Source of the DNA: Helcobacillus massiliensis
GTDB lineage: Bacteria > Actinomycetota > Actinomycetes > Actinomycetales > Dermabacteraceae
Assembly (NCBI RefSeq): GCF_014191425.1
Contig: NZ_JACHWP010000002.1
Span: forward strand, 1-64,000
Direction of reading: 5' to 3'
DNA: 64,000 nt
Shown here: piece by piece, positions 1 through 64,000 of the stretch
Position numbering within the stretch: the stretch's first letter is position 1
Layout: every line of letters starts with the position of its first letter
Translations under genes and position numbers: made by a program
The notes under the pieces: model-generated
Told to the model about the DNA's origin: nothing
The model's input: only the letters and a program-made list of their open reading frames with translations
Databases searched by the model: none

Positions 1-585
1 CTGGGCGCAGTCAAGGGCGCAGCGTCACCGTCGGAGGTGTCGGTCGACGTGAAGGAGCTCGCTGACGGCACGCATTCCTTCTACGTTCTCACCACGGATC
101 CGTACGGTGCGAAGCACTATTCGCCTGTTCAGGACGTCACCGTGAAGGGCGAGGACTGTGACGTGGAGGAGCTGCCGGAGACGCCGGAGAACCCGTCGGA
201 CCCCAAGGGCCCGGGAACGTCACCCGCCCCTGGGAAGCCCTCGAAGCCGCAGTCCCCCACCGTGCCTGGGCAGCCCGTGGCCAATGACCCGCGTGACCCC
301 GAAGAGCCGGGGAAGCCGGCAGGACCAGGGGTGAGTGACGAGGCTGGTCACGGATCGGCGCCAGGGGATGCACAGGAGCCGGAGGCGGGGACGGCTGGCG
401 CATCGGGCCAGGACGCGGCCGCGGGTTCCGGCCGGGACTCTCGTCCGCAGTCGGATTCCGCTCAGTCCGCCCGTGAGGGCTTCCTGCCGCGGACCGGTAC
501 CGAAGCCGCTGGGCTGATCGCGGCGGCGGTCGTGCTCATCGCAGCCGGGGCGGCGGTGATTCGCCTGCGCCGCAGTCGCCGCTAG
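1..585 (+). CDS. LPXTG-anchored surface protein, C-terminal part
   Basis: The reading frame is open from the first base, so the N-terminus lies outside the window. What remains is a short beta-rich stretch ending near VTVKG, then a long proline, glycine, serine and acidic spacer, then a sortase signal: LPRTG followed by a hydrophobic segment and a basic tail (RLRRSRR). Sortase would cut between T and G and link the protein to peptidoglycan. The Pro-rich spacer is what usually spans the wall. The ligand or enzymatic function cannot be told from this fragment. The anchor call is firm. Confidence 0.85.
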   Translation: MGAVKGAASPSEVSVDVKELADGTHSFYVLTTDPYGAKHYSPVQDVTVKGEDCDVEELPETPENPSDPKGPGTSPAPGKPSKPQSPTVPGQPVANDPRDPEEPGKPAGPGVSDEAGHGSAPGDAQEPEAGTAGASGQDAAAGSGRDSRPQSDSAQSAREGFLPRTGTEAAGLIAAAVVLIAAGAAVIRLRRSRR

Positions 586-675
586 CATTCACCCGCACGA
601 CGGGGTCGCGCTCCTGCATGGGGCGCGGCCCCGCCTGCTCCACGGCGCCGACGGCGCTGACGTCGGCGGGCGCCG
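586..675. other. Convergent intergenic region with GC-rich inverted repeats
   Basis: This 90-base gap separates the convergent LPXTG gene and siderophore operon. It carries several short GC-rich inverted repeats, for example GGGGCGCGGCCCC, and GGCGCC arms further on. It could terminate both transcripts, but no clear T-run is visible. Confidence 0.4.
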
Positions 676-1455
676 TCAGCACTTCCAGTAGCCGCAGAAG
701 GTGACCTCGCCTCGCGCCCAGCCGCGCTGACGGACAAGATGCCGCCTCACTCCCGTGGCCAGCGCGGACTCCCCCACAGCGAACGCGTGGCGGTCGGCCG
801 TCGGAAGGTCGAGCTGCGGCAGCTCGCCGAGGATCATGGCTCCCGGGGCGACATCAGCGGAGCGCACCAACCAGCGCAGCTCCATCCCGCTGGGGAGCTC
901 GACCGACTGTGCGTCGGAGGAGTCAGGGATCTCCACCAGCGCACAACCGCGCGCCGTGCGCGGGAGGTCCCGCAGAACACCCACGACGGCGGGAAGTCCG
1001 GTCTCATCGGCAGCCAGGAGGAGGTTCTGCGCTGAGGGCACGGGCCACCCGCACCCCTGGTCGAGGAGCGCTGCGCGGTCACCGGGCCGCGCGCTCGCGG
1101 CCCAAGGGCCGGCGACTCCCTTGTCGCCGTGGAGAACGAAATCGATGTCCAGTTCGCCGGCGTCCGGGCGCCAAGCACGCAGGGTGTACGAGCGCACCGA
1201 TGGGCGGCGCTTGGCCGGCACGGTGAGCAGACGCGCGTACGTCCCCCTGGTGATGCGATCAGGCACGTGATCCAGGCTCGCAGGATCGCTCGTCGGGAGG
1301 AACAGGCGCACCCACTGGTCGAAACCACGCCAGCGAAGGCGTGCGAGGTCATCGCCGCAGAACGTGACCCGCTGGATGCACGACGAGATGCGCTCCGAGC
1401 GCGCCACCTGCACGCGCATCGGGCCGTCGCCCTGTGAGACGGAGATGTTGCTCAT
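676..1455 (-). CDS. Siderophore-interacting protein (FAD-dependent ferric-siderophore reductase family)
   Basis: This 259-residue protein has the architecture of the SIP family: an FAD-binding barrel with the flavin motif RSYTLR near residue 91, then an NAD(P)H-binding-like domain ending in GEVTFCGYWKC. Such enzymes reduce iron(III) in imported siderophores in the cytoplasm and release it. The frame is open far upstream, but the true start is the ATG at 1455. It overlaps the stop of the upstream transporter gene by four bases (ATGA), so the two are translationally coupled. The iron box in front of the pair supports an iron-acquisition role. The specific siderophore is unknown. Confidence 0.88.
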   Translation of the reverse strand: MSNISVSQGDGPMRVQVARSERISSCIQRVTFCGDDLARLRWRGFDQWVRLFLPTSDPASLDHVPDRITRGTYARLLTVPAKRRPSVRSYTLRAWRPDAGELDIDFVLHGDKGVAGPWAASARPGDRAALLDQGCGWPVPSAQNLLLAADETGLPAVVGVLRDLPRTARGCALVEIPDSSDAQSVELPSGMELRWLVRSADVAPGAMILGELPQLDLPTADRHAFAVGESALATGVRRHLVRQRGWARGEVTFCGYWKC

Positions 1456-2696
1456 GCGGTGCTCGCCTCGATTCGACGGGTGTGCGCGACCCCCGCTGCT
1501 GTGCCGAGGAACGCGAGTGCGGCGCACGCCAGGAAGACCGGGCCGTAGCCGACGGTTCCCGCGGCGTACATGAGTGCGGCGCCGAGGACGTAGCTCGCGG
1601 TCATCGCGACAGCGGCGAGCACTGTGAAGTCGGTGGCTTCGGTACCGGGACGAGCCAACGACATGTTGACGGTGTAGACGATAGTGCTCGCCGCCGCCAT
1701 CGCCGCCACGAACACACTGAGGACCACCACGGTCAGCAGGAAGGGCGCCCACCCGGAGGCCAGCGGGAGCAGCGCGATCACGGCGAACGCATCCACGAGC
1801 CCGACGGTGAGCAGGCAGCGCGAGACCCCGAACCGCCGAACGCACGGCCCGACGATCAGGGAGGCCGCCGCCGCGGGAACGGCGAGGAACATCCCCAGCA
1901 CCCAGCCGAGACGGTCCAGCCCCCAGCCGGCATCGGTGAGCGCAGGCGAAAGGAATCCGTACGCGGCGGTGGTGCCGGCCAGGAACAGGGGCATCACCGC
2001 GAGTCCCCACATGCGCCCGCCGGGCTGACGGAACACCTCCAGGAGTGCGGCATACGCAGGGCCGAGCCGCGTCTCGGGAGCTGCGGGGAGGCGCTCGCGA
2101 TGACGGAGGGTGAGCGGCAGCGGAATGAGGCAGAGTCCAGCAAGCGCGATCATCGCCGGGACCCAGCCGAAGGCGTCGAAGATCAGCACGATGACGCCGC
2201 CGCCCAGGATGTTTCCGACCCACTGCGCTGCGTTGGCGATGCCGTTGGCGAGTGGTCGCGTCGCGTCGTTGACGGCGCGGGCGGTCAGGCCGTCGGCGGC
2301 GATGTCCTGCGTGGCGCTGATGAAGGTGTAGAGCGCGATGAGGGCACCGAGGACGCCGAGATGCTGGGCGGGCTCAGGAATCGCGACCAGGGCGAGGCTG
2401 GCGAGCGCCAGGAGTGGCTGCAGCATGAGGAGCCACGTGCGGTAGTGGCCCGTCTTGGTCCGGCCGAATCGGTCGACGAGCGGCGCCCACAGGGGTTTGA
2501 GCGCCCACATTGCGCCCGCCAGGGAGACGGCCGCGAGGCTTTCGAGGGAGACTCCTTCGCGCCGCAGGATGGCGGTCAGCCCGACGTAGATGAAGCCGAC
2601 ACCCAGATACTGCGTGACGTAGAGGGACGCGACGAGCGGCAGCACGCCGTGGGTCGTCGTGTGGTCCTGATCATCGTGCGGGGCCGTAGCCGTCAC
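1452..2696 (-). CDS. MFS transporter, AmpG-like, linked to siderophore use
   Basis: This 414-residue protein has about twelve hydrophobic segments and the MFS loop signature (LVDRFGRTKTGH) after the second segment. The motif FISATQDIAADG resembles AmpG-type permeases. Partners of siderophore-interacting proteins in actinobacteria often belong to this group and move iron chelates or siderophores across the membrane, so that role is inferred from context. The frame starts with GTG at 2696. A Shine-Dalgarno-like GGAAGGA sits instead before an out-of-frame ATG at 2722, which opens a nine-codon ORF ending on the GTG. A frameshift in a C-rich run is the alternative. Confidence 0.8.
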   Translation of the reverse strand: MTATAPHDDQDHTTTHGVLPLVASLYVTQYLGVGFIYVGLTAILRREGVSLESLAAVSLAGAMWALKPLWAPLVDRFGRTKTGHYRTWLLMLQPLLALASLALVAIPEPAQHLGVLGALIALYTFISATQDIAADGLTARAVNDATRPLANGIANAAQWVGNILGGGVIVLIFDAFGWVPAMIALAGLCLIPLPLTLRHRERLPAAPETRLGPAYAALLEVFRQPGGRMWGLAVMPLFLAGTTAAYGFLSPALTDAGWGLDRLGWVLGMFLAVPAAAASLIVGPCVRRFGVSRCLLTVGLVDAFAVIALLPLASGWAPFLLTVVVLSVFVAAMAAASTIVYTVNMSLARPGTEATDFTVLAAVAMTASYVLGAALMYAAGTVGYGPVFLACAALAFLGTAAGVAHTRRIEASTA

Positions 2697-2722
2697 CGGG
2701 ACGGCGGGGGCGGTAGGCTCAT
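2693..2722 (-). CDS. Possible nine-codon leader peptide MSLPPPPSR
   Basis: A GGAAGGA ribosome-binding sequence lies five bases before ATG (2722-2720). The codons read MSLPPPPSR and stop at TGA (2695-2693), which overlaps the GTG start of the transporter (GTGA). Four consecutive prolines are known to slow ribosomes that lack EF-P help. This could be a coupling or attenuating leader, or simply the real N-terminus joined by a one-base indel in the C run. I see no way to decide from one sequence. Confidence 0.35.
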   Translation of the reverse strand: MSLPPPPSR

Positions 2723-2735
2723 GGAGATCCTTCCG

Positions 2736-2764
2736 TTAGGCAAGGGTAACCTTACGGAATTATG
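2736..2764 (-). promoter_or_regulatory. IdeR/DtxR-type iron box over the siderophore operon promoter
   Basis: TTAGGCAAGGGTAACCTTA (2736-2754) matches the 19-base DtxR/IdeR consensus TTAGGTTAGSCTAACCTAA at 15 positions and is nearly palindromic. On the minus strand CATAAT (2759-2764) is a good -10 box, so transcription would begin inside the iron box. Iron-loaded repressor bound here would block initiation. Iron repression of the transporter and reductase is therefore expected. Confidence 0.82.
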
Positions 2765-3113
2765 AAACTCGCGTCTAGCGCTAATGCAGGCCCAGTTGCG
2801 CAGGCGACGTCGCACCCATCAGGGAGCCGTGTTCGACGGTCTGCCGGACAGGTGGTCACACGTTGAAGCGGAACTCCACCGCGTTCCGGCACGTAGAACC
2901 ATCTGTGGTTAGCTGAAGTCAGTAAGAGGCCCTGTCAGAACGCTGGGTGCGACAGGGTCGACCACGGGCCCAACACGGACACACCGGCACCCATGAAGTC
3001 ACGAGGCCCTTGCGCTTCCTCGACAGGTTCAACACATCTAGAGAAGCTCAGGCGGAACGACTACTGCTGCGGATGAATGTGAATCCAGTAAGTTCCCTCA
3101 GCGAGCACATCCT
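2765..3113. other. Gene-free border between core and accessory DNA
   Basis: I see no convincing gene. The stretch holds an inverted repeat CCCTGTC...GACAGGG at about 2932-2957 in the sequence GGCCCTGTCAGAA, a kind of end seen in some insertion sequences, but no second copy or transposase. It may mark the left edge of the accessory island. Confidence 0.4.
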
Positions 3114-4598
3114 TCACGAGTCGAACCCGGGGGCCCTCAGCCAATCACGTGAGGTTTGAGCTGTCGCCCGTAGTTGCGGGTTTTCCTGCACAATCATCCG
3201 CTGCCGCTCGGGCGTCAGGCCGAGCTCGTACAGTAAGTTGAGAATCACGATGGCCGTTGTCACTTCGACAATAGCGATCAGTTCCTCGAAGGAGTGGCTC
3301 TGTGCCCGGCCTTCATGCGCGAGGTCATTGCGCGCCCGCGCGGTCCTTTTGGCCCAGTGAGCAACGTCCGGCACCAGCAGTGCGATCGCTTTTTCATCGG
3401 GTCGCTTTGCAAGGTCATGGAGACGCTCCCGGAGCGTTGGATCATTGCGGATCGCAGCTTTGAACCTGCTCCGGTGTTCCTCGGGAATCTGCCCGAGCAT
3501 CGCGTCGCGCATCGCTGAGAATTCTTCCTTGGGAAACGGCTTCTCGTCGACACCGAGACCGCGGTGAAGCGCCTCGGCAGCACCCACCGCCGTGAGAAGA
3601 TTATTCTCGATGAACCGAGCCGGTGCGTACCGCAGGCCCAAGATCATATTGGTCGCTGCCTGCAGGCGGTTATGAGCCTCGCACCAGCGGGGCACAACTT
3701 CCTCGAACGGGAGCAATTCACAGGTGAACAAAACCTGGTGATGGTCGATGGCTTTCGCGTCATGTTTGCCGAGAGCGGCAAACGGGTAGAGCACGTCGGC
3801 TCGCCGACACGGCATGAGTCGGCCATCCGGCAAGACCGACTCCGTCCCAGCCACCTCCAGCTGGAGCCAGATCACCCCTGCAGCTCGGTGCATTGCGAGA
3901 GCGATCAAATCTTGCACCATGCTCGCTGCCTCCAGCGCCGCGCTGAAGGAAAACGGTTCGGCCGGAGTAACTCGAACGGAGACCGTTTCCCGCATTCGCG
4001 CGGTGGCTCCGCCCTTGCGCTGGTCGAAAAACGGCAGCGTATGCGTGTGCGAGAGGCGATACTCAGTACCCTCGACCACCACCGTCTGCGCCTCGACCGG
4101 CTTCACCGTGATGCTCCCGGTTCCGTCGAGCTTGCCCTCAGGAGCTCCATAGGAGGCCTCAAACACGGACGACGCGGCCCATCGCCCCAAGTCCTCGACC
4201 GAGAGCTCCGCCGCGGAGAACACCGTGTCTTCCTCGCCGCCTACATGCGCGCCGATGATTGCGGTGGTCGCCCTCACTGTCTGTCTGTCGGGGCTCATCA
4301 CCCGCGCGGACCTAGCCCGCATCCCGCTGGTGGGTACACAGCCGAGGAGGGTAATCTCCCGCTGCTGTGCTGCGCCATAGATGACATCCCACGTCCTGAT
4401 TCCCTCGTGGCACACCGTCTTCCCGGGCGCAGGGTTCGAAGTGATCCGATCCTCGAAAGCACCGACCAGCTCGAGCGCAAGGCCATCCTCGGGGTCGTAC
4501 CGGAGGATCCCTGAGATCCTCTCGCCGTGGCCGTCCGGTAGCCACCATAGGCCAGCCCACTCTGCGGCCTCATCGAGATTCAAAGGATTGTTGGACAT
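3114..4598 (-). CDS. ApeA-like anti-phage HEPN protein
   Basis: The 494-residue product has an N-terminal beta domain opening with EWAGLWWLPDGHGERISGIL, which resembles the ApeA N-terminal domain, and a C-terminal helical HEPN domain with RNDLAH at residues 423-428, an intact R-x4-H ribonuclease motif. ApeA is a single-gene defence protein thought to kill or arrest infected cells by RNA cleavage. I chose the ATG at 4598 because GGTGGGAG lies six bases upstream. A longer open frame to 4754 has no supporting features. It stands alone at the left edge of the island, transcribed away from the replication module. Phage-defence activity is inferred from the family. Confidence 0.72.
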   Translation of the reverse strand: MSNNPLNLDEAAEWAGLWWLPDGHGERISGILRYDPEDGLALELVGAFEDRITSNPAPGKTVCHEGIRTWDVIYGAAQQREITLLGCVPTSGMRARSARVMSPDRQTVRATTAIIGAHVGGEEDTVFSAAELSVEDLGRWAASSVFEASYGAPEGKLDGTGSITVKPVEAQTVVVEGTEYRLSHTHTLPFFDQRKGGATARMRETVSVRVTPAEPFSFSAALEAASMVQDLIALAMHRAAGVIWLQLEVAGTESVLPDGRLMPCRRADVLYPFAALGKHDAKAIDHHQVLFTCELLPFEEVVPRWCEAHNRLQAATNMILGLRYAPARFIENNLLTAVGAAEALHRGLGVDEKPFPKEEFSAMRDAMLGQIPEEHRSRFKAAIRNDPTLRERLHDLAKRPDEKAIALLVPDVAHWAKRTARARNDLAHEGRAQSHSFEELIAIVEVTTAIVILNLLYELGLTPERQRMIVQENPQLRATAQTSRDWLRAPGFDS

Positions 4599-5033
4599 TG
4601 TGCTCCCACCAAGATCCCTTCTTGTCGACGCCAGGCGTCCGTTCGAAAGCTCCAGACTAGGCCGCGTTCCTGCTCGAACCGACGCCGAATAATCATCCGA
4701 CGACGCTCGGACAATCCGCCGGCTGCGTCGCGGCCGAGAACACGCGCCTATCACGCACCAACCCAGCCACGCTCGAAGAGCGCTCAGTCCGGACTAGTGC
4801 AGACCCCCGGCGCGGCCAGACCGGAGCATGGACCACCGGCGCGCCGACGGGCCTACACCTGGCCGCGACATCAGCATCACGGGAGCTATCGACGCCCCCA
4901 TCTGAACAACGGTCGCTGCGAGCCGCTCGTCGCGGACGTCAGCCCGAGCTCACTCGATGTCATCGAGAGCTCCAGCGCGATCGCTGCGCCCACCACCCGA
5001 AACTCATCGTTGAACTGGGACTATGTCGAACAC
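4599..5033. other. Gene-free stretch left of the repeat array
   Basis: I find no convincing gene between the ApeA start and the repeat array. Open frames here lack coding character. One GCCCACC motif (4988-4994) foreshadows the array. The sequence at 5006-5020 (ATCGTTGAACTGGGA) resembles 5107-5118 (CGTTGACCTGG), so the first repeat module starts at about 5000. Confidence 0.4.
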
Positions 5034-5369
5034 GGTGGGCAGCCAAGCCTCGTTGGTGGGCAAGCGGATCTACCTGCCCACCGTTCTGCCCACCACCAAA
5101 AACCTTCGTTGACCTGGTGGTTTGCCAACATTGGTGGGCTTGGTGGGCAGAATCTCCACATCCTCGCGCGCAAAGAAAACCGCCTACGCACACAGAAACG
5201 CCAGCGCGCGCATGCGCGCATGCGCGTAAGAGATGGACAGCTTTCTGCCCACCATGCCCACCACTTAGGAGAAAAGCGCAGGCCAGCGACAGTTTTCGCC
5301 GGTGGGCACGTCGGTGGTCAGGTGGTGGGCAACGTCTCCTGAACCCGAATTCCGCCAATCCTGCCCACC
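5034..5369. repeat. TGCCCACC/GGTGGGCA repeat array, candidate replication origin
   Basis: Eleven copies of the 8-mer GGTGGGCA or its complement lie in 336 bases. Plus-oriented copies begin at 5034, 5055, 5133 (7 of 8 bases), 5142, 5301 and 5324. Inverted copies begin at 5075, 5087, 5246, 5255 and 5362. The order is two forward, two inverted, two forward, two inverted, two forward, one inverted. The pair at 5055-5082 forms an 8-bp stem around 12 bases. Iterons bound by an initiator are commonly arranged like this, and the array lies directly upstream of the replication genes. Origin function is an inference. Confidence 0.72.
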
Positions 5370-5413
5370 ATGAGCATGACGGGATCAACCCCTTTACCAC
5401 CGTTCTCCCCCGC

Positions 5414-5442
5414 TTGCACCCGCTCCCATCCGCAGTTATCCT
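5414..5442 (+). promoter_or_regulatory. Promoter of the replication operon
   Basis: TTGCAC (5414-5419) and TATCCT (5437-5442) are separated by 17 bases, a good match to a housekeeping promoter. It reads out of the repeat array into the winged-helix gene. Downstream, GCTCCTC-cga-GAGGAGC (5480-5496) is a 7-bp hairpin in the leader that could be an operator or an RNA element. Confidence 0.6.
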
Positions 5443-5665
5443 GAAGGGTGAAAGGTCGACTCCGATGGTCGCCAACCCAGCTCCTCCGAGAGGAGCAGAC
5501 GCTTTAAAGCCAGGCGTGTATTCCCTAAGGCCGAGGTCAGAGAGAAAAGGACAGTAGTGACTGCGCGGTGGGCCGGACGGTGGCCCAGCTGCCTGATCGG
5601 TCTCACCCGCAGGGTGGGTGAGTCTCGGATGTGTCAGGCATGGTTCCAGCTTTGTTGGAGTTCCT

Positions 5666-5881
5666 GTGCCTACCGCACCTACTTTCACCACGCTCGAGCG
5701 CGTGTACACCATGCGCGAACTTTCCGAGAACGGCCTCGGCTGCACTGACCACCTGCGCGATCTGATTCGAGCCCGCGGCATCCCGATGTACCGCATCGGG
5801 CGTCGCCTGGCGATTCGCGAGCGGGATCTCTGCCTGCTCGTCGAGGCCCTGCCCAGCACCCCGTCCGGGGGTGCAGCATGA
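5666..5881 (+). CDS. Small winged-helix (excisionase/AlpA-like) DNA-binding protein
   Basis: This 71-residue protein has the MerR/excisionase-like pattern: YTMRELSENG, then LRDLIRARGIPMYRIGRRLAIRERDL. The helix-turn-helix is followed by a short beta wing rich in arginine. Such proteins act as recombination directionality factors, as repressors, or as initiators for small replicons. I chose the GTG at 5666 because GGAG (5657-5660) precedes it by five bases. An in-frame GTG at 5618 has no such site. The stop overlaps the next ATG (ATGA). Its position between the repeat array and the replication genes makes it a candidate array binder, an inference. Confidence 0.65.
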   Translation: MPTAPTFTTLERVYTMRELSENGLGCTDHLRDLIRARGIPMYRIGRRLAIRERDLCLLVEALPSTPSGGAA

Positions 5882-6048
5882 GCGCACCTGCTGTTTCCCG
5901 CATCTCGAAGGCCGACGCTTCGTCGGCGGAGCTCGACGAGATCGTCGAGCGCATCGTCGATGCCTTCCCTCCGCTCACCTCCGACGGGATTCATTCCCTC
6001 GGTGACTTGCTCTCGCGCGCCCAGTCGCGAAAGAGCGCCGACGAGTAG
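5878..6048 (+). CDS. Small protein coupled to the winged-helix gene
   Basis: This 56-codon ORF starts on the stop of the winged-helix gene (ATGA overlap). It encodes a polar, probably helical protein (ELDEIVERIVDAF, LLSRAQSRKSADE). I recognise no family. The overlap and a terminator hairpin that includes its stop codon suggest a real, coupled gene, possibly a helper in replication control. Confidence 0.5.
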   Translation: MSAPAVSRISKADASSAELDEIVERIVDAFPPLTSDGIHSLGDLLSRAQSRKSADE

Positions 6049-6058
6049 TCGGCGCTCT
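6032..6058 (+). terminator. Hairpin terminator after the small gene pair
   Basis: AGAGCGCCGAC (6032-6042) and GTCGGCGCTCT (6048-6058) form a perfect 11-bp stem with loop GAGTA, followed by CTCTAATCGTATTT. The stem contains the stop codon of the small gene. It would separate or attenuate transcription between the regulators and the primase gene. Confidence 0.7.
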
Positions 6059-6084
6059 CTCTAATCGTATTTAAGAATTTCCTC

Positions 6085-6104
6085 GGACGAGTTCCCGCTC
6101 GTCC
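6085..6104 (+). promoter_or_regulatory. Inverted repeat in the primase leader
   Basis: GGACGAG (6085-6091) and CTCGTCC (6098-6104) form a 7-bp stem with a six-base loop just ahead of the TAAGGAC ribosome-binding sequence of the primase gene. It could be an operator or a structure that limits translation. Confidence 0.45.
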
Positions 6105-6124
6105 CGATCTAAGGACTTTGCGAT

Positions 6125-8695
6125 ATGAGCGTAGCAGATATTGTGCGCGCAGAAAAGGGGGCGGACCGCCCCGATGATCGGTCCATGCCCATGATCTCGG
6201 CAGCCCATTCGGCAGAACTCGCTGCCAGTGCGATTTCGAAGGAGATCGCTCTCGAGCACGGGGTCTACACCGCTTATACCGAGGACCAGCTGCCGCAGCT
6301 CATGCGGTCGACGATCACCAGGCATCCGAACAGCCTTCCCGCGCTGGTGTTCCCGATGCGTCTGCCCGACGGATCGCTAACCCACCAGGTCAAGCCGCAG
6401 CCCGGGAGCGTCCGGAACGCGGACGGTGAGATCACGAAGTACGTCTCCCCGCGCCGCCATGAGAACCCGCCGAAGCTGACTGTGCTTCGGGTGGTCACTA
6501 ACCCCTCGGTTGTGCTGATCGTGGAGGGCGTCAAGCAGGCGCTGGCCGCGGTCGCGTACGCTCCGGACGACTGGTCGATCTACCGCATTCCTGGGATCTG
6601 GGGGTGGCGTGAGGGCGACGGTTCGGGTCGCCCCACCCCGCACCTCCAGGTTGTGGCCCAGCAGGACGTTGTGGTGATTCCTGACGCTGACGCTCGGACG
6701 AAGATCGGAGTGTACAGCGGCGCTCGAGCGCTGGGTGCGGCCTGCAAGGACTTCGGTGCGTCGTCTGTCCGCTTCGTGAGGCTTCCTGGTGACGGCAATC
6801 AGGGGCTCGACGATCTACTGGCGGCCGCTCAGGACGACGCCGAGCGCCGCAACCTCCTGCAGGAGCTGACCAGTCAGGCTGCTTCTGAGCCTGCGGATCA
6901 GGCTCCTGCTGCGAAGCCGCCGAACACGTTGCCCGAGTGCGCCCCTGAGCGGCCGGCGATCGAGGTCGGCGGTGATCTGCACGCGGCTTCGCTCGAGCTG
7001 GTTGAGCGGCTCATCGACCAGCGCGGCGGTGACCGTCTGTTTCTTCATGGGAGGACCTTGGTGCGGGTCTCGGAGACCCACGCCGATCCCGGCGCACCGC
7101 CTGTGCAGCAGATTGAAGCGCTGCAGCGTTCCCAGCTGCGTAGGGAGATCCTCGATGTGTGCACGCCGTTCACGACGTCGTCCAGGGGGACCGCTAGGCC
7201 TGTTCACCTGCAGGATCCTCTGGTCGATCTCGTGAGGGATCGTCTGGTGAGTCCGGGTCCAGGCCGGCCTCAACGTCTGGCCCATCTGCGGGCGATCACG
7301 CGGTCGCCCCTTGTACTGGCCGATGGGGAGATCCTGGCTCGCAACGGGTACCACGCCCAGAGCCAGATGTTCCTCGACCTGAGCTCTGAGCTGTGCGACC
7401 TGGAAGTGCCTGATCATCCCTCAGACGAGGAGATCCAGTCGGCCGCCCGGCTGATTCGCGATGACCTGTTCGCGATGGACGGCGCGGATGGTTACGACGG
7501 TTGGGTGTTCGCCACTGAGGCTGACCGCACCCATGCCGTCGCTGGTCTGATCACTCCGATGATCCGGGCGAACGTTGACAAGGTCCCGATGCTCCTGTTC
7601 GACGGCATCCATCGAGGGGTCGGCAAGGGCGGGTGCATGGAAGTTATCCACCAGATCGCCTTCGGCAGCTCCGCGCGGATCATGACTGCGCGCGAGAGCG
7701 ACGACGAGATGGAGAAGCGCATCGCGGCTGTGTTGAGCACTGGGGCGGACTGCGTCGTCCTGGACGAGGTCCAGAACGAGGATGGGCGCTCCCGGCTGAA
7801 GTCGACGGCGCTCTCGGCCGTGCTTACAGCGAGCACCTATGAAAGCCGGAAGCTGGGCAACAGTGAAATGCTCACCCTCGCCAACAGGGCGAGCTGGTAC
7901 GGCATGGGCAACAACATTCAGATCCCCGGAGACATGATCCGGAGGGTGTATACGTGCCGCTTGGCCTCAGATCGTGACGATCTGGAGACCCGGGACAACT
8001 TCCGGCATCACCTGGAGACCTGGGTGCCCGAGCATCGCGCTGAACTGCTGCGCGCTGTGCTCGTCTTGGTGCATGCCTGGTACGACCGCGGAGAGCCGGC
8101 CGCACCGAAGCTCTTCGACTTCAAGTCGTTCACGGAGTGGCAGCGGATCGTCGGCGGCATCCTGCATCTGGCGGGGTTCCAGGACTTCTTGGCGACGGTT
8201 CCCGAACTTCGTGAGTCAGCTGATGTTGAGGCCGTCGAGACTGCGGCACATCTCCAGTGGTTGCACGAGCTCAAGGGCTCGTCCGTCCCGTTCACTGCCC
8301 GTGAGGTGATTGACCTGGCCGCAGCTGATCCGGATGCGCCTGCGCCCTACAACCTTGACTGGGTCAGTCTCACCGCGAAGAAGCTGTCGACCTACTACGG
8401 CCAGCACACGCGGTGGTACGACGGATTGCGCATCCGTGCCGATGGGCTTGCGCACAGGGGCGTCCGCAAGTTCGTCGTTGACGAGCAGCCCGCCCGCTCC
8501 GGTGGTGTTGCGGCCGGCGGTCCCCCGGCATCTGGGCCGCAGGCTGCCTCTGTAACTGCACCCGCTGCAGGTGCGGCTAGTGGCGAGACGATTCCTGCGC
8601 CTAACGGGGACAGTGCTACTGATCGGGTGCCGCGGGCGATGCCTCCGGTCCCCGGCGGGGTGCGCATCTGCGATCTGGAGGACGGTACCGCATGA
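6125..8695 (+). CDS. Toprim (DUF3854-like) primase-helicase of a mobile element
   Basis: The 856-residue protein begins with a Toprim-like domain: LIVEG with E134, and VVVIPDADA with D187 and D189. Residues of this kind bind the metals in DnaG-type primases. A linker follows, then an AAA/D5-like helicase core with a P-loop variant (GIHRGVGKGG, about 493-502) and a Walker B (CVVLDEVQ, about 541-548). The C-terminus is low-complexity. It would prime and unwind DNA for the element. TAAGGAC precedes the ATG. Its stop overlaps the polymerase start (ATGA), so primase-helicase and polymerase are made together. The exact family is unassigned. Confidence 0.78.
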   Translation: MSVADIVRAEKGADRPDDRSMPMISAAHSAELAASAISKEIALEHGVYTAYTEDQLPQLMRSTITRHPNSLPALVFPMRLPDGSLTHQVKPQPGSVRNADGEITKYVSPRRHENPPKLTVLRVVTNPSVVLIVEGVKQALAAVAYAPDDWSIYRIPGIWGWREGDGSGRPTPHLQVVAQQDVVVIPDADARTKIGVYSGARALGAACKDFGASSVRFVRLPGDGNQGLDDLLAAAQDDAERRNLLQELTSQAASEPADQAPAAKPPNTLPECAPERPAIEVGGDLHAASLELVERLIDQRGGDRLFLHGRTLVRVSETHADPGAPPVQQIEALQRSQLRREILDVCTPFTTSSRGTARPVHLQDPLVDLVRDRLVSPGPGRPQRLAHLRAITRSPLVLADGEILARNGYHAQSQMFLDLSSELCDLEVPDHPSDEEIQSAARLIRDDLFAMDGADGYDGWVFATEADRTHAVAGLITPMIRANVDKVPMLLFDGIHRGVGKGGCMEVIHQIAFGSSARIMTARESDDEMEKRIAAVLSTGADCVVLDEVQNEDGRSRLKSTALSAVLTASTYESRKLGNSEMLTLANRASWYGMGNNIQIPGDMIRRVYTCRLASDRDDLETRDNFRHHLETWVPEHRAELLRAVLVLVHAWYDRGEPAAPKLFDFKSFTEWQRIVGGILHLAGFQDFLATVPELRESADVEAVETAAHLQWLHELKGSSVPFTAREVIDLAAADPDAPAPYNLDWVSLTAKKLSTYYGQHTRWYDGLRIRADGLAHRGVRKFVVDEQPARSGGVAAGGPPASGPQAASVTAPAAGAASGETIPAPNGDSATDRVPRAMPPVPGGVRICDLEDGTA

Positions 8696-10515
8696 GCATT
8701 TTGTATCTCGACCTGGAGACGGCCGACGCGGATGAGCTGTGGACCTACGGTCCCGGCTTCGTCCGCCTGGCCGGGTATGCGATCGATGAGGCCCCAGTGA
8801 AGACCACCGACGACTTCAGTCTGATCGTTCGCCTCGTCGAGGAAGCGAACTACGTGGTTGGTCACAACATTCTGGCATTCGATCTCCAGGCGCTCGAGCG
8901 CTACCACGGTCTCGATCTGGCTCGTCTCGTCCGCGAAGGTCGAGTCATCGACACGCTCCTTGTCGCGCGGCAGAACGATCCACCGCTCTCGGGCAAGGCA
9001 GACGCGAAGCGCTACGGGCTCGACTCGCTCTGCAGGCGTCTGCGTATCGGCGGCAAGCAGCAGCAGGGAGGAGAGTCCGCGCTCAAGAATCTTGCCGACC
9101 AGTTCGGCGGGTACGACCAGATCCCCACGGATAACCCGGTGTACGTCTCCTACCTGATCCGCGATGTGGAGATGGTCCGCGGACTGGCCCGGCACCTGGT
9201 TGTGGACTCCTATGTGATGCGCGAGCACAAGGTCATGTGGCGACTGCTTCACATCATGAAGAACGGCTTCAGGGTCAACAGTTCCGTTGCGAACCACTTG
9301 GTCTCCTCTCGCGAGGCACGGATCGATCGGACGAAGCACCATCTGCACACGACGTACGGTCTGCCGCTGAGTGGCAAGCGTCCCCACACGACAACCGTGG
9401 CTCAGGAGCCCCTGAAGAAGGCCTTCCGCGCGTGCGGCGTTGAACCACCACTGACCCACAACGGGAAGATCGCGACGAGCAGAGCGGTCCTAGAGGCTCT
9501 GGAGTTAAGGTGGCACGGAAACGACCAGCTCTCCGAACTGTGCGCAGCGCTCCGCTCCTTCAATGGGGAGACGAGCAATGCCCAGGGGATCCTCGAGCAC
9601 ACCGGACCGGACGATCGAGTGCGCCCGTCGATCTCCGCTTCGCAGGCCACCGGCCGGATCAGCATCACTCACCCCGCACTGACGGGCCTCGGCAAGAGGA
9701 GCCGCAAGGATGTGTGCGACCGCGCCATGCTCGTTGCTGACCACGGCGATGTCTTAATCAGTGCTGATCTCTCACAGATCGACGCGCGGGCTATGGCGAT
9801 TCATTCTCAGGACGAGAGGTATATCGATGCGTTGCGTCCTGGGAAGGACCTCCATAACGAGATGGCGATGGCATTGTTCGGTGACGCAGGCTGGGACCGG
9901 ACCTCCGACCAGCACCACCCGCGCCGAGGCGAAGCCAAGGCCATCACTCATGGGACGTCCTACGGGATGGGAGCACAGAGCCTGGCGCAGTCCGCGGGGA
10001 TCTCGGTCGTAGATGCGGTTCAGCATCTGCGGCAGCTGCAGGAAGCATTCCCCGACCTCGACCGGTTCAAGACGAGAATCCGTGCAGAGGCCAGGAGTCA
10101 GGTGCTCACGAATCTCTTTGGGCGCAGGGTTCGAGTGACCCCGGGGAGCGAGCATACCCAGGCCCCTGCGTACATCGGTCAGAGCACCGCTCGGGACCTC
10201 ATGATGGAGGGTGTCCTGCGGTTGCCCGATTGGCTCTTGCCGTGCCTCCGGGCGATCGTCCACGACGAGCTTGTGCTCTCTGTGCCGGCGGACCGAGTCG
10301 ACGAGGCGGAAGCTGCTCTGCTCAGTGCGCTGCAGTTCGAGGTGCATCTCGATTCCGGTTCGGGGACGGTCCCGATCCTCGCAGAAGCGTCGACACCAGG
10401 CCTCGACTGGGCTGATTGTTACCGCGACGACCTGAAGGACTGGCCGGAGGTCTCACACGCGCACCGGACTCTGTCGAACTGCGATGACCGAGAATGCGCC
10501 TGGCATGCCGGTTGA
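8692..10515 (+). CDS. Family A DNA polymerase with 3'-5' exonuclease
   Basis: The 607-residue protein resembles DNA polymerase I without the 5' nuclease domain. Exonuclease motifs are intact: YLDLET near residue 5, VGHNILAFD near 58, and YLIRD near 155. Polymerase motif A is DLSQIDARA (about 359), where the usual glutamate of DYSQIE is aspartate. Motif B is RRGEAKAITHGTSYG, and motif C is VHDEL (about 523-527). It should copy the element with proofreading. It is distinct from the chromosomal PolA expected elsewhere. Coupling to the primase-helicase by ATGA overlap marks a self-contained replication cassette of the kind found in phages and plasmids. Confidence 0.88.
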   Translation: MSILYLDLETADADELWTYGPGFVRLAGYAIDEAPVKTTDDFSLIVRLVEEANYVVGHNILAFDLQALERYHGLDLARLVREGRVIDTLLVARQNDPPLSGKADAKRYGLDSLCRRLRIGGKQQQGGESALKNLADQFGGYDQIPTDNPVYVSYLIRDVEMVRGLARHLVVDSYVMREHKVMWRLLHIMKNGFRVNSSVANHLVSSREARIDRTKHHLHTTYGLPLSGKRPHTTTVAQEPLKKAFRACGVEPPLTHNGKIATSRAVLEALELRWHGNDQLSELCAALRSFNGETSNAQGILEHTGPDDRVRPSISASQATGRISITHPALTGLGKRSRKDVCDRAMLVADHGDVLISADLSQIDARAMAIHSQDERYIDALRPGKDLHNEMAMALFGDAGWDRTSDQHHPRRGEAKAITHGTSYGMGAQSLAQSAGISVVDAVQHLRQLQEAFPDLDRFKTRIRAEARSQVLTNLFGRRVRVTPGSEHTQAPAYIGQSTARDLMMEGVLRLPDWLLPCLRAIVHDELVLSVPADRVDEAEAALLSALQFEVHLDSGSGTVPILAEASTPGLDWADCYRDDLKDWPEVSHAHRTLSNCDDRECAWHAG

Positions 10516-10559
10516 TGCCGGCGCAATCATCTTCAGCGGACACAATACGCGGATTCGTT

Positions 10560-10970
10560 TTAGCTAACTGGCTCCCGCGAGCCCGCTCTTCCTGAGCACC
10601 GACGCCCGGAGCCCGTCGACTGCACAGAGGGCAGAAATCCACTCACCTGCGCAATTGAGCAACTTAAAAGACTGAGGGATTCTTCCAGGCTCATGCCCCA
10701 AGGAAGCCAGCGAGCAACGCTAGCCGCTGCGCGGGATCGGAGAGACGGGCCGACCCACACCGGCGGCGCACCCTTCTGCGACCACAGCCTTCCGTATCCG
10801 CTTCCATCGATCACCTCCGTCCAGGTGAGGCACTCGGTGTCCAAACAGCCCGACTCACTGTCCAGGCGGGTGCTCAACAGAACACGCTCGTACAGGCTCT
10901 TGCCGACGAAGCGCGGATCGAACTGACCAGGACGGCCAGCAGCCGAGGGACCCTTCTTCTTCGATGCCAT
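10560..10970 (-). pseudogene. Probable degenerate HNH endonuclease fragment
   Basis: The N-terminal half (LYERVLLSTRLDSESGC, then CLTWTEVIDGSGYGRLW) matches the start of phage-type HNH endonucleases, where a CW-WTG-x-GYGR segment precedes the histidine motif. The expected HR...ELDHLC part is absent. After residue 80 the sequence becomes unstructured, and another frame looks more protein-like. A frameshift or truncation is therefore likely. It may be a decayed homing endonuclease inserted beside the polymerase gene, as is common in phage replication modules. Confidence 0.45.
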
Positions 10971-11020
10971 CGATGCACTCCTTTGCTCGCAGATGGACTC
11001 GACTCTCGGCCGCCGTCCGA

Positions 11021-11338
11021 GGCGGCTTCGCCGCCCCTCACTCAGGTGCGCAGCACCTGGCTCGCACCTCGCCGCTTGCGGCGACCCCGCGAGCTCATCC
11101 AGTGGATGAGCGAGACCGGGGCTCGGGTGCGGAAACCTCTGCTCGAGGTCAGCGGCCCAGTGGGCCGATGACAGAGGGCAGAGCCGGTCCAGCTGGAAGC
11201 TGGGAGCATGCCGCTAGGGAGCCCCAGTGGGGCTCACGACGCGGGACAAACTTTTCGGTGTCAGCTATGCTGACCGACGCCGGCCGACAGGCCGGTGTCG
11301 CACCGAAACTTATGCTCTGTGGCCCGATTCTTCGGGCC
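11021..11338. repeat. Tandem array of about twelve short hairpins
   Basis: Nearly back-to-back perfect stems occupy 318 bases: 11021-11035, 11043-11059, 11070-11083, 11093-11111, 11135-11149, 11153-11167, 11189-11203, 11219-11235, 11261-11273, 11280-11295 and 11321-11338. A further 8-bp pair (11253-11260 with 11301-11308) encloses two of them. Most loops are three bases, and three are AGT between different stems (GCTCATCC, CGGCCC, GAGCCCC arms). Stems are conserved in form, not in sequence. No gene is credible here. It may be a structured RNA, an origin for single-strand initiation, or a transfer site. Function is unknown. Confidence 0.75.
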
Positions 11339-11381
11339 GTCACAATTCGAGTGCTGGAGCCTTAGCGGAAGCCTCGAATCT

Positions 11382-11521
11382 CAGGGGAAACGTGGCGTAC
11401 GGTTCATAGGCGTACGCCCTGCAGCGAGGAGCAAAGGGCCGTACGGCTGAAAACGTTTCCCCTGGTCAGGACACACTTTCACCGTACGCCTTCGGCGGCG
11501 GTGGTGCGACAGGCGTACGGT
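11382..11521. repeat. CGTACG palindrome cluster inside nested inverted repeats
   Basis: Five CGTACG hexamers begin at 11396, 11411, 11440, 11483 and 11514. Two are centres of 10-bp palindromes (GGCGTACGCC at 11409-11418 and GCCGTACGGC at 11438-11447). ACCGTACGCC (11481-11490) and GGCGTACGGT (11512-11521) are a perfect inverted pair. An outer 12-bp pair, CAGGGGAAACGT (11382-11393) and ACGTTTCCCCTG (11453-11464), encloses the first three. This looks like a multi-site binding or recombination locus, such as oriT, par or att. No assignment is possible from sequence alone. Confidence 0.7.
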
Positions 11522-11578
11522 CACCTGCTGCAGCGACGGATCGAGGAGATTCGCTCGCTGCGACGCCGTACTGACGGG

Positions 11579-12051
11579 TCGATGCAGCGCATCGATTCAC
11601 CCATGCAGCACGCAGTGCTGCTCCCCTGTCGCAGGCCGGAGCGCGCAGCGCTGCGACACTTCCTGGCCTGCGATGAACAACACCTCACAGCACTGTGCTG
11701 CAGGGCTCTGCAGCGATGTCCTGCACCTGTTCGCGGTGCTGCGGGCAGCAGCAGCGCGGGTGTGGGGCGAGGTGCTCGCGATGGGGCCATCGCGAGTGCT
11801 GGAACATCCTCGAGCCCCGGATCACTGCCCCGCCTCGGCGGGGTGTGAGGGCAGCGCTGCCTGCCCTCGTACAGCACTCCTGGAGCACACTGTGCCGGCG
11901 CGTGCGACGGCGATCTGACGGGTGATCTGCGACAGTCTGCGCAGCCTCCGTGAGGAGGTCTGCGGGGCATCTAAGAGGGGCGTCTGCGGAGCAGGAGAAG
12001 CACGCTCCCCTCCCCCGGCGCGGGGCTGGCATCATGGCGGGGAACCCCGCC
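11579..12051. repeat. GCAGC-rich stretch with further hairpins
   Basis: Short stems continue here: 11579-11595 (TCGATGC-agc-GCATCGA), 11605-11621 (GCAGCAC-gca-GTGCTGC), 11627-11658 (8 bp), 11697-11714, 11775-11796 (10 bp, CTCGCGATGG arms), 11828-11843, the palindrome GGCAGCGCTGCC (11850-11861) and 12036-12051. The DNA is strongly enriched in GCAGC and CTGC. Open frames in all directions give arginine- and cysteine-rich sequences without coding character. I see no gene. Confidence 0.6.
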
Positions 12052-12127
12052 GGCAGAGACGCTTCCAGCACCCGGCTGCGCGCCCGCATGAGGGCCTGCA
12101 TCAGGGCGCGTCAGCGCCGTGCGCAGC

Positions 12128-12169
12128 CGAAAAGAAAGAGAGCACCCGCAGCAGTGCTGACGGGTGCTC
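12128..12169 (-). terminator. Minus-strand intrinsic terminator
   Basis: GAGCACCCG (12140-12148) and CGGGTGCTC (12161-12169) form a 9-bp stem around a 12-base loop that itself can pair. On the minus strand the stem is followed by TCTTTCTTTTC. That implies a minus-strand transcript arriving from the 11-bp repeat region, although no protein gene is visible there, so a non-coding RNA is possible. Confidence 0.6.
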
Positions 12170-12441
12170 CAACGAGAAGTAAGGCTTGCCTGGGTAACTT
12201 ATTTCTCGAGCGCAGCGACGACGCTGCGGAGATGATCGCAGCGTGCGCAGCAGGACGTGCAGCACGTCTCGCGACGAGCAGGAGAACACTCTTCGACGAT
12301 GGTCGCCGCGCTCTCGCTGCGCCAGCACTGCGCACTGTGCAGCCGCTCCTCGAAGCATGTGCGCTGCGGCGGTGCAGCAGAGTGTGCAGCGGGTCTGCGC
12401 TAAGTTACCGAGGCCCGTTCCGGGGCGAGAAACTCTGCTCC

Positions 12442-12852
12442 TGGGCCACTCCCCTGGGCCGAGACTGGTCACTGTGTGGCCCGAATGAGGCCGCGAAGCG
12501 GGATCAGTTGGGACCAAGAAAGGGCGTCGAGAGGGCTGTGCCTGGGCGCACCGTGGCCGCGAACTGGTCAGCGGATGCACTGCCGCAGTGTCAGCACAGC
12601 CTGCGCAGCGCCGGTTGAGTCGCTTCATGGGCGCGTTCTGGCCCTTCAGTGGCCAGAAGATGGTCACTTCGCGCCCGATTAGGTGGCACTGTTCTCGGCG
12701 CGGCGGCGCGGCGGATCGCTGGCCCGTGCGTGGCCCGATCGTGGGCGCAATGTGGGCCGCCAGTGGGCTGATGCTGACCATGGGCAGAGAATGGGCGCGC
12801 CGTGGGCGGCGTGGGGCAACAGAATGACCCGTCTGTGGCCGGAATGTGGCCA
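12442..12852. repeat. 11-bp phased TGGSC repeat array, candidate centromere/partition site
   Basis: A degenerate TGG(G/C/T)C motif recurs at exactly 11-bp steps in several runs: 12455-12488, 12521-12576, 12628-12672, 12720-12764, 12781-12803 and 12836-12847. This gives about 25 units in 400 bases. The other six bases of each unit vary. Eleven bases are not a multiple of three, so this is not a coding repeat, and one unit per helical turn puts every motif on the same DNA face. Plasmid centromeres such as parC of R1 (11-bp repeats bound by ParR) and the stb repeats of R388 are built this way. Partition function is inferred. Confidence 0.75.
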
Positions 12853-12863
12853 CAGACGGGTCA
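12825..12863 (-). terminator. Long perfect hairpin after the coiled-coil gene
   Basis: A 16-bp perfect stem (12825-12840 with 12848-12863) has a seven-base loop. On the minus strand it follows the coiled-coil gene, and TTCTGTTG comes after it, so it can act as its terminator. It also overlaps the last units of the 11-bp array. Confidence 0.6.
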
Positions 12864-12890
12864 GGTGTGGGAGTGGGTGTAGAGCCGGGG

Positions 12891-13151
12891 TCACAGGCCC
12901 TGTGAGCTGTCGTCGTCGAGCCCGTACTCATTCAGCCGTTGTAGTGCCTCGAACTGGTGCCAATGGACTTCGTTGAGCCGGCGCTCAAGCCTGGATATGC
13001 GCTCTTCCAGAGCCTGAACAGGCGGCGAATCGGCTTCCTGCAGCGCCAGGTAACCGATGCTGTACAGCTCTTGTCTGGCTGCCATGAGCTGATCGACAAG
13101 GTGAGCCTCAAGGACTTGTGCCCGCTCCAACTGATCCTGCCAACGCCGCAT
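12891..13151 (-). CDS. Small coiled-coil protein of unknown function
   Basis: The 86-residue product is almost entirely amphipathic helix (LERAQVLEAHLVDQLMAARQ and ALEERISRLERRLNEVHW), typical of a short coiled coil. No family is recognised. It lies 120 bases downstream of an XRE regulator on the same strand and is followed by a strong hairpin terminator and the 11-bp repeat array. A role in the maintenance or control of the element is possible but unproven. Confidence 0.55.
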   Translation of the reverse strand: MRRWQDQLERAQVLEAHLVDQLMAARQELYSIGYLALQEADSPPVQALEERISRLERRLNEVHWHQFEALQRLNEYGLDDDSSQGL

Positions 13152-13164
13152 GCACCATCACCGA

Positions 13165-13176
13165 TCCCTCGAGGGA
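13165..13176. promoter_or_regulatory. 12-bp palindrome between the regulator and the coiled-coil gene
   Basis: TCCCTCGAGGGA is a perfect palindrome just upstream of the coiled-coil gene. It is a plausible operator for the neighbouring XRE protein. There is no further support. Confidence 0.35.
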
Positions 13177-13271
13177 GTTCTACACGGTCAAGTTAGCCGG
13201 TGACAGCGGAATCCGCTGAGAAATCAGCACTGTGCGCGTCGGACGGGGTACGGCTGTGGGGAGGTTTCGAT

Positions 13272-13655
13272 TCACCGATCGTCGGCGGCTGTGCTGCGTG
13301 CGCTCACCGCCTGGATCAGACGGTTGAGCCGGGCGATCTCCGACTTCGCGTCAGCCCACGTCTTCTGCGCTTCGGCAAGCTGGTCCATGAGGTCACTGAC
13401 CTCCTCATCTTTGGCCCGCTGGAAATCCTTGGAGGCCATCGACAGGAGCGGCTGCTTCAACGCCTCGGCGATGTAGAACGCCTCATCGAACCGTAGGGCG
13501 CGGGTCCCCTGCTCGATCCTCGTGATTGCTGTAGCGTCCAGCATCGCCCCCATCTTGAACCCGACGTACTGCGCGACCTGCGCCTGACTGATCTTCTGGC
13601 GGGTCCGCTCCTCACGCAGCCGCCGACTGAAGATGTCTGAAGGCATCTCATTCAT
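13272..13655 (-). CDS. XRE-family regulator with coiled-coil tail
   Basis: This 127-residue protein has an N-terminal Cro/CI-type helix-turn-helix (FSRRLREERTRQKISQAQVA, then TAITRIEQGTRAL) and a helical C-terminal half with coiled-coil character (SDLMDQLAEAQKTWADAKSE). I chose the ATG at 13655 because GGAGG lies six bases upstream. A longer frame to 13703 lacks a ribosome-binding sequence. It is divergent from the resolvase gene and may repress it. A helix-turn-helix plus long tail also resembles KfrA-like plasmid proteins, so binding to the 11-bp array is a possibility to test. Confidence 0.72.
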   Translation of the reverse strand: MNEMPSDIFSRRLREERTRQKISQAQVAQYVGFKMGAMLDATAITRIEQGTRALRFDEAFYIAEALKQPLLSMASKDFQRAKDEEVSDLMDQLAEAQKTWADAKSEIARLNRLIQAVSARSTAADDR

Positions 13656-13751
13656 CGCGATCCTCCCCGGGGCATCTCGGTTTCGAGGCAACTGCATAGA
13701 CATCGCCAGTGCGACCGAAAACCAAGTATTCCACCGTCCGCTTACCCATCA

Positions 13752-13836
13752 TGTCCAATAGACGACCGTTTTACGGACAGGTCATCCAGAATGACCATTA
13801 TGCCGCTCAAGATGTCCAGAAGTACTGTCCAATAGA
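13752..13836. promoter_or_regulatory. Candidate res recombination site of the resolvase
   Basis: TGTCC (13752-13756) and GGACA (13775-13779) bracket exactly 28 bases, the size of a resolvase-dimer subsite. Next comes GGTCAT-ccaga-ATGACC (13780-13796), then TGTCC at 13813 and 13826. The 11-mer TGTCCAATAGA occurs at both 13752 and 13826. The cluster lies between the divergent XRE and resolvase genes, where res sites normally also act as operators. Confidence 0.6.
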
Positions 13837-13858
13837 ATTCTCAATGGAGGCAGTAATT

Positions 13859-14455
13859 ATGAACACGATGATCGGATACGCCCGAGTCAGCACGGACAGT
13901 CAGGATCTGCGGTCACAGCGGCAGCAGCTCCAGACTCTCGGGGTTATGCCGGAACACATCTACTTCGATGAAGGCCTGACCGGGACCACCCGCGTCCGAC
14001 CAGGCCTTGTTGCGGCGCTCAAGGCGCTGCGCTCCGGTGATGTCTTCGTTGTCACGAAGCTGGATCGATTGGGACGCTCGGCACGCGATCTAGGCGGCAT
14101 CGCCGACGAGCTGACGACCAGAGGGATCACTCTCAGTCTCGGCGGGAAGCCATACGACCCTTCAGATCCCATGGACAAGATGTTCTTCGGCATGCTGGGG
14201 CTGTTCGCGGAGTTCGAACGGGACTTGATCTCGGCCCGTACGCGCGAGGCGCTGGCCTCTCCCGAGCGTCGCGTGAAGATGACCGGACGCAAGCCCAAGC
14301 TGACCCCGGCTCAGCGCCGGCAGGTCATCCGGCTGCACACCGAAGGGGAGCATTCTGCTCGTGAGATCGGTGAGCTGTTCGGTGTGAGCCGCCAGACCAT
14401 CTATCGGGTCATCGCCGACGAAGCCGCTCTCGAAGCACCGACCCAGACTGACTGA
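13859..14455 (+). CDS. Small serine recombinase (resolvase/invertase)
   Basis: The 198-residue product is a Tn3-resolvase/Hin-type serine recombinase. It has GYARVSTDSQ with the catalytic serine near residue 10, TKLDRLGRSARDL, the E helix FAEFERDLISARTREAL, and a C-terminal helix-turn-helix (SAREIGELFGVSRQTIYRVI). The ATG at 13859 follows GGAGG by eight bases. It probably resolves element multimers or inverts a segment, acting on the TGTCC repeats just upstream. No invertible gene segment is obvious. Confidence 0.9.
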   Translation: MNTMIGYARVSTDSQDLRSQRQQLQTLGVMPEHIYFDEGLTGTTRVRPGLVAALKALRSGDVFVVTKLDRLGRSARDLGGIADELTTRGITLSLGGKPYDPSDPMDKMFFGMLGLFAEFERDLISARTREALASPERRVKMTGRKPKLTPAQRRQVIRLHTEGEHSAREIGELFGVSRQTIYRVIADEAALEAPTQTD

Positions 14456-14465
14456 CCCTCCTGGC

Positions 14466-15149
14466 TCACACAGTCGCGCTCTGGGGTTCGTACCGGCACC
14501 AGGCCCTCAAGAACCTTCTGGTGGGCCGACCATGCTCCTCATCTTCGCGCTTGCAGACCTCAGCGGAGATGAAGCCCCGGTGGACGCGCATTCCGTGGAC
14601 AGACTCGTTTTCAGCACGGGCTTCTTCATCTGCGATGTACCGCAGTACGTCTTCCGGGTGAACCTCGGCGAAGCGCGCGCCAACGGCGATAGTCGCCGGC
14701 CACGGCACGATCGTGTCTCCCCCTTCGGCGAACGCGTGTGCGTAATGCGTGAAGAACCCGCGGGAGATTCGGAGCAGCCCCATCAAGTACCCGAAGTTCT
14801 TGATGCGGAGGGCCGACCCGCTGTTGTACTCGATCTCGACCATCTCCTTGTCCATGAACAGCTCGATGATCTGCTCCGCAGCGTTGAGCTCCGGGTCGAA
14901 CGGACCTCGATACCCCTCTTCGAGGCGGGCCCAGCGCTGCTCACGTTCGGAGAAGGCTGCGGCGTTGTTCCACGGCGTCTTGAGGCGAGACGGCGGAACC
15001 CATTCCTCCTTCTTCCTCTCGTCAGCGAACTGGATGAGGACGCGTGGCGGCTTCTCGGTGCCGAAGCGCATCACCTTCACTTCGACGAGCGGATCCTTAC
15101 CGCGGGCGCGGTACGCCCATGATTCTCCAGGTGCCGGTTTCTCCGTCAT
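14466..15149 (-). CDS. Hypothetical protein beside the integrase
   Basis: I do not recognise this 227-residue protein. It has no signal peptide or membrane segment. The first 55 residues (GESWAYRARGKDPLVEVKVM, then a basic patch ending WVPPSRLKTPW) resemble a small beta-barrel of the Tudor/KOW type. The remainder is mostly helical and charged. Proteins of this size often sit beside serine integrases in actinobacterial prophages and integrated elements. It is 42 bases downstream of the integrase on the same strand and is probably co-transcribed. A role in excision control is only a guess. Confidence 0.6.
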   Translation of the reverse strand: MTEKPAPGESWAYRARGKDPLVEVKVMRFGTEKPPRVLIQFADERKKEEWVPPSRLKTPWNNAAAFSEREQRWARLEEGYRGPFDPELNAAEQIIELFMDKEMVEIEYNSGSALRIKNFGYLMGLLRISRGFFTHYAHAFAEGGDTIVPWPATIAVGARFAEVHPEDVLRYIADEEARAENESVHGMRVHRGFISAEVCKREDEEHGRPTRRFLRAWCRYEPQSATV

Positions 15150-15191
15150 GCCGGGGATTCTGCCACATAGAAAGCAACCGGCGTCAGCTCC

Positions 15192-16724
15192 TCACAACCC
15201 CTTGGGCACGATACGGACCGTCTCCGGGTTGAATGTCTTCTTCCCCCGCTGATGCCGGTACAGAAACACTGTGCAGAAGAGATCGATGATTCGCCGCTTG
15301 ATCATGAGATCGGCTTCATCGAAAGCAGCAACTGGGTCAACTGCGTCAACGACGCCTCCGAGGTCTCGCATCATCATGAGAGAGAGGCGCTCCTTCGTCA
15401 GCTCATCAATCTCGGCACGTTCCCTGTCTCGGATCCTCTTCAGGTCGAACCCTTCGATGACGGCTTGGTCATAGTCCCGCTGTGCCCGGATGATGCGGGC
15501 CTCGTGGGCAGCGATCTGCGCAGCAATCTCCGTGATGCGCGGCTGATCAATCGGCTCCAATGCGTCAACTAGGTCCGGGCGACCGAGTCGCGCACGGATG
15601 ATGCGCAGGACCCAGTCATCGATCTGGGCCCGTGACCGCGCCAAATGGCACTCAGGGCACCGATACCTCTGCCCATGGGCCCTCACGGGCACGTGGCACT
15701 CCCCGCACTGGTAGAGCCCCGAGCCGAGATGAAGGCGAGCAGTCGATCCCTTCCGGTTCGTGATCCGCTCGGGAGCATCAAGCCGTTGCTGCACGCGCCA
15801 CCACGTTGCGTCATCGACGATCGGGTCCCAGAGACCACGCACCGGCTCTCCGTCGCTCCCTCGAACGATCTGAGCGTGCCAGCTGCGCCGCTTGTTGTCT
15901 TCTCGGGCCCGTCGGTCCGTGTAGACCGAGTAGCCCGCGTATCGAGGATTGCGCAGAATGCCGAGGACGGTCGAGGAGGACCAAGGGCCATCGTCCGGCA
16001 CGGGCTTGGGGTCCAGTCCTTCGGCGGCGCGGCGTTCATTACGCTCAATGGCCAGGGTCCGCGAATGCTTGGGCAGGTGTGGAAGTGAGCGAGGAATATG
16101 AGGTCCGGTCTTGCCCGAAAGGCCGGCCGCGATCGCTGCGATCGACGGCCCGTCATGGATGGCGAACAATCGAAAGATCTCCCTGGCCGCCTCTGCCTCT
16201 GCCGGGACCAGACTCCCGTCGATGTTGTAGCCCAGGGGGCGAACCCCCTTAGGCGGACGCCCCTGCTTGGCCCTCTGCAGGTGTGCGCGGGACTGGCGCT
16301 CGGACTTCCTCTCCACTTCGCCGCGCGCAGCTGCAGCCTTCACCCGAACGAAGAACCGCCCGGAGTCCGATGCGAGGTCGGCTTCCCCGCTGACGGTCAC
16401 AAGACTCAGTCGCTGTTCTTCGGCCGCATCGATCCAATCCTCGAGCTGACGGGGCTGGCGCGTCAGGCGGTCGAGGTCATAGCAGACGATCGCACTGAAC
16501 CGACCCGCCTCGTAGTCCGCCACCATCCGGTCGTATGCGGGCCGCTTCTTCGTCTTGTCGGTCGCTGACTTGGACTGGTCCACGTACTCCCCGGCCAGCT
16601 GCCAGCCGTTGCGTTCGACGATCTCGAGGCAGTCCTCGCGCTGACGCTCGATCGCCAGGCCGTCCATTTCTCTGTCCTGGGAGATGCGCAGGTAGACGGC
16701 GGCTCGAACCGGGTTCGTGGACAT
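15192..16724 (-). CDS. Large serine integrase
   Basis: The 510-residue protein has the large serine recombinase layout: a catalytic domain (AAVYLRISQDREMDG, serine near residue 15, and CYDLDRLTRQPRQLEDW), a recombinase domain (LLxxLRNPRYAGY-type stretch near residue 265), a zinc ribbon (YQCGECH...YRCPECH near residues 345-365) and a coiled-coil arm. It would integrate and excise the element between short att sites. TAGACT lies six bases before the ATG, so its mRNA is probably leaderless, as for many host genes here. The attachment site should lie just upstream of the gene, beyond 16724. Confidence 0.92.
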   Translation of the reverse strand: MSTNPVRAAVYLRISQDREMDGLAIERQREDCLEIVERNGWQLAGEYVDQSKSATDKTKKRPAYDRMVADYEAGRFSAIVCYDLDRLTRQPRQLEDWIDAAEEQRLSLVTVSGEADLASDSGRFFVRVKAAAARGEVERKSERQSRAHLQRAKQGRPPKGVRPLGYNIDGSLVPAEAEAAREIFRLFAIHDGPSIAAIAAGLSGKTGPHIPRSLPHLPKHSRTLAIERNERRAAEGLDPKPVPDDGPWSSSTVLGILRNPRYAGYSVYTDRRAREDNKRRSWHAQIVRGSDGEPVRGLWDPIVDDATWWRVQQRLDAPERITNRKGSTARLHLGSGLYQCGECHVPVRAHGQRYRCPECHLARSRAQIDDWVLRIIRARLGRPDLVDALEPIDQPRITEIAAQIAAHEARIIRAQRDYDQAVIEGFDLKRIRDRERAEIDELTKERLSLMMMRDLGGVVDAVDPVAAFDEADLMIKRRIIDLFCTVFLYRHQRGKKTFNPETVRIVPKGL

Positions 16725-17030
16725 GCGATCAGTCTACCGGCAGACGTTGATTCGTACCGGAACTCACGAGCCGGATCCATGCCCGTGGGATCGATGCCCG
16801 CAGCATCGATCAGGCTGGTTTCTCAGAGTTATCGATGGAGGGCCCGATGATGAGCTAAGAGGGCGGGGCCACTGCAGAACTTCACCATTAGCCCCGCAAT
16901 ATCAGACAGCTCCAATCACCGCACTTCTACAACATGGGGCGCGGTTGGCCAGATCGTCTCCATTGAATACCTACGGAGCTGACGAAGCCGCTCGAGCTAC
17001 CCAGCTCATACCGGCTAGAAGGCTTCCGGC
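16725..17030. other. Gene-free stretch beside the integrase, candidate attachment region
   Basis: No gene is visible. TAGACT (16731-16736, minus strand) is the integrase -10 box. GATCGATGC (16789-16797) and GCATCGATC (16803-16811) form a 9-bp stem with a five-base loop. Serine-integrase attachment sites normally lie next to the gene, so an attL or attR is expected here. I could not find a convincing matching core elsewhere in the window. Confidence 0.4.
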
Positions 17031-17701
17031 CTACACTTCCGTCTGGTCGTCAGGTATCTCAAGAGAACTAGCCTGGTCAAGCATCTGCAGCAACTCCTCT
17101 GTCGGTGTGCCAGCAGGCCCCGAAGCCATCGCAGTGATCTTTTTCGAGATCTGATTGCGCGCCAGGACCTCCTCGGTGAAGCTTGACTTATCCAGGGATA
17201 CCGCACCGGCTGACCACGCGCGGTGTACCAGATTCAGGGTTGACACTTCGCACACGGCAACATTGGACACCAGCAGCACCGCCGCCTGATATCGGTCATC
17301 GATTCCATGGTCGCCGACGCGCGAGGCTACATTGGTGTCTCCATGCCCGAAGTCGCAGTAGAGCCAGGCGTCCGCCAAGGTCGTGTCGGCAACCGGTGCG
17401 CCCAACGGCCCTGTGCCACACCCGACTTGCATCGCGTATCCGAGGGTCTGCCGGCTCTTCGGATTGAACCGCGCCCACTGTTGCCGGAGCTCCTCGAGAG
17501 CCCTCACGAGCTCGTCGTCGTGCTCCACGTGGCCCAGCAAAGCATCGAGCACCTTCTCGTAGTGCAGGTCATCTTTCTCCATGAGGAACGGCCGCACTCG
17601 ACCAGCCAGAGACTCGAACGCCTCCTCGTCGGGAAGACTGATGTTGAGCGACTCCGGTACCCTGTGTCTCCGTCACCTATCAGGGATGCTGGCTGCGCCA
17701 T
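17031..17701 (-). pseudogene. Frameshifted or 5'-damaged hypothetical gene
   Basis: The main frame (17597 to 17031) encodes a soluble protein starting around RPFLMEKDDLHYEKVLDALL and ending in DQTEV. The same frame continues upstream as ESLNISLPDEEAFESLAGRV without a start codon and meets a TGA. Another frame supplies ATG at 17701 and MAQPASLIGDGDTG. Joining the two frames near 17665 gives a smooth protein of about 223 residues, so I read this as a one-base frameshift. Function is unknown. A shorter intact gene from GTG at 17597 (188 residues) remains possible. Confidence 0.5.
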
Positions 17702-18442
17702 CCAACGATGCCGCGACTGGAACTCAACTGCGGGAGAATCCTCTTTTGGAGTTGCATCCGAACGCTGCGCGAACTCTCTGGAAGGCGCTCATGGACAACG
17801 CCTCCGGGCTCATCGCCGACGCCCTTGCCCTACCTGAGCGCGGCTCGTTCGGCCGTACCCGCTCGCTCACGGTCCTCGCACAGGAGCAGCGGGGCAAGGC
17901 GCTGTGGATCTACGAGACCTTCGGGCAGTCATGGGGTTCTGGCGCGGACGACGTCCGAGAAGTCCCGTGGCTCTGTCGGACGGTCGCCGCCACGCTGTGA
18001 AGTACATGGAGGCCTCCGTCTTCGGTGAGTAGCTCGCGCCGTTCTGGGGCGACTACGAGCCCTATGACCTCCCGGAGGACCAGTCACAGGAGGGCTGGAC
18101 GGCTCGCTTCGCGAAGAAGAGGAGTGAAGCCGAGGCCGCAGGCAAAAGAGCCAACGGGGAGAAGATGGCCGGCTACGTCGACCTGGACTCCTCGGGCGAG
18201 GCCGTGCTCCCCCCGGCGACGTCTCTGCAGGGACGATCGCCGACGACCTGCAGACCGCGGCGCAGGTCGTCGAAATGCTGCTGATCAAGGACCACAGCCG
18301 GATGAAGCTGGAAGCAACGACACCGTACGACAGCACGCACGAGCAAGAGCACAGGATCCTGCCGATCTCGCACCCCGAGGACTGGGCGGCGGCGCAGGAT
18401 TTCAGACACGGCGGCCATATCATCAAGGGCAGCGGGGACTGA
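17686..18442 (+). pseudogene. Decayed AbiV-family abortive infection gene
   Basis: Three frames together read as an AbiV-type HEPN protein. Frame one carries LWKALMDNASGLIADALALP and LTVLAQEQRGKALWIYETF (to about 17975), the signature AbiV helices. Frame three continues with VKYMEASVFGE, an in-frame TAG at 18030-18032, and FWGDYEPYDLPED (to about 18212). Frame two ends with DLQTAAQVVEMLLIKDHSRM and stops at 18440-18442. With at least two frameshifts and one nonsense codon it is a pseudogene. It is convergent with the restriction operon, and it suggests a relic of an older defence gene at this spot. Confidence 0.65.
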
Positions 18443-18478
18443 ACAACGCCGTCATCGCTGCCGCAGGCCCGTGCGAAA

Positions 18479-19600
18479 CTAGCCGGATTCACGCGCCACC
18501 CGGTCCGCGTAGCCGATGAGGCTCGTGACGAGCATGAGCACTTGGATGCAGTTCCGCTTGTTGAACTGGCGCGAGGAAACACCGTGGACGCTCGCGTGGC
18601 GCGAGTAGTAGTGCGGCACCTTGTCGCCTTTGTCCTTCCAAAACTGCTCGTGCGCGTTCCAAATCGGGAGCCACACAAGTGCTTCTCGGACGCCCATCTC
18701 GTCGATGGCCTCGGGGACACCGGCGTCCCTCTTGCGATTCGTGATGACCTCACGGGCCTTCCGATCAGGATAGAAGCGATAGATCAGCGTATCCAGCGTG
18801 ACGGTGAACATGGCCTGGGCTGAACGAGCGTGGCCGGCGCGCATCGCGCCGAGGCCGTCGAGGGCGAAGCCCAGCTCATTGCTGACCGCCTCGTGGTCCG
18901 CCCGTTCCAGTACGTCGGCGCAGTCCTCCATGAGCGACTCGTAGCAGTCGCTGAGCACTCGTCGCCGTCCTGCGCGATCCTTCGCCCGCAACAGCCGCAA
19001 CGCCGTCCGCCCCCGGGGCACGAGATAGAGCGGGATGCCCTCCTGCTCGACGAACTCGTGGACGTCGCTCGCCCTGATCTCGCCCGCGTACTCCTTGAGG
19101 TTGGATGGCAGTAGGGCGCGATTGAGGCCGCGGAAAGCCGCTGGATCAAAGAGCGGCTCGAGGGACCCCCACAGACCCTCCATGGTCCTCGCGTGCTGTT
19201 CGGAGATCCCCTTGAGCATCTCCAGAGTCGCTGGACCGAGAACCGGAGCCTGCAGCGCAGGCAGGTCGAGCGCTGGCACCGAGAAGGTGGGGACGCTGGC
19301 GACGATCGAAGCCATCTGCTCCTGGAGCCGCTCATTAATCGGCGCAACGGCCTCGCGTGCGAGGGCGCTGTAGTCGGGCATCACCGAACTCATCCGCTCC
19401 TGAAAGGGCGCGACGATGCTGGCCAGGAAATTGTCCATATTGGGGAGCAGCGAACTGGCGAACCCTGACGGCATGCGGAACCCGCCATTTCGGTCGACCA
19501 CCTCTTCCTCGCTCGACTCGTCGGGCTCTGGCTCTTCGGCCTGCGGGGTGTACTCGTCGTCGGGGTCGACCCCGTGGTCGTCGTCCTCGTCCTGGATCAC
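18479..19600 (-). CDS. HEPN-like protein of the type III R-M operon
   Basis: The 373-residue product has an acidic, disordered N-terminus (about 35 residues), a helical middle rich in ALDLPALQAPVL-like repeats, and a C-terminal helical domain with RHASVH at residues 334-339. That is an R-x4-H motif as in HEPN ribonucleases, followed by a hydrophobic helix (IQVLMLVTSLIGYAD). I do not know its family name. It is the last gene of the operon and overlaps the preceding gene by four bases (ATGA), so it is translationally coupled to the R-M system. A backup toxin or RNA-cleaving effector is inferred. Confidence 0.65.
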   Translation of the reverse strand: MIQDEDDDHGVDPDDEYTPQAEEPEPDESSEEEVVDRNGGFRMPSGFASSLLPNMDNFLASIVAPFQERMSSVMPDYSALAREAVAPINERLQEQMASIVASVPTFSVPALDLPALQAPVLGPATLEMLKGISEQHARTMEGLWGSLEPLFDPAAFRGLNRALLPSNLKEYAGEIRASDVHEFVEQEGIPLYLVPRGRTALRLLRAKDRAGRRRVLSDCYESLMEDCADVLERADHEAVSNELGFALDGLGAMRAGHARSAQAMFTVTLDTLIYRFYPDRKAREVITNRKRDAGVPEAIDEMGVREALVWLPIWNAHEQFWKDKGDKVPHYYSRHASVHGVSSRQFNKRNCIQVLMLVTSLIGYADRVARESG

Positions 19601-20433
19601 GACGAGCTTCCATCGGCGATCCGCGCGCCATCCAGTCTCCGATGGACCATCGAGACCATCGTCAGCGCCTCGAGCAGCTCGTCGTCGCTCACGGACCGGT
19701 TCAGCCTCCAGTCGTGCGCCGTCGGGCTGCGATAGAGGCCGCCGAGTCCTTTGATCAAGTTCGCGAGCCCCGTCTGCTCGTCGCGCTCAGTCTGCGTACC
19801 CAGCTCGTTGATCGCGAGTGCTGGTACGCCAGTCTTGCCAAGGGCGAGCGCCGCGTCGACAAGAGCCGCGCCGTCGCCCTGAAGTCCCACGGCCCTCCGC
19901 AACCGCTCGAAGATGATCTTGGTCGCCTCCAGGCAGGCGCGGAAGTGCACCTTCTTCAGCACCTCGACAGAGCAGTAGCGCAGCACCTCGGGATGGACCT
20001 TCCGGCGCTGCAGCTCGTTGTGGATGGACGTGGCGATACGAGTCGCCTCGTCGAGCGTCTGCGCCTTCGCCTCGCGGGCGACCTCGCCCTTGTCGTTGAC
20101 GCGCAGACCGACGAAGGCAAGATGCTCATTGAGCCGATCCTCGCGCAGTGTGGACAGCTCGAGGTCGTTCCGATACCGCACTGGCTCCATCGCCGTCACG
20201 ATGAACGTGATGATCCGCCTCGGATTGGCGAATCGACTCTGCGCTACGACGAATGCCTCGGCGAGGCGGACTCGCTTGGTCGCGCCACGGAGCGGGTCCT
20301 GCATGTCCAGGCGCGACAGAAGTTCCCCGATCTCGCCGCCGGTCAGCCCATCCGAAGTGTCGGCGAGCACCGCCGCCACCGACTGCAGGACCGAGTAGGA
20401 CCACGGCGGCTGCGGCGGCTTCGAAGTGGTCAC
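19597..20433 (-). CDS. TIGR02391/Ymh-type HEPN-like protein
   Basis: The 278-residue protein carries the C-terminal pattern of the TIGR02391 (Hypothetical_Ymh) family: HPEVLRYCSVEVLKKVHFRA, a long helix, then LIKGLGGLYRSPTAHDW, with R235-x4-H240. Members are helical, often sit near restriction-modification genes, and have an uncharacterised role. It overlaps res (ATGA) upstream and the next HEPN-like gene (ATGA) downstream. Both partners carry an R-x4-H motif, so the two may work as a pair. Function is not established. Confidence 0.72.
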   Translation of the reverse strand: MTTSKPPQPPWSYSVLQSVAAVLADTSDGLTGGEIGELLSRLDMQDPLRGATKRVRLAEAFVVAQSRFANPRRIITFIVTAMEPVRYRNDLELSTLREDRLNEHLAFVGLRVNDKGEVAREAKAQTLDEATRIATSIHNELQRRKVHPEVLRYCSVEVLKKVHFRACLEATKIIFERLRRAVGLQGDGAALVDAALALGKTGVPALAINELGTQTERDEQTGLANLIKGLGGLYRSPTAHDWRLNRSVSDDELLEALTMVSMVHRRLDGARIADGSSS

Positions 20434-23426
20434 TCCTGAGCCTGACCTTCTCCGTCGCTCAGGAGCTGCTTGATCATCACCGCGATCTCGTCGCGCTTCA
20501 CCTGAGGCCGGAAGGTGACGTCGAAGGACTCTGAGCTCAAGGACTCGAAGAACTGCCTCGCCGCCTTCATGCGAAGCTTCTCGCTCTCTCGGAGGTCAGA
20601 GCGCTTCTTGACGTCCTTCGTCTCGATGATGAAGTTCAGGGACAATCCGCCGTCCTCGCGCTTGAGCACGTACATGAAGTCCGGGCTCGTGGTGCCGCCG
20701 AAGTACAGAGGCACCTTGATCGACCGGCGCGGGATCTTCCCGAAGACGATGACCTCGTCGAGCTTCGAGTCGCGGATCGTGTCGTACTCCTTCGGCGAGT
20801 CGTACACGAACGCGTCGTACAGGAACTTGTCCGGCACGATGGCCTTGTCATCGCGGAAGACGCCGATGTTGCCCTGCGTGATGCTCTCGAGCGGGGCACC
20901 GTCTGCATCGGTGAGTTCAGTGCCGAGCACGAGTCCCTCGATCTTCGAGTACGTGAACCGCTCGAGGTAGTTGCGTTCCATCCACTCCGTGAACTCAGCG
21001 ACGAACTCATGCAGGGTCGCCTTGTTGAAGAAGTCGGCGGGGAGGCTCTTCTTCGCGTCGAGGCGGACGAGCCCCGCGTGGACACGATCGATTGGCAGGC
21101 CCGTCTGGGCACGGACACGCTTCAGCCAGTCGCCGTACGGCATCGTCTCGGTCGCGTTGAAGACCTTCTTCGTCTCCGTTCGGACCTCCAGGGACGAGCC
21201 CTCGTCAGCCTGCACGACGACGTCCTGCGTGAATCGACCAGCCTCCCGCCGGTAGATATCAGCTCCCAGCACCTCGTCGATGCACTCATCGATCTCGTCG
21301 GCCGTGAGCTCATCGAGACGGAGGTAGTACTTGGCGTTCAGCGTCTCCCAGAGGTCCTTGAGCTCGGAGTACCGCTCGGAGCGAATGCCGACCTTGACCT
21401 TCTGATTGCCCTTCACGATCTTGTCAGGCTTCAGGCCCGTCTTGTTGAACGCGGGGTAGGCAGCAAACAGGTCCTCTTCGCGCCCCGGTACGACGTTCTT
21501 GTCCGAATCGACGAACCCCTGCTGCAGGAGTTCGATGAACAGTTCCGTCTCAGTCTTGCCGAGTTCGTCGGCGACCTTGGGAAGCAGCTCCTTCACCTTG
21601 GCCGGGCCTACGGCAACGTCGGAGTTGATCTCGTCGACGAGTGAATCGGCGAACTTCTTCTCCGTGTAGTCGATGAGGTAGGTGAGATAGAACTGCTCGC
21701 CCGCGAGACGAGTTCCCTTCGCATCCACGGGCAACCGGAGGCCTCGGCCCACCTCCTGGAGCTTCGAGATCTCCGACCCGGACGACCGGAGCTTGACGAT
21801 CTGGAACACGTTCGGGTTGTCCCAGCCCTCACGTAGCGTCCACTTCGAGAACAGGAATCGACGAGTGTTCGGCGCACCGTTCGCCGTCTCGAAGGACAGC
21901 ATCGCCTCCTTGTTGCGGAGGATGTCGTCGACCTCGCGCTGGATGGCCTCGTCGGTAGTGGCGTTGTCCGCGGAGAAGTATCCACCGTTCGTCGCCTCGA
22001 CGTCAGCGAGCGACGCCCGCAGGTAGGCGACATACTCCTTCGCGACGGGCGAGGAGTCGCCCTCGCGCTTCTCGATCTCCGCGGTGAGCCGTGCAGCGAG
22101 GAGCTCCTCGAAGCGCTGCCTGAGGTGCCCTTTCGAACCGTCGCTGCCGCGATAGGACTCGATCGAGTCGATGAAGAACAGGGTTAGCGTCTTGACCCTG
22201 GACGAGCGGCGGAAGTTCTCCCACTCGGTCTCGAAGTGGTTGTCGAGTGCCTGCCGCATCATCAGGCTCTGATAGGTGTCGGAGTAGACCCGGGCCGAGA
22301 GGATGTCCCCTGTCCCCAGCGTCTGACCGTTGGACAGCGTGACGCCGGACTTGATCGTCGGGTTGTCGGTCTTACCGATCCCCTCGATTGTGATGCCCGC
22401 GAATGCGCCGTCCGCAATGCCGAGGGACTCCCCCATATCGAAGGTGAGGGACTTCCCCGTGCCGATGTTCTGGAACGTCGCCTGCTTCGGCTTGCGCGCA
22501 GAGACGCTCGTGAGTTTCAGGCGCGTCGTATCGCTGCTGCTGTCCTGTGGGTACTGGACCTGGACGCCCTTGACCAGCTGCTCGTTGAACGACTCGACGG
22601 CACCGAGGTTGAACACGAGGTTGTTGTAATCGGTCTTCCCCGTCTTGCCGAGCTCCGGGAACGTCGCGCCGAAGCGGAAGACCGCCAAGGGCTGGATCTC
22701 GTCGATGAGCGTCTGATACGCCTTGTTGTCGCGTCGGAAGCGATGCGGCTCATCCATGATGACGATGGGGCGAGTCCCACGAAGCGCCTCGTAAGGGACA
22801 CTGGTCGTGCCGAGCACCGTCTGGTCGTAGTCGAACGCCATCGTCTTCTTCGACTGCAGCATGCCGTCGGTCATGAGGAGAGCGGAGATCCGACCAGGCG
22901 AGAGCCGCGAACCGTGCACGAAGTTAACGACCGAGTTCGGCATCATCTTCCGCCCCTTCGATCGCTTCTGCGGATCGAGGACATCGAGGCGCAGCTCCAT
23001 CTGCGGGCCGTACGCATCAGCGAAGTACTGGCGTGCGTAGTCCGACCGGATGAACGCCTTCGCGCCTTCCTTGATCGGTGTCGAAGGCACGAGAAGGATG
23101 AACTTCGTGAAGCCGTAGAGCCGGTTCAGCTCGTACATGAGCTGCGTGTAGACCAACGTCTTGCCGGTGCCGGTCTCCATCTTGGCGTCGACCCCGAGAA
23201 CACCGTCATCTACGTGTCCCCGCCATGGACGAGGGATCGCAGCGATCCCGTCTACGACACCGGACTGGATCGCATTGATGTTCTCGCGAATCTGAGGATC
23301 GGCCGGGTCGAATGCGATGTTCGCCTCGGGTGGGGTACTAGTGTCGAACTCCACGTCCTTGAAGACGCGGGTCAGCGCATTCAGCGCACGCTGCTGATGC
23401 TCCAGAGTCTGAAGTCGGATCTGCAT
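20430..23426 (-). CDS. Type III restriction enzyme, Res subunit
   Basis: The 998-residue protein has a superfamily 2 helicase/translocase core: Walker A METGTGKT (residues 83-90), DEPH box (225-228) and motif VI QEVGRGLRLP. The C-terminal PD-(D/E)xK-like nuclease shows SPDFMYVL followed by FIIETKDVKKR. In type III enzymes it forms a complex with Mod, scans from two inverted unmethylated sites and cuts nearby. Length is usual for the family. The start is three bases after the mod stop, so translation is coupled. All key motifs are intact. Confidence 0.93.
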   Translation of the reverse strand: MQIRLQTLEHQQRALNALTRVFKDVEFDTSTPPEANIAFDPADPQIRENINAIQSGVVDGIAAIPRPWRGHVDDGVLGVDAKMETGTGKTLVYTQLMYELNRLYGFTKFILLVPSTPIKEGAKAFIRSDYARQYFADAYGPQMELRLDVLDPQKRSKGRKMMPNSVVNFVHGSRLSPGRISALLMTDGMLQSKKTMAFDYDQTVLGTTSVPYEALRGTRPIVIMDEPHRFRRDNKAYQTLIDEIQPLAVFRFGATFPELGKTGKTDYNNLVFNLGAVESFNEQLVKGVQVQYPQDSSSDTTRLKLTSVSARKPKQATFQNIGTGKSLTFDMGESLGIADGAFAGITIEGIGKTDNPTIKSGVTLSNGQTLGTGDILSARVYSDTYQSLMMRQALDNHFETEWENFRRSSRVKTLTLFFIDSIESYRGSDGSKGHLRQRFEELLAARLTAEIEKREGDSSPVAKEYVAYLRASLADVEATNGGYFSADNATTDEAIQREVDDILRNKEAMLSFETANGAPNTRRFLFSKWTLREGWDNPNVFQIVKLRSSGSEISKLQEVGRGLRLPVDAKGTRLAGEQFYLTYLIDYTEKKFADSLVDEINSDVAVGPAKVKELLPKVADELGKTETELFIELLQQGFVDSDKNVVPGREEDLFAAYPAFNKTGLKPDKIVKGNQKVKVGIRSERYSELKDLWETLNAKYYLRLDELTADEIDECIDEVLGADIYRREAGRFTQDVVVQADEGSSLEVRTETKKVFNATETMPYGDWLKRVRAQTGLPIDRVHAGLVRLDAKKSLPADFFNKATLHEFVAEFTEWMERNYLERFTYSKIEGLVLGTELTDADGAPLESITQGNIGVFRDDKAIVPDKFLYDAFVYDSPKEYDTIRDSKLDEVIVFGKIPRRSIKVPLYFGGTTSPDFMYVLKREDGGLSLNFIIETKDVKKRSDLRESEKLRMKAARQFFESLSSESFDVTFRPQVKRDEIAVMIKQLLSDGEGQAQE

Positions 23427-23429
23427 GGA

Positions 23430-25382
23430 TCAGTACCGCTCGATCACCGAGACGGTCTGCCCCGACCGAAGCGACGTGAGATTCTGCTTCAGCTCGTGCA
23501 TGACCGAGAACGGCACCGAGTACCCGAAGACGACGAGACGCTTCAGATCGAGTTCACCGGCCTCGAGCTTGGCCACGAGCGCCATCACGTCTTCACTATC
23601 GAGTCCTGGCTCGACGACGTATCCAGAGTCCCCGCAGACGCTGAGCGTGTACTCGTCAAGTTCCACGCCGTTCACCTCTGCCGCCAAGCCGAAACCGTCC
23701 TGGACGAGCCAGGTCGAAAGCGCGACCTGCTCTCCCGGCGTCCCGTTTGAAGCGAACTTGGACACGAAATCGCCAGCAAACATCACGCCGTCCTCGTTCG
23801 GATCGAAGGACTGAAGCTGATCAAGCGTGCGCTCGCTCGGCTCCTCAAGCCGAAAGTGACGGAAACCGTAATCGATGTCGGCTCCGGACTCAGATCTAAT
23901 AGCGGAACCTGCTTTAATTATGCGATCACGACCAATTTCGTCGATCGAACGGTAGCCAGCACCATAAGCAACACCACCAGAAGACAACTGATCGGGAATC
24001 TGAACCAGAATAAACCGCCTCGACCCGCCGTCTTTAGCGTTCAAGCGCATGACCGCATCCGCCGTTGTGGCCGAACCGGAAAAGAAGTCAAGAACAATCG
24101 AGTCATCGGCGGTGCCGACTTCCAGGCATCGCTCGACGAGCGCCAACGGCTTCGGATGATCGAAATATGTTCCACCGAAAAGCGAACGAACCTGGCGAGT
24201 TCCGTCCTCAGTGCGCATTCCGGTGTCTGCCCAAACAGATTTCACCTTGGTGGTCGATCGGCGATTTTTCTCGTATACGTTCCAGCCCCCGTCACGCTTC
24301 TGCCTTGCGACGACCTGAGAATCAATGGGGTTGCTGTCGACTAGATTGGCCGCGACCTTCTCAGTGCCCCACCTCCAGCAACTGTCCCGACCCTCACTAT
24401 TGCGAGGATAAATCTCAACATGATGAGTTGAGGTCCGAGTCAGGCTGACCGATACATACCCCTCCGGAGTTATGGAATCAGGGTCCGCATAGAACGGAAA
24501 GTACAGGTTCGGTCGATTACCTCGATGAAATTTCGGGTTCCTGTTCCTCAACTCGCGAAGCTCATACCCGCCGATGCCGTCGTGAAAAGGGAACGAGGCT
24601 TCTTTCGCAATTTCTCTAACAAGTACGGAATCTGTAACCCCGTACATGAGGACATATTCGTGCTGGACAGCGACTTGCTTGTAGTCCCTGCCACCAGGGT
24701 TAGAGACTACGCTAATCATTGCTTGGAAGTTCTGTTCGCCAAAAACTTCGTCACACAGCGCCCTGAGGTTAGCCTGCTCGTTGTCATCAATGCTGATGAA
24801 GATAACACCGTCGTCTGCGAGTAGTTCCTTCGCGAGTTCCAGCCGCGGGTACATGAACGTAAGCCACGCGGAGTGCGACGACTTGCCTTGGAGCGCCATC
24901 ACCCGCTCGGCCTCGTCCTCGTCAAGACCCACCTTTTCGACCAGGTCCTTCGCCGTGAAGCCGAAGTCGTCGACGTAGACGAACCCATCGGAACCAGTGT
25001 TGTACGGCGGATCGATGTAGATGCATTTGACCTGGCCTGCGTATGACCCCAGCAAGTGCTTGAGCGCATCGAGATTGTCCCCAACGATGTACAGATTTTC
25101 CGACTCAGCGTTCGCCGCCTCAGCGTTGTGCTCGAGGTCAGGGACCATGACCGTCTCGGTCCGCGTCGAGGTCAGGTACTTAGCGTAGGACTTTCCCAAG
25201 AACTTGAGCTCGTAGCCCTCGCGGGTCATCGAGACGTCAGCCGAGCTCAGCGCCTCCTGAAGGCGGTCGAGCCTGAAGTCGCCGTTCTTGTCGAAGTACT
25301 CGGGCACGGCAGCGCGGAGCCGCGCAAGCTCGAAGTCGGCGGGCTTGACCGTTGCGTTGGCCTCGTGAGCGTCTCTGATCAT
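23430..25382 (-). CDS. Type III DNA methyltransferase, Mod subunit
   Basis: The 650-residue protein is a beta-class N6-adenine methyltransferase: the catalytic DPPYNTG (residues 124-130) precedes the AdoMet motif LDFFSGSATT (431-440). It modifies one strand of an asymmetric site and gives Res its specificity. The region between about residues 215 and 500 (roughly 23880-24740) has visibly lower GC and different codon choice than both flanks. This is the stretch that carries the target-recognition domain, so it looks like a swapped specificity block. The gene lies 48 bases after ychF on the same strand and may use read-through. Confidence 0.93.
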   Translation of the reverse strand: MIRDAHEANATVKPADFELARLRAAVPEYFDKNGDFRLDRLQEALSSADVSMTREGYELKFLGKSYAKYLTSTRTETVMVPDLEHNAEAANAESENLYIVGDNLDALKHLLGSYAGQVKCIYIDPPYNTGSDGFVYVDDFGFTAKDLVEKVGLDEDEAERVMALQGKSSHSAWLTFMYPRLELAKELLADDGVIFISIDDNEQANLRALCDEVFGEQNFQAMISVVSNPGGRDYKQVAVQHEYVLMYGVTDSVLVREIAKEASFPFHDGIGGYELRELRNRNPKFHRGNRPNLYFPFYADPDSITPEGYVSVSLTRTSTHHVEIYPRNSEGRDSCWRWGTEKVAANLVDSNPIDSQVVARQKRDGGWNVYEKNRRSTTKVKSVWADTGMRTEDGTRQVRSLFGGTYFDHPKPLALVERCLEVGTADDSIVLDFFSGSATTADAVMRLNAKDGGSRRFILVQIPDQLSSGGVAYGAGYRSIDEIGRDRIIKAGSAIRSESGADIDYGFRHFRLEEPSERTLDQLQSFDPNEDGVMFAGDFVSKFASNGTPGEQVALSTWLVQDGFGLAAEVNGVELDEYTLSVCGDSGYVVEPGLDSEDVMALVAKLEAGELDLKRLVVFGYSVPFSVMHELKQNLTSLRSGQTVSVIERY

Positions 25383-25430
25383 GATCGTCTTTCGTTCAGG
25401 CAGCGGGGGCGGACTGGTCGTGCTGCAGGC

Positions 25431-26540
25431 TTACTTCTTACCGCCCGTTCCAGATGTTCCTCCGTGCCGGAACTCCACCACGTCGCCGTCGGCCATGACG
25501 TAGTCCTTGCCCTCCATGCGGACCCAGCCCTTGGCCTTGGCCTCGTTCATCGAGCCGGCCTCATCGAGCTGGTCGAAGGAGACGATCTCGGCCTTGATGA
25601 ACCCGCGTTCGAAGTCGGTGTGGATGACACCGGCTGCCTGCGGAGCGGTCCAGCCCTTGCGAATGGTCCACGCGCGCGCTTCCTTCGGGCCGGCGGTGAG
25701 GTAGGACTGCAGGTTGAGGGTGTCGTAGCCGACGCGCGCCAGCTGATCCAGCCCGGACTCCTCCTGGCCGGTGGACTCCAGCATCTCCTTCGCCTCCGCC
25801 TCGTCCAGCTCGATGAGCTCGGATTCGAACTTCGCGTCCAGGAAGATCGCTTCGGCCGGCGCCACGAGCTCCCGCAGCTCCTGCTGCATGGCGGCGTCAG
25901 CGAGGCCCTCTTCGTCGGTGTTGAACACGTAGATGAACGGCTTGGTGGTCATCAGCTGCAGGTCGCGCAGCAGCGAGATGTCGATTCCGGCCTTCTTCGC
26001 GCCCTGAAACAGGGTCACGCCGGTCTCCAGCAGCTCCTTCGCCTTCATCACCTCGGGCAGGACCTCGGGTTCGATGACCTTGCGCTTGGTGTCCTTCTCC
26101 AGGCGCGGCAGGGCGTTCTCGATGGACTGCAGGTCGGCGAGGATCAGCTCAGCGGAGATGGTCTCCAGGTCGCCCTGCGGGTCCTTCGATCCGTCCACGC
26201 GGGTCACGTTCGGGTCGGAGAAGGCGCGGGTGACCTGGCAGATCGCGTCGGCCTCGCGGATGTTGGCGAGGAACTTGTTGCCCAGGCCTTCGCCTTCGCT
26301 GGCGCCCTTGACGATGCCGGCGATGTCCACGAAGGACACGGTCGCAGGCAGGATCTTCTGCGAACCGAAGATCTCGGCGAGGCGTCCGAGGCGCGCATCC
26401 GGCAGGGGCACCACGCCGACGTTCGGGTCGATGGTCGCGAACGGGTAGTTCGCGGCCAGCACCTCGGCGCGGGTCAGTGCGTTGAACAGGGTCGATTTGC
26501 CGACGTTGGGCAGGCCAACGATTCCAATAGTAAGAGCCAC
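25431..26540 (-). CDS. ychF: Redox-regulated ATPase YchF (OLA1/Obg family)
   Basis: The 369-residue protein has IGIVGLPNVGKST (G1), DIAGIVKGAS (G3), the ATP-favouring variant of G4 (VFNTDEE in place of NKxD), and a C-terminal TGS domain ending VADGD-type MADGDVVEFRHG. YchF hydrolyses ATP and associates with ribosomes during stress. I chose the GTG at 26540, which TAGACT precedes by seven bases, so the mRNA is leaderless. The accessory island ends directly behind its stop codon, suggesting insertion just downstream of a conserved gene. Confidence 0.95.
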   Translation of the reverse strand: MALTIGIVGLPNVGKSTLFNALTRAEVLAANYPFATIDPNVGVVPLPDARLGRLAEIFGSQKILPATVSFVDIAGIVKGASEGEGLGNKFLANIREADAICQVTRAFSDPNVTRVDGSKDPQGDLETISAELILADLQSIENALPRLEKDTKRKVIEPEVLPEVMKAKELLETGVTLFQGAKKAGIDISLLRDLQLMTTKPFIYVFNTDEEGLADAAMQQELRELVAPAEAIFLDAKFESELIELDEAEAKEMLESTGQEESGLDQLARVGYDTLNLQSYLTAGPKEARAWTIRKGWTAPQAAGVIHTDFERGFIKAEIVSFDQLDEAGSMNEAKAKGWVRMEGKDYVMADGDVVEFRHGGTSGTGGKK

Positions 26541-26658
26541 GCGCGCCAGTCTATCCGCCGCCTGCTCAGCCCGCCGCCGGCCGCTGGGGAACGGGGCCGA
26601 TCTCACGGGCGGGGTGTCGCAGACTTTAAATGTCGCACCCCCGTGGTGGTCTAGTCCC

Positions 26659-27837
26659 ATGGACATGTGGATCGTCATCGTCATCGGCATTGCGGCCTTC
26701 CTGCTCGGCATCATCGCGGGCTCCCTCTGGTCCGCGCGCACCCGCTCACGCGCCGGCGAAGAACAGGTGGATGTTGCCGCGATCGCTGCGAAGGCCGCCC
26801 AGGAGTCCTCGCAGCAGCTGCTGGCGCTGACCGACGAGCGCTACTCCCGCGACCACGCCCGCACATCGGCTGCGCTCGCTCCGATCGGGCAGTCCCTCGA
26901 GCAGCTGCAGCAGTCGGTGGCGCGCACCGAGGCGGCCCGGTCGCGCTCCGAGGGTGACCTCACCGCGCAGCTCCGCCGCCTGTCGCAGACCACCGCGGAC
27001 CTCACCCACGGCACGGCGGCCCTCACCTCAGCGCTCAAGGCCCCCTCCTCCCGCGGCCAATGGGGTGAGGTGCAGCTGCAGCGCATCGTGGAAGCGGCCG
27101 GGATGCTGGAGCACACGGACTTCTCCACCCAGGCGAGGGGGAGGTCGGCCGACGGGGACCGCGAGCAGCGCCCGGACCTCGTCGTGCATCTCTCGCAGGG
27201 CCGCTCCATCGTGGTGGATGCGAAGGCGCCGATGGATTCGTTCCTGCGCGCGGTTGACGCGCAGGACCCGTCGGAGCGCGCCGCCCAGCTGCAGGCACAC
27301 GCCCGCGCACTGCGCATGCACGTCAGCTCCCTGAGTGCGAAGTCGTACTGGGCGGGGCTCGGGGACGCACCGGAGTTCGTGGTGCTGTTCGTTCCCTCCG
27401 ATGGGGTGCTCGCCGCTGCTCTCGAAGCAGACCCGGGCCTGCTGGACGGCGCGTTCACCCTCGATGTGGTGATCGCCTCCCCCGCCACGCTGATGGCGCT
27501 GCTGCGGACCGTGGCGCACACATGGCGCACTGATGCGCTGAACCGGGACGCCCTCGAGGTGCTGTCCCGCTCGAGGGAACTCCACAAACGGCTCACCACC
27601 ATGGGGCGGCACTTCACGAAGCTGGGGCGGTCGCTCGATGGGACGGTGAAGACCTTCAACGACGTGGTCGGCTCCTACCAGTCGAGGGTCATGCCGACCG
27701 CGCGTTCGATTGAGGAGCTCGCCGCCATGGGCAAGCCCCTCGCCGAGCCGGGGCCCGTCACTTCACGCGCCCGGGAACTGCCTCGCGACACCGGCGATTC
27801 CGGCGACTCCGGCAAGCACGATCCGAGCACAGACTGA
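26659..27837 (+). CDS. rmuC: DNA recombination protein RmuC
   Basis: The 392-residue protein starts with a membrane anchor (IVIVIGIAAFLLGIIAG), then a coiled-coil region (EEQVDVAAIAAKAAQES onward), then the RmuC core: GQWGEVQLQRIVEAAGML, RPDLVVHLSQGRSIVVDAKAP and FVVLFVPSDGVLAAAL, a PD-(D/E)xK-like nuclease fold. RmuC restricts DNA inversions in E. coli. The C-terminal tail is short and polar. It is divergent from ychF. The ATG at 26659 lies close to a CTAGTC element, so a very short leader is likely. Confidence 0.9.
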   Translation: MDMWIVIVIGIAAFLLGIIAGSLWSARTRSRAGEEQVDVAAIAAKAAQESSQQLLALTDERYSRDHARTSAALAPIGQSLEQLQQSVARTEAARSRSEGDLTAQLRRLSQTTADLTHGTAALTSALKAPSSRGQWGEVQLQRIVEAAGMLEHTDFSTQARGRSADGDREQRPDLVVHLSQGRSIVVDAKAPMDSFLRAVDAQDPSERAAQLQAHARALRMHVSSLSAKSYWAGLGDAPEFVVLFVPSDGVLAAALEADPGLLDGAFTLDVVIASPATLMALLRTVAHTWRTDALNRDALEVLSRSRELHKRLTTMGRHFTKLGRSLDGTVKTFNDVVGSYQSRVMPTARSIEELAAMGKPLAEPGPVTSRARELPRDTGDSGDSGKHDPSTD

Positions 27838-27960
27838 CCGCCCCCGAGACTGGCATTTCCCACCAGGCGGACAGATTCTCCGAACCCACTTCGACGCACG
27901 TCACGACTGACTTACCATTCACTCAGCGTCATGGAAGCCACTGACCCGAAGGAGAATCCC

Positions 27961-28824
27961 GTGACCCGCTCATCCCTCCTGACCACCATCACCTCCCGAA
28001 CCGCCGCAGTCCTCGCCGCCGGCGCCCTCGCGTTCTCCGGGGCCGCCCTCACCCCCACCGCTGCGAACGCGGCCGAACACGGCGACGCCCCCACCCAGGA
28101 ATCCATCACCAAGGACGGCCCGTACGAGGTCACCTCCACCAAGCTCAAGGCGGGTGAGTTCTCCGGCTTCGGCGGCGGCACCCTCTTCTACCCCGCGAAC
28201 CCGAAGGACGGTGAGAAGTACGGCCTGGTCGTCGCCATGCCCGGATTCCTCGAGCCGGGCTCGGTGAACGAAGTCACCGCCAAGCGCCTCGCCTCCCACG
28301 GCTTCATCGTGCTGCAGGCCAACACCTACACCGGCTTCGAACAGCCGCAGCAGCGGGCCACCATGGCCGTGCGCGCCATGGAGTCGGGTCTCAAGCATCC
28401 CGCGATCCAGAAGATCGTCGATAAGGACCGCACCGCGCTCATCGGCCACTCCATGGGAGGCGGCGGTGTCCTCTACGCCGCGCAGGCCCGCGAGTTCGAT
28501 GCCGTCATCGCCGTGCACCCGTGGGCGCAGACCGGCTTCCCCCGCGTCAACGAACCCACCCTCGTGGTGGGCGGCATGCTCGACAACGTCGCCCCCTACG
28601 CGCAGTACACCCTGCCGATCTACGGCTCCCTCACCGGCGCGAAGGACCGCTACCTCATCAACCACCTCACCGGCACCCACTGGGCCGGCAATGTGGACGA
28701 CCCCGCCCTGCAGGGCCGCATGCTGTCCTTCATGAAGGTGCATGTGGACGGCGACGAGCGCTACGCCGAACTGCTCTGCCAGGACGCCCTGCCGTCCACC
28801 ACGTTCCGCTCCCCCAGCTGCTGA
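27961..28824 (+). CDS. Secreted cutinase/polyester-hydrolase-like enzyme
   Basis: This 287-residue alpha/beta hydrolase has a Sec signal peptide (hydrophobic ALAFSGAALTPTAANA, cleavage near residue 37). The triad is visible as S164 in GHSMGGGG, D208 in GGMLDNVAP and H240 in TGTHWAG. HPW with its Trp just after the nucleophile block, the FLEPG oxyanion segment and a C-terminal cysteine pair (LLC...SPSC) match actinobacterial cutinases and PET hydrolases such as TfCut2. It should cleave esters of cutin, lipids or polyesters outside the cell. GTG at 27961 follows AAGGAG at proper spacing. Substrate is unproven. Confidence 0.82.
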   Translation: MTRSSLLTTITSRTAAVLAAGALAFSGAALTPTAANAAEHGDAPTQESITKDGPYEVTSTKLKAGEFSGFGGGTLFYPANPKDGEKYGLVVAMPGFLEPGSVNEVTAKRLASHGFIVLQANTYTGFEQPQQRATMAVRAMESGLKHPAIQKIVDKDRTALIGHSMGGGGVLYAAQAREFDAVIAVHPWAQTGFPRVNEPTLVVGGMLDNVAPYAQYTLPIYGSLTGAKDRYLINHLTGTHWAGNVDDPALQGRMLSFMKVHVDGDERYAELLCQDALPSTTFRSPSC

Positions 28825-28856
28825 TCCGCTGTCGGGCGCGGCAGCCCGCACACGAC

Positions 28857-28893
28857 GAAGGGCCCCGCAGGTCCGTTACCTGCGGGGCCCTTC
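28857..28893. terminator. Bidirectional terminator
   Basis: A perfect 15-bp stem (28857-28871 with 28879-28893) has loop TCCGTTA. It lies between convergent genes (the cutinase-like gene and the Tat-secreted protein) and has GAAG/CTTC ends that supply a short U-run on either strand. Confidence 0.85.
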
Positions 28894-28905
28894 GCGTTCG
28901 GTCCA

Positions 28906-29751
28906 TCAGGCGGACGTGTACACCACCGTTCCCCAGGGCGATATCACCGTGGTCCGGTACTGGGCGTAGGTTCGTTTGGGGAATGACCCCTCAGGGCGGT
29001 GCTCCGGATAGCGGATGTCGAAGGTGACCGCATCCGACCCGTCGTGTTCGTTGTCCACGGGATTGGTCAGTTCGATGACCCATTTCCAGCCGTGGCGACC
29101 ATCCGCCGTGGTGTAAGGGACACCCGTGAACGACTCTTTGCCGGTGTTGACGCCTGCACCACTGAATTCGTTGGCCTTGAGGAAGTCGTAGTAGGAATCC
29201 GGATTGTTCGGCCGGTAGTCGCGCAGCAGAACATCCGGCCAAGCTGCACCGTAGGTGTCAGGACCGTAGCGCGTGCCGTCATGAGTGAAGGTGGTGTGCT
29301 CCTGACCAGCGACGCGCGGCTGGGGCGCGTAGGAGTCCTTCCCGCCGATGTTCTCGATGAAGATCTCGATGACATCGCCCTTGCCCACGGCACCGGGCGC
29401 CTCGGCCTTGTTGCCGTTGTAGTTGCCCGTGCTCTGATCCGGATAGATCGGATCCCATGCGCTGGCCTTCCTGGTCAGCGGGTTGGCGGTCTGTGACGCA
29501 GGAGTCTCGTTGGTGACAGCCACCGTGCCGGACGGCCGTGTCGTGGGGTAGATGACCCAGGGCTGCAGGATGGTAGCAGCTCCTTTGTACTGGTTACTTG
29601 CACGCCAGGTGTTCGACCAGGGGGCTGCCACAAGCGTCCCAGTACCGGGAACAGGGCTGCCAGCGTAGGCAGGAGCCATCGTGGAGACAGCGATGACAGG
29701 GGCCGCCCAGGTCGCGCCCTTCAACAGATTCCGTCGGCCGGTAGTGGTCAC
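28906..29751 (-). CDS. Tat-exported protein of unknown function
   Basis: The 281-residue product begins with a twin-arginine signal (TTGRRNLLKGATWAAPVIAV, cleavage after APAYA). The rest is beta-rich with many aromatic residues and a C-terminal strand-like end (ISPWGTVVYTSA). No cysteines or known catalytic motif are obvious. It may be a folded extracellular or cell-wall protein with an immunoglobulin-like fold. Start is GTG at 29751 with AAAGGG upstream. Tat export is well supported, the role is not. Confidence 0.7.
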   Translation of the reverse strand: MTTTGRRNLLKGATWAAPVIAVSTMAPAYAGSPVPGTGTLVAAPWSNTWRASNQYKGAATILQPWVIYPTTRPSGTVAVTNETPASQTANPLTRKASAWDPIYPDQSTGNYNGNKAEAPGAVGKGDVIEIFIENIGGKDSYAPQPRVAGQEHTTFTHDGTRYGPDTYGAAWPDVLLRDYRPNNPDSYYDFLKANEFSGAGVNTGKESFTGVPYTTADGRHGWKWVIELTNPVDNEHDGSDAVTFDIRYPEHRPEGSFPKRTYAQYRTTVISPWGTVVYTSA

Positions 29752-30178
29752 GGTGAACCCTTTCTGTGTCTTCAGCGCACCTCGATCGAGCCCGATTCAG
29801 GAGCGGCGCGCTCCTCCTGACCGCGTAGTAGGTCCTTGACCAAACCGAAGGTAGATTACAGAGGCGTGACGCGGTCGTCAACGCTCTGCTCGGCGCCCGG
29901 CGGAGGCGTCTCTGCGCCACTCGCGCCACCGACTCGATATGTGAGACCGCCCCGGCGGGAACACTTCCGCATCCAGAGCCCTTCTCCGCACGAAACCCCA
30001 GGCCAGGACTGCTTTCACCTCTCTTGGGTTCATTGGGACGATCGTCCGAACAGAGCCGTACAATCGAATGAGGAAACTATTCAGTTAGCACCGATCCTGA
30101 CGTCACCGGCCGCCGCGTAGCCCTGCCCGCTGCTGACCACTCGTCTCAGCGCCCGCGCCGAGCTCAGCAGACAACAAC
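29752..30178. other. Intergenic region without a recognised gene
   Basis: About 430 bases separate the Tat-exported protein from the ispH terminator. Open frames have no coding character. TACAAT at 30059-30064 could be a -10 box for a plus-strand transcript, but nothing follows it except the terminator at 30179. Such a pair might define a short RNA of about 130 bases. Confidence 0.35.
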
Positions 30179-30208
30179 GAAGGACCCCACCGATCGGTGG
30201 GGTCCTTC
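30179..30208. terminator. Terminator behind ispH
   Basis: A 14-bp stem (30179-30192 with 30195-30208) can fold with a small loop at its GATC centre. It works in both directions. On the minus strand GTTGTTGTC follows, consistent with ending the ispH transcript. Confidence 0.8.
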
Positions 30209-30262
30209 TCTCGTCTGCGTCCCGTTCAACCGCGGTCAGCGTGCACGACGGGCGGGGTCAGC

Positions 30263-31318
30263 TCACTGTGCGTCGGCACCCGTCGGCGCAGCTCCCCGGC
30301 CGGACAGCGGCGACTGGTCCGCCGCATCCCGCATGTCCCGCTGCGGGCGCTCACGACGGTCATCGGCTCCCTGCGCCTTCATCTCCTGGCGCAGCTCGCG
30401 CGGCAGGGAGAACATCAGGTCCTCCTGCGCGGTGCGGACACGCTCCACCGTGCCGTAGCCGCGTTCGGCGAGCTCCTTCAGCAGCGCCTGCACCAGCACC
30501 TCCGGCACGGACGCCCCCGAGGTGACTCCCACAGTGGTGACGCCCTCGAACCATTCGTCCTTCAGTTCGCTGATGAAGTCGATGCGGTGCGCGTCCTTCG
30601 CACCGTTCTCCTTCGCGACCTCCATCAGGCGTACGGAGTTGGAGGAGTTCGCGGAGCCGACCACGAGCACGAGGTCGGAGTCGGGCGCGATCTTCTTCAC
30701 CGCGACCTGGCGGTTCTGGGTGGCGTAGCAGATGTCGTCCGACGGCGGGGACTGGAGGTTCGGGAAGCGCTCACGCAGCCGCTCCACCGTCTCCATCGTC
30801 TCGTCCACGCTGAGGGTGGTCTGGCTCAGCCACACCACCTTGTCCGGGTCGCGCACCTGAATCGCGTCGAGGTCGTCACGCGAATCCACGATCTGCACGT
30901 GATCAGGGGCCTCACCAGCGGTTCCCTCGACCTCTTCGTGACCGGCGTGGCCCACAAGGAGGATGTCGTAGCCGGCCTTCGCGAAGCGGACAGCTTCCTT
31001 GTGCACCTTCGTCACCAGTGGGCAGGTCGCGTCGATCGTGCGCAGGCCCCGCTCCTCGGCGGCTTCGCGCACAGCCGGGGAGATGCCGTGGGCGGAGAAG
31101 ATGACGAGGGACCCCTCCGGGATCTCGTCGACCTCCTCGACGAACACGGCGCCGCGCTCACGCAGGGAGTCCACCACGAACTTGTTGTGGACGATCTCGT
31201 GGCGCACGTACACGGTTTCGTCGAAATGCTCGAGCGCCCGCTCGACGGCCACAACGGCCCGGTCAACGCCCGCGCAATACCCGCGGGGCTCTGCAAGAAG
31301 AACACGCTGATCAGTCAC
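30263..31318 (-). CDS. ispH: 4-hydroxy-3-methylbut-2-enyl diphosphate reductase
   Basis: The 351-residue enzyme makes IPP and DMAPP in the last MEP-pathway step. The three cluster cysteines are in [19 protein letters not shown] and [10 protein letters not shown]. The TQTTLS-type SQTTLS and GSANSSNS motifs are also present. The C-terminal 30 residues are a polar tail. TAGGAT lies seven bases before the GTG at 31318, so I take that as a leaderless start. An upstream in-frame ATG (31327) falls inside this -10 box. Isoprenoid supply also links to the cis-prenyltransferase at 41.1 kb. Confidence 0.95.
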
Positions 31319-31459
31319 GCCCACCATCCTACGGACCACGAGGTGGGAACCCCAGCCGAAGCGAGCTGGCCCACCAGCGCGGACACACCGGGCCGGATCC
31401 CAGCCCCCTCCCGACCGTCTACAATCGACTTCGTCCCCTCGGCCCGCTTCGGAGACTCC

Positions 31460-32731
31460 GTGACATCATCGCCTCCTCCTCGAGCATCCCACCGCTCCTA
31501 CGACTCCGTTCTGCGCGCCCGCGTGGGCCTGCCGCCCGGCCCCGTGTTCGCCGCCCTCGGCGCACTCAGCGCCGCCTACTTCGCGATCACCGGAACCGTC
31601 TGGGCCGTGACCGGTGAGTTCACCCGCCTGGGCGGACATGCCGTTGAGCTCCTCGGCGCCGACCCCGGTTCGTGGACCTACTACCAGGAGGTCACCGCGT
31701 TGGAGGGCGGCCCCCTGGACCGCACCGACGGCTGGATCGTCATCGCCATGCTCGCGGGGTCCCTCCTCGCAGCACTCTGGGCAGACGACTTCCGCGTCCG
31801 GACCCCGCCGCTGCGCCGCCGGTTCCCCCAGGCACTCGCCGGCGGCATCGTCGCCGGGTTCGGAGCCCGCCTCGCCTTCGGCTGCAACCTCGCCGCCATG
31901 TTCACCGGCATTCCGCAGTTCTCCCTGCACGCCTGGCTGTTCACCCTCACCACCGCGATCGGCACCTGGTTGGGTGTTCAGCTGATCCGACAGCGCTGGT
32001 GGCGCGGCCCCACTCGCCCTGTCCCCGCGTCCGCGCGCCAGCACCTCACCGCTGAGCAGAACCGGCGCCGACGGGTCCGCCACCTGTCCGCGTTCACGGT
32101 CATCGTGGCGGCTCTGGCCGCAGCGTGCCTGCTGTACCTGCTCACCGAGCGGCCCCTGCTGGCCGTCGCCGTGGTGTTCGGCACCGTGTTCGGCGCGCTC
32201 ATTCAGCGGGGTCAGATCTGCTTCACCGCGGCGTTCCGCGACCTTTGGGTCACGCGGAAGACCAAGCTCTCCGACGCGCTCGTGATCGGCCTGGCGACCG
32301 CCGTCATCACCACCTTCGTGGTTCTGCTGGTGACCGGAATGGACCCGCTGACCAAGCCCGCCGGGTGGGGCACCGTCATCGGCGGCACCCTGTTCGGCCT
32401 CGGCATCGTCATGGCCGGAGCGTGCGAAACCGGCATGATGTACCGCGCGATGGAAGGGCAGACAGTGGCGTGGGTGGCGTTCGGCGGCAATGTCATCGGC
32501 GCCACCGTCCTCGCCTACGGCTGGGACCACTGGGGCATCCACCGCCATCTGGTCGCCTCCGCTCCCCCGGTCAGTCTGACGAGCTTCGGCGGCCTGTGGG
32601 GAGCCCTTGTGATCTCACTGGTTCTGCTGGCGCTGTGGTGGCTGGCGATGTCGCCGCGCCGCACCAGTCGCCTCAGCCGTCTCAACGCTGAGGGATCCGC
32701 CCCGGCAGAGAGAGAGGAGGTCGCCGCATGA
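31460..32731 (+). CDS. YeeE/YedE-type thiosulfate or sulfur transporter
   Basis: The 423-residue membrane protein has two halves of about four to five helices each, with the family's conserved cysteines: [19 protein letters not shown] in the first half, then [13 protein letters not shown] and [12 protein letters not shown] in the second. YeeE (TsuA) takes up thiosulfate and hands sulfur to a TusA-like protein. A tusA-like gene overlaps its stop (ATGA). The GTG start at 31460 follows GGAG. Selenium transport by YedE relatives is the alternative. Confidence 0.85.
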
Positions 32732-33060
32732 GTTCCTCGTTCCGCACCGCGGACTACTCGCTGGACCTGCGCGGCGAGTCCTGCCCCTACCCTGTGATCC
32801 ACACCCTCGAAGCACTGCACGGCCTGCGGCCCGGGGAGACGATCGAAATCTCCACCGACTGCCCGCAGGCGTACCGCAACGTGCCCGACGACGCACGCGC
32901 CGCGGGCCACGAGCTGCTCGGGGAACCCGTGAAGGAGGGCGCCACGATGCTGTTCGTGTTCCGCCGCGGTGACGCCGTGCTCGGCCGCCACCTCACCGAG
33001 GAGAAGCCGCGCCGCCGCTTCGGCTTCCTGCGGGGCCGACGGCATCAACACGAGCAGTGA
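32728..33060 (+). CDS. TusA-like sulfur carrier protein
   Basis: This 110-residue protein carries the TusA CPxP motif (ESCPYPVIHTLEAL), whose cysteine holds persulfide. The core is about 75 residues, extended by a basic tail (RRRFGFLRGRRHQ). It is translationally coupled to the YeeE-like permease, so it most likely accepts sulfur from thiosulfate taken up by that protein (TsuB role). Confidence 0.88.
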   Translation: MSSSFRTADYSLDLRGESCPYPVIHTLEALHGLRPGETIEISTDCPQAYRNVPDDARAAGHELLGEPVKEGATMLFVFRRGDAVLGRHLTEEKPRRRFGFLRGRRHQHEQ

Positions 33061-33117
33061 TCCACGCTCCTTCGAGGAGCACCGCGCAGCACGGGGCGGC
33101 GTGGCAGAGTAGAGGCC

Positions 33118-34413
33118 ATGACTGAGCCCCCGCAGCAGTTGGCCGCGACCGCCGCCGAAACCACCCCGGAGAATCCGTGGCCGGTGCGGCTGCTCAGTGT
33201 CAACGTGCGCGACTACATCAACCGCATGTCGCCCCTGTGGGTGATCGGCGAACTCGTGCAGGTGAACATGCGCCGCGGAGCCGGCCTGCACTTCCTGACC
33301 CTGCGCGACACCGACACCGACGCCTCCTTCACCGTCCCCGTTCGGGAGAACGTCCTCCAGCAGTCCGGGATGGAGCCGACCCAGGGCGCGACCGTTGTGG
33401 TGCGGTGCAAGCCCACCTTCTGGAGCAAGCGCGGCACCCTGCAGTTGGAAGCGTCCGATATCCGCCCCGTCGGGCTCGGTGAGCTGCTCGCCCGCCTGGA
33501 GAAGCTGAAGCGCACCCTTGCGGCGGAGGGCCTGTTCGACCGGGGCCGGAAGAAGCCGTTGCCGTTCCTGCCGCACACCATCGGCCTGATCTGCGGGCGC
33601 GCCTCCGCCGCCGAACGGGACGTGGTGGTCAACGCGGAGAAGCGGTGGCCCGCCGTTCGATTCGAGATCCGCGAAGTCGCCGTCCAGGGCACCAAAGCGG
33701 TCAGCGAGGTGAGCGCGGCACTGCGCGAACTCGAAGCGCGCCCCGAGGTGGAGGTCATCATCATCTCCCGCGGCGGCGGCTCCATGGAGGATCTGCTGCC
33801 ATTCTCCGACGAGTCCCTCGTGCGCCTCGCCGCCGGCGCCGCCACGCCGATCATCTCCGCCATCGGCCACGAAGTGGACACTCCCCTGCTGGACCTCGTG
33901 GCGGATGTGCGCGCGTCCACGCCGACGGATGCCGCGAAGATCGCGGTGCCGGACATGATGGCCGAACGCGAGCACGTGGAGCTGGCCCGCACCCGCCTCA
34001 GGTCCGCTCTGCGCGCCCGCATCGACCGGGACGCACAGAACCTGCAGGCGCTGCGTTCCCGGCCCGTGTTCGCCCAGCCGCACACCATGCTCGGTGCGCG
34101 ATCCGATGAGCTGCGCTCCCAGATGTCGATGGTGCGCACCATCATCCATGCGCGCCTGCAGCGCGCCGGTGACGAGATCACGCACCTGCGGCGGCAGGCG
34201 CGGAGCCTGTCACCGCTGGAGACGATGCGGCGCGGCTACGCGGCCGTGCAGCTGAGCGATGGCACCGTCATCACCGACCCCGTCAGCGCCCCCGACGGCA
34301 CCCGCCTGTCCATCCGCATGGCCGAGGGCCGCATCGGTGCGGTCAGCACCGGCTCTGATGACCGCACGGCACCCGTCGGCCCCACTGATTCACCCGAGGA
34401 GGACCCCGCATGA
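33118..34413 (+). CDS. xseA: Exodeoxyribonuclease VII large subunit
   Basis: The 431-residue protein has the N-terminal OB fold (WVIGELVQVNMRRGAGLHFL), the catalytic domain (IGLICGRASAAERDV, IISRGGGSMEDLLPFSDE, ISAIGHEVDTPLLDLVADVRA with its Asp and His) and the coiled-coil C-terminal part. With XseB it degrades single-stranded DNA from either end. xseB overlaps it by ATGA. A CAGAGT element lies seven bases before the ATG, so the transcript may be leaderless. Confidence 0.95.
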   Translation: MTEPPQQLAATAAETTPENPWPVRLLSVNVRDYINRMSPLWVIGELVQVNMRRGAGLHFLTLRDTDTDASFTVPVRENVLQQSGMEPTQGATVVVRCKPTFWSKRGTLQLEASDIRPVGLGELLARLEKLKRTLAAEGLFDRGRKKPLPFLPHTIGLICGRASAAERDVVVNAEKRWPAVRFEIREVAVQGTKAVSEVSAALRELEARPEVEVIIISRGGGSMEDLLPFSDESLVRLAAGAATPIISAIGHEVDTPLLDLVADVRASTPTDAAKIAVPDMMAEREHVELARTRLRSALRARIDRDAQNLQALRSRPVFAQPHTMLGARSDELRSQMSMVRTIIHARLQRAGDEITHLRRQARSLSPLETMRRGYAAVQLSDGTVITDPVSAPDGTRLSIRMAEGRIGAVSTGSDDRTAPVGPTDSPEEDPA

Positions 34414-34676
34414 GCACCAGCACCCCCGACGACCCCCAGTCCCCCGAGCTGCCGGAGGATATCCGCGCGCTCGGCTACGAGCAGGCGCGCGACGAACTCG
34501 TCGGCATCGTCCAGCGCCTCGAATCCGGGCAGGGCGGGCTGGAGGAGTCCATCGCACTGTGGGAGCGCGGCGAACTGCTGTCCACGCGCTGCCAGCAGTG
34601 GCTCGACGGCGCCCGCGAGCGCCTCGACGCCGCCGTGCAGCGCCAGCAGGCGCAGAGCACCGACCAGCAGAACTGA
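34410..34676 (+). CDS. xseB: Exodeoxyribonuclease VII small subunit
   Basis: The 88-residue helical protein matches XseB: YEQARDELVGIVQRLESGQG and LEESIALWERGELL. Several small subunits coat the long arm of XseA. The start overlaps the xseA stop (ATGA), which helps set subunit ratio. The C-terminal tail is short and glutamine-rich. Confidence 0.94.
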   Translation: MSTSTPDDPQSPELPEDIRALGYEQARDELVGIVQRLESGQGGLEESIALWERGELLSTRCQQWLDGARERLDAAVQRQQAQSTDQQN

Positions 34677-34813
34677 CCCGCAGCAGTGCCGACCGGCAGC
34701 CGTGTCCGGCCGGCGTCGCCGCTGCGGCAGGGCGCGGCCCGCTCAACGGTGCGCGTCTCACTCCCACCGGGCGCCTTTGGCGAGCGAGTACGGCTGGGGC
34801 ATAGGGTCGTGCC

Positions 34814-35785
34814 ATGACTGAAACGAAGCGGATCCGCGCCGCCATCGCGGGCTACGGCAACCTCGGACGCAGCGCGGAGAAGCTCATCCGCGCCCAGGAC
34901 GACATGGACCTGGTGGGCATCTTCTCCCGCCGCAGCTCCCTGGACACCGACGCTCCCGTGTTCCCCGCCGATTCCGCGGCCCAGCACGCCGACGACATCG
35001 ACGTGGTGCTGCTCTGCCTCGGCTCCGCCACCGACATCCCCGAGCAGGCCACCGGCTGGGCGGAGCTGTTCACCACCGTGGACACCTACGACAACCACGC
35101 CGACATCCCCGGCCACCGCGCCCGCATGGACGCCGCGGCCCGTGCGAACGGCCACACGGCGATGGTCGGAACCGGATGGGACCCGGGCCTGTTCTCCGTG
35201 AACCGCACCATGGCCGAAGCCCTGTTCCCCAGCGCGCAGCAGAACACCTTCTGGGGCCTCGGCGCCTCCCAGGGCCACTCGGATGCGGTCCGACGGGTGC
35301 CGGGTGTGCAGCGCGCCGTGCAGTACACGATCCCGTCGGACGACGCCCTGCAGGCCGCCCGCCGCGGTGACGGCGCCGACATCACCGCGCACACCGCTCA
35401 CCGCCGCGAAGTGGTTGCGGTGGCGGAGGAGTCCGAGCAGGAGCGGATCCGCGAGCAGATCGTGACGATGCCGAACTACTTCGAGCCGTACGAGACCACG
35501 GTCGAGTTCGTCAGCGTCGAGGAGTTCGAGAAGAACCATCAGGGGCTGCCGCACGGCGGCCGCGTCATCACCACCGGTGACCTCGGCGGTTCGCTGTCCA
35601 CGGTGGAGTTCTCCCTGGAGCTGGAGCGCAACCCGGACTTCACCGCGGCCGCGCAGGTCGCCTACGCCCGCGCCGCCGCCCGTATGAACCGCTCGGGCCA
35701 GGTCGGTGCGTTCACCGTGCTGGAGGTGGCGCCGTACCTGCTGTCGCCGATTCCGCTGGATGAGCTGATCGCCCGCGACGTCTGA
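34814..35785 (+). CDS. ddh: meso-Diaminopimelate D-dehydrogenase
   Basis: The 323-residue protein has an N-terminal NADPH-binding fold (RAAIAGYGNLGRSAEKLI) and the substrate region MVGTGWDPGLFSVNRTM and WGLGASQGHSDAVRR, typical of Ddh. It converts tetrahydrodipicolinate to meso-diaminopimelate in one step for lysine and peptidoglycan, bypassing the succinylase or acetylase route. TAGGGT lies six bases before the ATG, giving a leaderless mRNA. It is monocistronic, facing a DUF4245 gene. Confidence 0.94.
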   Translation: MTETKRIRAAIAGYGNLGRSAEKLIRAQDDMDLVGIFSRRSSLDTDAPVFPADSAAQHADDIDVVLLCLGSATDIPEQATGWAELFTTVDTYDNHADIPGHRARMDAAARANGHTAMVGTGWDPGLFSVNRTMAEALFPSAQQNTFWGLGASQGHSDAVRRVPGVQRAVQYTIPSDDALQAARRGDGADITAHTAHRREVVAVAEESEQERIREQIVTMPNYFEPYETTVEFVSVEEFEKNHQGLPHGGRVITTGDLGGSLSTVEFSLELERNPDFTAAAQVAYARAAARMNRSGQVGAFTVLEVAPYLLSPIPLDELIARDV

Positions 35786-35803
35786 GAGTGCGCCCTCGGC
35801 GCG

Positions 35804-36394
35804 TCACTGCGCGGTTCTCGCCGCCTTCTCGGCGAAGGCGGCCGTGTCCTCCCGGTTCGTTCCCCCGTAGACCACGAAACCGGAGTCGCCGGTGTCGCAG
35901 CCGAGGGCGATGCGCTTGTCGTCGCCGTCGAACCATTCGCAGTCGGCGCCGCCGATCTGCTGCTCCTCACCACTGGCTCGGTATTCCCCGCCCATCAGCT
36001 GGGTGATCGCGGGCCCGTATTCGGATCCCTGCACGAAGGTCAGCAGTTCGCCGCTCGCTGAGCGCTGCTGCACGGTCCACGTGCCGGACTCACCGGAGCC
36101 GCCCTGCCGCGCTTTGATGGGCCGCCACCCCTCCCCCATCTCGGGCTTCGCCACGGGGAACGGGAGTGTCTCCTGGGCGCGGCCGGCGGACTCGGCGATG
36201 TTCACGGTGGTGACGGACCCGGCCGACGGCTTCTGCTCATTGTCACGGCCCAGCCCCACCACGGCCACGGCGATGATCGCCACCAGGATGAGGTTCAGGC
36301 CCATGGCCCACGCCATGTTCTTGACGGAGGTGTTCTTCTTCGTGGGCAGTTCCCGCTTCTTCGGCGGCGCCTGATCAAGCGATGGGTCGGACAT
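35804..36394 (-). CDS. DUF4245 membrane-anchored protein
   Basis: The 196-residue protein has one N-terminal membrane helix (MAWAMGLNLILVAIIAVAVV) and an extracytoplasmic domain of the DUF4245 type (SGTWTVQQRSASGELLTFVQ-like stretch, ADCEWFDGDDKRIALGCDTG). The family is actinobacterial and of unknown function. I take the ATG at 36394, seven bases after a CACAAT -10-like box; an ATG at 36403 overlaps that box. It is divergent from the pfkB gene. Confidence 0.8.
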   Translation of the reverse strand: MSDPSLDQAPPKKRELPTKKNTSVKNMAWAMGLNLILVAIIAVAVVGLGRDNEQKPSAGSVTTVNIAESAGRAQETLPFPVAKPEMGEGWRPIKARQGGSGESGTWTVQQRSASGELLTFVQGSEYGPAITQLMGGEYRASGEEQQIGGADCEWFDGDDKRIALGCDTGDSGFVVYGGTNREDTAAFAEKAARTAQ

Positions 36395-36482
36395 GGCTGA
36401 CATTGTGACAGCACCACCGGGCGGTGGGCGACTCCGTGCGACCCGCTCCACGAACCGCCGAGCCGGTGAGACAATCACCGGT

Positions 36483-37517
36483 GTGATGACTGATTCCTCT
36501 TCCGACCAGCACCCCGTGCAGATCCTGACCATCGGCGAGGCCCTCACCGACATCGTCCACCGCCCCGGCCAACCCCCCGAGGAGCACCCCGGCGGCTCTC
36601 CGATGAACGTGGCGGTCGCGCTGGGGCGCCTCGGCCACGACTCGCACCTGCTCACCCACCTCGGCACCGATGAGCGCGGCAGGCGGATCCGCACCCACCT
36701 CGCCGACTCGCGCGTCACGCTCACAGCCGGATCCGTGCAGGAGGGCGCCACCTCCACCGCCCGCGCCGACATCGCAGAGGACGGCGCCGCCGAATACGAG
36801 TTCGACCTCGACTGGTCCCCGAACCCCGTCGGCCTCCCCGACTCCCCCGCAGCGGTGCACACCTCCTCCATCGCCGCCACCCGCTCCCCGGGCGCTTCCG
36901 TGGTGCGCGAGCAGATCCAGCGCCTCCGCCCCCACGCGCTGATCTCCTACGACCCCAACGCCCGCCCCGCCCTCATGGGCGAAGCAGCCGATGTCCGCGG
37001 CGTCATCGAAGCGAACGCCGCTCTCGCCGACGTGGTCAAGGCGTCCGACGAGGATCTCCAGTGGCTGTACGGCGCCGGCGAGGAGGAGCGCGCGTGTGCG
37101 GCGTTCCTGCAGCGCGGTGCGCTCCTGGCCGTCCTCACCCGCGGGGCCGACGGAGCCACCGCGTTCACCGCTGCCGGCCGCATCGACGTGCCCGGTGCTC
37201 CCACCGACGTCGCGGACACCATCGGGGCGGGCGACACCTTCTCCGCCGGCCTGATCGACGGCCTGGTGCGGCTCGGTGTGCTGACTCCGTCGGCCGGCGG
37301 CGCTGCCGACGGGGCGGGCGAGGCCGCCCGTGAGCGCCTCACCGCCCTCGGCGCCGAGCAGGTGACGGCCCTTGTCCGGCATGCCGCTCAACTCGCGTCG
37401 GTGACGGTGAGCCGCACCGGCGCGAACCCGCCGTGGCTGCACGAGATCGGGGATAGGCTGGATGGGTCGCTCGCCGGCCCCTCCGGCACCAGCACCAGTA
37501 AGAAAGTTGAGCAATGA
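36483..37517 (+). CDS. PfkB-family sugar kinase (fructokinase-like)
   Basis: The 344-residue protein has both ribokinase-family signatures: the N-terminal glycine motif [15 protein letters not shown] and the C-terminal [17 protein letters not shown] with the catalytic aspartate. Sequence near [12 protein letters not shown] resembles fructokinases. The substrate cannot be fixed. GTG at 36483 lies seven bases after GACAAT; an ATG follows directly at 36486. Its stop overlaps the fumC start (ATGA), an unusual pairing of a sugar kinase with a citric-acid-cycle gene. Confidence 0.85.
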
Positions 37518-38920
37518 CGCAGGCTGACCAGACTGACTACCGCATCGAGCACGACACGATGGGCGAGGTGCGGGTGCCCGCTTCGGCCCTGTACCGCGCG
37601 CAGACCCAGCGCGCCGTGGAGAACTTCCCGATCTCCGGCCAGGGGCTCGAAGCCGCCCACATCCACGCCCTCGCCGAGGTGAAGAAGGCCGCGGCCCGCG
37701 CCAACGCCGAGCTCGGCACCGTGGACCAGCAGATCGCCGACGCCATCGTCGCCGCGGCCGATGAGGTCATCAGCGGTGAGCACGACGACCAGTTCCCGAT
37801 CGACGTCTATCAGACCGGCTCCGGCACGTCCTCGAACATGAACATGAACGAGGTGCTGGCGACCCTCGCCTCGAAGGCGTCCGGCCTGGAGGTCCACCCG
37901 AACGACCACGTCAACGCCTCCCAGTCCTCCAACGACGTCTTCCCGACGTCCGTGCACGTCGCCGTCACCGCGTCCGTGGTGCGCAACCTGCTGCCCGCGC
38001 TCGACCACCTCGCCACCGCGTTCGAGGACAAGGCCGAGAAGTGGAAGTCCGTGGTGAAGGCCGGCCGCACCCACATGATGGATGCGACCCCGGTGACCCT
38101 CGGTCAGGAGTTCGGCGGCTATGCCGCTCAGATGCGCTACGGCATCGAGCGCGTCGAAGCGGCTCTGCCGCGCACCGCTGAGGTGCCGCTGGGCGGCACC
38201 GCCGTCGGCACCGGCATCAACACCCCGGTCGGCTTCCCGCAGGCCGTCATCAAGCACCTCGGCGGCCAGACCGACCTGCCGCTGACCGAGGCCCGCAACC
38301 ACTTCGAAGCGCAGTCCGCCCGCGACGGCCTCGTGGAGATGTCCGGTGCGCTGCGCACCATCGCGGTGTCCCTGACGAAGATCAACACTGACCTGCGCTG
38401 GATGGGCTCCGGACCGAACACCGGCCTCGGCGAGATCGCCATCCCGGACCTGCAGCCCGGCTCCTCCATCATGCCCGGCAAGGTGAACCCGGTGGTGCCG
38501 GAGGCCATGATGATGGTGTGCGCGAAGGTCGTCGGCAACGACGCCGCCGTCGCCTGGGGCGGCAGCCAGGGCGTGTTCGAGCTCAACGTGCAGATCCCCC
38601 TCATGGGCACCTGCGTGCTCGAGTCGATCCGCCTGCTCTCCAACGCGATGCGGGTGCTCGCGGACAAGACCGTGGACGGTCTCGTCGCCAACGAGGAGAA
38701 GGCCCGCTTCTACGCGGAGGCCAGCCCGTCGATCGTGACGCCGCTGAACAAGCTGATCGGCTACGAGAGCGCCGCGAAGATCGCAAAGCACGCCGTCGCG
38801 GAGCGCATCAGCGTCCGCGAGGCCGCCCTCGACCTCGGCTTCGTGGAGCGCGGCGAGCTGACCGAAGAGCAGCTCGATGATGCTCTGGACGTGCTGTCGA
38901 TGACCGCGCCGAAGGCCTGA
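37514..38920 (+). CDS. fumC: Class II fumarate hydratase
   Basis: The 468-residue enzyme interconverts fumarate and malate. Signature sequences are present: [33 protein letters not shown] and [16 protein letters not shown] with the catalytic serine loop. Length is standard for the class. Translation is coupled to the preceding kinase through ATGA, though a separate promoter within pfkB cannot be excluded. Confidence 0.96.
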
Positions 38921-39145
38921 TAGCCCAGCGCTGGTCACCCGGCGCCGAATCCACCAGCGGCCGCCTGCAGGGATTCTGACGGCGGCCGCTGCGCTGTTCC
39001 CGGCAGCGGAGGAGCCCCGTACGCCGCCGCGAAGGACCCGTGCTGCGAGGCTCCGAACCGTGCACGTTCATAGAATCGTGACCTGGGCGGCAGGGCGCTG
39101 CCCACCGCGCTGATCCGCGCGGACCGCGTTGGAAGGACTCATCGC

Positions 39146-39616
39146 ATGGCCACCGCAAGCACTCCGTCCCACACCGCCCACCTCGGCGCCGTCGCCGACC
39201 GGCAGCCCACCCAGCCCGGCATCGCCCCCTACACCCCCGTGGAGGAGATGGAGTTCGCCGACGGATCCACCGCCCGCTGGGGCGACGGTGACTTCCTGGT
39301 CACCCTCGACGTCCTCATCTCCGCCGGCACCGACTCGCAGGCGCTGAGCGACGCTGCGGACCGCATGGATCAGAGGTTCCGCACCCTCACCCAGAACCCG
39401 GAGCACCCGGACACAGGCCGTCACGGCCTCGACGGCGGAGCGTCACTGGAATGGACGGAGCACCCGTCGGGCACCGCCCTGGAGGCGAGGATCACCTCCG
39501 GCGGCGAGGACGGCCTGGACTCCGCCGAGGCCGCCTACGAGTGGCTGGTGTCCCACTGCGAGGGCCACACCCTGACCGTCACCTACGGCGAGACCTGGAC
39601 CCACCGCAAGGGCTGA
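39146..39616 (+). CDS. Hypothetical soluble protein
   Basis: The 156-residue acidic protein has no signal or membrane segment and no family I recognise. The central part (ADGSTARWGDGDFLVTLDVL, then DAADRMDQRFRTL) and the end (HTLTVTYGETWTHR) look like an alpha-beta domain. GGAAGGA precedes the ATG. Coding character fits the surrounding genes, so it is probably real. Confidence 0.65.
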   Translation: MATASTPSHTAHLGAVADRQPTQPGIAPYTPVEEMEFADGSTARWGDGDFLVTLDVLISAGTDSQALSDAADRMDQRFRTLTQNPEHPDTGRHGLDGGASLEWTEHPSGTALEARITSGGEDGLDSAEAAYEWLVSHCEGHTLTVTYGETWTHRKG

Positions 39617-39731
39617 GCGCCCACCACAGCACCTGGCGAGCCGAGCAGCCGCATCTCATCATCGCGACGAGGTGCGGCTGCTGTGCACGCAGCCGGCGGC
39701 TCACCACCGTGATCATGCTCGAGCGCTCCGA

Positions 39732-41018
39732 TCAGGGAGCCGGCTGGTCGAGGACACGGGTGACGAGCTCCGCCACCGGGGAGCGCTCGGAGCGTCGCAG
39801 CGTCACGTGTGCGAACAGCTCCTCGCCCTTCAGCGCCTCCACGACCGATGCGATGCCATCGAAGCGGCCCACCCTGAGGTTGTCGCGCTGGGCGACGTCG
39901 TGGGTGAGGACCACGCGGGAGTTCTGACCCACACGGCTCATCATCGACAGCAGCACGCCTCGCTCCAGCGACTGCGCTTCGTCCACGATCACGAACGCGT
40001 CGTGGAGGGAGCGGCCGCGGATGTGGGTCAGCGGCAGCACTTCGAGCATGCCGCGGGAGATGACCTCATCCACGATCGAGTCGGACACCATCGAGCCGAG
40101 GGTGTCGAACACGGCCTGCGCCCACGGCCCCATCTTCTCGTCCTGGTCGCCGGGGAGGTACCCGAGCTCCTGCCCGCCCACCGGGAACAGGGGGCGGAAC
40201 ACCATGATGCGGCGCTGGGTGCGGCGCTCCATCACGGCTTCGAGGCCGGCGCAGAGGGCGAGGGCGCTCTTGCCGGTGCCGGCACGGCCGCCGAGCGACA
40301 CGATGGAGACGGCGTCATCCAGCAGCAGGTCCACCGCGATGCGCTGCTCCGCGGAGCGGCCGGTGACGCCGAACAGGGTCTGATCCGGGGGGATGACCCG
40401 CATCTGGTTCATGTGGACCACCCGGCCGAGGGCGTTGCCGCGACCGGAGTGGATCTTCAGACCGGTGTGCAGCGGCAGGTCCCGCTTGTCCTCCGGCAGG
40501 TCGATCGTTTCGCCGGCCCACAGGCCCTGCATGTCGTCGTCGCTGATGTGGACCTCTTCGATGCCGGTGTAGCCGGCGTCGTGGGCGAGCTCCGCGCGGT
40601 ACTCCTCGGCGCGCAGGCCGGAGGCGCTGGCCTTGATGCGCATCGGGACGTCCTTGGAGACGAGGGTGACCTCGTGCCCTTCGTCGAGGAGGTTCTTGGC
40701 GGCGGCGAGGATGCGGGTGTCGTTGTCGGCGAGGCGGAAGCCCGGCGGGAGGCTGGAGGTGTCCTGGTGGTTCAGCTCCACGCGCAGGGTTCCGCCCTCA
40801 TCGGAGATGGGGACGGCGGTGGCGAGGGACCCGTGCTTCTCGCGGAGGCGGTCCAGCGAGCGCAGCGCCTTGCGGGCGAAGAACCCGAGGTCGGGGTGGT
40901 GGCGCTTGGCCTCCAGCTCCGTGATCACAATGATCGGGAGCACGATCTCGTGCTCTGCGAAGCGGTACAGTGCGCCTGGGTCCGAGAGGAGGACTGAGGT
41001 GTCCAGAACATAGATCAT
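39732..41018 (-). CDS. PhoH family protein with N-terminal PIN domain
   Basis: The 428-residue protein has a PIN domain ([28 protein letters not shown]) and a C-terminal PhoH ATPase ([20 protein letters not shown] Walker [12 protein letters not shown] Walker B). PIN-PhoH proteins act as RNA unwinding and cleaving machines and are common in actinobacteria. TACGCT lies six bases before the ATG at 41018, supporting that start; a longer frame to 41057 adds 13 residues without support. Confidence 0.9.
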
Positions 41019-41095
41019 GCCCTGAGCGTAGGTCGGCGCGAAGGGGCTCCCGGACATGTCCCGGTGGGCGCCGATGAGAGTTCATGGGGGCTTGG

Positions 41096-41113
41096 GCCCC
41101 GGTTAACCGGGGC
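41096..41113 (-). terminator. Palindrome behind the cis-prenyltransferase gene
   Basis: GCCCCGGTTAACCGGGGC is a perfect 18-base palindrome just after the uppS stop on the minus strand. It can fold as a terminator hairpin, though no clear T-run follows. Confidence 0.5.
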
Positions 41114-41125
41114 GGTGGGCCGGGT

Positions 41126-41947
41126 TCAGGCTCCGTAGCGGCGGTCGCGGCCGGCGAACTCCTCGAGGGCCGCATCCAGGTCCTGCTCGCTGAAGTCCGG
41201 CCAGAGCGTCTGGGTGAACACCAGCTCGGTGTGGACGCACTCCCACAGCAGGAACCCGGACAGGCGCTCCTCACCGGAAGTGCGGATGATGAGGTCCGGG
41301 TCGGGCTGGCCGGCGGTGTACAGGTGGTCGGCGACGTCCTGTTCGCTCAGGCGCGCGATCGCCTCCATCGGGTCGGCGCCGGCGGCGACGGCATCGCGCA
41401 GCGACGTGCGCACGGCGTCGACGATTTCGCGGCGGCCGCCGTACCCGACCGCGAGGTTCACCTGCATGTCCCGGCGGATGTCTGCGCCGTCGATCGCGGC
41501 GCCGATCCGCTGGCGGGAGGCGGCGGGGATCAGGCTGAGGTCGCCGATGATGCGGATGCTGAACCCGTCGGCCGCGATGTCCTCCACGGTCGCGGCGATG
41601 ATCCCGAACAGCGCCTGGAGCTCGTCGGCGGGGCGGTTCGCGTTGTCGGTGGACAGCATCCAGATGGTGCCCAGGGCGATGCCGCGCTCGTCCATCCAGC
41701 GCAGCACATCGCTGATGCGGCGGGCGCCCTCCCGGTGGCCATCGGCGGTGGAGAGGCCGCGGCCCTGCGCCCACCGGCGGTTGCCGTCGATGATGACCCC
41801 GACGTGCTCGGGCGCGGTGCTCGCAGCCGGCGCTGCCGGCTCCTCGGCGCCGCGGGCGTGCTGCGGTCCAGCCGCTCGGGTGCGGGGCGCGCTGGCGGGT
41901 GCTGCCACGGGTCCTCCTGTCGGCGCGTCGGATGGGGTGGGGCCCAT
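41126..41947 (-). CDS. uppS: Isoprenyl transferase (cis-prenyltransferase, UppS-like)
   Basis: The 273-residue protein starts with about 45 disordered Ala/Pro residues, then the cis-prenyltransferase core: VGVIIDGNRRWAQGRGLSTA with the catalytic Asp, LGTIWMLSTDNANR, LAVGYGGRREIVDAV and DLIIRTSGEERLSGFLLWE. It condenses IPP onto allylic diphosphates to build the undecaprenyl or decaprenyl carrier used for the cell wall. Actinobacteria often have two such enzymes, one a short-chain Z-farnesyl synthase, and this could be either. GGAAG precedes the ATG. Confidence 0.9.
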   Translation of the reverse strand: MGPTPSDAPTGGPVAAPASAPRTRAAGPQHARGAEEPAAPAASTAPEHVGVIIDGNRRWAQGRGLSTADGHREGARRISDVLRWMDERGIALGTIWMLSTDNANRPADELQALFGIIAATVEDIAADGFSIRIIGDLSLIPAASRQRIGAAIDGADIRRDMQVNLAVGYGGRREIVDAVRTSLRDAVAAGADPMEAIARLSEQDVADHLYTAGQPDPDLIIRTSGEERLSGFLLWECVHTELVFTQTLWPDFSEQDLDAALEEFAGRDRRYGA

Positions 41948-42118
41948 TCTTCCCGATCGGGGCGGCCGACGGGTGCCGCTCCCCCATCCGTGCCCCGGGC
42001 GTGCACAACATGCTCACAAAAAAAGGGGGGCCGGGGCCGCTGAGCGGACGGGCGTGCACCGCGGACCAGGCGGTGGTCCCCGGCGGCCGGGCGGGGTGCG
42101 GTCGGCTAATATGACCAC

Positions 42119-42853
42119 ATGGTCACCACACCGCACGAGGGGTCCCACCCCGTTGTTTCGGCGCGCGCCGGAGCGAACCGGGCGCGCGACTTCGCCGCGC
42201 AGAAGTTCAGCATCGCCGCGGGTGTGGTGCCGAAGCCGAAGCTGCGCGGCTGGATCCACCTGTTCGCGTTCCCCAGCGCCATGATCGCCGGGCTGATCCT
42301 GGTGGCCCTCGGCGGGAGCCTCGCGGCCCGCCTGTCCACTGTGGTGTTCATCGCGACGGCCGGTCTGCTGTTCGGCGTCTCCGCCACGTACCACCGCGGC
42401 ACCTGGGCGCCGAAGCGGGCCCTGATGCTCAAGCGGTTCGACCACGCGAACATCTTCATGATCATCGCCGGCACGTACACCCCGATCGCGGTGTCACTGC
42501 TCAACCGGCATGACGCCACAGTGCTGCTGTCCGTTGCGTGGGCGGGCGCCGCGCTCGGTGTCGCGTTCCGCCTGCTGTGGACCGGTGCGCCGCGCTGGCT
42601 GTACGTGCCGGCGTACGTGGCGCTCGGCTGGGTGGCCGTGCTGTACATGCCGCAGCTGCACGCCGGCGGAGGTTGGCCGGTGGTGGGCCTGCTGATCGGC
42701 GGCGGCATCGCCTACACGCTCGGTGCGGTGGTCTACGGACTGAAGCGGCCGGACCCGGTGCCGGAGGTGTTCGGCTTCCACGAGATCTTCCACAGCTTCA
42801 CCGTGATCGGCTTCGTCTGCCACCTCATCGCGGTGTGGATCTCCGTGGTCTGA
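42119..42853 (+). CDS. trhA: PAQR/hemolysin III family membrane protein TrhA
   Basis: The 244-residue protein has seven hydrophobic segments and the family motifs SATYHRG near the third helix, RFDHANIF, and FHEIFHSFTVIG near the end, which carry the histidine and aspartate metal ligands. TrhA-like proteins influence membrane fluidity. TAATAT lies six bases before the ATG, giving a leaderless mRNA. Confidence 0.9.
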   Translation: MVTTPHEGSHPVVSARAGANRARDFAAQKFSIAAGVVPKPKLRGWIHLFAFPSAMIAGLILVALGGSLAARLSTVVFIATAGLLFGVSATYHRGTWAPKRALMLKRFDHANIFMIIAGTYTPIAVSLLNRHDATVLLSVAWAGAALGVAFRLLWTGAPRWLYVPAYVALGWVAVLYMPQLHAGGGWPVVGLLIGGGIAYTLGAVVYGLKRPDPVPEVFGFHEIFHSFTVIGFVCHLIAVWISVV

Positions 42854-42872
42854 GCGAAGGCGCTCAGTCGGA

Positions 42873-43244
42873 TCAGGCGCGGTCCTCGGGGCCGTCGGGA
42901 AGGTCCACGTCATTCTCCTCGGACCGGAGCTCGGGGCCTTCGCCCTCGTCAGCAGCGCGCGCGGGCTCAGAGCCCTCGGTGGAGCTTGCCTGCGCATCGC
43001 GGGCGGCCATGCGCGCCGCCACGTTCTCCCGCGCCGAGGACCGACGGATGCGGCGGCCCATGTCCCACGCCAGCAGCACAAGAGCGCACGCCATGATGAA
43101 GAACACGATGAACCCCGGCAGGCCGGGGGTGATGGTGGCGGCGTTCATGTCCTCCGGCGGGACCGTGGAGGACGGCGACGGCGACGGGGTCGAGTCCGCC
43201 AGAACGGTGCCGGCGGTGACGAGCAGGCGATCGGCGATCATCAT
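42873..43244 (-). CDS. Small membrane protein coupled to mca
   Basis: The 123-residue protein has one clear membrane helix (PGFIVFFIMACALVLLAWDM) followed by basic residues and a long charged tail. The N-terminus before the helix is Ser/Pro-rich and may be a signal-like extension. The ATG overlaps the mca stop by one base (TGATG), so it is translated with mca. Family and function are unknown. Confidence 0.7.
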   Translation of the reverse strand: MMIADRLLVTAGTVLADSTPSPSPSSTVPPEDMNAATITPGLPGFIVFFIMACALVLLAWDMGRRIRRSSARENVAARMAARDAQASSTEGSEPARAADEGEGPELRSEENDVDLPDGPEDRA

Positions 43245-44128
43245 CACGAACGGAGTCCTTCGAACAGGTCGTCTTCCGGAATCGTCACCGGAATGCGGGA
43301 GAAGTGCAGGGTGTAGGCCTCCCACGGCCACACGAGGCGGCGCACCTCATTGGAGACCCAGAAGAACATGCCCTCCGGATCCACCTGGGTGGCGTGCGCC
43401 AGAAGCGCCCGGTCGCGGTACTCCAGGTAGTCGGAGACGTCCACCTTGGTGGTGATCGGGTTCTGCCGCAGCCCCTTGTACCAGGACAGGCGCTCCTCGT
43501 ACGGGGAGTCGAGGCCACGCTCCAGGTAGTACTCGTGGAACTCGTTCGCCTCCACCGCCGACATGCTCATGTTGTAGTACAGCTTCGAGATCTCCCACGG
43601 CTCGCCGAGCTCCGGCCGATAGGTGGGATCGGCGGCGAGCTCCCACGCCAGGATCGAGATCTTGTGGGTCATGATGTGGTCCGGGTGCGGGTAGTGCCCG
43701 TTCTCGTCATACGTGGTGAGCACGTGCGGGCGGCGCTCACGGATCAGCTGCACGAGGGGGCGTGCCGCCTCTTCGGTGCGCAGGAGCGCGAAGCACCCGT
43801 CGGGCAGGTCGGGGACGGGGTCCCCTTCGGGCAGGCCGGAGTCCACAAAGCCGAGCCACACGTGGTCGGCGCCGAGGACGTCGCGGGCCGCTTCCATTTC
43901 GCGGCGGCGCACGGCCGTGAGGTCCGCGAGCGCGTCGGGGTCATCCGCCATCGCGGGGTTGAGGATGTCTCCGCGTTCGCCGCCGGTGCAGGTGACGATG
44001 GTGACGTCCACCCCCTCGTGCACATATTTGGCGACGGCTGCCGCACCCTTGGACGCTTCGTCATCCGGGTGGGCGTGCACGGCCATCATGCGCAGCTTCT
44101 CGCGTGCGGGGCGGCTGTCAGCGCTCAA
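43244..44128 (-). CDS. mca: Mycothiol S-conjugate amidase
   Basis: The 294-residue LmbE-like zinc hydrolase has AVHAHPDDEASKGA and HYPHPDHIMTH metal motifs. Mca cleaves mycothiol conjugates to release mercapturic acids, a detoxification step specific to actinobacteria. MshB is the close alternative, but the long C-terminal half (SDYLEYRDRALLAHATQVDP, MFFWVS) fits Mca. I chose TTG at 44128 because AGGAG lies five bases upstream. An ATG at 44161 has no ribosome-binding sequence. Confidence 0.88.
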   Translation of the reverse strand: MSADSRPAREKLRMMAVHAHPDDEASKGAAAVAKYVHEGVDVTIVTCTGGERGDILNPAMADDPDALADLTAVRRREMEAARDVLGADHVWLGFVDSGLPEGDPVPDLPDGCFALLRTEEAARPLVQLIRERRPHVLTTYDENGHYPHPDHIMTHKISILAWELAADPTYRPELGEPWEISKLYYNMSMSAVEANEFHEYYLERGLDSPYEERLSWYKGLRQNPITTKVDVSDYLEYRDRALLAHATQVDPEGMFFWVSNEVRRLVWPWEAYTLHFSRIPVTIPEDDLFEGLRS

Positions 44129-44175
44129 TGTCTCTCCTAGCAGCAGAGGTCCTGGTCCCATGACACAATAGCCGC

Positions 44176-44586
44176 ATGCACGCCACCGAGTCCCGTTCCG
44201 AACGCCTGGCAGAGCGCTACGGCACGTCTCGCTCCGCTGGCCGCACCCTCGCCGCCCGGATCGGCATCGGGATCCTCGCTCTGGTGTTCCTCGCGACCGT
44301 CATCTGGGTGGGTCTGGTGGTCTCCTCCTCATCTCCGGTGAAGGTCACCACCACCGGCTACACCCACGTGTCCGATACGCAGATGCGGGTGAGCTTCGAG
44401 CTGAACACGAAGCCCGGCACCGCGGTGCGCTGCAGTGTGGAGGCGCTGAACGGGAACCGCGGCCAGGTGGGCTTCACCTCGGTGGAGGTTCCGCAGCAGA
44501 GTGAGCGGGTCTCCCACCATTCGGTGGTGGTGACCACTCAGCAGCCGGCGGTGTCCGGCGTCGTGAAGTCCTGCACTCCCCTCTGA
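44176..44586 (+). CDS. DUF4307 membrane protein
   Basis: The 136-residue protein has RLAERYG near the start, one membrane helix (IGIGILALVFLATVIWVGLV) and an extracytoplasmic beta domain, matching DUF4307. The family is actinobacterial, often next to mca and greA, and of unknown role. A CACAAT box lies six bases before the ATG. It is divergent from mca. Confidence 0.82.
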   Translation: MHATESRSERLAERYGTSRSAGRTLAARIGIGILALVFLATVIWVGLVVSSSSPVKVTTTGYTHVSDTQMRVSFELNTKPGTAVRCSVEALNGNRGQVGFTSVEVPQQSERVSHHSVVVTTQQPAVSGVVKSCTPL

Positions 44587-44716
44587 TCCGCACCTGCGCG
44601 TCCGCGCTGCGCCCGTGCCGGGCCGCGCGCCCGGATCCCTGTCCGCTCGCGGGAGTCCACCCCGTCGGCCGACGGGTTCTGTGACGAGGATCAGGGTCAT
44701 TCGGACACATGTGCGC

Positions 44717-44778
44717 TACAATGGTCGTCAACGCGGAAGCGAAACCTCAGGACGCATGCTTCGTCATGTGTCCTTTTT
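44717..44778 (+). promoter_or_regulatory. greA promoter with leader terminator (attenuator)
   Basis: TACAAT (44717-44722) is a good -10 box. About 30 bases on, GGACGCATG (44750-44758) pairs with CATGTGTCC (44765-44773) through nine pairs including one G-U. The loop is CTTCGT, and TTTTT follows. This is an intrinsic terminator inside the roughly 180-base greA leader. Transcription would end early unless the hairpin is avoided, so greA expression may be attenuated and a short leader RNA produced. Confidence 0.65.
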
Positions 44779-44908
44779 CGTTGGCATGCTGACCGCGATG
44801 CCGCGGGCGCACGGCCGCCCTCCCGCCGCACAGATGCGAGGGAGCTGTCGTGGGTGCGCACCGCCACTCAGACTCGACTGTCCATTGAACTGACCCAGGA
44901 GAACAACG

Positions 44909-45412
44909 ATGAGCGAGAACCAGCAGGGTGCCTGGCTGACCCAGGACGCCTTCGACCGACTCGAGGCAGAGCTTGCGGAGCTCGAGGGTCCGCGCCGCTC
45001 CGAGATCGTGGAGCGCATCTCCGCTGCTCGCGACGAGGGCGACCTCAAGGAGAACGGCGGCTACCACGCCGCCCGTGAGGAGCTCGGCAAGCTGGAGGGC
45101 CGCATCGAGGAGCTCACCCACCTGCTGAAGACCGCGGTGGTCGGCGAGACCCCGAAGGATGACGGCGTGGTGGAGCCCGGCATGGTCGTCACCGTGGAGA
45201 TGGCCGGCAAGGAGCGCACCTTCCTGCTCGGCAACCGCGAGATCGCCGACGATGACGAGACCCTGGAGGTGTTCTCCTCCGAGTCGCCGCTCGGTCAGGC
45301 CATCTCCGGCTCCAGCGTCGGCCAGAAGATCGACTACACCGCACCGAACGGCAAGTCGATCCCCGTCACGATCGTGCGCTGCAGCCCGTACGATCCGAAG
45401 CGCGCCAAGTGA
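44909..45412 (+). CDS. greA: Transcription elongation factor GreA
   Basis: The 167-residue protein has the GreA coiled coil (FDRLEAELAELEGPRRSEIV, ISAARDEGDLKENGGYHAAR with the acidic tip) and the C-terminal globular domain (SPLGQAISGSSVGQKIDYTA). It rescues backtracked RNA polymerase by stimulating transcript cleavage. AGGAGAACAACG precedes the ATG. The leader carries a terminator hairpin, and a strong terminator follows the gene, so greA is monocistronic. Confidence 0.96.
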   Translation: MSENQQGAWLTQDAFDRLEAELAELEGPRRSEIVERISAARDEGDLKENGGYHAAREELGKLEGRIEELTHLLKTAVVGETPKDDGVVEPGMVVTVEMAGKERTFLLGNREIADDDETLEVFSSESPLGQAISGSSVGQKIDYTAPNGKSIPVTIVRCSPYDPKRAK

Positions 45413-45433
45413 CGCACCGATGAACTGACGAGC

Positions 45434-45467
45434 AGAAGGGCCGCATCCCCACGGATGCGGCCCTTCT
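45434..45467. terminator. Terminator between greA and the exporter gene
   Basis: A 15-bp perfect stem (45434-45448 with 45453-45467) has loop CCAC and sits between convergent genes. It is likely bidirectional. Confidence 0.87.
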
Positions 45468-45494
45468 GCTCTGTCGGCGGCTGGTTCGCCGGTG

Positions 45495-46769
45495 TCAGGA
45501 CTGGTCAGCGGCGTGCACACCGGTCGCCAGGAACTCCTTGTGGCGCCGCTCCAGTTCCCTGTAGTGCTGCTGCGCGGTCTCGTCCACGCCGAGGTCCGGG
45601 GCGGGGTCACGGCCGGTGAAGAAGAGGTACAGCGCGTTGATGAACGCCAGGAACGGGATCGCGAACAGGGCGCCCGTGATGCCGGCGATCATCGCGCCGC
45701 CCGCGACGCCGAGGAACACGGCCAGGGGGTGGAGCTCCACAGCGTGTCCCATCAGCAGGGGCTGCAGCACGTTGGATTCGAGCTGCTGCACCAGGATCAC
45801 CACGCCCACCATGATGAGCGCGATGATCGGGCCCTGCAGCACAAGGGCGATGAGGCAGGCGATCGCACCGGAGGCGACCGCACCGACCAGCGGCACGAAG
45901 CTGAACAGGAACACGATCAGCCAGATCGGCACCGCATACGGAGTCAGCGGGGCGGAGCTCGGAGCACCGGTGGCGCTGAGCACCAGGTCGATGATCACGA
46001 AGCCGAGTGCGATGCCGGTGGCATCCACAGCCGCCACCAGCACCTGGGTGCGCACGTAGGCGCTCAGCGCCTTCCAGCCGCGGCGGAAGCCCTCGTGCAC
46101 GGTCGGGCGGGACTGTGCCGGGAACAGGCCCACGATCCAGCGCCACACGCTGTGGCCGGAGCTGAGCAGGAAGAACAGGGTGAACAGGGCGATCAGCAGG
46201 CCGGTGCCGACATTGCCGACCATTGCGGCGGTCGCGACCGCACCGTTGACGATGGCGCCGGAGTTGGCCTGCAGCTTGTCCACCAGTTCACGCTGAGCCT
46301 CCGACACGGCCCCGCTGTCGATGTTGAGGGTGGTGGTGGCGAAGTCCCACAGCTGGTTGAAGCCCTTGACGGCGGCATCGGAGATGTCCTGCCAGGACGC
46401 GACGAGCTGACGGCCCGCCAGCACGAACATGCCGACCACCACGATGATCAGGCTGAGCAGCGCAATGGCGGCCGCGGCGGCGCGCGGAAGGAACGTGTGC
46501 TGTGTGAGCATCCGCACCAGGGGGTTCAGCAGGGAGGTGAGGAGGATCGCGACCAGGACGGGGATCACCAGTCCGGACAGCATCCCCATGCCCTTCACGA
46601 TGAGCCAGAGGCTGGCGACGATGACGATGAACCGCCACGCCCAGGCCCCGGCCCGGCGGATGCCGAGGGGAATCTCACGGGTCTCCTGACCGGCCGCGCC
46701 CTGGATCGAGGTGACCGGCTGCGCCAGGCGCTGGACCTGCCGCTGACGCGAACGCTTGGCTGCTTGCAT
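45495..46769 (-). CDS. AI-2E family transporter
   Basis: The 424-residue membrane protein has about eight hydrophobic segments and the family signature PIWLIVFLFSFVPLVGAVAS and PLLMGHAVELHPLAVFLGV near the end. Members export autoinducer-2, or in some cases ions; the substrate here is unknown. I chose the ATG at 46769, nine bases after AAGGAG. An ATG at 46787 overlaps that site. Confidence 0.87.
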   Translation of the reverse strand: MQAAKRSRQRQVQRLAQPVTSIQGAAGQETREIPLGIRRAGAWAWRFIVIVASLWLIVKGMGMLSGLVIPVLVAILLTSLLNPLVRMLTQHTFLPRAAAAAIALLSLIIVVVGMFVLAGRQLVASWQDISDAAVKGFNQLWDFATTTLNIDSGAVSEAQRELVDKLQANSGAIVNGAVATAAMVGNVGTGLLIALFTLFFLLSSGHSVWRWIVGLFPAQSRPTVHEGFRRGWKALSAYVRTQVLVAAVDATGIALGFVIIDLVLSATGAPSSAPLTPYAVPIWLIVFLFSFVPLVGAVASGAIACLIALVLQGPIIALIMVGVVILVQQLESNVLQPLLMGHAVELHPLAVFLGVAGGAMIAGITGALFAIPFLAFINALYLFFTGRDPAPDLGVDETAQQHYRELERRHKEFLATGVHAADQS

Positions 46770-46945
46770 GGAATCATGCTCCTTCATCTGCGGGAGGCCA
46801 TCCTACCGCTGGGGCCCGTGGTGTCCGGACCCCATCGGCCGCCCACCGCGACGTGCTGACGCGAGGCGGCGCATACGGCGCCACAGGCGATTATGACAGA
46901 ACGGACACGGCGTCCTCATGAGGGCCGATGATGGACAATGGCACC

Positions 46946-48091
46946 ATGACCATCAACATCGCCCCCTCCCAGCGCTCCACGGTCGGCATCGAATGGGAGA
47001 TGCTGCTCGTGGATCGGGACTCCGGTGAGTCGCGCCAGTGCGCGCCGTCGCTGCTGCAGTCCGTCCGTGACGTCCACGCGGGCACCTCCGGTGTGGTCGG
47101 CGAACTGCTGCAGAACACCGTGGAACTCGTCACCGACGTGTGCAGCACCGTCGCCGAAGCCGGTGAGGACCTCGCCCGCTCCCTGCAGCGCGTCCGCGAA
47201 GCGGGCGAACCCCTGCGGGTGGACGTCACCAGCATGGGCGCGCACCCCTACTCGCGGTGGGCCGACCAGATGGTGACCGACGATGCCCGCTACTCCACTC
47301 TCGTGGACCGCACCCAGTGGTGGGGCCGGCAGATGACGATCTACGGCGTGCACGTGCACGTCGGCATCGACCACCCGGCGAAGATGCTGCCGATCACCAA
47401 CGCGCTGCTCACGTACCTCCCCCACCTGCTGTGCCTGTCGGCCTCCTCCCCCTACTGGCAGGGCGAGGAGACCAGCTACGCCTCCAACCGGTCCCTCATG
47501 TTCCAGCAGCTGCCGACAGCGGGCCTGCCGCACATGTTCACCGAATGGCCGCAGTACGAGGCGTACATCAACGACATGACCACGATGGGGGTGATCGAGG
47601 AGGTCAACGAGATCCGCTGGGACATCCGGCCGGTCGCCGCCTTCGGCACCATCGAAGTGCGGGTCAGCGACGGACTGCCGTCCCTGCAGGAGGTCCTCGC
47701 CGTCGCCTCCCTCGTGCAGTGCCTCGTGGACGACTTCAGTGAGCGCCTCGACCGCGGAGAGGAGCTGCCGGTGATGGCGCCGTGGCAGATCGCGGAGAAC
47801 AAGTGGCGCGCCGCCCGGTACGGGATGGACGCGATCCTCGTGCTCGACCGCAACAACCGCGAAGAGCTGATCACGGACGCCCTGCCGGAGCTGATGGACC
47901 GCCTCGCCCCCGTTGCTGAACGCCTGGGGTGCACGCGCGAGTTCGAGGGGCTGAACCGCATCACCGAACTCGGTGCGTCCTATCAGCGACAGCGGGAAGT
48001 GGCGCACCAGCGGGGCCTGCCCGCGGTGGTCAAGCACCTCGTGGCCGAGACGGACGCCGGTCATCCGCTCGCACCAGAGCAGACCGCCTGA
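46946..48091 (+). CDS. Carboxylate-amine ligase, GCS2/YbdK family
   Basis: The 381-residue protein is a glutamate-cysteine ligase homologue of the YbdK type: STVGIEWEMLLVD, GELLQNTVELVTDVC, GVHVHVGIDHP and RWDIRPVAAFGTIEVRVSDG. YbdK proteins ligate glutamate to an amine weakly, and the natural product in mycothiol users is unclear. A GACAAT box lies six bases before the ATG at 46946, which supports this start over one at 46928. Confidence 0.85.
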   Translation: MTINIAPSQRSTVGIEWEMLLVDRDSGESRQCAPSLLQSVRDVHAGTSGVVGELLQNTVELVTDVCSTVAEAGEDLARSLQRVREAGEPLRVDVTSMGAHPYSRWADQMVTDDARYSTLVDRTQWWGRQMTIYGVHVHVGIDHPAKMLPITNALLTYLPHLLCLSASSPYWQGEETSYASNRSLMFQQLPTAGLPHMFTEWPQYEAYINDMTTMGVIEEVNEIRWDIRPVAAFGTIEVRVSDGLPSLQEVLAVASLVQCLVDDFSERLDRGEELPVMAPWQIAENKWRAARYGMDAILVLDRNNREELITDALPELMDRLAPVAERLGCTREFEGLNRITELGASYQRQREVAHQRGLPAVVKHLVAETDAGHPLAPEQTA

Positions 48092-48144
48092 TCTGCGACC
48101 TTCGGACGACGGATCGGCCGGTGGCTGCTTCCTAGACTGAGAGC

Positions 48145-48900
48145 ATGACCGATGCTGCTCTTCAGATGCAGGGCCTGCAGAAATCCTTCGCCGGTGTCCC
48201 TGTCGTCCACGACCTGTCCCTGTCCATTCCCCGCGGCTCGCTCTACGCGATCGTCGGCCCGAACGGCGCCGGCAAGACCACTGCCCTGTCGATGGCCACG
48301 GGTCTGCTGCGGCCCGATGCGGGCACCGCGCTGATCCTCGGCACCGATGTGTGGCAGCAGCCGACGGAGGCGAAGCGCCAGGTGGGCGTCCTCGCGGACG
48401 GCCTGCCCGTGTTCGACCGCCTCACCGGCCGCGAACTGCTCACCTACACCGGTCTGATCCGCGGCATCGATCCCGCGACAGTGGAGCAGCGCACCGATTC
48501 GCTCCTGGCAACCCTCGGCCTCGCCGATGCCGAGGGCAAACTGATCGTCGACTACTCCGCCGGTATGACGAAGAAGATCCTTCTGGCGAACGCGCTGCTG
48601 CACGCGCCGCGTCTGCTGGTGCTGGATGAGCCGCTCGAAGCGGTGGACCCGGTCTCAGCGCAGACGATCCGCTCCGTGCTGTCCAGCTATGTCGCCTCCG
48701 GCGGCACCGTGGTGATCTCTTCCCACGTGATGGAACTGGTGGAGGGGCTGTGCAGCCACGTCGCCATCATCACCGACGGCGCTGTCCGCACCGCTGGCAC
48801 CCTCGATGAGGTCCGCGCCGGCGGCACCCTGCAGGAACGCTTCCTCGAACTCGCCGGCGGTCAGGCCTCCCAGGGGGATCTGTCGTGGCTGAACCAGTGA
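48145..48900 (+). CDS. ABC transporter ATP-binding protein
   Basis: The 251-residue protein has Walker A GPNGAGKTT, a signature variant YSAGMTKKI, and Walker B LLVLDEPLEAVDP followed by SSHVMEL with the switch histidine. It belongs to the drug or export type of ABC ATPase. TAGACT lies six bases before the ATG (leaderless). The next gene, a large membrane protein, overlaps it by 16 bases and is the permease partner. Confidence 0.93.
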   Translation: MTDAALQMQGLQKSFAGVPVVHDLSLSIPRGSLYAIVGPNGAGKTTALSMATGLLRPDAGTALILGTDVWQQPTEAKRQVGVLADGLPVFDRLTGRELLTYTGLIRGIDPATVEQRTDSLLATLGLADAEGKLIVDYSAGMTKKILLANALLHAPRLLVLDEPLEAVDPVSAQTIRSVLSSYVASGGTVVISSHVMELVEGLCSHVAIITDGAVRTAGTLDEVRAGGTLQERFLELAGGQASQGDLSWLNQ

Positions 48901-50633
48901 CCCCCGCTCCCGCCGAGGGCGGCTCCTCCGCTGCCGTGCACACCGCCGGGCCCGTTCCGCTGCCCGGCGAGGGCGGCGACGCGCCCGCGAACGGGAAGGC
49001 GCCGTCGCTGACACCGCTGCTGATGAAGCTGCGGTGGACGATCACGCTGCGCCGCGCCCGCGCCACGCTCGCCGCCACGATCGGCGGCGCGATCGGTGTG
49101 CTGTATGCGCTGGGCGCGCTCGCGTTCGGCGGCCCCGCCCTGATCACGTCCGCGTCGGTGTCGGAGATCGGCGGGGCGTTCGCGCCGACCGCGGTCGGCA
49201 TCGGCGCGCTGCTCGTGCTCGCCTGGCTGCTCGCACCGGCCGTGGTCTCCGGCGCTGAGGACGCGCTCTCGCCCGCGAAGTTCGCGATCCTGGGCCGACG
49301 CGGCCGCGACCTCCAGCTGCCGATGCTGATCGCATCGCTCATCTCCCCCGCGATCATCCTGACCGCGCTGGCGATCGGTGTGCTCGGCGCCGCGCAGACG
49401 GTCATGCTGGTGCGGTTCCTCGCGGAGCGGCCCGCCGGTGCGATCAGCGGACTGGTGCTGCTTCTGCCGTCCCTGCTGGCAGGCCTGGCGATCTGCATTC
49501 TGCTGCCGCGCGCGATCGACGCGTTCCGCTCCACCCGCCAGTCCAGTCGTCGCAGCCGCGAGCTCGCGACAGGTCTCGGCATCATCGGCCTCCTGGTGGG
49601 GATGTACGGGTTCTCCCTCATCTCCAACGCGATCGCGGAGAGCCCGTCGGTCATCGACACGATCGTCCACTACGCCCTGCTGGTCCTGGGCGTCATCGCC
49701 TGGACCCCGCTGGGGGCGCCGTTCGCGATCCCGATGGACCTGCTGGAGGGCCGGTACGCGGCCGCTGTGGTGCGGATGCTGATCGCCTCGGTGACGATCG
49801 CTGTGCTGTGGCTGTGGTGGCGCCGCTCCCTGGAGCTGGCGCTGACGCAGGCGCTGCAGGGCGACAGCGCCGCGAAGTCGGAGAAGGTGACGGCGCTCGT
49901 GCCGCGCTTCCTGCGCTCCACGCCGTTCGGAGCATCCGTCGGCCGGTCGCTGAAGTACATGCGCCGCGACGCCCGCTACTCCATGGGCCTGCTGGTCCAG
50001 CCGGTGATGGTGGCGTTCATGGTGGGCATGTCGGTGATGTCGAACAATCCGTCGATGTCGATCTTCGCAACCGTGGTGGTGGCGTGGATGGCGGGTCTGC
50101 TGATCTACAACGACATCGGGATGGACGGCCCCGCGAACTGGGTGAACATCGTGGCCGGCATCCGCGGCCGCACCACCCTGGCGGCCCGCGCCGGAGTGTC
50201 GCTGATGTGGGCGGTTCCGATGCTGATCATCGTGACGGCCGTGATCGGTGTGCTGCACGACCTCGGCGGATACGCGGGTGTTCTGCTGCTGAGCGCGCTG
50301 GGCGTTGCCCTGTCGGGGACCGGCATCGGTGTGGCGACGGCCGCGTTCCTTCCGTTCGCGGCGCCGAAGCCCGGCTCGATGAAGAACTCCTCACCGATGG
50401 CGGCGTGGCTGCCCACCCTGGTGTCGATGCTGGTGACGTGGCTGCCGATGCTGCCGGCCATGGCGCTGATCGGTGCGAGCTTCGCGTTCGGCCAGTACCT
50501 CGCCTGGATCGGTGCCGTGATCGCCCTGGTGCTCGGTGCTGTCACCCTGTGGGCCGGCATCGTGCTCGGCGGGCGTCAGCTGGACCGTCACTGGCCGGAG
50601 GTGGCGCAGAAGGTGAAGACCTTCATCGGCTGA
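48885..50633 (+). CDS. ABC-2-like transporter permease
   Basis: The 582-residue protein has a disordered Ala/Pro N-terminus of about 40 residues, then around twelve hydrophobic segments (for example FLAERPAGAISGLVLLLPSL and ILIYND-like LLIYNDIGMDG). It is the membrane part of the exporter whose ATPase is encoded just upstream with overlap. The GTG start at 48885 lies inside the ATPase gene. The substrate cannot be predicted. Confidence 0.87.
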   Translation: MAEPVTPAPAEGGSSAAVHTAGPVPLPGEGGDAPANGKAPSLTPLLMKLRWTITLRRARATLAATIGGAIGVLYALGALAFGGPALITSASVSEIGGAFAPTAVGIGALLVLAWLLAPAVVSGAEDALSPAKFAILGRRGRDLQLPMLIASLISPAIILTALAIGVLGAAQTVMLVRFLAERPAGAISGLVLLLPSLLAGLAICILLPRAIDAFRSTRQSSRRSRELATGLGIIGLLVGMYGFSLISNAIAESPSVIDTIVHYALLVLGVIAWTPLGAPFAIPMDLLEGRYAAAVVRMLIASVTIAVLWLWWRRSLELALTQALQGDSAAKSEKVTALVPRFLRSTPFGASVGRSLKYMRRDARYSMGLLVQPVMVAFMVGMSVMSNNPSMSIFATVVVAWMAGLLIYNDIGMDGPANWVNIVAGIRGRTTLAARAGVSLMWAVPMLIIVTAVIGVLHDLGGYAGVLLLSALGVALSGTGIGVATAAFLPFAAPKPGSMKNSSPMAAWLPTLVSMLVTWLPMLPAMALIGASFAFGQYLAWIGAVIALVLGAVTLWAGIVLGGRQLDRHWPEVAQKVKTFIG

Positions 50634-50640
50634 GGGGTGC

Positions 50641-51108
50641 TCAGGCAGTGCGGGGCAGGTCCGCTGCCATGACGATGGCGTCCATGGCGCCGGCCGCGGT
50701 CCGGTAGTAGCCGCGGCGCACCCCGAGCTCCTCGTAGCCGGCTTCCCGGTAGAAGGCGCGGGCGCGCTCATTGTCCTCACGGACCTCCAGCAGCATGCGC
50801 TCTGCGCCCTCGGACAGCGCGGTCTCCTCCAGGTTCGCCAGCATCGCCTGCCCGATCCCCTGCCCGGGGCGGGTGGTGCCGATGGTGTGCAGGTCCGCGG
50901 TGTCGCCGGCGAGCATGATGCCGGCGTAGCCGATGATCTCCTCGCTCTCCGGGTCCACGGCCGCAATGTAGCGGCGGTCGCGGTGGCCGATCTCTTCGGC
51001 GAGCATGAAGACGTCCCACGCTTCGTCCGGGAACAGCGCGAGTTCGAGGAACGCGATCGCTTCGATGTCCTCGGGCTCCACGGGGCGCAGCAGCGCCGGG
51101 ACGCTCAT
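50641..51108 (-). CDS. rimI: Ribosomal-protein-alanine N-acetyltransferase RimI
   Basis: The 155-residue GNAT protein shows the acetyl-CoA loop TTRPGQGIGQAMLANLEE and the LEVREDNERARAFYREAGYE end typical of RimI. It acetylates the N-terminus of ribosomal protein S18 and is commonly encoded with the TsaB-TsaE-TsaD genes, as here. Its start overlaps the tsaB stop (ATGA). Confidence 0.92.
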   Translation of the reverse strand: MSVPALLRPVEPEDIEAIAFLELALFPDEAWDVFMLAEEIGHRDRRYIAAVDPESEEIIGYAGIMLAGDTADLHTIGTTRPGQGIGQAMLANLEETALSEGAERMLLEVREDNERARAFYREAGYEELGVRRGYYRTAAGAMDAIVMAADLPRTA

Positions 51109-51791
51109 CGCTTCCCGAGCGTGGATTTGCGGCCCGTGGGCTTCGCCGCGTCCGGCTCGCGCAGGTACAGCGGGTCCGTGGAGCCGAGCTCGTCACCGTC
51201 GCGCACCTGCTGGTTCGCGGCGCGGATGAGGAAACCGGCATCAACATGCCGCAGGTCCGCGGTCGGCGGCAGCTGCTCGGCGTACAGGTGGGCGCCGGCG
51301 CCGACGAGCGCGTCGCACCCCGTCAGTTCAGCGGCTGCATCGGCGGGTGCGGCGACCGTCGGCCCCAGAGTGCGGTGCACACGCACCTGCTCCCCCGCAT
51401 GCTCGATGCGGTACGCGGCGGCGTACACCTCGCGCCGGCGGGCGTCCAGGGCCACACCGACGGTCCCCGCGAGGGGATCCTGCTCGGCGGCCTGCAGCGC
51501 CAGCGCATCCAGGGAGCACAGGCCCCGCAGGCGCAGCCGCAGGACCGCGGCGATCGACCGGGCCGTCACGAGGCCGACCCGCAGGCCGGTGAACGGGCCG
51601 GGCCCGCGGCCCACCACGACCTCGGTGAGGTCGGAGCGGGCGGCTCCGGCATCATCCATCGCCGATTGGATCAGCGGCAGCAGCACTTCGTCATGGTGGC
51701 GGGCGCGGTCATCGGTGCGCACAGCGAGGATGCGGTCCTCGTCGGCCACCGCGACCGACACGGCACCGGAGGTGTCGATGCCGAGGATCAT
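51105..51791 (-). CDS. tsaB: tRNA threonylcarbamoyladenosine protein TsaB
   Basis: The 228-residue protein has the TsaB start MILGIDTSGAVSVAVADE and VVGRGPGPFTGLRVGL. TsaB supports TsaD in adding threonylcarbamoyl to A37 of ANN-reading tRNAs. It overlaps the Alr-TsaE gene upstream and rimI downstream by four bases each. tsaD is not in this window. Confidence 0.93.
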   Translation of the reverse strand: MILGIDTSGAVSVAVADEDRILAVRTDDRARHHDEVLLPLIQSAMDDAGAARSDLTEVVVGRGPGPFTGLRVGLVTARSIAAVLRLRLRGLCSLDALALQAAEQDPLAGTVGVALDARRREVYAAAYRIEHAGEQVRVHRTLGPTVAAPADAAAELTGCDALVGAGAHLYAEQLPPTADLRHVDAGFLIRAANQQVRDGDELGSTDPLYLREPDAAKPTGRKSTLGKR

Positions 51792-54088
51792 GCGCTCGTC
51801 TCCTGGTGGTGGTCGCGGACTGTCAGGCCGGCCCCGCGGAACCGGTCGGCGAGGTGCGCGAGGTCGATGTCCTCATAGCGCGGCCCCGTCTGGGTGATGA
51901 CGATGGTGCGCGGCTCCTCCGGGTCATCGACGTCGCCCGCCGGGTCCGCACCCTCGGCGCGGATCAGCTGCACACTGCGGTAGGAATCGGTCAGATGCTC
52001 CACCCGGTCGCGGCCCCACTCCACGAGCATGACGGAGTCCTGCAGGTCGGAGTCGAGGTCGAGGTCCTCGATGTCCCAGTCGTCGTCGAGGCGGTAGGCG
52101 TCCACGTGGACGAGGCTCGGCCCGTCCCCGAGCGGCGGGTGCACGCGGGAGATGACGAACGTGGGCGAGGCGATGGTGCCGCGCACGTTCATCTGCGATC
52201 CGAAGCCCTGCGTGAACGTGGTCTTGCCGGCGCCGAGGGGGCCGTCCAGCACGATCAGGTCACCGGCCTGCGCCTGCTCAGCGAGGATCTGCGCGACTCG
52301 GCGGGTCTCCTCGGCCGTGCTGGTGTCGACCTGGACGCTGGTGGCGGTGATGGGGATCTGCGCGGTGTCATCCGCCGGCGAGCCCGCCGCACCGGACGCG
52401 TCAGTGCCGGCCGAGGGGGCGGCCGACGGGTCCGTCAGCGTGGACTGGTCCACGATCGTCCACGTCTTCTGCTCCCGCGGTTCCAGTGCGCCGGGCAGGG
52501 CGTCGTCGTGGACCGGTGCGGGGCCGGCCTCGTCTGCGATCGGCTCAAGGTTCTCGGTGGGGGGCTCCTGGCCTGTCCGGACGGGGCGCTCCGCGCTGGC
52601 TGCAGAGGGGACGGTGACGCGGGTGCCGCCGGTGACCGGCGTCGGCGGGGACTGCACGTAGTCGGCGTCGCTCGAGGCGCCGCCCGGCATCACCGGGGCG
52701 GGTGCGGCGTCGGGCGCTGCGGTGGCCCCCGCAGCCGGAGCGTCTCCGACCGCGGTCGGCGCAGGGTCAGCGGGCTCGGTCGGCGCAGCGCCACCCTCAG
52801 CGCCGGCCTCAGCGTCAGGGCCGGCAGTCGCGGCGGGGTCAGCGCCCGAGTCAGAGTCACCGGCCGTGGATGAGTCAACTGCGGCGCCGGTGTCCTCGTC
52901 CTCGTCGGTCAGGTCGAGGACCACACGGCTCACCCGCGCATTGATCGAGGTCAGCACCTCGTAGGAGATGGTGCCGGCGGCCCTCGCCCAGTCCTCCGCC
53001 GTGGGAACGTCCGGGTTCGCGGCCGGGTCACCGAAGATGATCGCCTCATCACCGGCGTGCGCCGTGGAGGAAGGGCCGAGGTCCACCACCATCTGGTCCA
53101 TGGAGATCCGCCCCACCTGCGGGACCACCTTCATGCCCTCATCGGTGCGGACCGCGACCCAGCCGCGACCGGACGCCGCCCGGTGCAGGCCGTCGCCGTA
53201 GCCGATGCTGAGCAGGCCCAGGTCCGTGCTCTCCGCACAGGTGTAGGTGGCGCCGTACCCGGAGGTCTGGCCCGCCTGGACCGTCTTGATCTCCGCCACG
53301 CGCGTGGTCAGCGTCATCGCCGGACGCAGGTCCAGGTCCGTCTCCACCGGCGGGTAGCCGTACAGCGCCACGCCCACCCGCGCCATGTCGCAGTGCGTGT
53401 CCGGGCGGGTCAGGGCGGCGGCGGAGTTCGCAATGTGGCGCAGCGGGATCGGGCCGACTTCGTCGGCGAGGGCGTCGCACGCCTCTGTGAACACCCGCAT
53501 CTGCTCATCGATGGAGGGGTCGCCGGGAACGTCAGCGGAATGGAAGTGGCTCATCGCGCCGATCGCATGCAGGTAGTCGCTGCCGCGGATCATCGTCGTC
53601 ATCTTCGGCAGGTCCTCCGGGAGCACACCGCCGCGGCCCATCCCGGTGTCGATCTTCAGGTGCACACGGGCGCGGCGGTCTGCGGTGCGTCCCGCGTCCG
53701 CGACCAGCTCGAGCAGTTCGTAGGAGCCGACGCCGATGTCGATGCCGGCGCTGATCAGCTCCGGCAGCACGTCCAGAGCGGTCGTCGGGTCGAACAGCCA
53801 GGTGAGGATCGGAACATCGAACCCGGCGCGTGCCAGGCCGAGCGCGGATCCGGGATGCGCCACCCCGAGCCAGGTGGCGCCGCCGGCGATGGCGGCCTCG
53901 GCCGCAGCCATCATGCCGTGGGAGTACCCGTCGGCCTTCACCACCGCCATCAGCGCGGTCTGCTCATCGAGGGCGGAGCGGATCTGCCGGGCGTTGTGCC
54001 GGATCGCGTCCTTGGAGATGCGGGCCTTCGGAGGGGCGATACCGGGCTCCTCGGCGAACGGGGCGGGTGACGCTGCGGTCTCAGTCAT
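51788..54088 (-). CDS. Bifunctional alanine racemase / TsaE ATPase fusion
   Basis: The 766-residue protein joins two enzymes. The N-terminal part (about 20-395) is alanine racemase: MAVVKADGYSHGMM with the PLP lysine, KIDTGMGRGG, YGATYTCAES with the catalytic Tyr and MSMDQM-type ISMDQMVVDLG. A linker of roughly 200 Ala/Pro/Gly-rich residues follows, then TsaE with Walker A DGPLGAGKTTFTQGFG and HVDAYRLDDDWDIEDLD. Alr makes D-alanine for peptidoglycan, and TsaE works with TsaB and TsaD on tRNA. AAGGAA precedes the ATG at 54088. Confidence 0.92.
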   Translation of the reverse strand: MTETAASPAPFAEEPGIAPPKARISKDAIRHNARQIRSALDEQTALMAVVKADGYSHGMMAAAEAAIAGGATWLGVAHPGSALGLARAGFDVPILTWLFDPTTALDVLPELISAGIDIGVGSYELLELVADAGRTADRRARVHLKIDTGMGRGGVLPEDLPKMTTMIRGSDYLHAIGAMSHFHSADVPGDPSIDEQMRVFTEACDALADEVGPIPLRHIANSAAALTRPDTHCDMARVGVALYGYPPVETDLDLRPAMTLTTRVAEIKTVQAGQTSGYGATYTCAESTDLGLLSIGYGDGLHRAASGRGWVAVRTDEGMKVVPQVGRISMDQMVVDLGPSSTAHAGDEAIIFGDPAANPDVPTAEDWARAAGTISYEVLTSINARVSRVVLDLTDEDEDTGAAVDSSTAGDSDSGADPAATAGPDAEAGAEGGAAPTEPADPAPTAVGDAPAAGATAAPDAAPAPVMPGGASSDADYVQSPPTPVTGGTRVTVPSAASAERPVRTGQEPPTENLEPIADEAGPAPVHDDALPGALEPREQKTWTIVDQSTLTDPSAAPSAGTDASGAAGSPADDTAQIPITATSVQVDTSTAEETRRVAQILAEQAQAGDLIVLDGPLGAGKTTFTQGFGSQMNVRGTIASPTFVISRVHPPLGDGPSLVHVDAYRLDDDWDIEDLDLDSDLQDSVMLVEWGRDRVEHLTDSYRSVQLIRAEGADPAGDVDDPEEPRTIVITQTGPRYEDIDLAHLADRFRGAGLTVRDHHQETSA

Positions 54089-54512
54089 CGAGTGATTTCC
54101 TTCTTTCCGCTGCGACAGATGCCACAGCAAGACGACCGTCATGGCTCAGCGAGAGGTGCAGGGCGCTCACGCCCTCCCGTACGGCGGTGGCCAGCGCGTT
54201 GCCGCGCAGAACCAGGTAGGGGCGGTCCGTCGCGGTCTTGCGGACGATGACGTCCTGCCACGAGAGCTCCCCCGGGTTGCCCAGAGCCTTACCGGTCGCT
54301 TCCTTCGCGGCGGCGCGGGCCGCCAACGATGCGAGGGACAGTCCGCGCTCTTCGGGCGCGAACAGCCGTTCCTTCAGTCGTGGAGTCCGGGCGAGCATCG
54401 CCTCGAACCTGTCGATGTCGACGATGTCCACACCCACCCCGGCGAGCCGGGACTCGGGTTCGGGTTCGAAGGCGAGCTCCTCGCCATCTCGAACGTCGTG
54501 GGCCCGTGACAT
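54081..54512 (-). CDS. acpS: Holo-acyl carrier protein synthase
   Basis: The 143-residue protein has GVDIVDIDRFEAML with the metal-binding Asp, and RAAAKEATGKALG with its glutamate, the two AcpS motifs. It transfers phosphopantetheine to acyl carrier protein. About 24 extra residues precede the core. TACACT lies six bases before the ATG, so the mRNA is leaderless. The end overlaps the Alr-TsaE start by eight bases, placing it first in the acpS-alr/tsaE-tsaB-rimI operon. Confidence 0.92.
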   Translation of the reverse strand: MSRAHDVRDGEELAFEPEPESRLAGVGVDIVDIDRFEAMLARTPRLKERLFAPEERGLSLASLAARAAAKEATGKALGNPGELSWQDVIVRKTATDRPYLVLRGNALATAVREGVSALHLSLSHDGRLAVASVAAERRKSLDD

Positions 54513-54640
54513 GCCGCCAGTGTAGCCAGCACGGCGTGGGGACGACAGCGGCGCCGCCGGGCACCCGTCGGCTCCGTGGCCGAGGGCACCTCCAGCGGCG
54601 CCGGTCGTGAGCACCCCGCGGGGCGCTCAGAAGGGTCGGA

Positions 54641-56509
54641 TCACTCGACGGTGACGGACTTGGCGAGGTTGCGCGGCTGATCCACGTCCAGGCCCTTCGC
54701 GGTGGCGAGCTCGCAGGCGAAGATCTGCAGCGGAATGATGGTCAGCAGCGGCGCGAACAGGGTGCGGGTCTGCGGGTAGCGGATCACCACATCCGAGTAC
54801 GGCAGCACGTCCTCGTCGCCCTCCTCCGCGATCACGAGGGTGCGGGCGCCGCGGGCGCGCACCTCCTGAATGTTGGAGACGACCTTCGAGTGGAGGGAGT
54901 CGCGGCCGCGGGGGCTGGGCACCACCACGAACACCGGCTGACCGTCCTCCACCAGGGCGATCGGGCCGTGCTTGAGCTCACCGGCGGCGAAGCCCTCCGC
55001 ATGGATGTACGCGATCTCCTTGAGCTTCAGCGCGCCCTCCAGCGCGGTCGGGTAACCGACGTGCCGGCCGAGGAACAGCACGCTGGTGGCATCGACCATG
55101 TCGCGGGCGAGCTGCTCCACCTGCTCGGAGCCGTCCAGGACCTGCTGGATCTTCGCGGGGATCTGCTCCAGGTCGTCCAGGACGGCCTGGATCTCGTCGC
55201 CGTAGAAGTTGCCGCGCACCTGCGCGAGGTACAGGCCCAGGAGGTAGCAGGCGGAGATCTGCCCCAGGTACGCCTTCGTGGAGGCGACGGCGATCTCCGG
55301 GCCCACATGCAGGTAGATCGCAGCATCGGACTCGCGCGGGATGGTGGAGCCGCGGGTGTTGCAGATCGCGACGACCTTCGCGCCCTGCTCCTTCGCGTGC
55401 CGCACCGCCATGAGGGTGTCCATGGTTTCGCCGGACTGGGAGATCGCCACCACAAGGGTCTTCGGGCTCACGATCGGGTCGCGGTAGCGGAACTCATGCG
55501 CGAGCTCCACCTCCACCGGGATGCGGCACCAGTGCTCGATGGCGTACTTGACGACCTCACCGGCGTTCGCCGCGGTGCCGCAGGCGACCACGATGATCTT
55601 GTCGATGCTGCGAAGCGTGGACTCCTCGATGAGCATGTCCTCGAGGGTGAGGCGGCCGTTCTCAAAGCGGCCCACGAGGGTGTCGGCGATGGCCTCGGCC
55701 TGCTCGTGGATCTCCTTCGCCATGAAGGAGGCGTAGCCGGACTTCTGGGCTGCTTCGGCGTCCCATTCGATGGTGTAGGTCTTCGGGTCGGCGACGGGCG
55801 TGCCGTCGAACTCGATGACGTCGACGCTGTCGGCGGTGACCGTGACGATCTGGTCCTGGCCGATCTCCATCGCCTGCTTCGTGAAGTCCACGAACGCGGC
55901 GACATCGGAGCCGAGGAAGTTCTCGCCCTCGCCGAGGCCGATCACCAGCGGGGAGTTGCGGCGGGCGGCGACCACGCGGTCCGGGGCGTCCTCGTGGATC
56001 GCCAGGAGGGTGAAGGCGCCTTCGAGGCGGCCGACGGTGTTCTTCATCGCCTCGGTGAGGTCACCGGTGGCGGCGTATTCGCGGGCCACGAGGTGGGCGG
56101 CGACCTCGGAGTCGGTCTGGGAGGAGAACTCGTAGCCGTCGGCCAGCAGTTCGTCCTTCAGCGGCGCGAAGTTCTCGATGATGCCGTTGTGCACGAGGGC
56201 GAGCTCGCCCTTCTTGCCGCCGCGGTGCGGGTGGGCGTTGGCATCCGTCGGCCCGCCGTGGGTGGCCCAGCGGGTGTGCCCGATGGAGACGTTCGAGGGC
56301 GTCTGCTCGGAGCCGGCGACCTCCTCCTTCAGGTTCTTGATCTTGCCGGCCTTCTTGAAGACGTCGACCGCGTCCTCACCGAGGACGGCGACTCCAGCGG
56401 AGTCGTATCCGCGGTACTCCAGCCGGGTGAGACCGGCGAGGACGACGTCGATGGGGCGGCTCGAGGCCTCGGGGCCGACGGGCCCTGCGTATCCAACAAT
56501 TCCACACAT
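54641..56509 (-). CDS. glmS: Glutamine-fructose-6-phosphate aminotransferase (isomerizing)
   Basis: The 622-residue enzyme makes glucosamine-6-phosphate. It begins with the catalytic Cys1 (MCGIVGYAGP). The glutaminase domain has RLEYRGYDSAG and HTRWATHGGP. Two SIS domains follow (CGTAANAGEVVKY, AISQSGETMDTLMA), and it ends PRNLAKSVTVE. TATCGT lies seven bases before the ATG at 56509, so there is no room for a glmS ribozyme leader. glmM lies 1.5 kb away in the same pathway. Confidence 0.96.
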   Translation of the reverse strand: MCGIVGYAGPVGPEASSRPIDVVLAGLTRLEYRGYDSAGVAVLGEDAVDVFKKAGKIKNLKEEVAGSEQTPSNVSIGHTRWATHGGPTDANAHPHRGGKKGELALVHNGIIENFAPLKDELLADGYEFSSQTDSEVAAHLVAREYAATGDLTEAMKNTVGRLEGAFTLLAIHEDAPDRVVAARRNSPLVIGLGEGENFLGSDVAAFVDFTKQAMEIGQDQIVTVTADSVDVIEFDGTPVADPKTYTIEWDAEAAQKSGYASFMAKEIHEQAEAIADTLVGRFENGRLTLEDMLIEESTLRSIDKIIVVACGTAANAGEVVKYAIEHWCRIPVEVELAHEFRYRDPIVSPKTLVVAISQSGETMDTLMAVRHAKEQGAKVVAICNTRGSTIPRESDAAIYLHVGPEIAVASTKAYLGQISACYLLGLYLAQVRGNFYGDEIQAVLDDLEQIPAKIQQVLDGSEQVEQLARDMVDATSVLFLGRHVGYPTALEGALKLKEIAYIHAEGFAAGELKHGPIALVEDGQPVFVVVPSPRGRDSLHSKVVSNIQEVRARGARTLVIAEEGDEDVLPYSDVVIRYPQTRTLFAPLLTIIPLQIFACELATAKGLDVDQPRNLAKSVTVE

Positions 56510-56670
56510 GCCAGAAACGATAGCGGTGCCGCACCTGTGCGCAGCCGGATGGAAGCGGGCGCGTCGGAGTGATAGATCACGGATCGCCCCCGGCCTGCTC
56601 GAGCCTGCGGAGCGCTTCGCGCGAGCGTGCAGAAGTGAGCATCCGCCGCGTCCGTGGAACAATGGTGGCT

Positions 56671-57630
56671 GTGACTGTGCACGACCATGCGAGCCCATCC
56701 CTCTCCCCCTTCACGGAGATCGCCCGCGACGACTGGGCCTCCCTGTCCGGTGAGACGCCGCTGCCGCTGACCGCGGACGAGATCGAGACGCTGCGCGGCC
56801 TCGGCGACCGGCTCGACATGGACGAGGTCAACAAGGTGTACCGGCCCATCTCCCGCCTGCTCAACCTGCAGGTGCAGAACGCGCAGTCCATGCGGGACGT
56901 GCGCAACGAGTTCCTCCATCAGAACGCACGGCGCACCCCGTACATCATCGGGGTCGCCGGCTCCGTCGCCGTCGGCAAGTCCACCACAGCGCGCCTGCTG
57001 CGGGAGCTGACGGCGCGCTGGCCGGAGACGCCGCGCGTGCAGCTGGTGACGACCGACGGGTTCCTCTATCCCACCGCGGAGCTGAAGCGCCGCGACATCA
57101 TGCACCGCAAAGGGTTCCCCGAGTCCTACGACCGCCGCGCGCTGCTGCGGTTCGTCGCGGATGTGAAGAGCGGCCAGAGCGAAGTGCTGGCGCCGGTGTA
57201 CTCCCACATCAGCTACGACATCCTGCCGGACGAGTTCGTCCGCGTGCAGCGGCCGGATGTGCTGATCGTGGAGGGCCTGAACGTGCTGCAGGCGCCGCGG
57301 GTGCGCGCCGACGGCCGGGTCGGCATCGCCGTCTCCGACTACTTCGACTTCTCCGTGTACGTGGACGCCCGCGAGGACGACATCCGCCGCTGGTACATCG
57401 AACGCTTCCTGTCGCTGCGCGCGACCGCGTTCGCGAAGGAGGACAGCTACTTCCGCCGCTACGCCGACCTCGGTGACGATGAGGCGCGCGCAACCGCCGC
57501 GCACATCTGGGACACGATCAACGGCCCGAACCTGCGGGAGAACGTGCAGCCGTCCCGCGGCCGCGCTGACCTGATCCTGCGCAAGAGCTCGGACCACGAG
57601 GTCCGCTCGGTGCTGCTGCGCCGCATCTGA
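56671..57630 (+). CDS. coaA: Type I pantothenate kinase
   Basis: The 319-residue protein has Walker [34 protein letters not shown] and [12 protein letters not shown], standard for CoaA. It phosphorylates pantothenate in coenzyme A synthesis and pairs functionally with acpS nearby. I take GTG at 56671, seven bases after AACAAT; an ATG at 56662 overlaps that box and would add three residues. Confidence 0.93.
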
Positions 57631-57689
57631 TCACCGCAGCCGCCTCGGCGTGCGCGGCGCCGTCCGAAGCGGGCCGACGGCTCCCGGCC

Positions 57690-57869
57690 TCAGTGGTCGC
57701 TGGCCAGCGCCAGCACCCAGAACCCGGCGATGCCGAACAGTGCCGCGGACAGCCCGATGATGCGCAGGCGGCGCACCACCTCCGGCGGCAGACCCAGCAG
57801 CCGCGCAGCCGCACTGAGGAGGACGCCGAGGACGGCGATGACGAGGAACGCGATGCGCAGCGGCTGCAT
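57690..57869 (-). CDS. Small membrane protein
   Basis: The 59-residue ORF has two hydrophobic helices (RIAFLVIAVLGVLLSAAARL and IGLSAALFGIAGFWVLALA) joined by a basic loop. No strong ribosome-binding sequence is visible. The composition fits a small membrane protein more than chance. Function is unknown. Confidence 0.5.
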   Translation of the reverse strand: MQPLRIAFLVIAVLGVLLSAAARLLGLPPEVVRRLRIIGLSAALFGIAGFWVLALASDH

Positions 57870-57924
57870 GGGGTGAACTCCCGAGTGCTCGAACAGAAGG
57901 GGCAGGGTGCGGGGACAGATGTGT

Positions 57925-57949
57925 GGGCGGGCCCGAGCCGGGCCCGCCC
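57925..57949 (-). terminator. Terminator behind glmM
   Basis: GGGCGGGCCC (57925-57934) and GGGCCCGCCC (57940-57949) form a 10-bp stem with loop GAGCC just after the glmM stop on the minus strand. Confidence 0.75.
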
Positions 57950-57981
57950 CATGGATGATCGGGCGCGCAGGCCCGTTCGGA

Positions 57982-59334
57982 TCAGAGCGCCAGGCGCTCC
58001 TTGACCACGGCGGCGAGCTTCTCGCACACCTCGCTGGCCTGCTCATCGGTCGGGGCCTCGACCATGACGCGCACCACCGGTTCGGTGCCGGACGGGCGCA
58101 GCAGAACACGGCCGGTGGTGCCGAGCTGCTTCTCCGCGTCCTTGATCGCGTCCATGACCCCGGCGTCGATGTTGGCGCGGGTCTTGTCCACGCCCTTGAC
58201 GTTGATCAGCGACTGCGGCATCCGCGTCATCACCGTGGCGAGCTCTGCCGCGGACCTGCCGGAGGTGACGAGGCGCTGCAGCAGGTGCAGGGCGGTGAGC
58301 TCGCCGTCACCGGTGGTGGCGTACTCGGTCATGACCACATGGCCGGACTGTTCGCCGCCGAGGCGGTAGCCGGCGAAGTTCATCTCTTCGAGCACGTAGC
58401 GGTCGCCGACTGCGGTCTGGGCGAGCTGGATGCCGTGCTCCTGCATGGCGAGCTTCAGGCCGAGGTTGCTCATCACGGTGACCACGAGGGTGTTCTGCGG
58501 CAGCTTGCCGCGCTCCTGGAAGTCGACGGCGAGGATCGCCATGATCTGGTCGCCGTCGATGACCGTGCCGTCAGCATCGACGGCGAGGCAGCGGTCGGCG
58601 TCGCCGTCGAAGGCGACACCGAGGTCGGCGCCCTTCTCCTTCACGGCGGCCTGCAGCTGCTCCAGGTGGGTGGAGCCGATGTCCTCGTTGATCTGCTTGC
58701 CGTCGGTGCGGTCACCGATGACATGCACGGTGGCGCCGGCGGCTTCCAGCACCTTCGGGCCGGTCTCGTAGGCGGCGCCGTTGGCGCAGTCCGCCACCAC
58801 GGTGACGCCGTCCAGGCGCGAGTCCAGCGTGGACAGCAGATGGTTGACGTAGGCGTCCACGGCGCCGTCGAAGCGGGTGATGGAGCCGACCGCGGTGCCC
58901 TGCGGACGCTCCCAGTCCTCCCCCATACGCGCTTCGATGGCGTCCTCGACCTCGTCGGGCAGCTTGGTGCCGCCACGGGCGAAGAACTTGATGCCGTTGT
59001 CCGGATGCGGGTTGTGGGAGGCGGAGACCATCACGCCGAGGTCGGCGCCGGTGGACTCCACGAGGTACGCGAGGCCCGGGGTGGGCAGCACACCGGCGTC
59101 CTCCACGTCCACGCCGGCGGAGGCAAGGCCGGCGGCGATGGCGGCGGAGATGAAGTCGCCCGACGGCCGCGGGTCATGGGCGATGATCGCGCGGGGCTTC
59201 GTGCCGTCCTCATGGAATGCGCCGAGCTGGCCGAGCACGTGCGCTGCGGCGACAGCGAGCTCAACCGCGAGCTCCGCGGTGATGTCCTTGTTGGCCAGTC
59301 CTCGCACACCGTCGGTGCCGAACAGTCGCGCCAT
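57982..59334 (-). CDS. glmM: Phosphoglucosamine mutase
   Basis: The 450-residue enzyme converts glucosamine-6-phosphate to glucosamine-1-phosphate. It has [13 protein letters not shown], the phosphoserine loop [17 protein letters not shown], the metal loop [13 protein letters not shown] and [14 protein letters not shown]. The ATG at 59334 follows GGAGG at good spacing. It acts directly after GlmS in cell-wall precursor synthesis. Confidence 0.96.
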
Positions 59335-59501
59335 TGTCTCCTCCATCTGGTGGGGCAGTCGTGTGCCGTCGCGGCGCCCCGGTGGGGGTGTCGCGTCAGG
59401 TCCGGTCCGGGGTGCGGACTCGGACGCACTCATCGTAATGGGACGGGCCGGGTCCGCCCTGGGGCCGCCGCCGCGATCGACGGGTCGATGTGGGATATGG
59501 C

Positions 59502-59539
59502 GCGCTCGCCGGGGCGATTATGCGCTCGCCGGGGCGATT
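59502..59539. repeat. Short tandem direct repeat
   Basis: GCGCTCGCCGGGGCGATT occurs at 59502-59519 and again at 59522-59539, between glmM and the rpsI terminator. It looks like a small tandem duplication. Confidence 0.8.
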
Positions 59540-59547
59540 GAAACGCG

Positions 59548-59578
59548 GAACACCGCCCGCTGAATGCGGACGGTGTTC
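59548..59578 (-). terminator. Terminator of the rplM-rpsI operon
   Basis: GAACACCG (59548-59555) and CGGTGTTC (59571-59578) extend inward through CCGC/GCGG to a 12-bp stem with one mismatch. On the minus strand CGTTTCAATC follows. A second stem, GGTGCCGG-cgga-CCGGCACC (59590-59609), lies closer to the rpsI stop. Confidence 0.75.
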
Positions 59579-59625
59579 GTGCTGCAGTCAGGTGCCGGCG
59601 GACCGGCACCAGCGGAAGGGCTGGA

Positions 59626-60117
59626 TCAGCGCTTCGAGAACTGCGGAGCCTTGCGGGCCTTCTTGAGACCGGCCTTCTTGCGCTCCGGGACGCGGGCGTC
59701 ACGGGTCAGGAAGCCGGCCTTCTTGAGGGCCGGGCGGTTGGACTCGGAGTCGACCTCGTTGAGGGCGCGTGCCACGCCGAGGCGCACGGCACCGGCCTGG
59801 CCGGAGGGGCCACCGCCGATGACGCGGACGAAGACGTCGAAGCGGCCCTGCAGGTCGAGCAGGGTGAACGGGTCGTTCACTTCCTGCTGGTGCAGCTTGT
59901 TCGGGAAGAACTCCTCGAGGCTGCGACCGTTGACGACCCACTCGCCGGAGCCCGGCTTGACGTGGACGCGCGCGATGGCGCGCTTGCGGCGGCCGGTGCC
60001 GTAGCCCGGACCGACAGCGGACTTGCCCTCGCCGACGGCGGCGTTGGAGCTCGACTCGGTGGTGTAGTTCGAGGTCTCGCCCTCGAACTCCTCAACTGGG
60101 GTGGTTTCTTCTGCCAC
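59626..60117 (-). CDS. rpsI: 30S ribosomal protein S9
   Basis: The 163-residue protein ends in the conserved S9 tail ([14 protein letters not shown]) that reaches the ribosomal P site, and has [14 protein letters not shown] and [14 protein letters not shown]. About 35 acidic residues precede the core, a common actinobacterial extension. The GTG at 60117 follows GAGG. It is co-transcribed with rplM. Confidence 0.96.
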
Positions 60118-60157
60118 TGTAAACCTCAGATTTCTTTCAGCGCGCGGGCCAGGGCCG

Positions 60158-60604
60158 TTACTGCGCGACCTGGTCGGCGACGTTGAACTGAACCGGCTTC
60201 TGGGCCTCGTGCGGGTGCTCGGCACCTGCGTAGACCTTCAGCTTCTTGATCTGCTGAGCAGCGAGCTTGTTGCTCGGGAGCATGCCCTTGATCGCCTTCT
60301 GGATGGCGCGCTCGGGGTTCTTCTCCAGCAGCTCGCTGTACTTCACGGAGCGGAGGCCACCCGGGTAACCGGTGTGGCGGTACGCGAGCTTGTCCTCGCG
60401 CTTGTTGCCGGTCAGGGTAACCTTGTCCGCATTGATGATGATGACGAAGTCGCCTGCATCCACGTGGGGTGCGAAGACCGGCTTGTGCTTGCCGCGGAGC
60501 AGCTGGGCAGCCTGGGAAGCGAGCCGGCCGAGGACGACATCAGTTGCGTCGATGACGTACCAGGAACGCTCGACATCGCCGGGCTTCGGGGTGAACGTAC
60601 GCAC
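60158..60604 (-). CDS. rplM: 50S ribosomal protein L13
   Basis: The 148-residue protein is standard L13: [37 protein letters not shown] and [20 protein letters not shown]. The GTG at 60604 follows AGAAGG. It is the first gene of the rplM-rpsI operon, with a leader of about 210 bases behind a strong promoter. Confidence 0.96.
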
Positions 60605-60851
60605 TCGTGCCTTCTTCTCTCGTTGGTTGTGCCGCGACGCGGAGCGCCGCTGACACGGTTCGAATGGACCGTGGACACGCTTCCTTTGGTTCAAAGCATG
60701 GCCATAGATTGCAGTGCTTGGCCCTCGCGAGCGGGGGCCGGAATGCGTGTGAGGAGCCTTTCGCGCCAAGCGTGAGATCATCGGCAGCGTTGGGCGCGCA
60801 TTCATGGCACAACAGCAGTCCACTCTACCGGCGCGCCGTTCAGGCGGTCAA
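60605..60851 (-). promoter_or_regulatory. rplM-rpsI promoter and long leader
   Basis: On the minus strand TTGACC (60846-60851) and TAGAGT (60822-60827) are 18 bases apart, a strong promoter. Transcription should start near 60815, leaving a leader of about 210 bases. It contains GC-rich self-complementary segments (near 60720-60745). A structured leader is a usual place for ribosomal-protein autoregulation, but no known L13 motif is recognised. Confidence 0.6.
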
Positions 60852-60884
60852 TGAGACCCGTTCACTTCCACGACAGGATATGGC

Positions 60885-62441
60885 TCACATCTCGTCGCTG
60901 AGGGCGGCGGCTGCGCGGAACAGCTCGAGCTGCCGCGCCCGGAGCACGTCCCACCGGTGATCGCGGCCGACGGGTGCCGGGATCACGTCGGCGCTCGCCC
61001 CGTCGGCCCGCTCCCCCGCAGCGGCGTCGCGGACCGGATCCTCGCGGCGGGCGTCTCCGGCGGCGAGGGCTGCGCCGAGGAGGGCGGCGTCGGCAGCGGT
61101 GGCGGGCAGGGCGTCCCGGCCGGTGATCGCGGCGATGAGGCGCATCCAGGGCCGGGAGGCCGCTCCCCCGCCGACGACGGGCAGCAGGGCCGCTTCGGGC
61201 GACTGCTCGTCTGCGGCGCCGCTCGGCGGGAGCGCGTTCGCGAGGGCGAGGCCGACTGATTCCAGCACCGCCTGGTACATAGTCACCTGGTCGGTGTCCG
61301 GGCGCATGCCGATGATGGCGGCGCCGATGCGGTCGGCGCGCACGGGGAACCGCTCACCGCGCAGGGACGGCAGGGCGAGCAGACCCGACGGCGTGCAGCC
61401 GGTGGCATCGAGCCGGGCATCCAGGAGCGCGTCGGCCTCCTGCGGGGAGGAGCCGCCGAGGAGGGTGCGGCGAGCCCAGGCGGCGGTGTCGCCTGCGGAC
61501 AGGAGCGCGCCGATGCGGAGGACATGCTGATCCAGCGGCGGGTCGAGGAGCAGGGCGTGTTCGGCCTCCGGCCGTGCCGGTGCGGCGCCGAGCGGCTGTA
61601 TGCTGGCGACCCAGCCGGACGTGCCGAGCGAGATGTACTCGGTGGGCCCGTCGGAGCCGCCGACGATGCCGAGCGTGGCGGCGGCTGCGTCACCGGGCGC
61701 GAGGTGGATCCGCAGACCGGCCGGGACGCCGAAGCGCGACTCCCCCTCGGTCGTGACGGTCCCGATGTCGCCGCCGCCCACGGCGGGCAGCACACCCATC
61801 GGCAGGTGCGCGGCGCGGGCGATGGCCTCGCTCCACGTGCGGGTGCGGGCATCGAGCAGACCGGTGGCGCTGGCGGTGGTGACATCGCAGTGGGCGTCGC
61901 CGCCGAGCATCCAGGCGAGCAGACCCGCCGGGGAGAAGAACACCCGCCGCACCGCGCCCGTGTCGGTGGCGGGCTCACGGGTGCTCTCCAGGCGCAGCCA
62001 CTGCGCCGGGTTCGCGGTCGGGCCCTGCAGGTTCCCGGTGATCTCGTCCCAGTCGGGCACGGCGCGGCGGATCTCGTCGGCTTCCGCGGCGGCGCGGGTG
62101 TCGCTGTAGAGAACGGCGCGCCCCGTGCACGGGGCTCGATGACCGGCTCTGGCCGGATCCGCGCCGGCCGGGCCGGAGCCTGCATCGGTCTCCTCCGCGA
62201 GCACCAGGGTCTGCATCTGCCCCGTCAGCGCGATCGCTTCGACATCGGACCACGCCGGGTGCGCCAGCAGGTCCGCCACCACCGCGGTGAGGGCGGCGCA
62301 CCAGTCGTCCGGGTCCTGTTCGGCGGCGCCCGTCTCAGGCGCGTGGGTCGGATAGGCGCGGCTCGCTGCTGCGAGGACTCGGCCACGATCCACGAGGGCG
62401 GCCTTCAGCGCCGTGGTGCCGACGTCGACGGCGAGGATCAT
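60885..62441 (-). CDS. FGGY-family carbohydrate kinase (xylulokinase-like)
   Basis: The 518-residue protein has the FGGY kinase start MILAVDVGTTALKAALVD, ALTGQMQTLVL, GDAAAATLGIVGG and the C-terminal VVGGGAASRPWMRLIAAITG, closest to xylulokinases and gluconokinases. The sugar is unknown. The ATG overlaps the truA stop (ATGA), a pairing without an obvious metabolic reason. Confidence 0.85.
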   Translation of the reverse strand: MILAVDVGTTALKAALVDRGRVLAAASRAYPTHAPETGAAEQDPDDWCAALTAVVADLLAHPAWSDVEAIALTGQMQTLVLAEETDAGSGPAGADPARAGHRAPCTGRAVLYSDTRAAAEADEIRRAVPDWDEITGNLQGPTANPAQWLRLESTREPATDTGAVRRVFFSPAGLLAWMLGGDAHCDVTTASATGLLDARTRTWSEAIARAAHLPMGVLPAVGGGDIGTVTTEGESRFGVPAGLRIHLAPGDAAAATLGIVGGSDGPTEYISLGTSGWVASIQPLGAAPARPEAEHALLLDPPLDQHVLRIGALLSAGDTAAWARRTLLGGSSPQEADALLDARLDATGCTPSGLLALPSLRGERFPVRADRIGAAIIGMRPDTDQVTMYQAVLESVGLALANALPPSGAADEQSPEAALLPVVGGGAASRPWMRLIAAITGRDALPATAADAALLGAALAAGDARREDPVRDAAAGERADGASADVIPAPVGRDHRWDVLRARQLELFRAAAALSDEM

Positions 62442-63316
62442 GCCGGCCTCACCCACGTGTCGCCGCGCTTGCCGCGGGTCTGCTGGGCCCGCGCGGCGAG
62501 CTGGTCATCCTCCGGGTAGCCGACTGACTCCAGCGTCAGTCCGTGCGGCGCGAACATGGGGGCGCTGCCGGCGGCGTCGCGGCGGGGCGTCGCGACGAGG
62601 GCCGCCATCCAGGCGGCGTCGGCCCGCCCCTCCCCCACGGCGACGCTCGCACCCACGATGGAGCGGACCATGTGATGACAGAACGCGTCGGCCTCCACCA
62701 CCGCGACCACCAGTCCCGCATCCGCGAGAGGGTGGCCGGCGCCGTCGGTCAGGGGGACGCGCTCCCACGAGATCGACAGGAGGGTGCGGATGGTGGTGGC
62801 GTCCTCGCGGGGGCGGCAGAAGGAGAGGAAGTCGTGTTCACCGATGAGGGCGCGCGCGGCAGCGTCCATCGCCTCCGCGTCCAGGGGGCGCTTGTGGTTC
62901 ATGACGTCGCGCCGCAGCGGCGAGCGGGTCGCGATCGAATCGGCGATGCGGTACCGGTAGCGGCGGGACAGCGCGGAGAAGCGGGCGTCGAAGTCATCGG
63001 AGACGGCGCGGGCGTCCGTCACCACGATGTCGCGGGGCAGCACAGCGGCGAGGCGTTCGCACATGGCGCGGCCGGGGGTGCGGTCGCTGCGGCCCGGCAT
63101 CCGCGCCCACGCCTCCTCGGGGACGTCGACGTGCAGCACCTGGCCGGTGGCGTGGACGCCGGCGTCGGTGCGGCCGGCGACATGCACCCGCACCTCGTGG
63201 CGGAGGATCCGGAACAGTCCCTTCTCCACCTCACCCTGGACGGTGCGCAGGGCCGGTTGGATGCTCCAGCCGCTGAAGTCCGTGCCGTCGTAGGCGAGGT
63301 CCAGGCGAATGCGCAT
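62438..63316 (-). CDS. truA: tRNA pseudouridine(38-40) synthase
   Basis: The 292-residue enzyme has RLDLAYDGTDFSGWSIQP, VAGRTDAGVHATGQVLH with the catalytic Asp, RRYRYRI and FCHHMVRSIVGA, the TruA set. It makes pseudouridine at tRNA positions 38-40. Its stop overlaps the start of the FGGY kinase gene. Confidence 0.95.
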   Translation of the reverse strand: MRIRLDLAYDGTDFSGWSIQPALRTVQGEVEKGLFRILRHEVRVHVAGRTDAGVHATGQVLHVDVPEEAWARMPGRSDRTPGRAMCERLAAVLPRDIVVTDARAVSDDFDARFSALSRRYRYRIADSIATRSPLRRDVMNHKRPLDAEAMDAAARALIGEHDFLSFCRPREDATTIRTLLSISWERVPLTDGAGHPLADAGLVVAVVEADAFCHHMVRSIVGASVAVGEGRADAAWMAALVATPRRDAAGSAPMFAPHGLTLESVGYPEDDQLAARAQQTRGKRGDTWVRPA

Positions 63317-63443
63317 CAGCGGGGCGGTCCTTCCGGGCGGAGCAGCGGGCGGGATGGGGCGCGACTGAGACTACCGGAGACCGGTCACAGGCCCCGCCTG
63401 CCCGGTGGCCCGACGGGTGCTCCAGCGCGATAGGCTGGCGCCT

Positions 63444-64000
63444 GTGAAGATTCTGGTTGTTGGTCACGGAGGCCGCGAACACGCGATCGTTCGCCGTCTC
63501 TCCCTCGATTCCCCTGCCCCTGAGATCCACGCCGCGCCGGGCAACCCCGGCATCGCCGAGCTCGCCACCGTCCATGACATCGCCGTCACGGACCATCAGG
63601 GCATCATCGCCCTTGCCCGCGACCTCGCGATCGACCTCGTGGTCATCGGCCCCGAAGCGCCCCTGGTCAACGGCCTCGCCGATGACCTCACCGCCGCCGG
63701 CATCACCGTGTTCGGCCCGTCGCAGGCCGCCGCGCAGCTGGAGGGCTCCAAGGACTTCGCGAAGTCCGTCATGCACCGCGCCGGCGTCCCGACCTCCCGC
63801 TCCGTCACCGTCACGAAGCTGCAGGATGTGGAGGCGGCGCTGGATGCGATGAACCCGTCGGGCCGCGTCCCCTACGTGGTGAAGGACGACGGCCTCGCCG
63901 CCGGCAAGGGCGTGGTGGTCTCCATCTTCAAGGAGGACGCCCTCGACCATGCCGAGGCGGCCCTGTCCGCACCGGGCGGCCGCGTGGTGATCGAGGAGTT
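63444..64000 (+). CDS. purD: Phosphoribosylamine-glycine ligase, N-terminal part
   Basis: The frame runs off the window after 185 residues. It starts KILVVGHGGREHAI and continues with GPEAPLVNGLADDL and VVKDDGLAAGKGVVV, the GARS N-terminal and ATP-grasp regions. PurD joins glycine to phosphoribosylamine in purine synthesis. TAGGCT lies seven bases before the GTG at 63444, indicating a leaderless transcript. Confidence 0.95.
   Translation, partial: MKILVVGHGGREHAIVRRLSLDSPAPEIHAAPGNPGIAELATVHDIAVTDHQGIIALARDLAIDLVVIGPEAPLVNGLADDLTAAGITVFGPSQAAAQLEGSKDFAKSVMHRAGVPTSRSVTVTKLQDVEAALDAMNPSGRVPYVVKDDGLAAGKGVVVSIFKEDALDHAEAALSAPGGRVVIEE

Follow-up and report, generated by a model that had tools for sequence, protein, structure and literature searches.

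A non-coding stretch of the window, the 64,000-nucleotide piece of DNA analyzed here, carries an array of TGGNC words set at 11-bp steps (positions 12442-12870, forward strand). Its phasing lies far beyond chance, and four letters of each unit are fixed while the rest are nearly free. We tentatively favor the reading that this is a cis-acting, helically phased array of half-sites, each made of TGGNC followed by a weak NGANTG, for a helix-turn-helix (HTH) protein that binds head to tail, and that its most likely role is that of a second iteron locus, for control of replication or copy number. The array belongs to an integrative, plasmid-like element of 22.6 kb that has inserted into the 3' end of ychF, in a 2.6-Mb genome of a Dermabacteraceae-like actinobacterium.

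The region contains 25 TGG triplets on the forward strand, 20 of them in phase. Fourteen pairs of TGG are separated by exactly 11 bp, compared with 0.52 ± 0.73 expected from dinucleotide-preserving shuffles. None of 5000 shuffles reached 14 pairs, the best having 5, and the autocorrelation check proposed in the initial annotation thus comes out in favor of the period. When the maximum was taken across all triplets and lags of 5-40, the best of 600 shuffles of the array region reached 7. The autocorrelation of base matches has its peaks at lags of 11, 22, and 33. The next-best 430-bp stretch in the 64 kb, considering lags that are not multiples of 3, has 8 pairs versus 14 in the array, and a four-unit pattern searched across the host genome returned only the array and one isolated site. 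The exact 11-bp steps that had been noted earlier are confirmed in six short runs, which are separated by unrelated sequence and do not share a single continuous 11-bp phase:

12455-12487, forward strand: run 1, three units at 11-bp steps
12543-12575, forward strand: run 2, three units at 11-bp steps
12628-12671, forward strand: run 3, four units at 11-bp steps
12720-12774, forward strand: run 4, five units at 11-bp steps
12781-12813, forward strand: run 5, three units at 11-bp steps
12836-12857, forward strand: run 6, two units at 11-bp steps, within a hairpin

All 20 in-phase units read TGGNC. The fourth position is G in nine, C in eight, T in three, and A in none, giving 17 TGGSC units; the whole region has 21 TGGNC and 18 TGGSC. 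The earlier count of about 25 TGGSC copies is therefore right for TGG but too high for the full word. As the units were picked on TGG alone, the C found at position 5 in 20 of 20 is a result rather than a selection artefact. Positions 6-11 show a weak bias toward NGANTG and contain little information. Consequently, the view that the period and not the sequence is conserved describes most of the unit, but not the invariant TGGNC or its weakly biased tail.

About 2.4 kb around the array, from 10516 to 12890, are non-coding, as had been proposed, because GC content is flat over the three codon positions (0.66/0.66/0.68 and 0.67/0.66/0.69 in the open reading frames across the array), unlike in real genes (about 0.70/0.47/0.76) and in those neighboring the array (for example 0.67/0.44/0.77 in the polymerase gene). 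The reading frames across the array gave no initiator match, no DnaD-like gene was found around it, and scans with Rfam and for tRNAs returned no match in the array region. The last two units lie inside a perfect inverted repeat at 12825-12863, which scores as an intrinsic terminator on the reverse strand, 28 nt past the stop codon of an 86-residue protein gene. Without the run in this hairpin, the array still has 13 lag-11 pairs. The array minus the hairpin folds no better than shuffles (z −0.58), and a structured single strand was rejected as an explanation for the array, as the hairpin alone folds. No AT-rich unwinding stretch was found within several hundred bp (AT at most 43% per 60 bp, 11800-13050). 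To the left of the array, the non-coding DNA of 10516-12441 is enriched in GCAGC/GCTGC (34 versus 16.9 ± 3.6 expected) and AGCAC/GTGCT (20 versus 6.3 ± 2.6 expected), in both cases with no fixed period and located at 11500-12440. The same stretch has a near-perfect 14-bp inverted repeat, GCCTGGGTAACTTA at 12188-12201 and TAAGTTACCGAGGC at 12401-12414, with its arms 199 bp apart.

The limits of the element are marked by 12-bp direct repeats at 2869 and 25468; the sequence beside the left copy looks like the original 3' end of ychF, now displaced. The features of the element that bear on the array are as follows:

2869-2880, no strand: left att core CGGAACTCCACC, a 12-bp direct repeat beside the putative displaced ychF 3' end
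4988-5370, both strands: cluster of the octamer GGTGGGCA, probable oriV iterons; clusters of like kind lie beside the Rep gene in homologous plasmids
5618-5881, forward strand: small HTH protein (HTH_17/excisionase-like), a candidate binder; sub-threshold matches to HTH_17 (E=0.0014) and TIGR01764 (E=0.0028)
6125-8695, forward strand: primase-helicase, residues 384-729 homologous to RepA of pWTY27, from family and similarity searches
8692-10515, forward strand: family-A DNA polymerase, from family and similarity searches
10516-12890, no strand: the 2.4-kb non-coding region holding the array, from the flat codon-position GC of the reading frames tested
12825-12863, reverse strand: perfect 16-bp inverted repeat with a 7-nt loop, resembling an intrinsic terminator for the 86-residue protein gene
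12891-13151, reverse strand: 86-residue protein adjoining the array, a candidate partner; no family
13272-13703, reverse strand: XRE-type HTH protein with a long C-terminal helix, a candidate binder, from family search and model
13799-14455, forward strand: small serine resolvase/invertase, from family scans
15192-16724, reverse strand: large serine integrase, from family scans
25468-25479, no strand: right att core CGGAACTCCACC, a 12-bp direct repeat in the 3' part of the present ychF

Similarity searches with the polymerase, the XRE protein, and the 86-residue protein returned almost no relatives. The closest relative of the polymerase (60%) is encoded on a Brachybacterium contig without the array, on which an open reading frame of 1129 residues reads like a relaxase-helicase; Brachybacterium endophyticum is a family mate of the host. 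The polymerase is phage-like and adjoins the primase-helicase, and both match one fused protein, Pas55, of Actinoplanes phage phiAsp2. The 86-residue protein has weak relatives on a Streptomyces plasmid and in one genome of the family. AlphaFold models of the small HTH protein (pLDDT 43) and of the XRE protein (pLDDT 64; an HTH followed by a 70-residue helix) were too poor for fold searches. A period-10 signal near an XRE homologue on a Streptomyces plasmid proved to be a CCCCG simple repeat. Family scans recognized no relaxase in the element. The element also carries defense cargo at 3114-4754 and 19597-25382, namely ApeA-HEPN (PDC-S58-like), a PD-Lambda-3_B-like protein, and a type III restriction-modification pair; elsewhere in the window, ARAGORN predicts a selenocysteine tRNA at 51533-51621 on the reverse strand.

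The main origin of the element is better placed at 4988-5370 than at the array, because of homology to a footprinted plasmid. Ten copies of GGTGGGCA, in both orientations, lie there, 0.8 kb upstream of the primase-helicase gene, and residues 384-729 of the encoded protein match Rep of small Streptomyces and Saccharopolyspora plasmids (29% for pWTY27 and 31% for pCM32). Footprinting in pWTY27 placed RepA on clustered copies of the octamer GTGGGAAC, likewise in both orientations, and pWTY27 is the only one of these plasmids for which Rep binding to the octamers and replication of the locus have been demonstrated (PMC3583192). Each homologous plasmid examined has its own both-strand octamer cluster near the Rep gene (GTGGGAAC, AAACCCGG, CTACCCGC, and TCCCTGCA). 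The window thus combines a homologous Rep with both-strand octamers close to its gene, and by this analogy the cluster at 4988-5370 is likely the oriV of the element. The 11-bp array was absent from all pWTY27-type plasmids examined. We have set it aside as the origin of the main replicon in view of the pWTY27-like iteron cluster; it is probably a second locus.

Similar arrays occur in other actinobacterial elements. Scanning 396 genomes of the order with the four-unit pattern returned mainly exact tandem repeats, but degenerate arrays turned up in two genomes, both from the same other genus. One of these (G192) has 8 units in a mobilizable element with a relaxase and ArdA, and the other (G307) has 4 units at a locus that is prophage-like from the reading of its open reading frames only. 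A search within that same genus added G422, with 11 units on one strand, in an element encoding a D5-like helicase, an ArdA homologue, and an HTH_17 protein, and giving a very weak relaxase match. The ArdA proteins of G192 and G422 are 56% identical and the array adjoins ardA in both, lying between ardA and the HTH_17 gene in G422. An HTH_17 protein is encoded by each of the three elements (with a sub-threshold match in the window), and a single perfect inverted repeat of 15-18 bp lies in each of the three arrays. Two further ardA homologues of that genus come without any array, and the idea that the array is part of ardA was rejected on these grounds. A match in a further genome (G154; TGGTCAAG) is a short near-exact repeat and was left out. 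The initial annotation had held that loss of the period in close relatives would speak against its reading; the outcome is mixed, with related arrays kept in the mobile elements G192 and G422 but none in the Brachybacterium contig and the pWTY27-type plasmids. The consensus derived from the arrays in the other elements is matched by the window-array spacers better than by control TGGBC sites (z 4.4) or by permuted spacers (p 0.007), and also by the sequences flanking the origin octamers (z 5.3); a position weight matrix of the origin fits the window array weakly (p 0.018). All of these values are overstated in significance, as they treat the units of an array as independent.

The same architecture is found in phages. 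In viral contigs, five-unit patterns with spacer identity below 0.6 gave 17 degenerate 11-bp arrays for TGGBC versus 12 for the reversed control word CBGGT, with duplicates of the same phage in both lists. The similar rates indicate that the architecture is special and the word is not, and TGGNC as a special word was rejected accordingly. Most of the viral arrays are contained in a gene whose product looks like a winged-helix initiator; of 10 array genes tested against PHROGs, 8 match families labelled as replication initiation or as DnaD-like helicase loader. We gathered phage initiator loci by protein similarity (L407-L486; 79 usable). In the linker DNA of these DnaD-like initiators, 11 is the best lag in 58 of the 79 loci versus 0 of 78 control stretches, in a sample that is mildly biased since the array of some members encodes the peptide DQ..TT, which was one of the two search patterns. 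Mean lag-11 triplet matches amount to 26.3 in the linker DNA of the 79 loci versus 5.5 in the stretch 400 bp further on. The dominant words differ between phages at the fixed period. The argument that an 11-bp spacing, by shifting the reading frame in each unit, rules out a coding repeat therefore fails, as these 58 arrays lie in coding DNA. The linker arrays are likely in-gene origins, and they support the notion that a stacking HTH protein requires half-sites arranged head to tail every 11 bp; they also show that the word drifts. In a partial coverage of the literature, which makes this weak evidence, we came across no paper that reports 11-bp iterons for DnaD-like phage initiators. RepA_N initiators contain a DnaD-like domain (PMC7145576).

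In the favored reading, an HTH protein encoded by the element would bind one half-site per helical turn and assemble head to tail along one face of the DNA, in six short clusters. Less certainly, once the element is excised the array would control its replication or copy number alongside the main origin at 4988-5370, with whose iterons it shares the extended core TGGGCAGAA. Three points lead us to favor replication or copy control: the element encodes its own replication machinery, the phage parallel resembles an origin, and the two loci have this core in common. Two-locus precedents are ori and crr of P4, and ori and incA of P1. Against this reading, the origin octamers require a GG ahead of TGGGC and lack the 11-bp phasing, which makes a shared binder uncertain. 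There is also no AT-rich stretch or DnaD-like gene nearby, and the plasmids with the same type of Rep lack the array. A bolder form of the proposal, which we regard as doubtful, is that the 11-bp half-site array is a portable replication and maintenance device that phages carry within their initiator genes and actinobacterial integrative elements as a separate non-coding locus, with a word that drifts at a fixed period, and that here the array and the oriV octamers would together make up a two-site replicon for a single protein to read. If this is right, the period rather than the sequence could locate control loci of mobile elements missed by similarity searches, the fixed period and drifting word would offer a test of co-evolution between initiator-type proteins and their sites, and the 11-bp arrays in most of the sampled DnaD-like initiator genes would map phage origins.

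Other functions must be weighed against replication control. The array might be a centromere-like stability site, coated by a solitary StbA-type protein, perhaps the XRE or the 86-residue protein, that tethers or pairs copies of the element without an ATPase of its own. The likeness in period to the stbDRs of R388, which the initial annotation had pointed out, is real, as these repeats are 9 bp long with 2 nt between them, and StbA stabilizes the plasmid without its ATPase (PMC3098194). The array also lies directly downstream of the gene pair for the XRE and coiled-coil proteins, and the XRE model, an HTH with its 70-residue helix, would suit such a role. However, no ParA, ParM, or TubZ ATPase, ribbon-helix-helix ParR, or ParB was found among the 14 element proteins scanned, several small proteins matching no family, and no StbA relative was recognized in the family scans. 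Actinophage parS, which by host is the closest centromere known, has an 8-bp period and comes with parA and parB, and an integrated element may not need partition at all. The outright identification with plasmid centromeres in the initial annotation thus loses its footing in the absence of recognizable partition genes and in the different period of actinophage parS, and we consider a stability site possible but on the unlikely side.

HTH_17-type proteins form head-to-tail filaments on direct repeats (PMC5859096, PMC11963761), and a filament of a small Xis/BldC/RdfS-like protein on the array could control transcription, excision, or neighboring promoters. The presence of such a protein in the window, G192, and G422 elements, with the G422 array adjoining its gene, agrees with this operator function, but BldC recognizes AT-rich sites of 9 bp, the HTH gene of the window lies 6.6 kb from the array, neither an att site nor a recognized promoter lies beside it, and the two array-free ardA homologues also count against it; we think it unlikely. 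The inverted repeats of the three arrays, the proximity of two of them to ardA, the relaxase of G192, and the weak relaxase match of G422 would all suit an origin or transfer DNA that works as a single strand, either as a leading-region promoter or as an oriT-like fold. The poor folding outside the hairpin, the resemblance of that hairpin to a terminator of the 86-residue protein gene, and the lack of a recognized relaxase in the window element make this quite improbable. Exact 11-bp tandem repeats are common in actinobacterial genomes, and the array could be the functionless remains of one; decay, however, would hit all 11 positions alike, whereas four letters are invariant in all 20 units and unrelated sequence splits the runs, leaving this explanation hardly credible.

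Among known systems, the stbDRs recognized by StbA resemble the array in having an 11-bp period and two or more clusters, but have a 9-bp consensus where the array has 4 invariant positions out of 11, and nothing in the element matched a family named StbA. The parC site of R1 consists of tandem 11-bp repeats like those of the array, but is adjacent to genes for the ribbon-helix-helix adaptor ParR and the actin-like ATPase ParM, which were not found here. The parS of actinophage RedRock likewise consists of a short word in direct repeat, carried by a mobile element of actinobacteria, yet has parA and parB adjacent, and its period, like that of Miko, is 8 rather than 11. BldC, RdfS, and lambda Xis are small winged-HTH proteins that bind head to tail along DNA, as we propose for the binder of the array; their sites differ in having 9-bp AT-rich sequences (BldC), no clear consensus (RdfS), and fewer repeats. 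The pWTY27 oriV shares with the window a homologous Rep region and a both-strand octamer cluster, and so parallels the other repeat locus of the element, as pWTY27 has no 11-bp array. The phage in-gene iterons have 11-bp head-to-tail half-sites with a short fixed core and free spacers, and related words (AACC, GACC, and ACCA on the coding strand correspond to TGGTC and TGGTT on the other). They are coding, lie just after the winged helix of the initiator, and are often followed by AT-rich repeats, whereas the window array has the 11-bp phased half-sites in non-coding, GC-rich DNA, without a DnaD-like initiator gene with an N-terminal winged helix or an AT-rich unwinding stretch. Overall, the array has the look of a plasmid-type, cis-acting array for protein binding.
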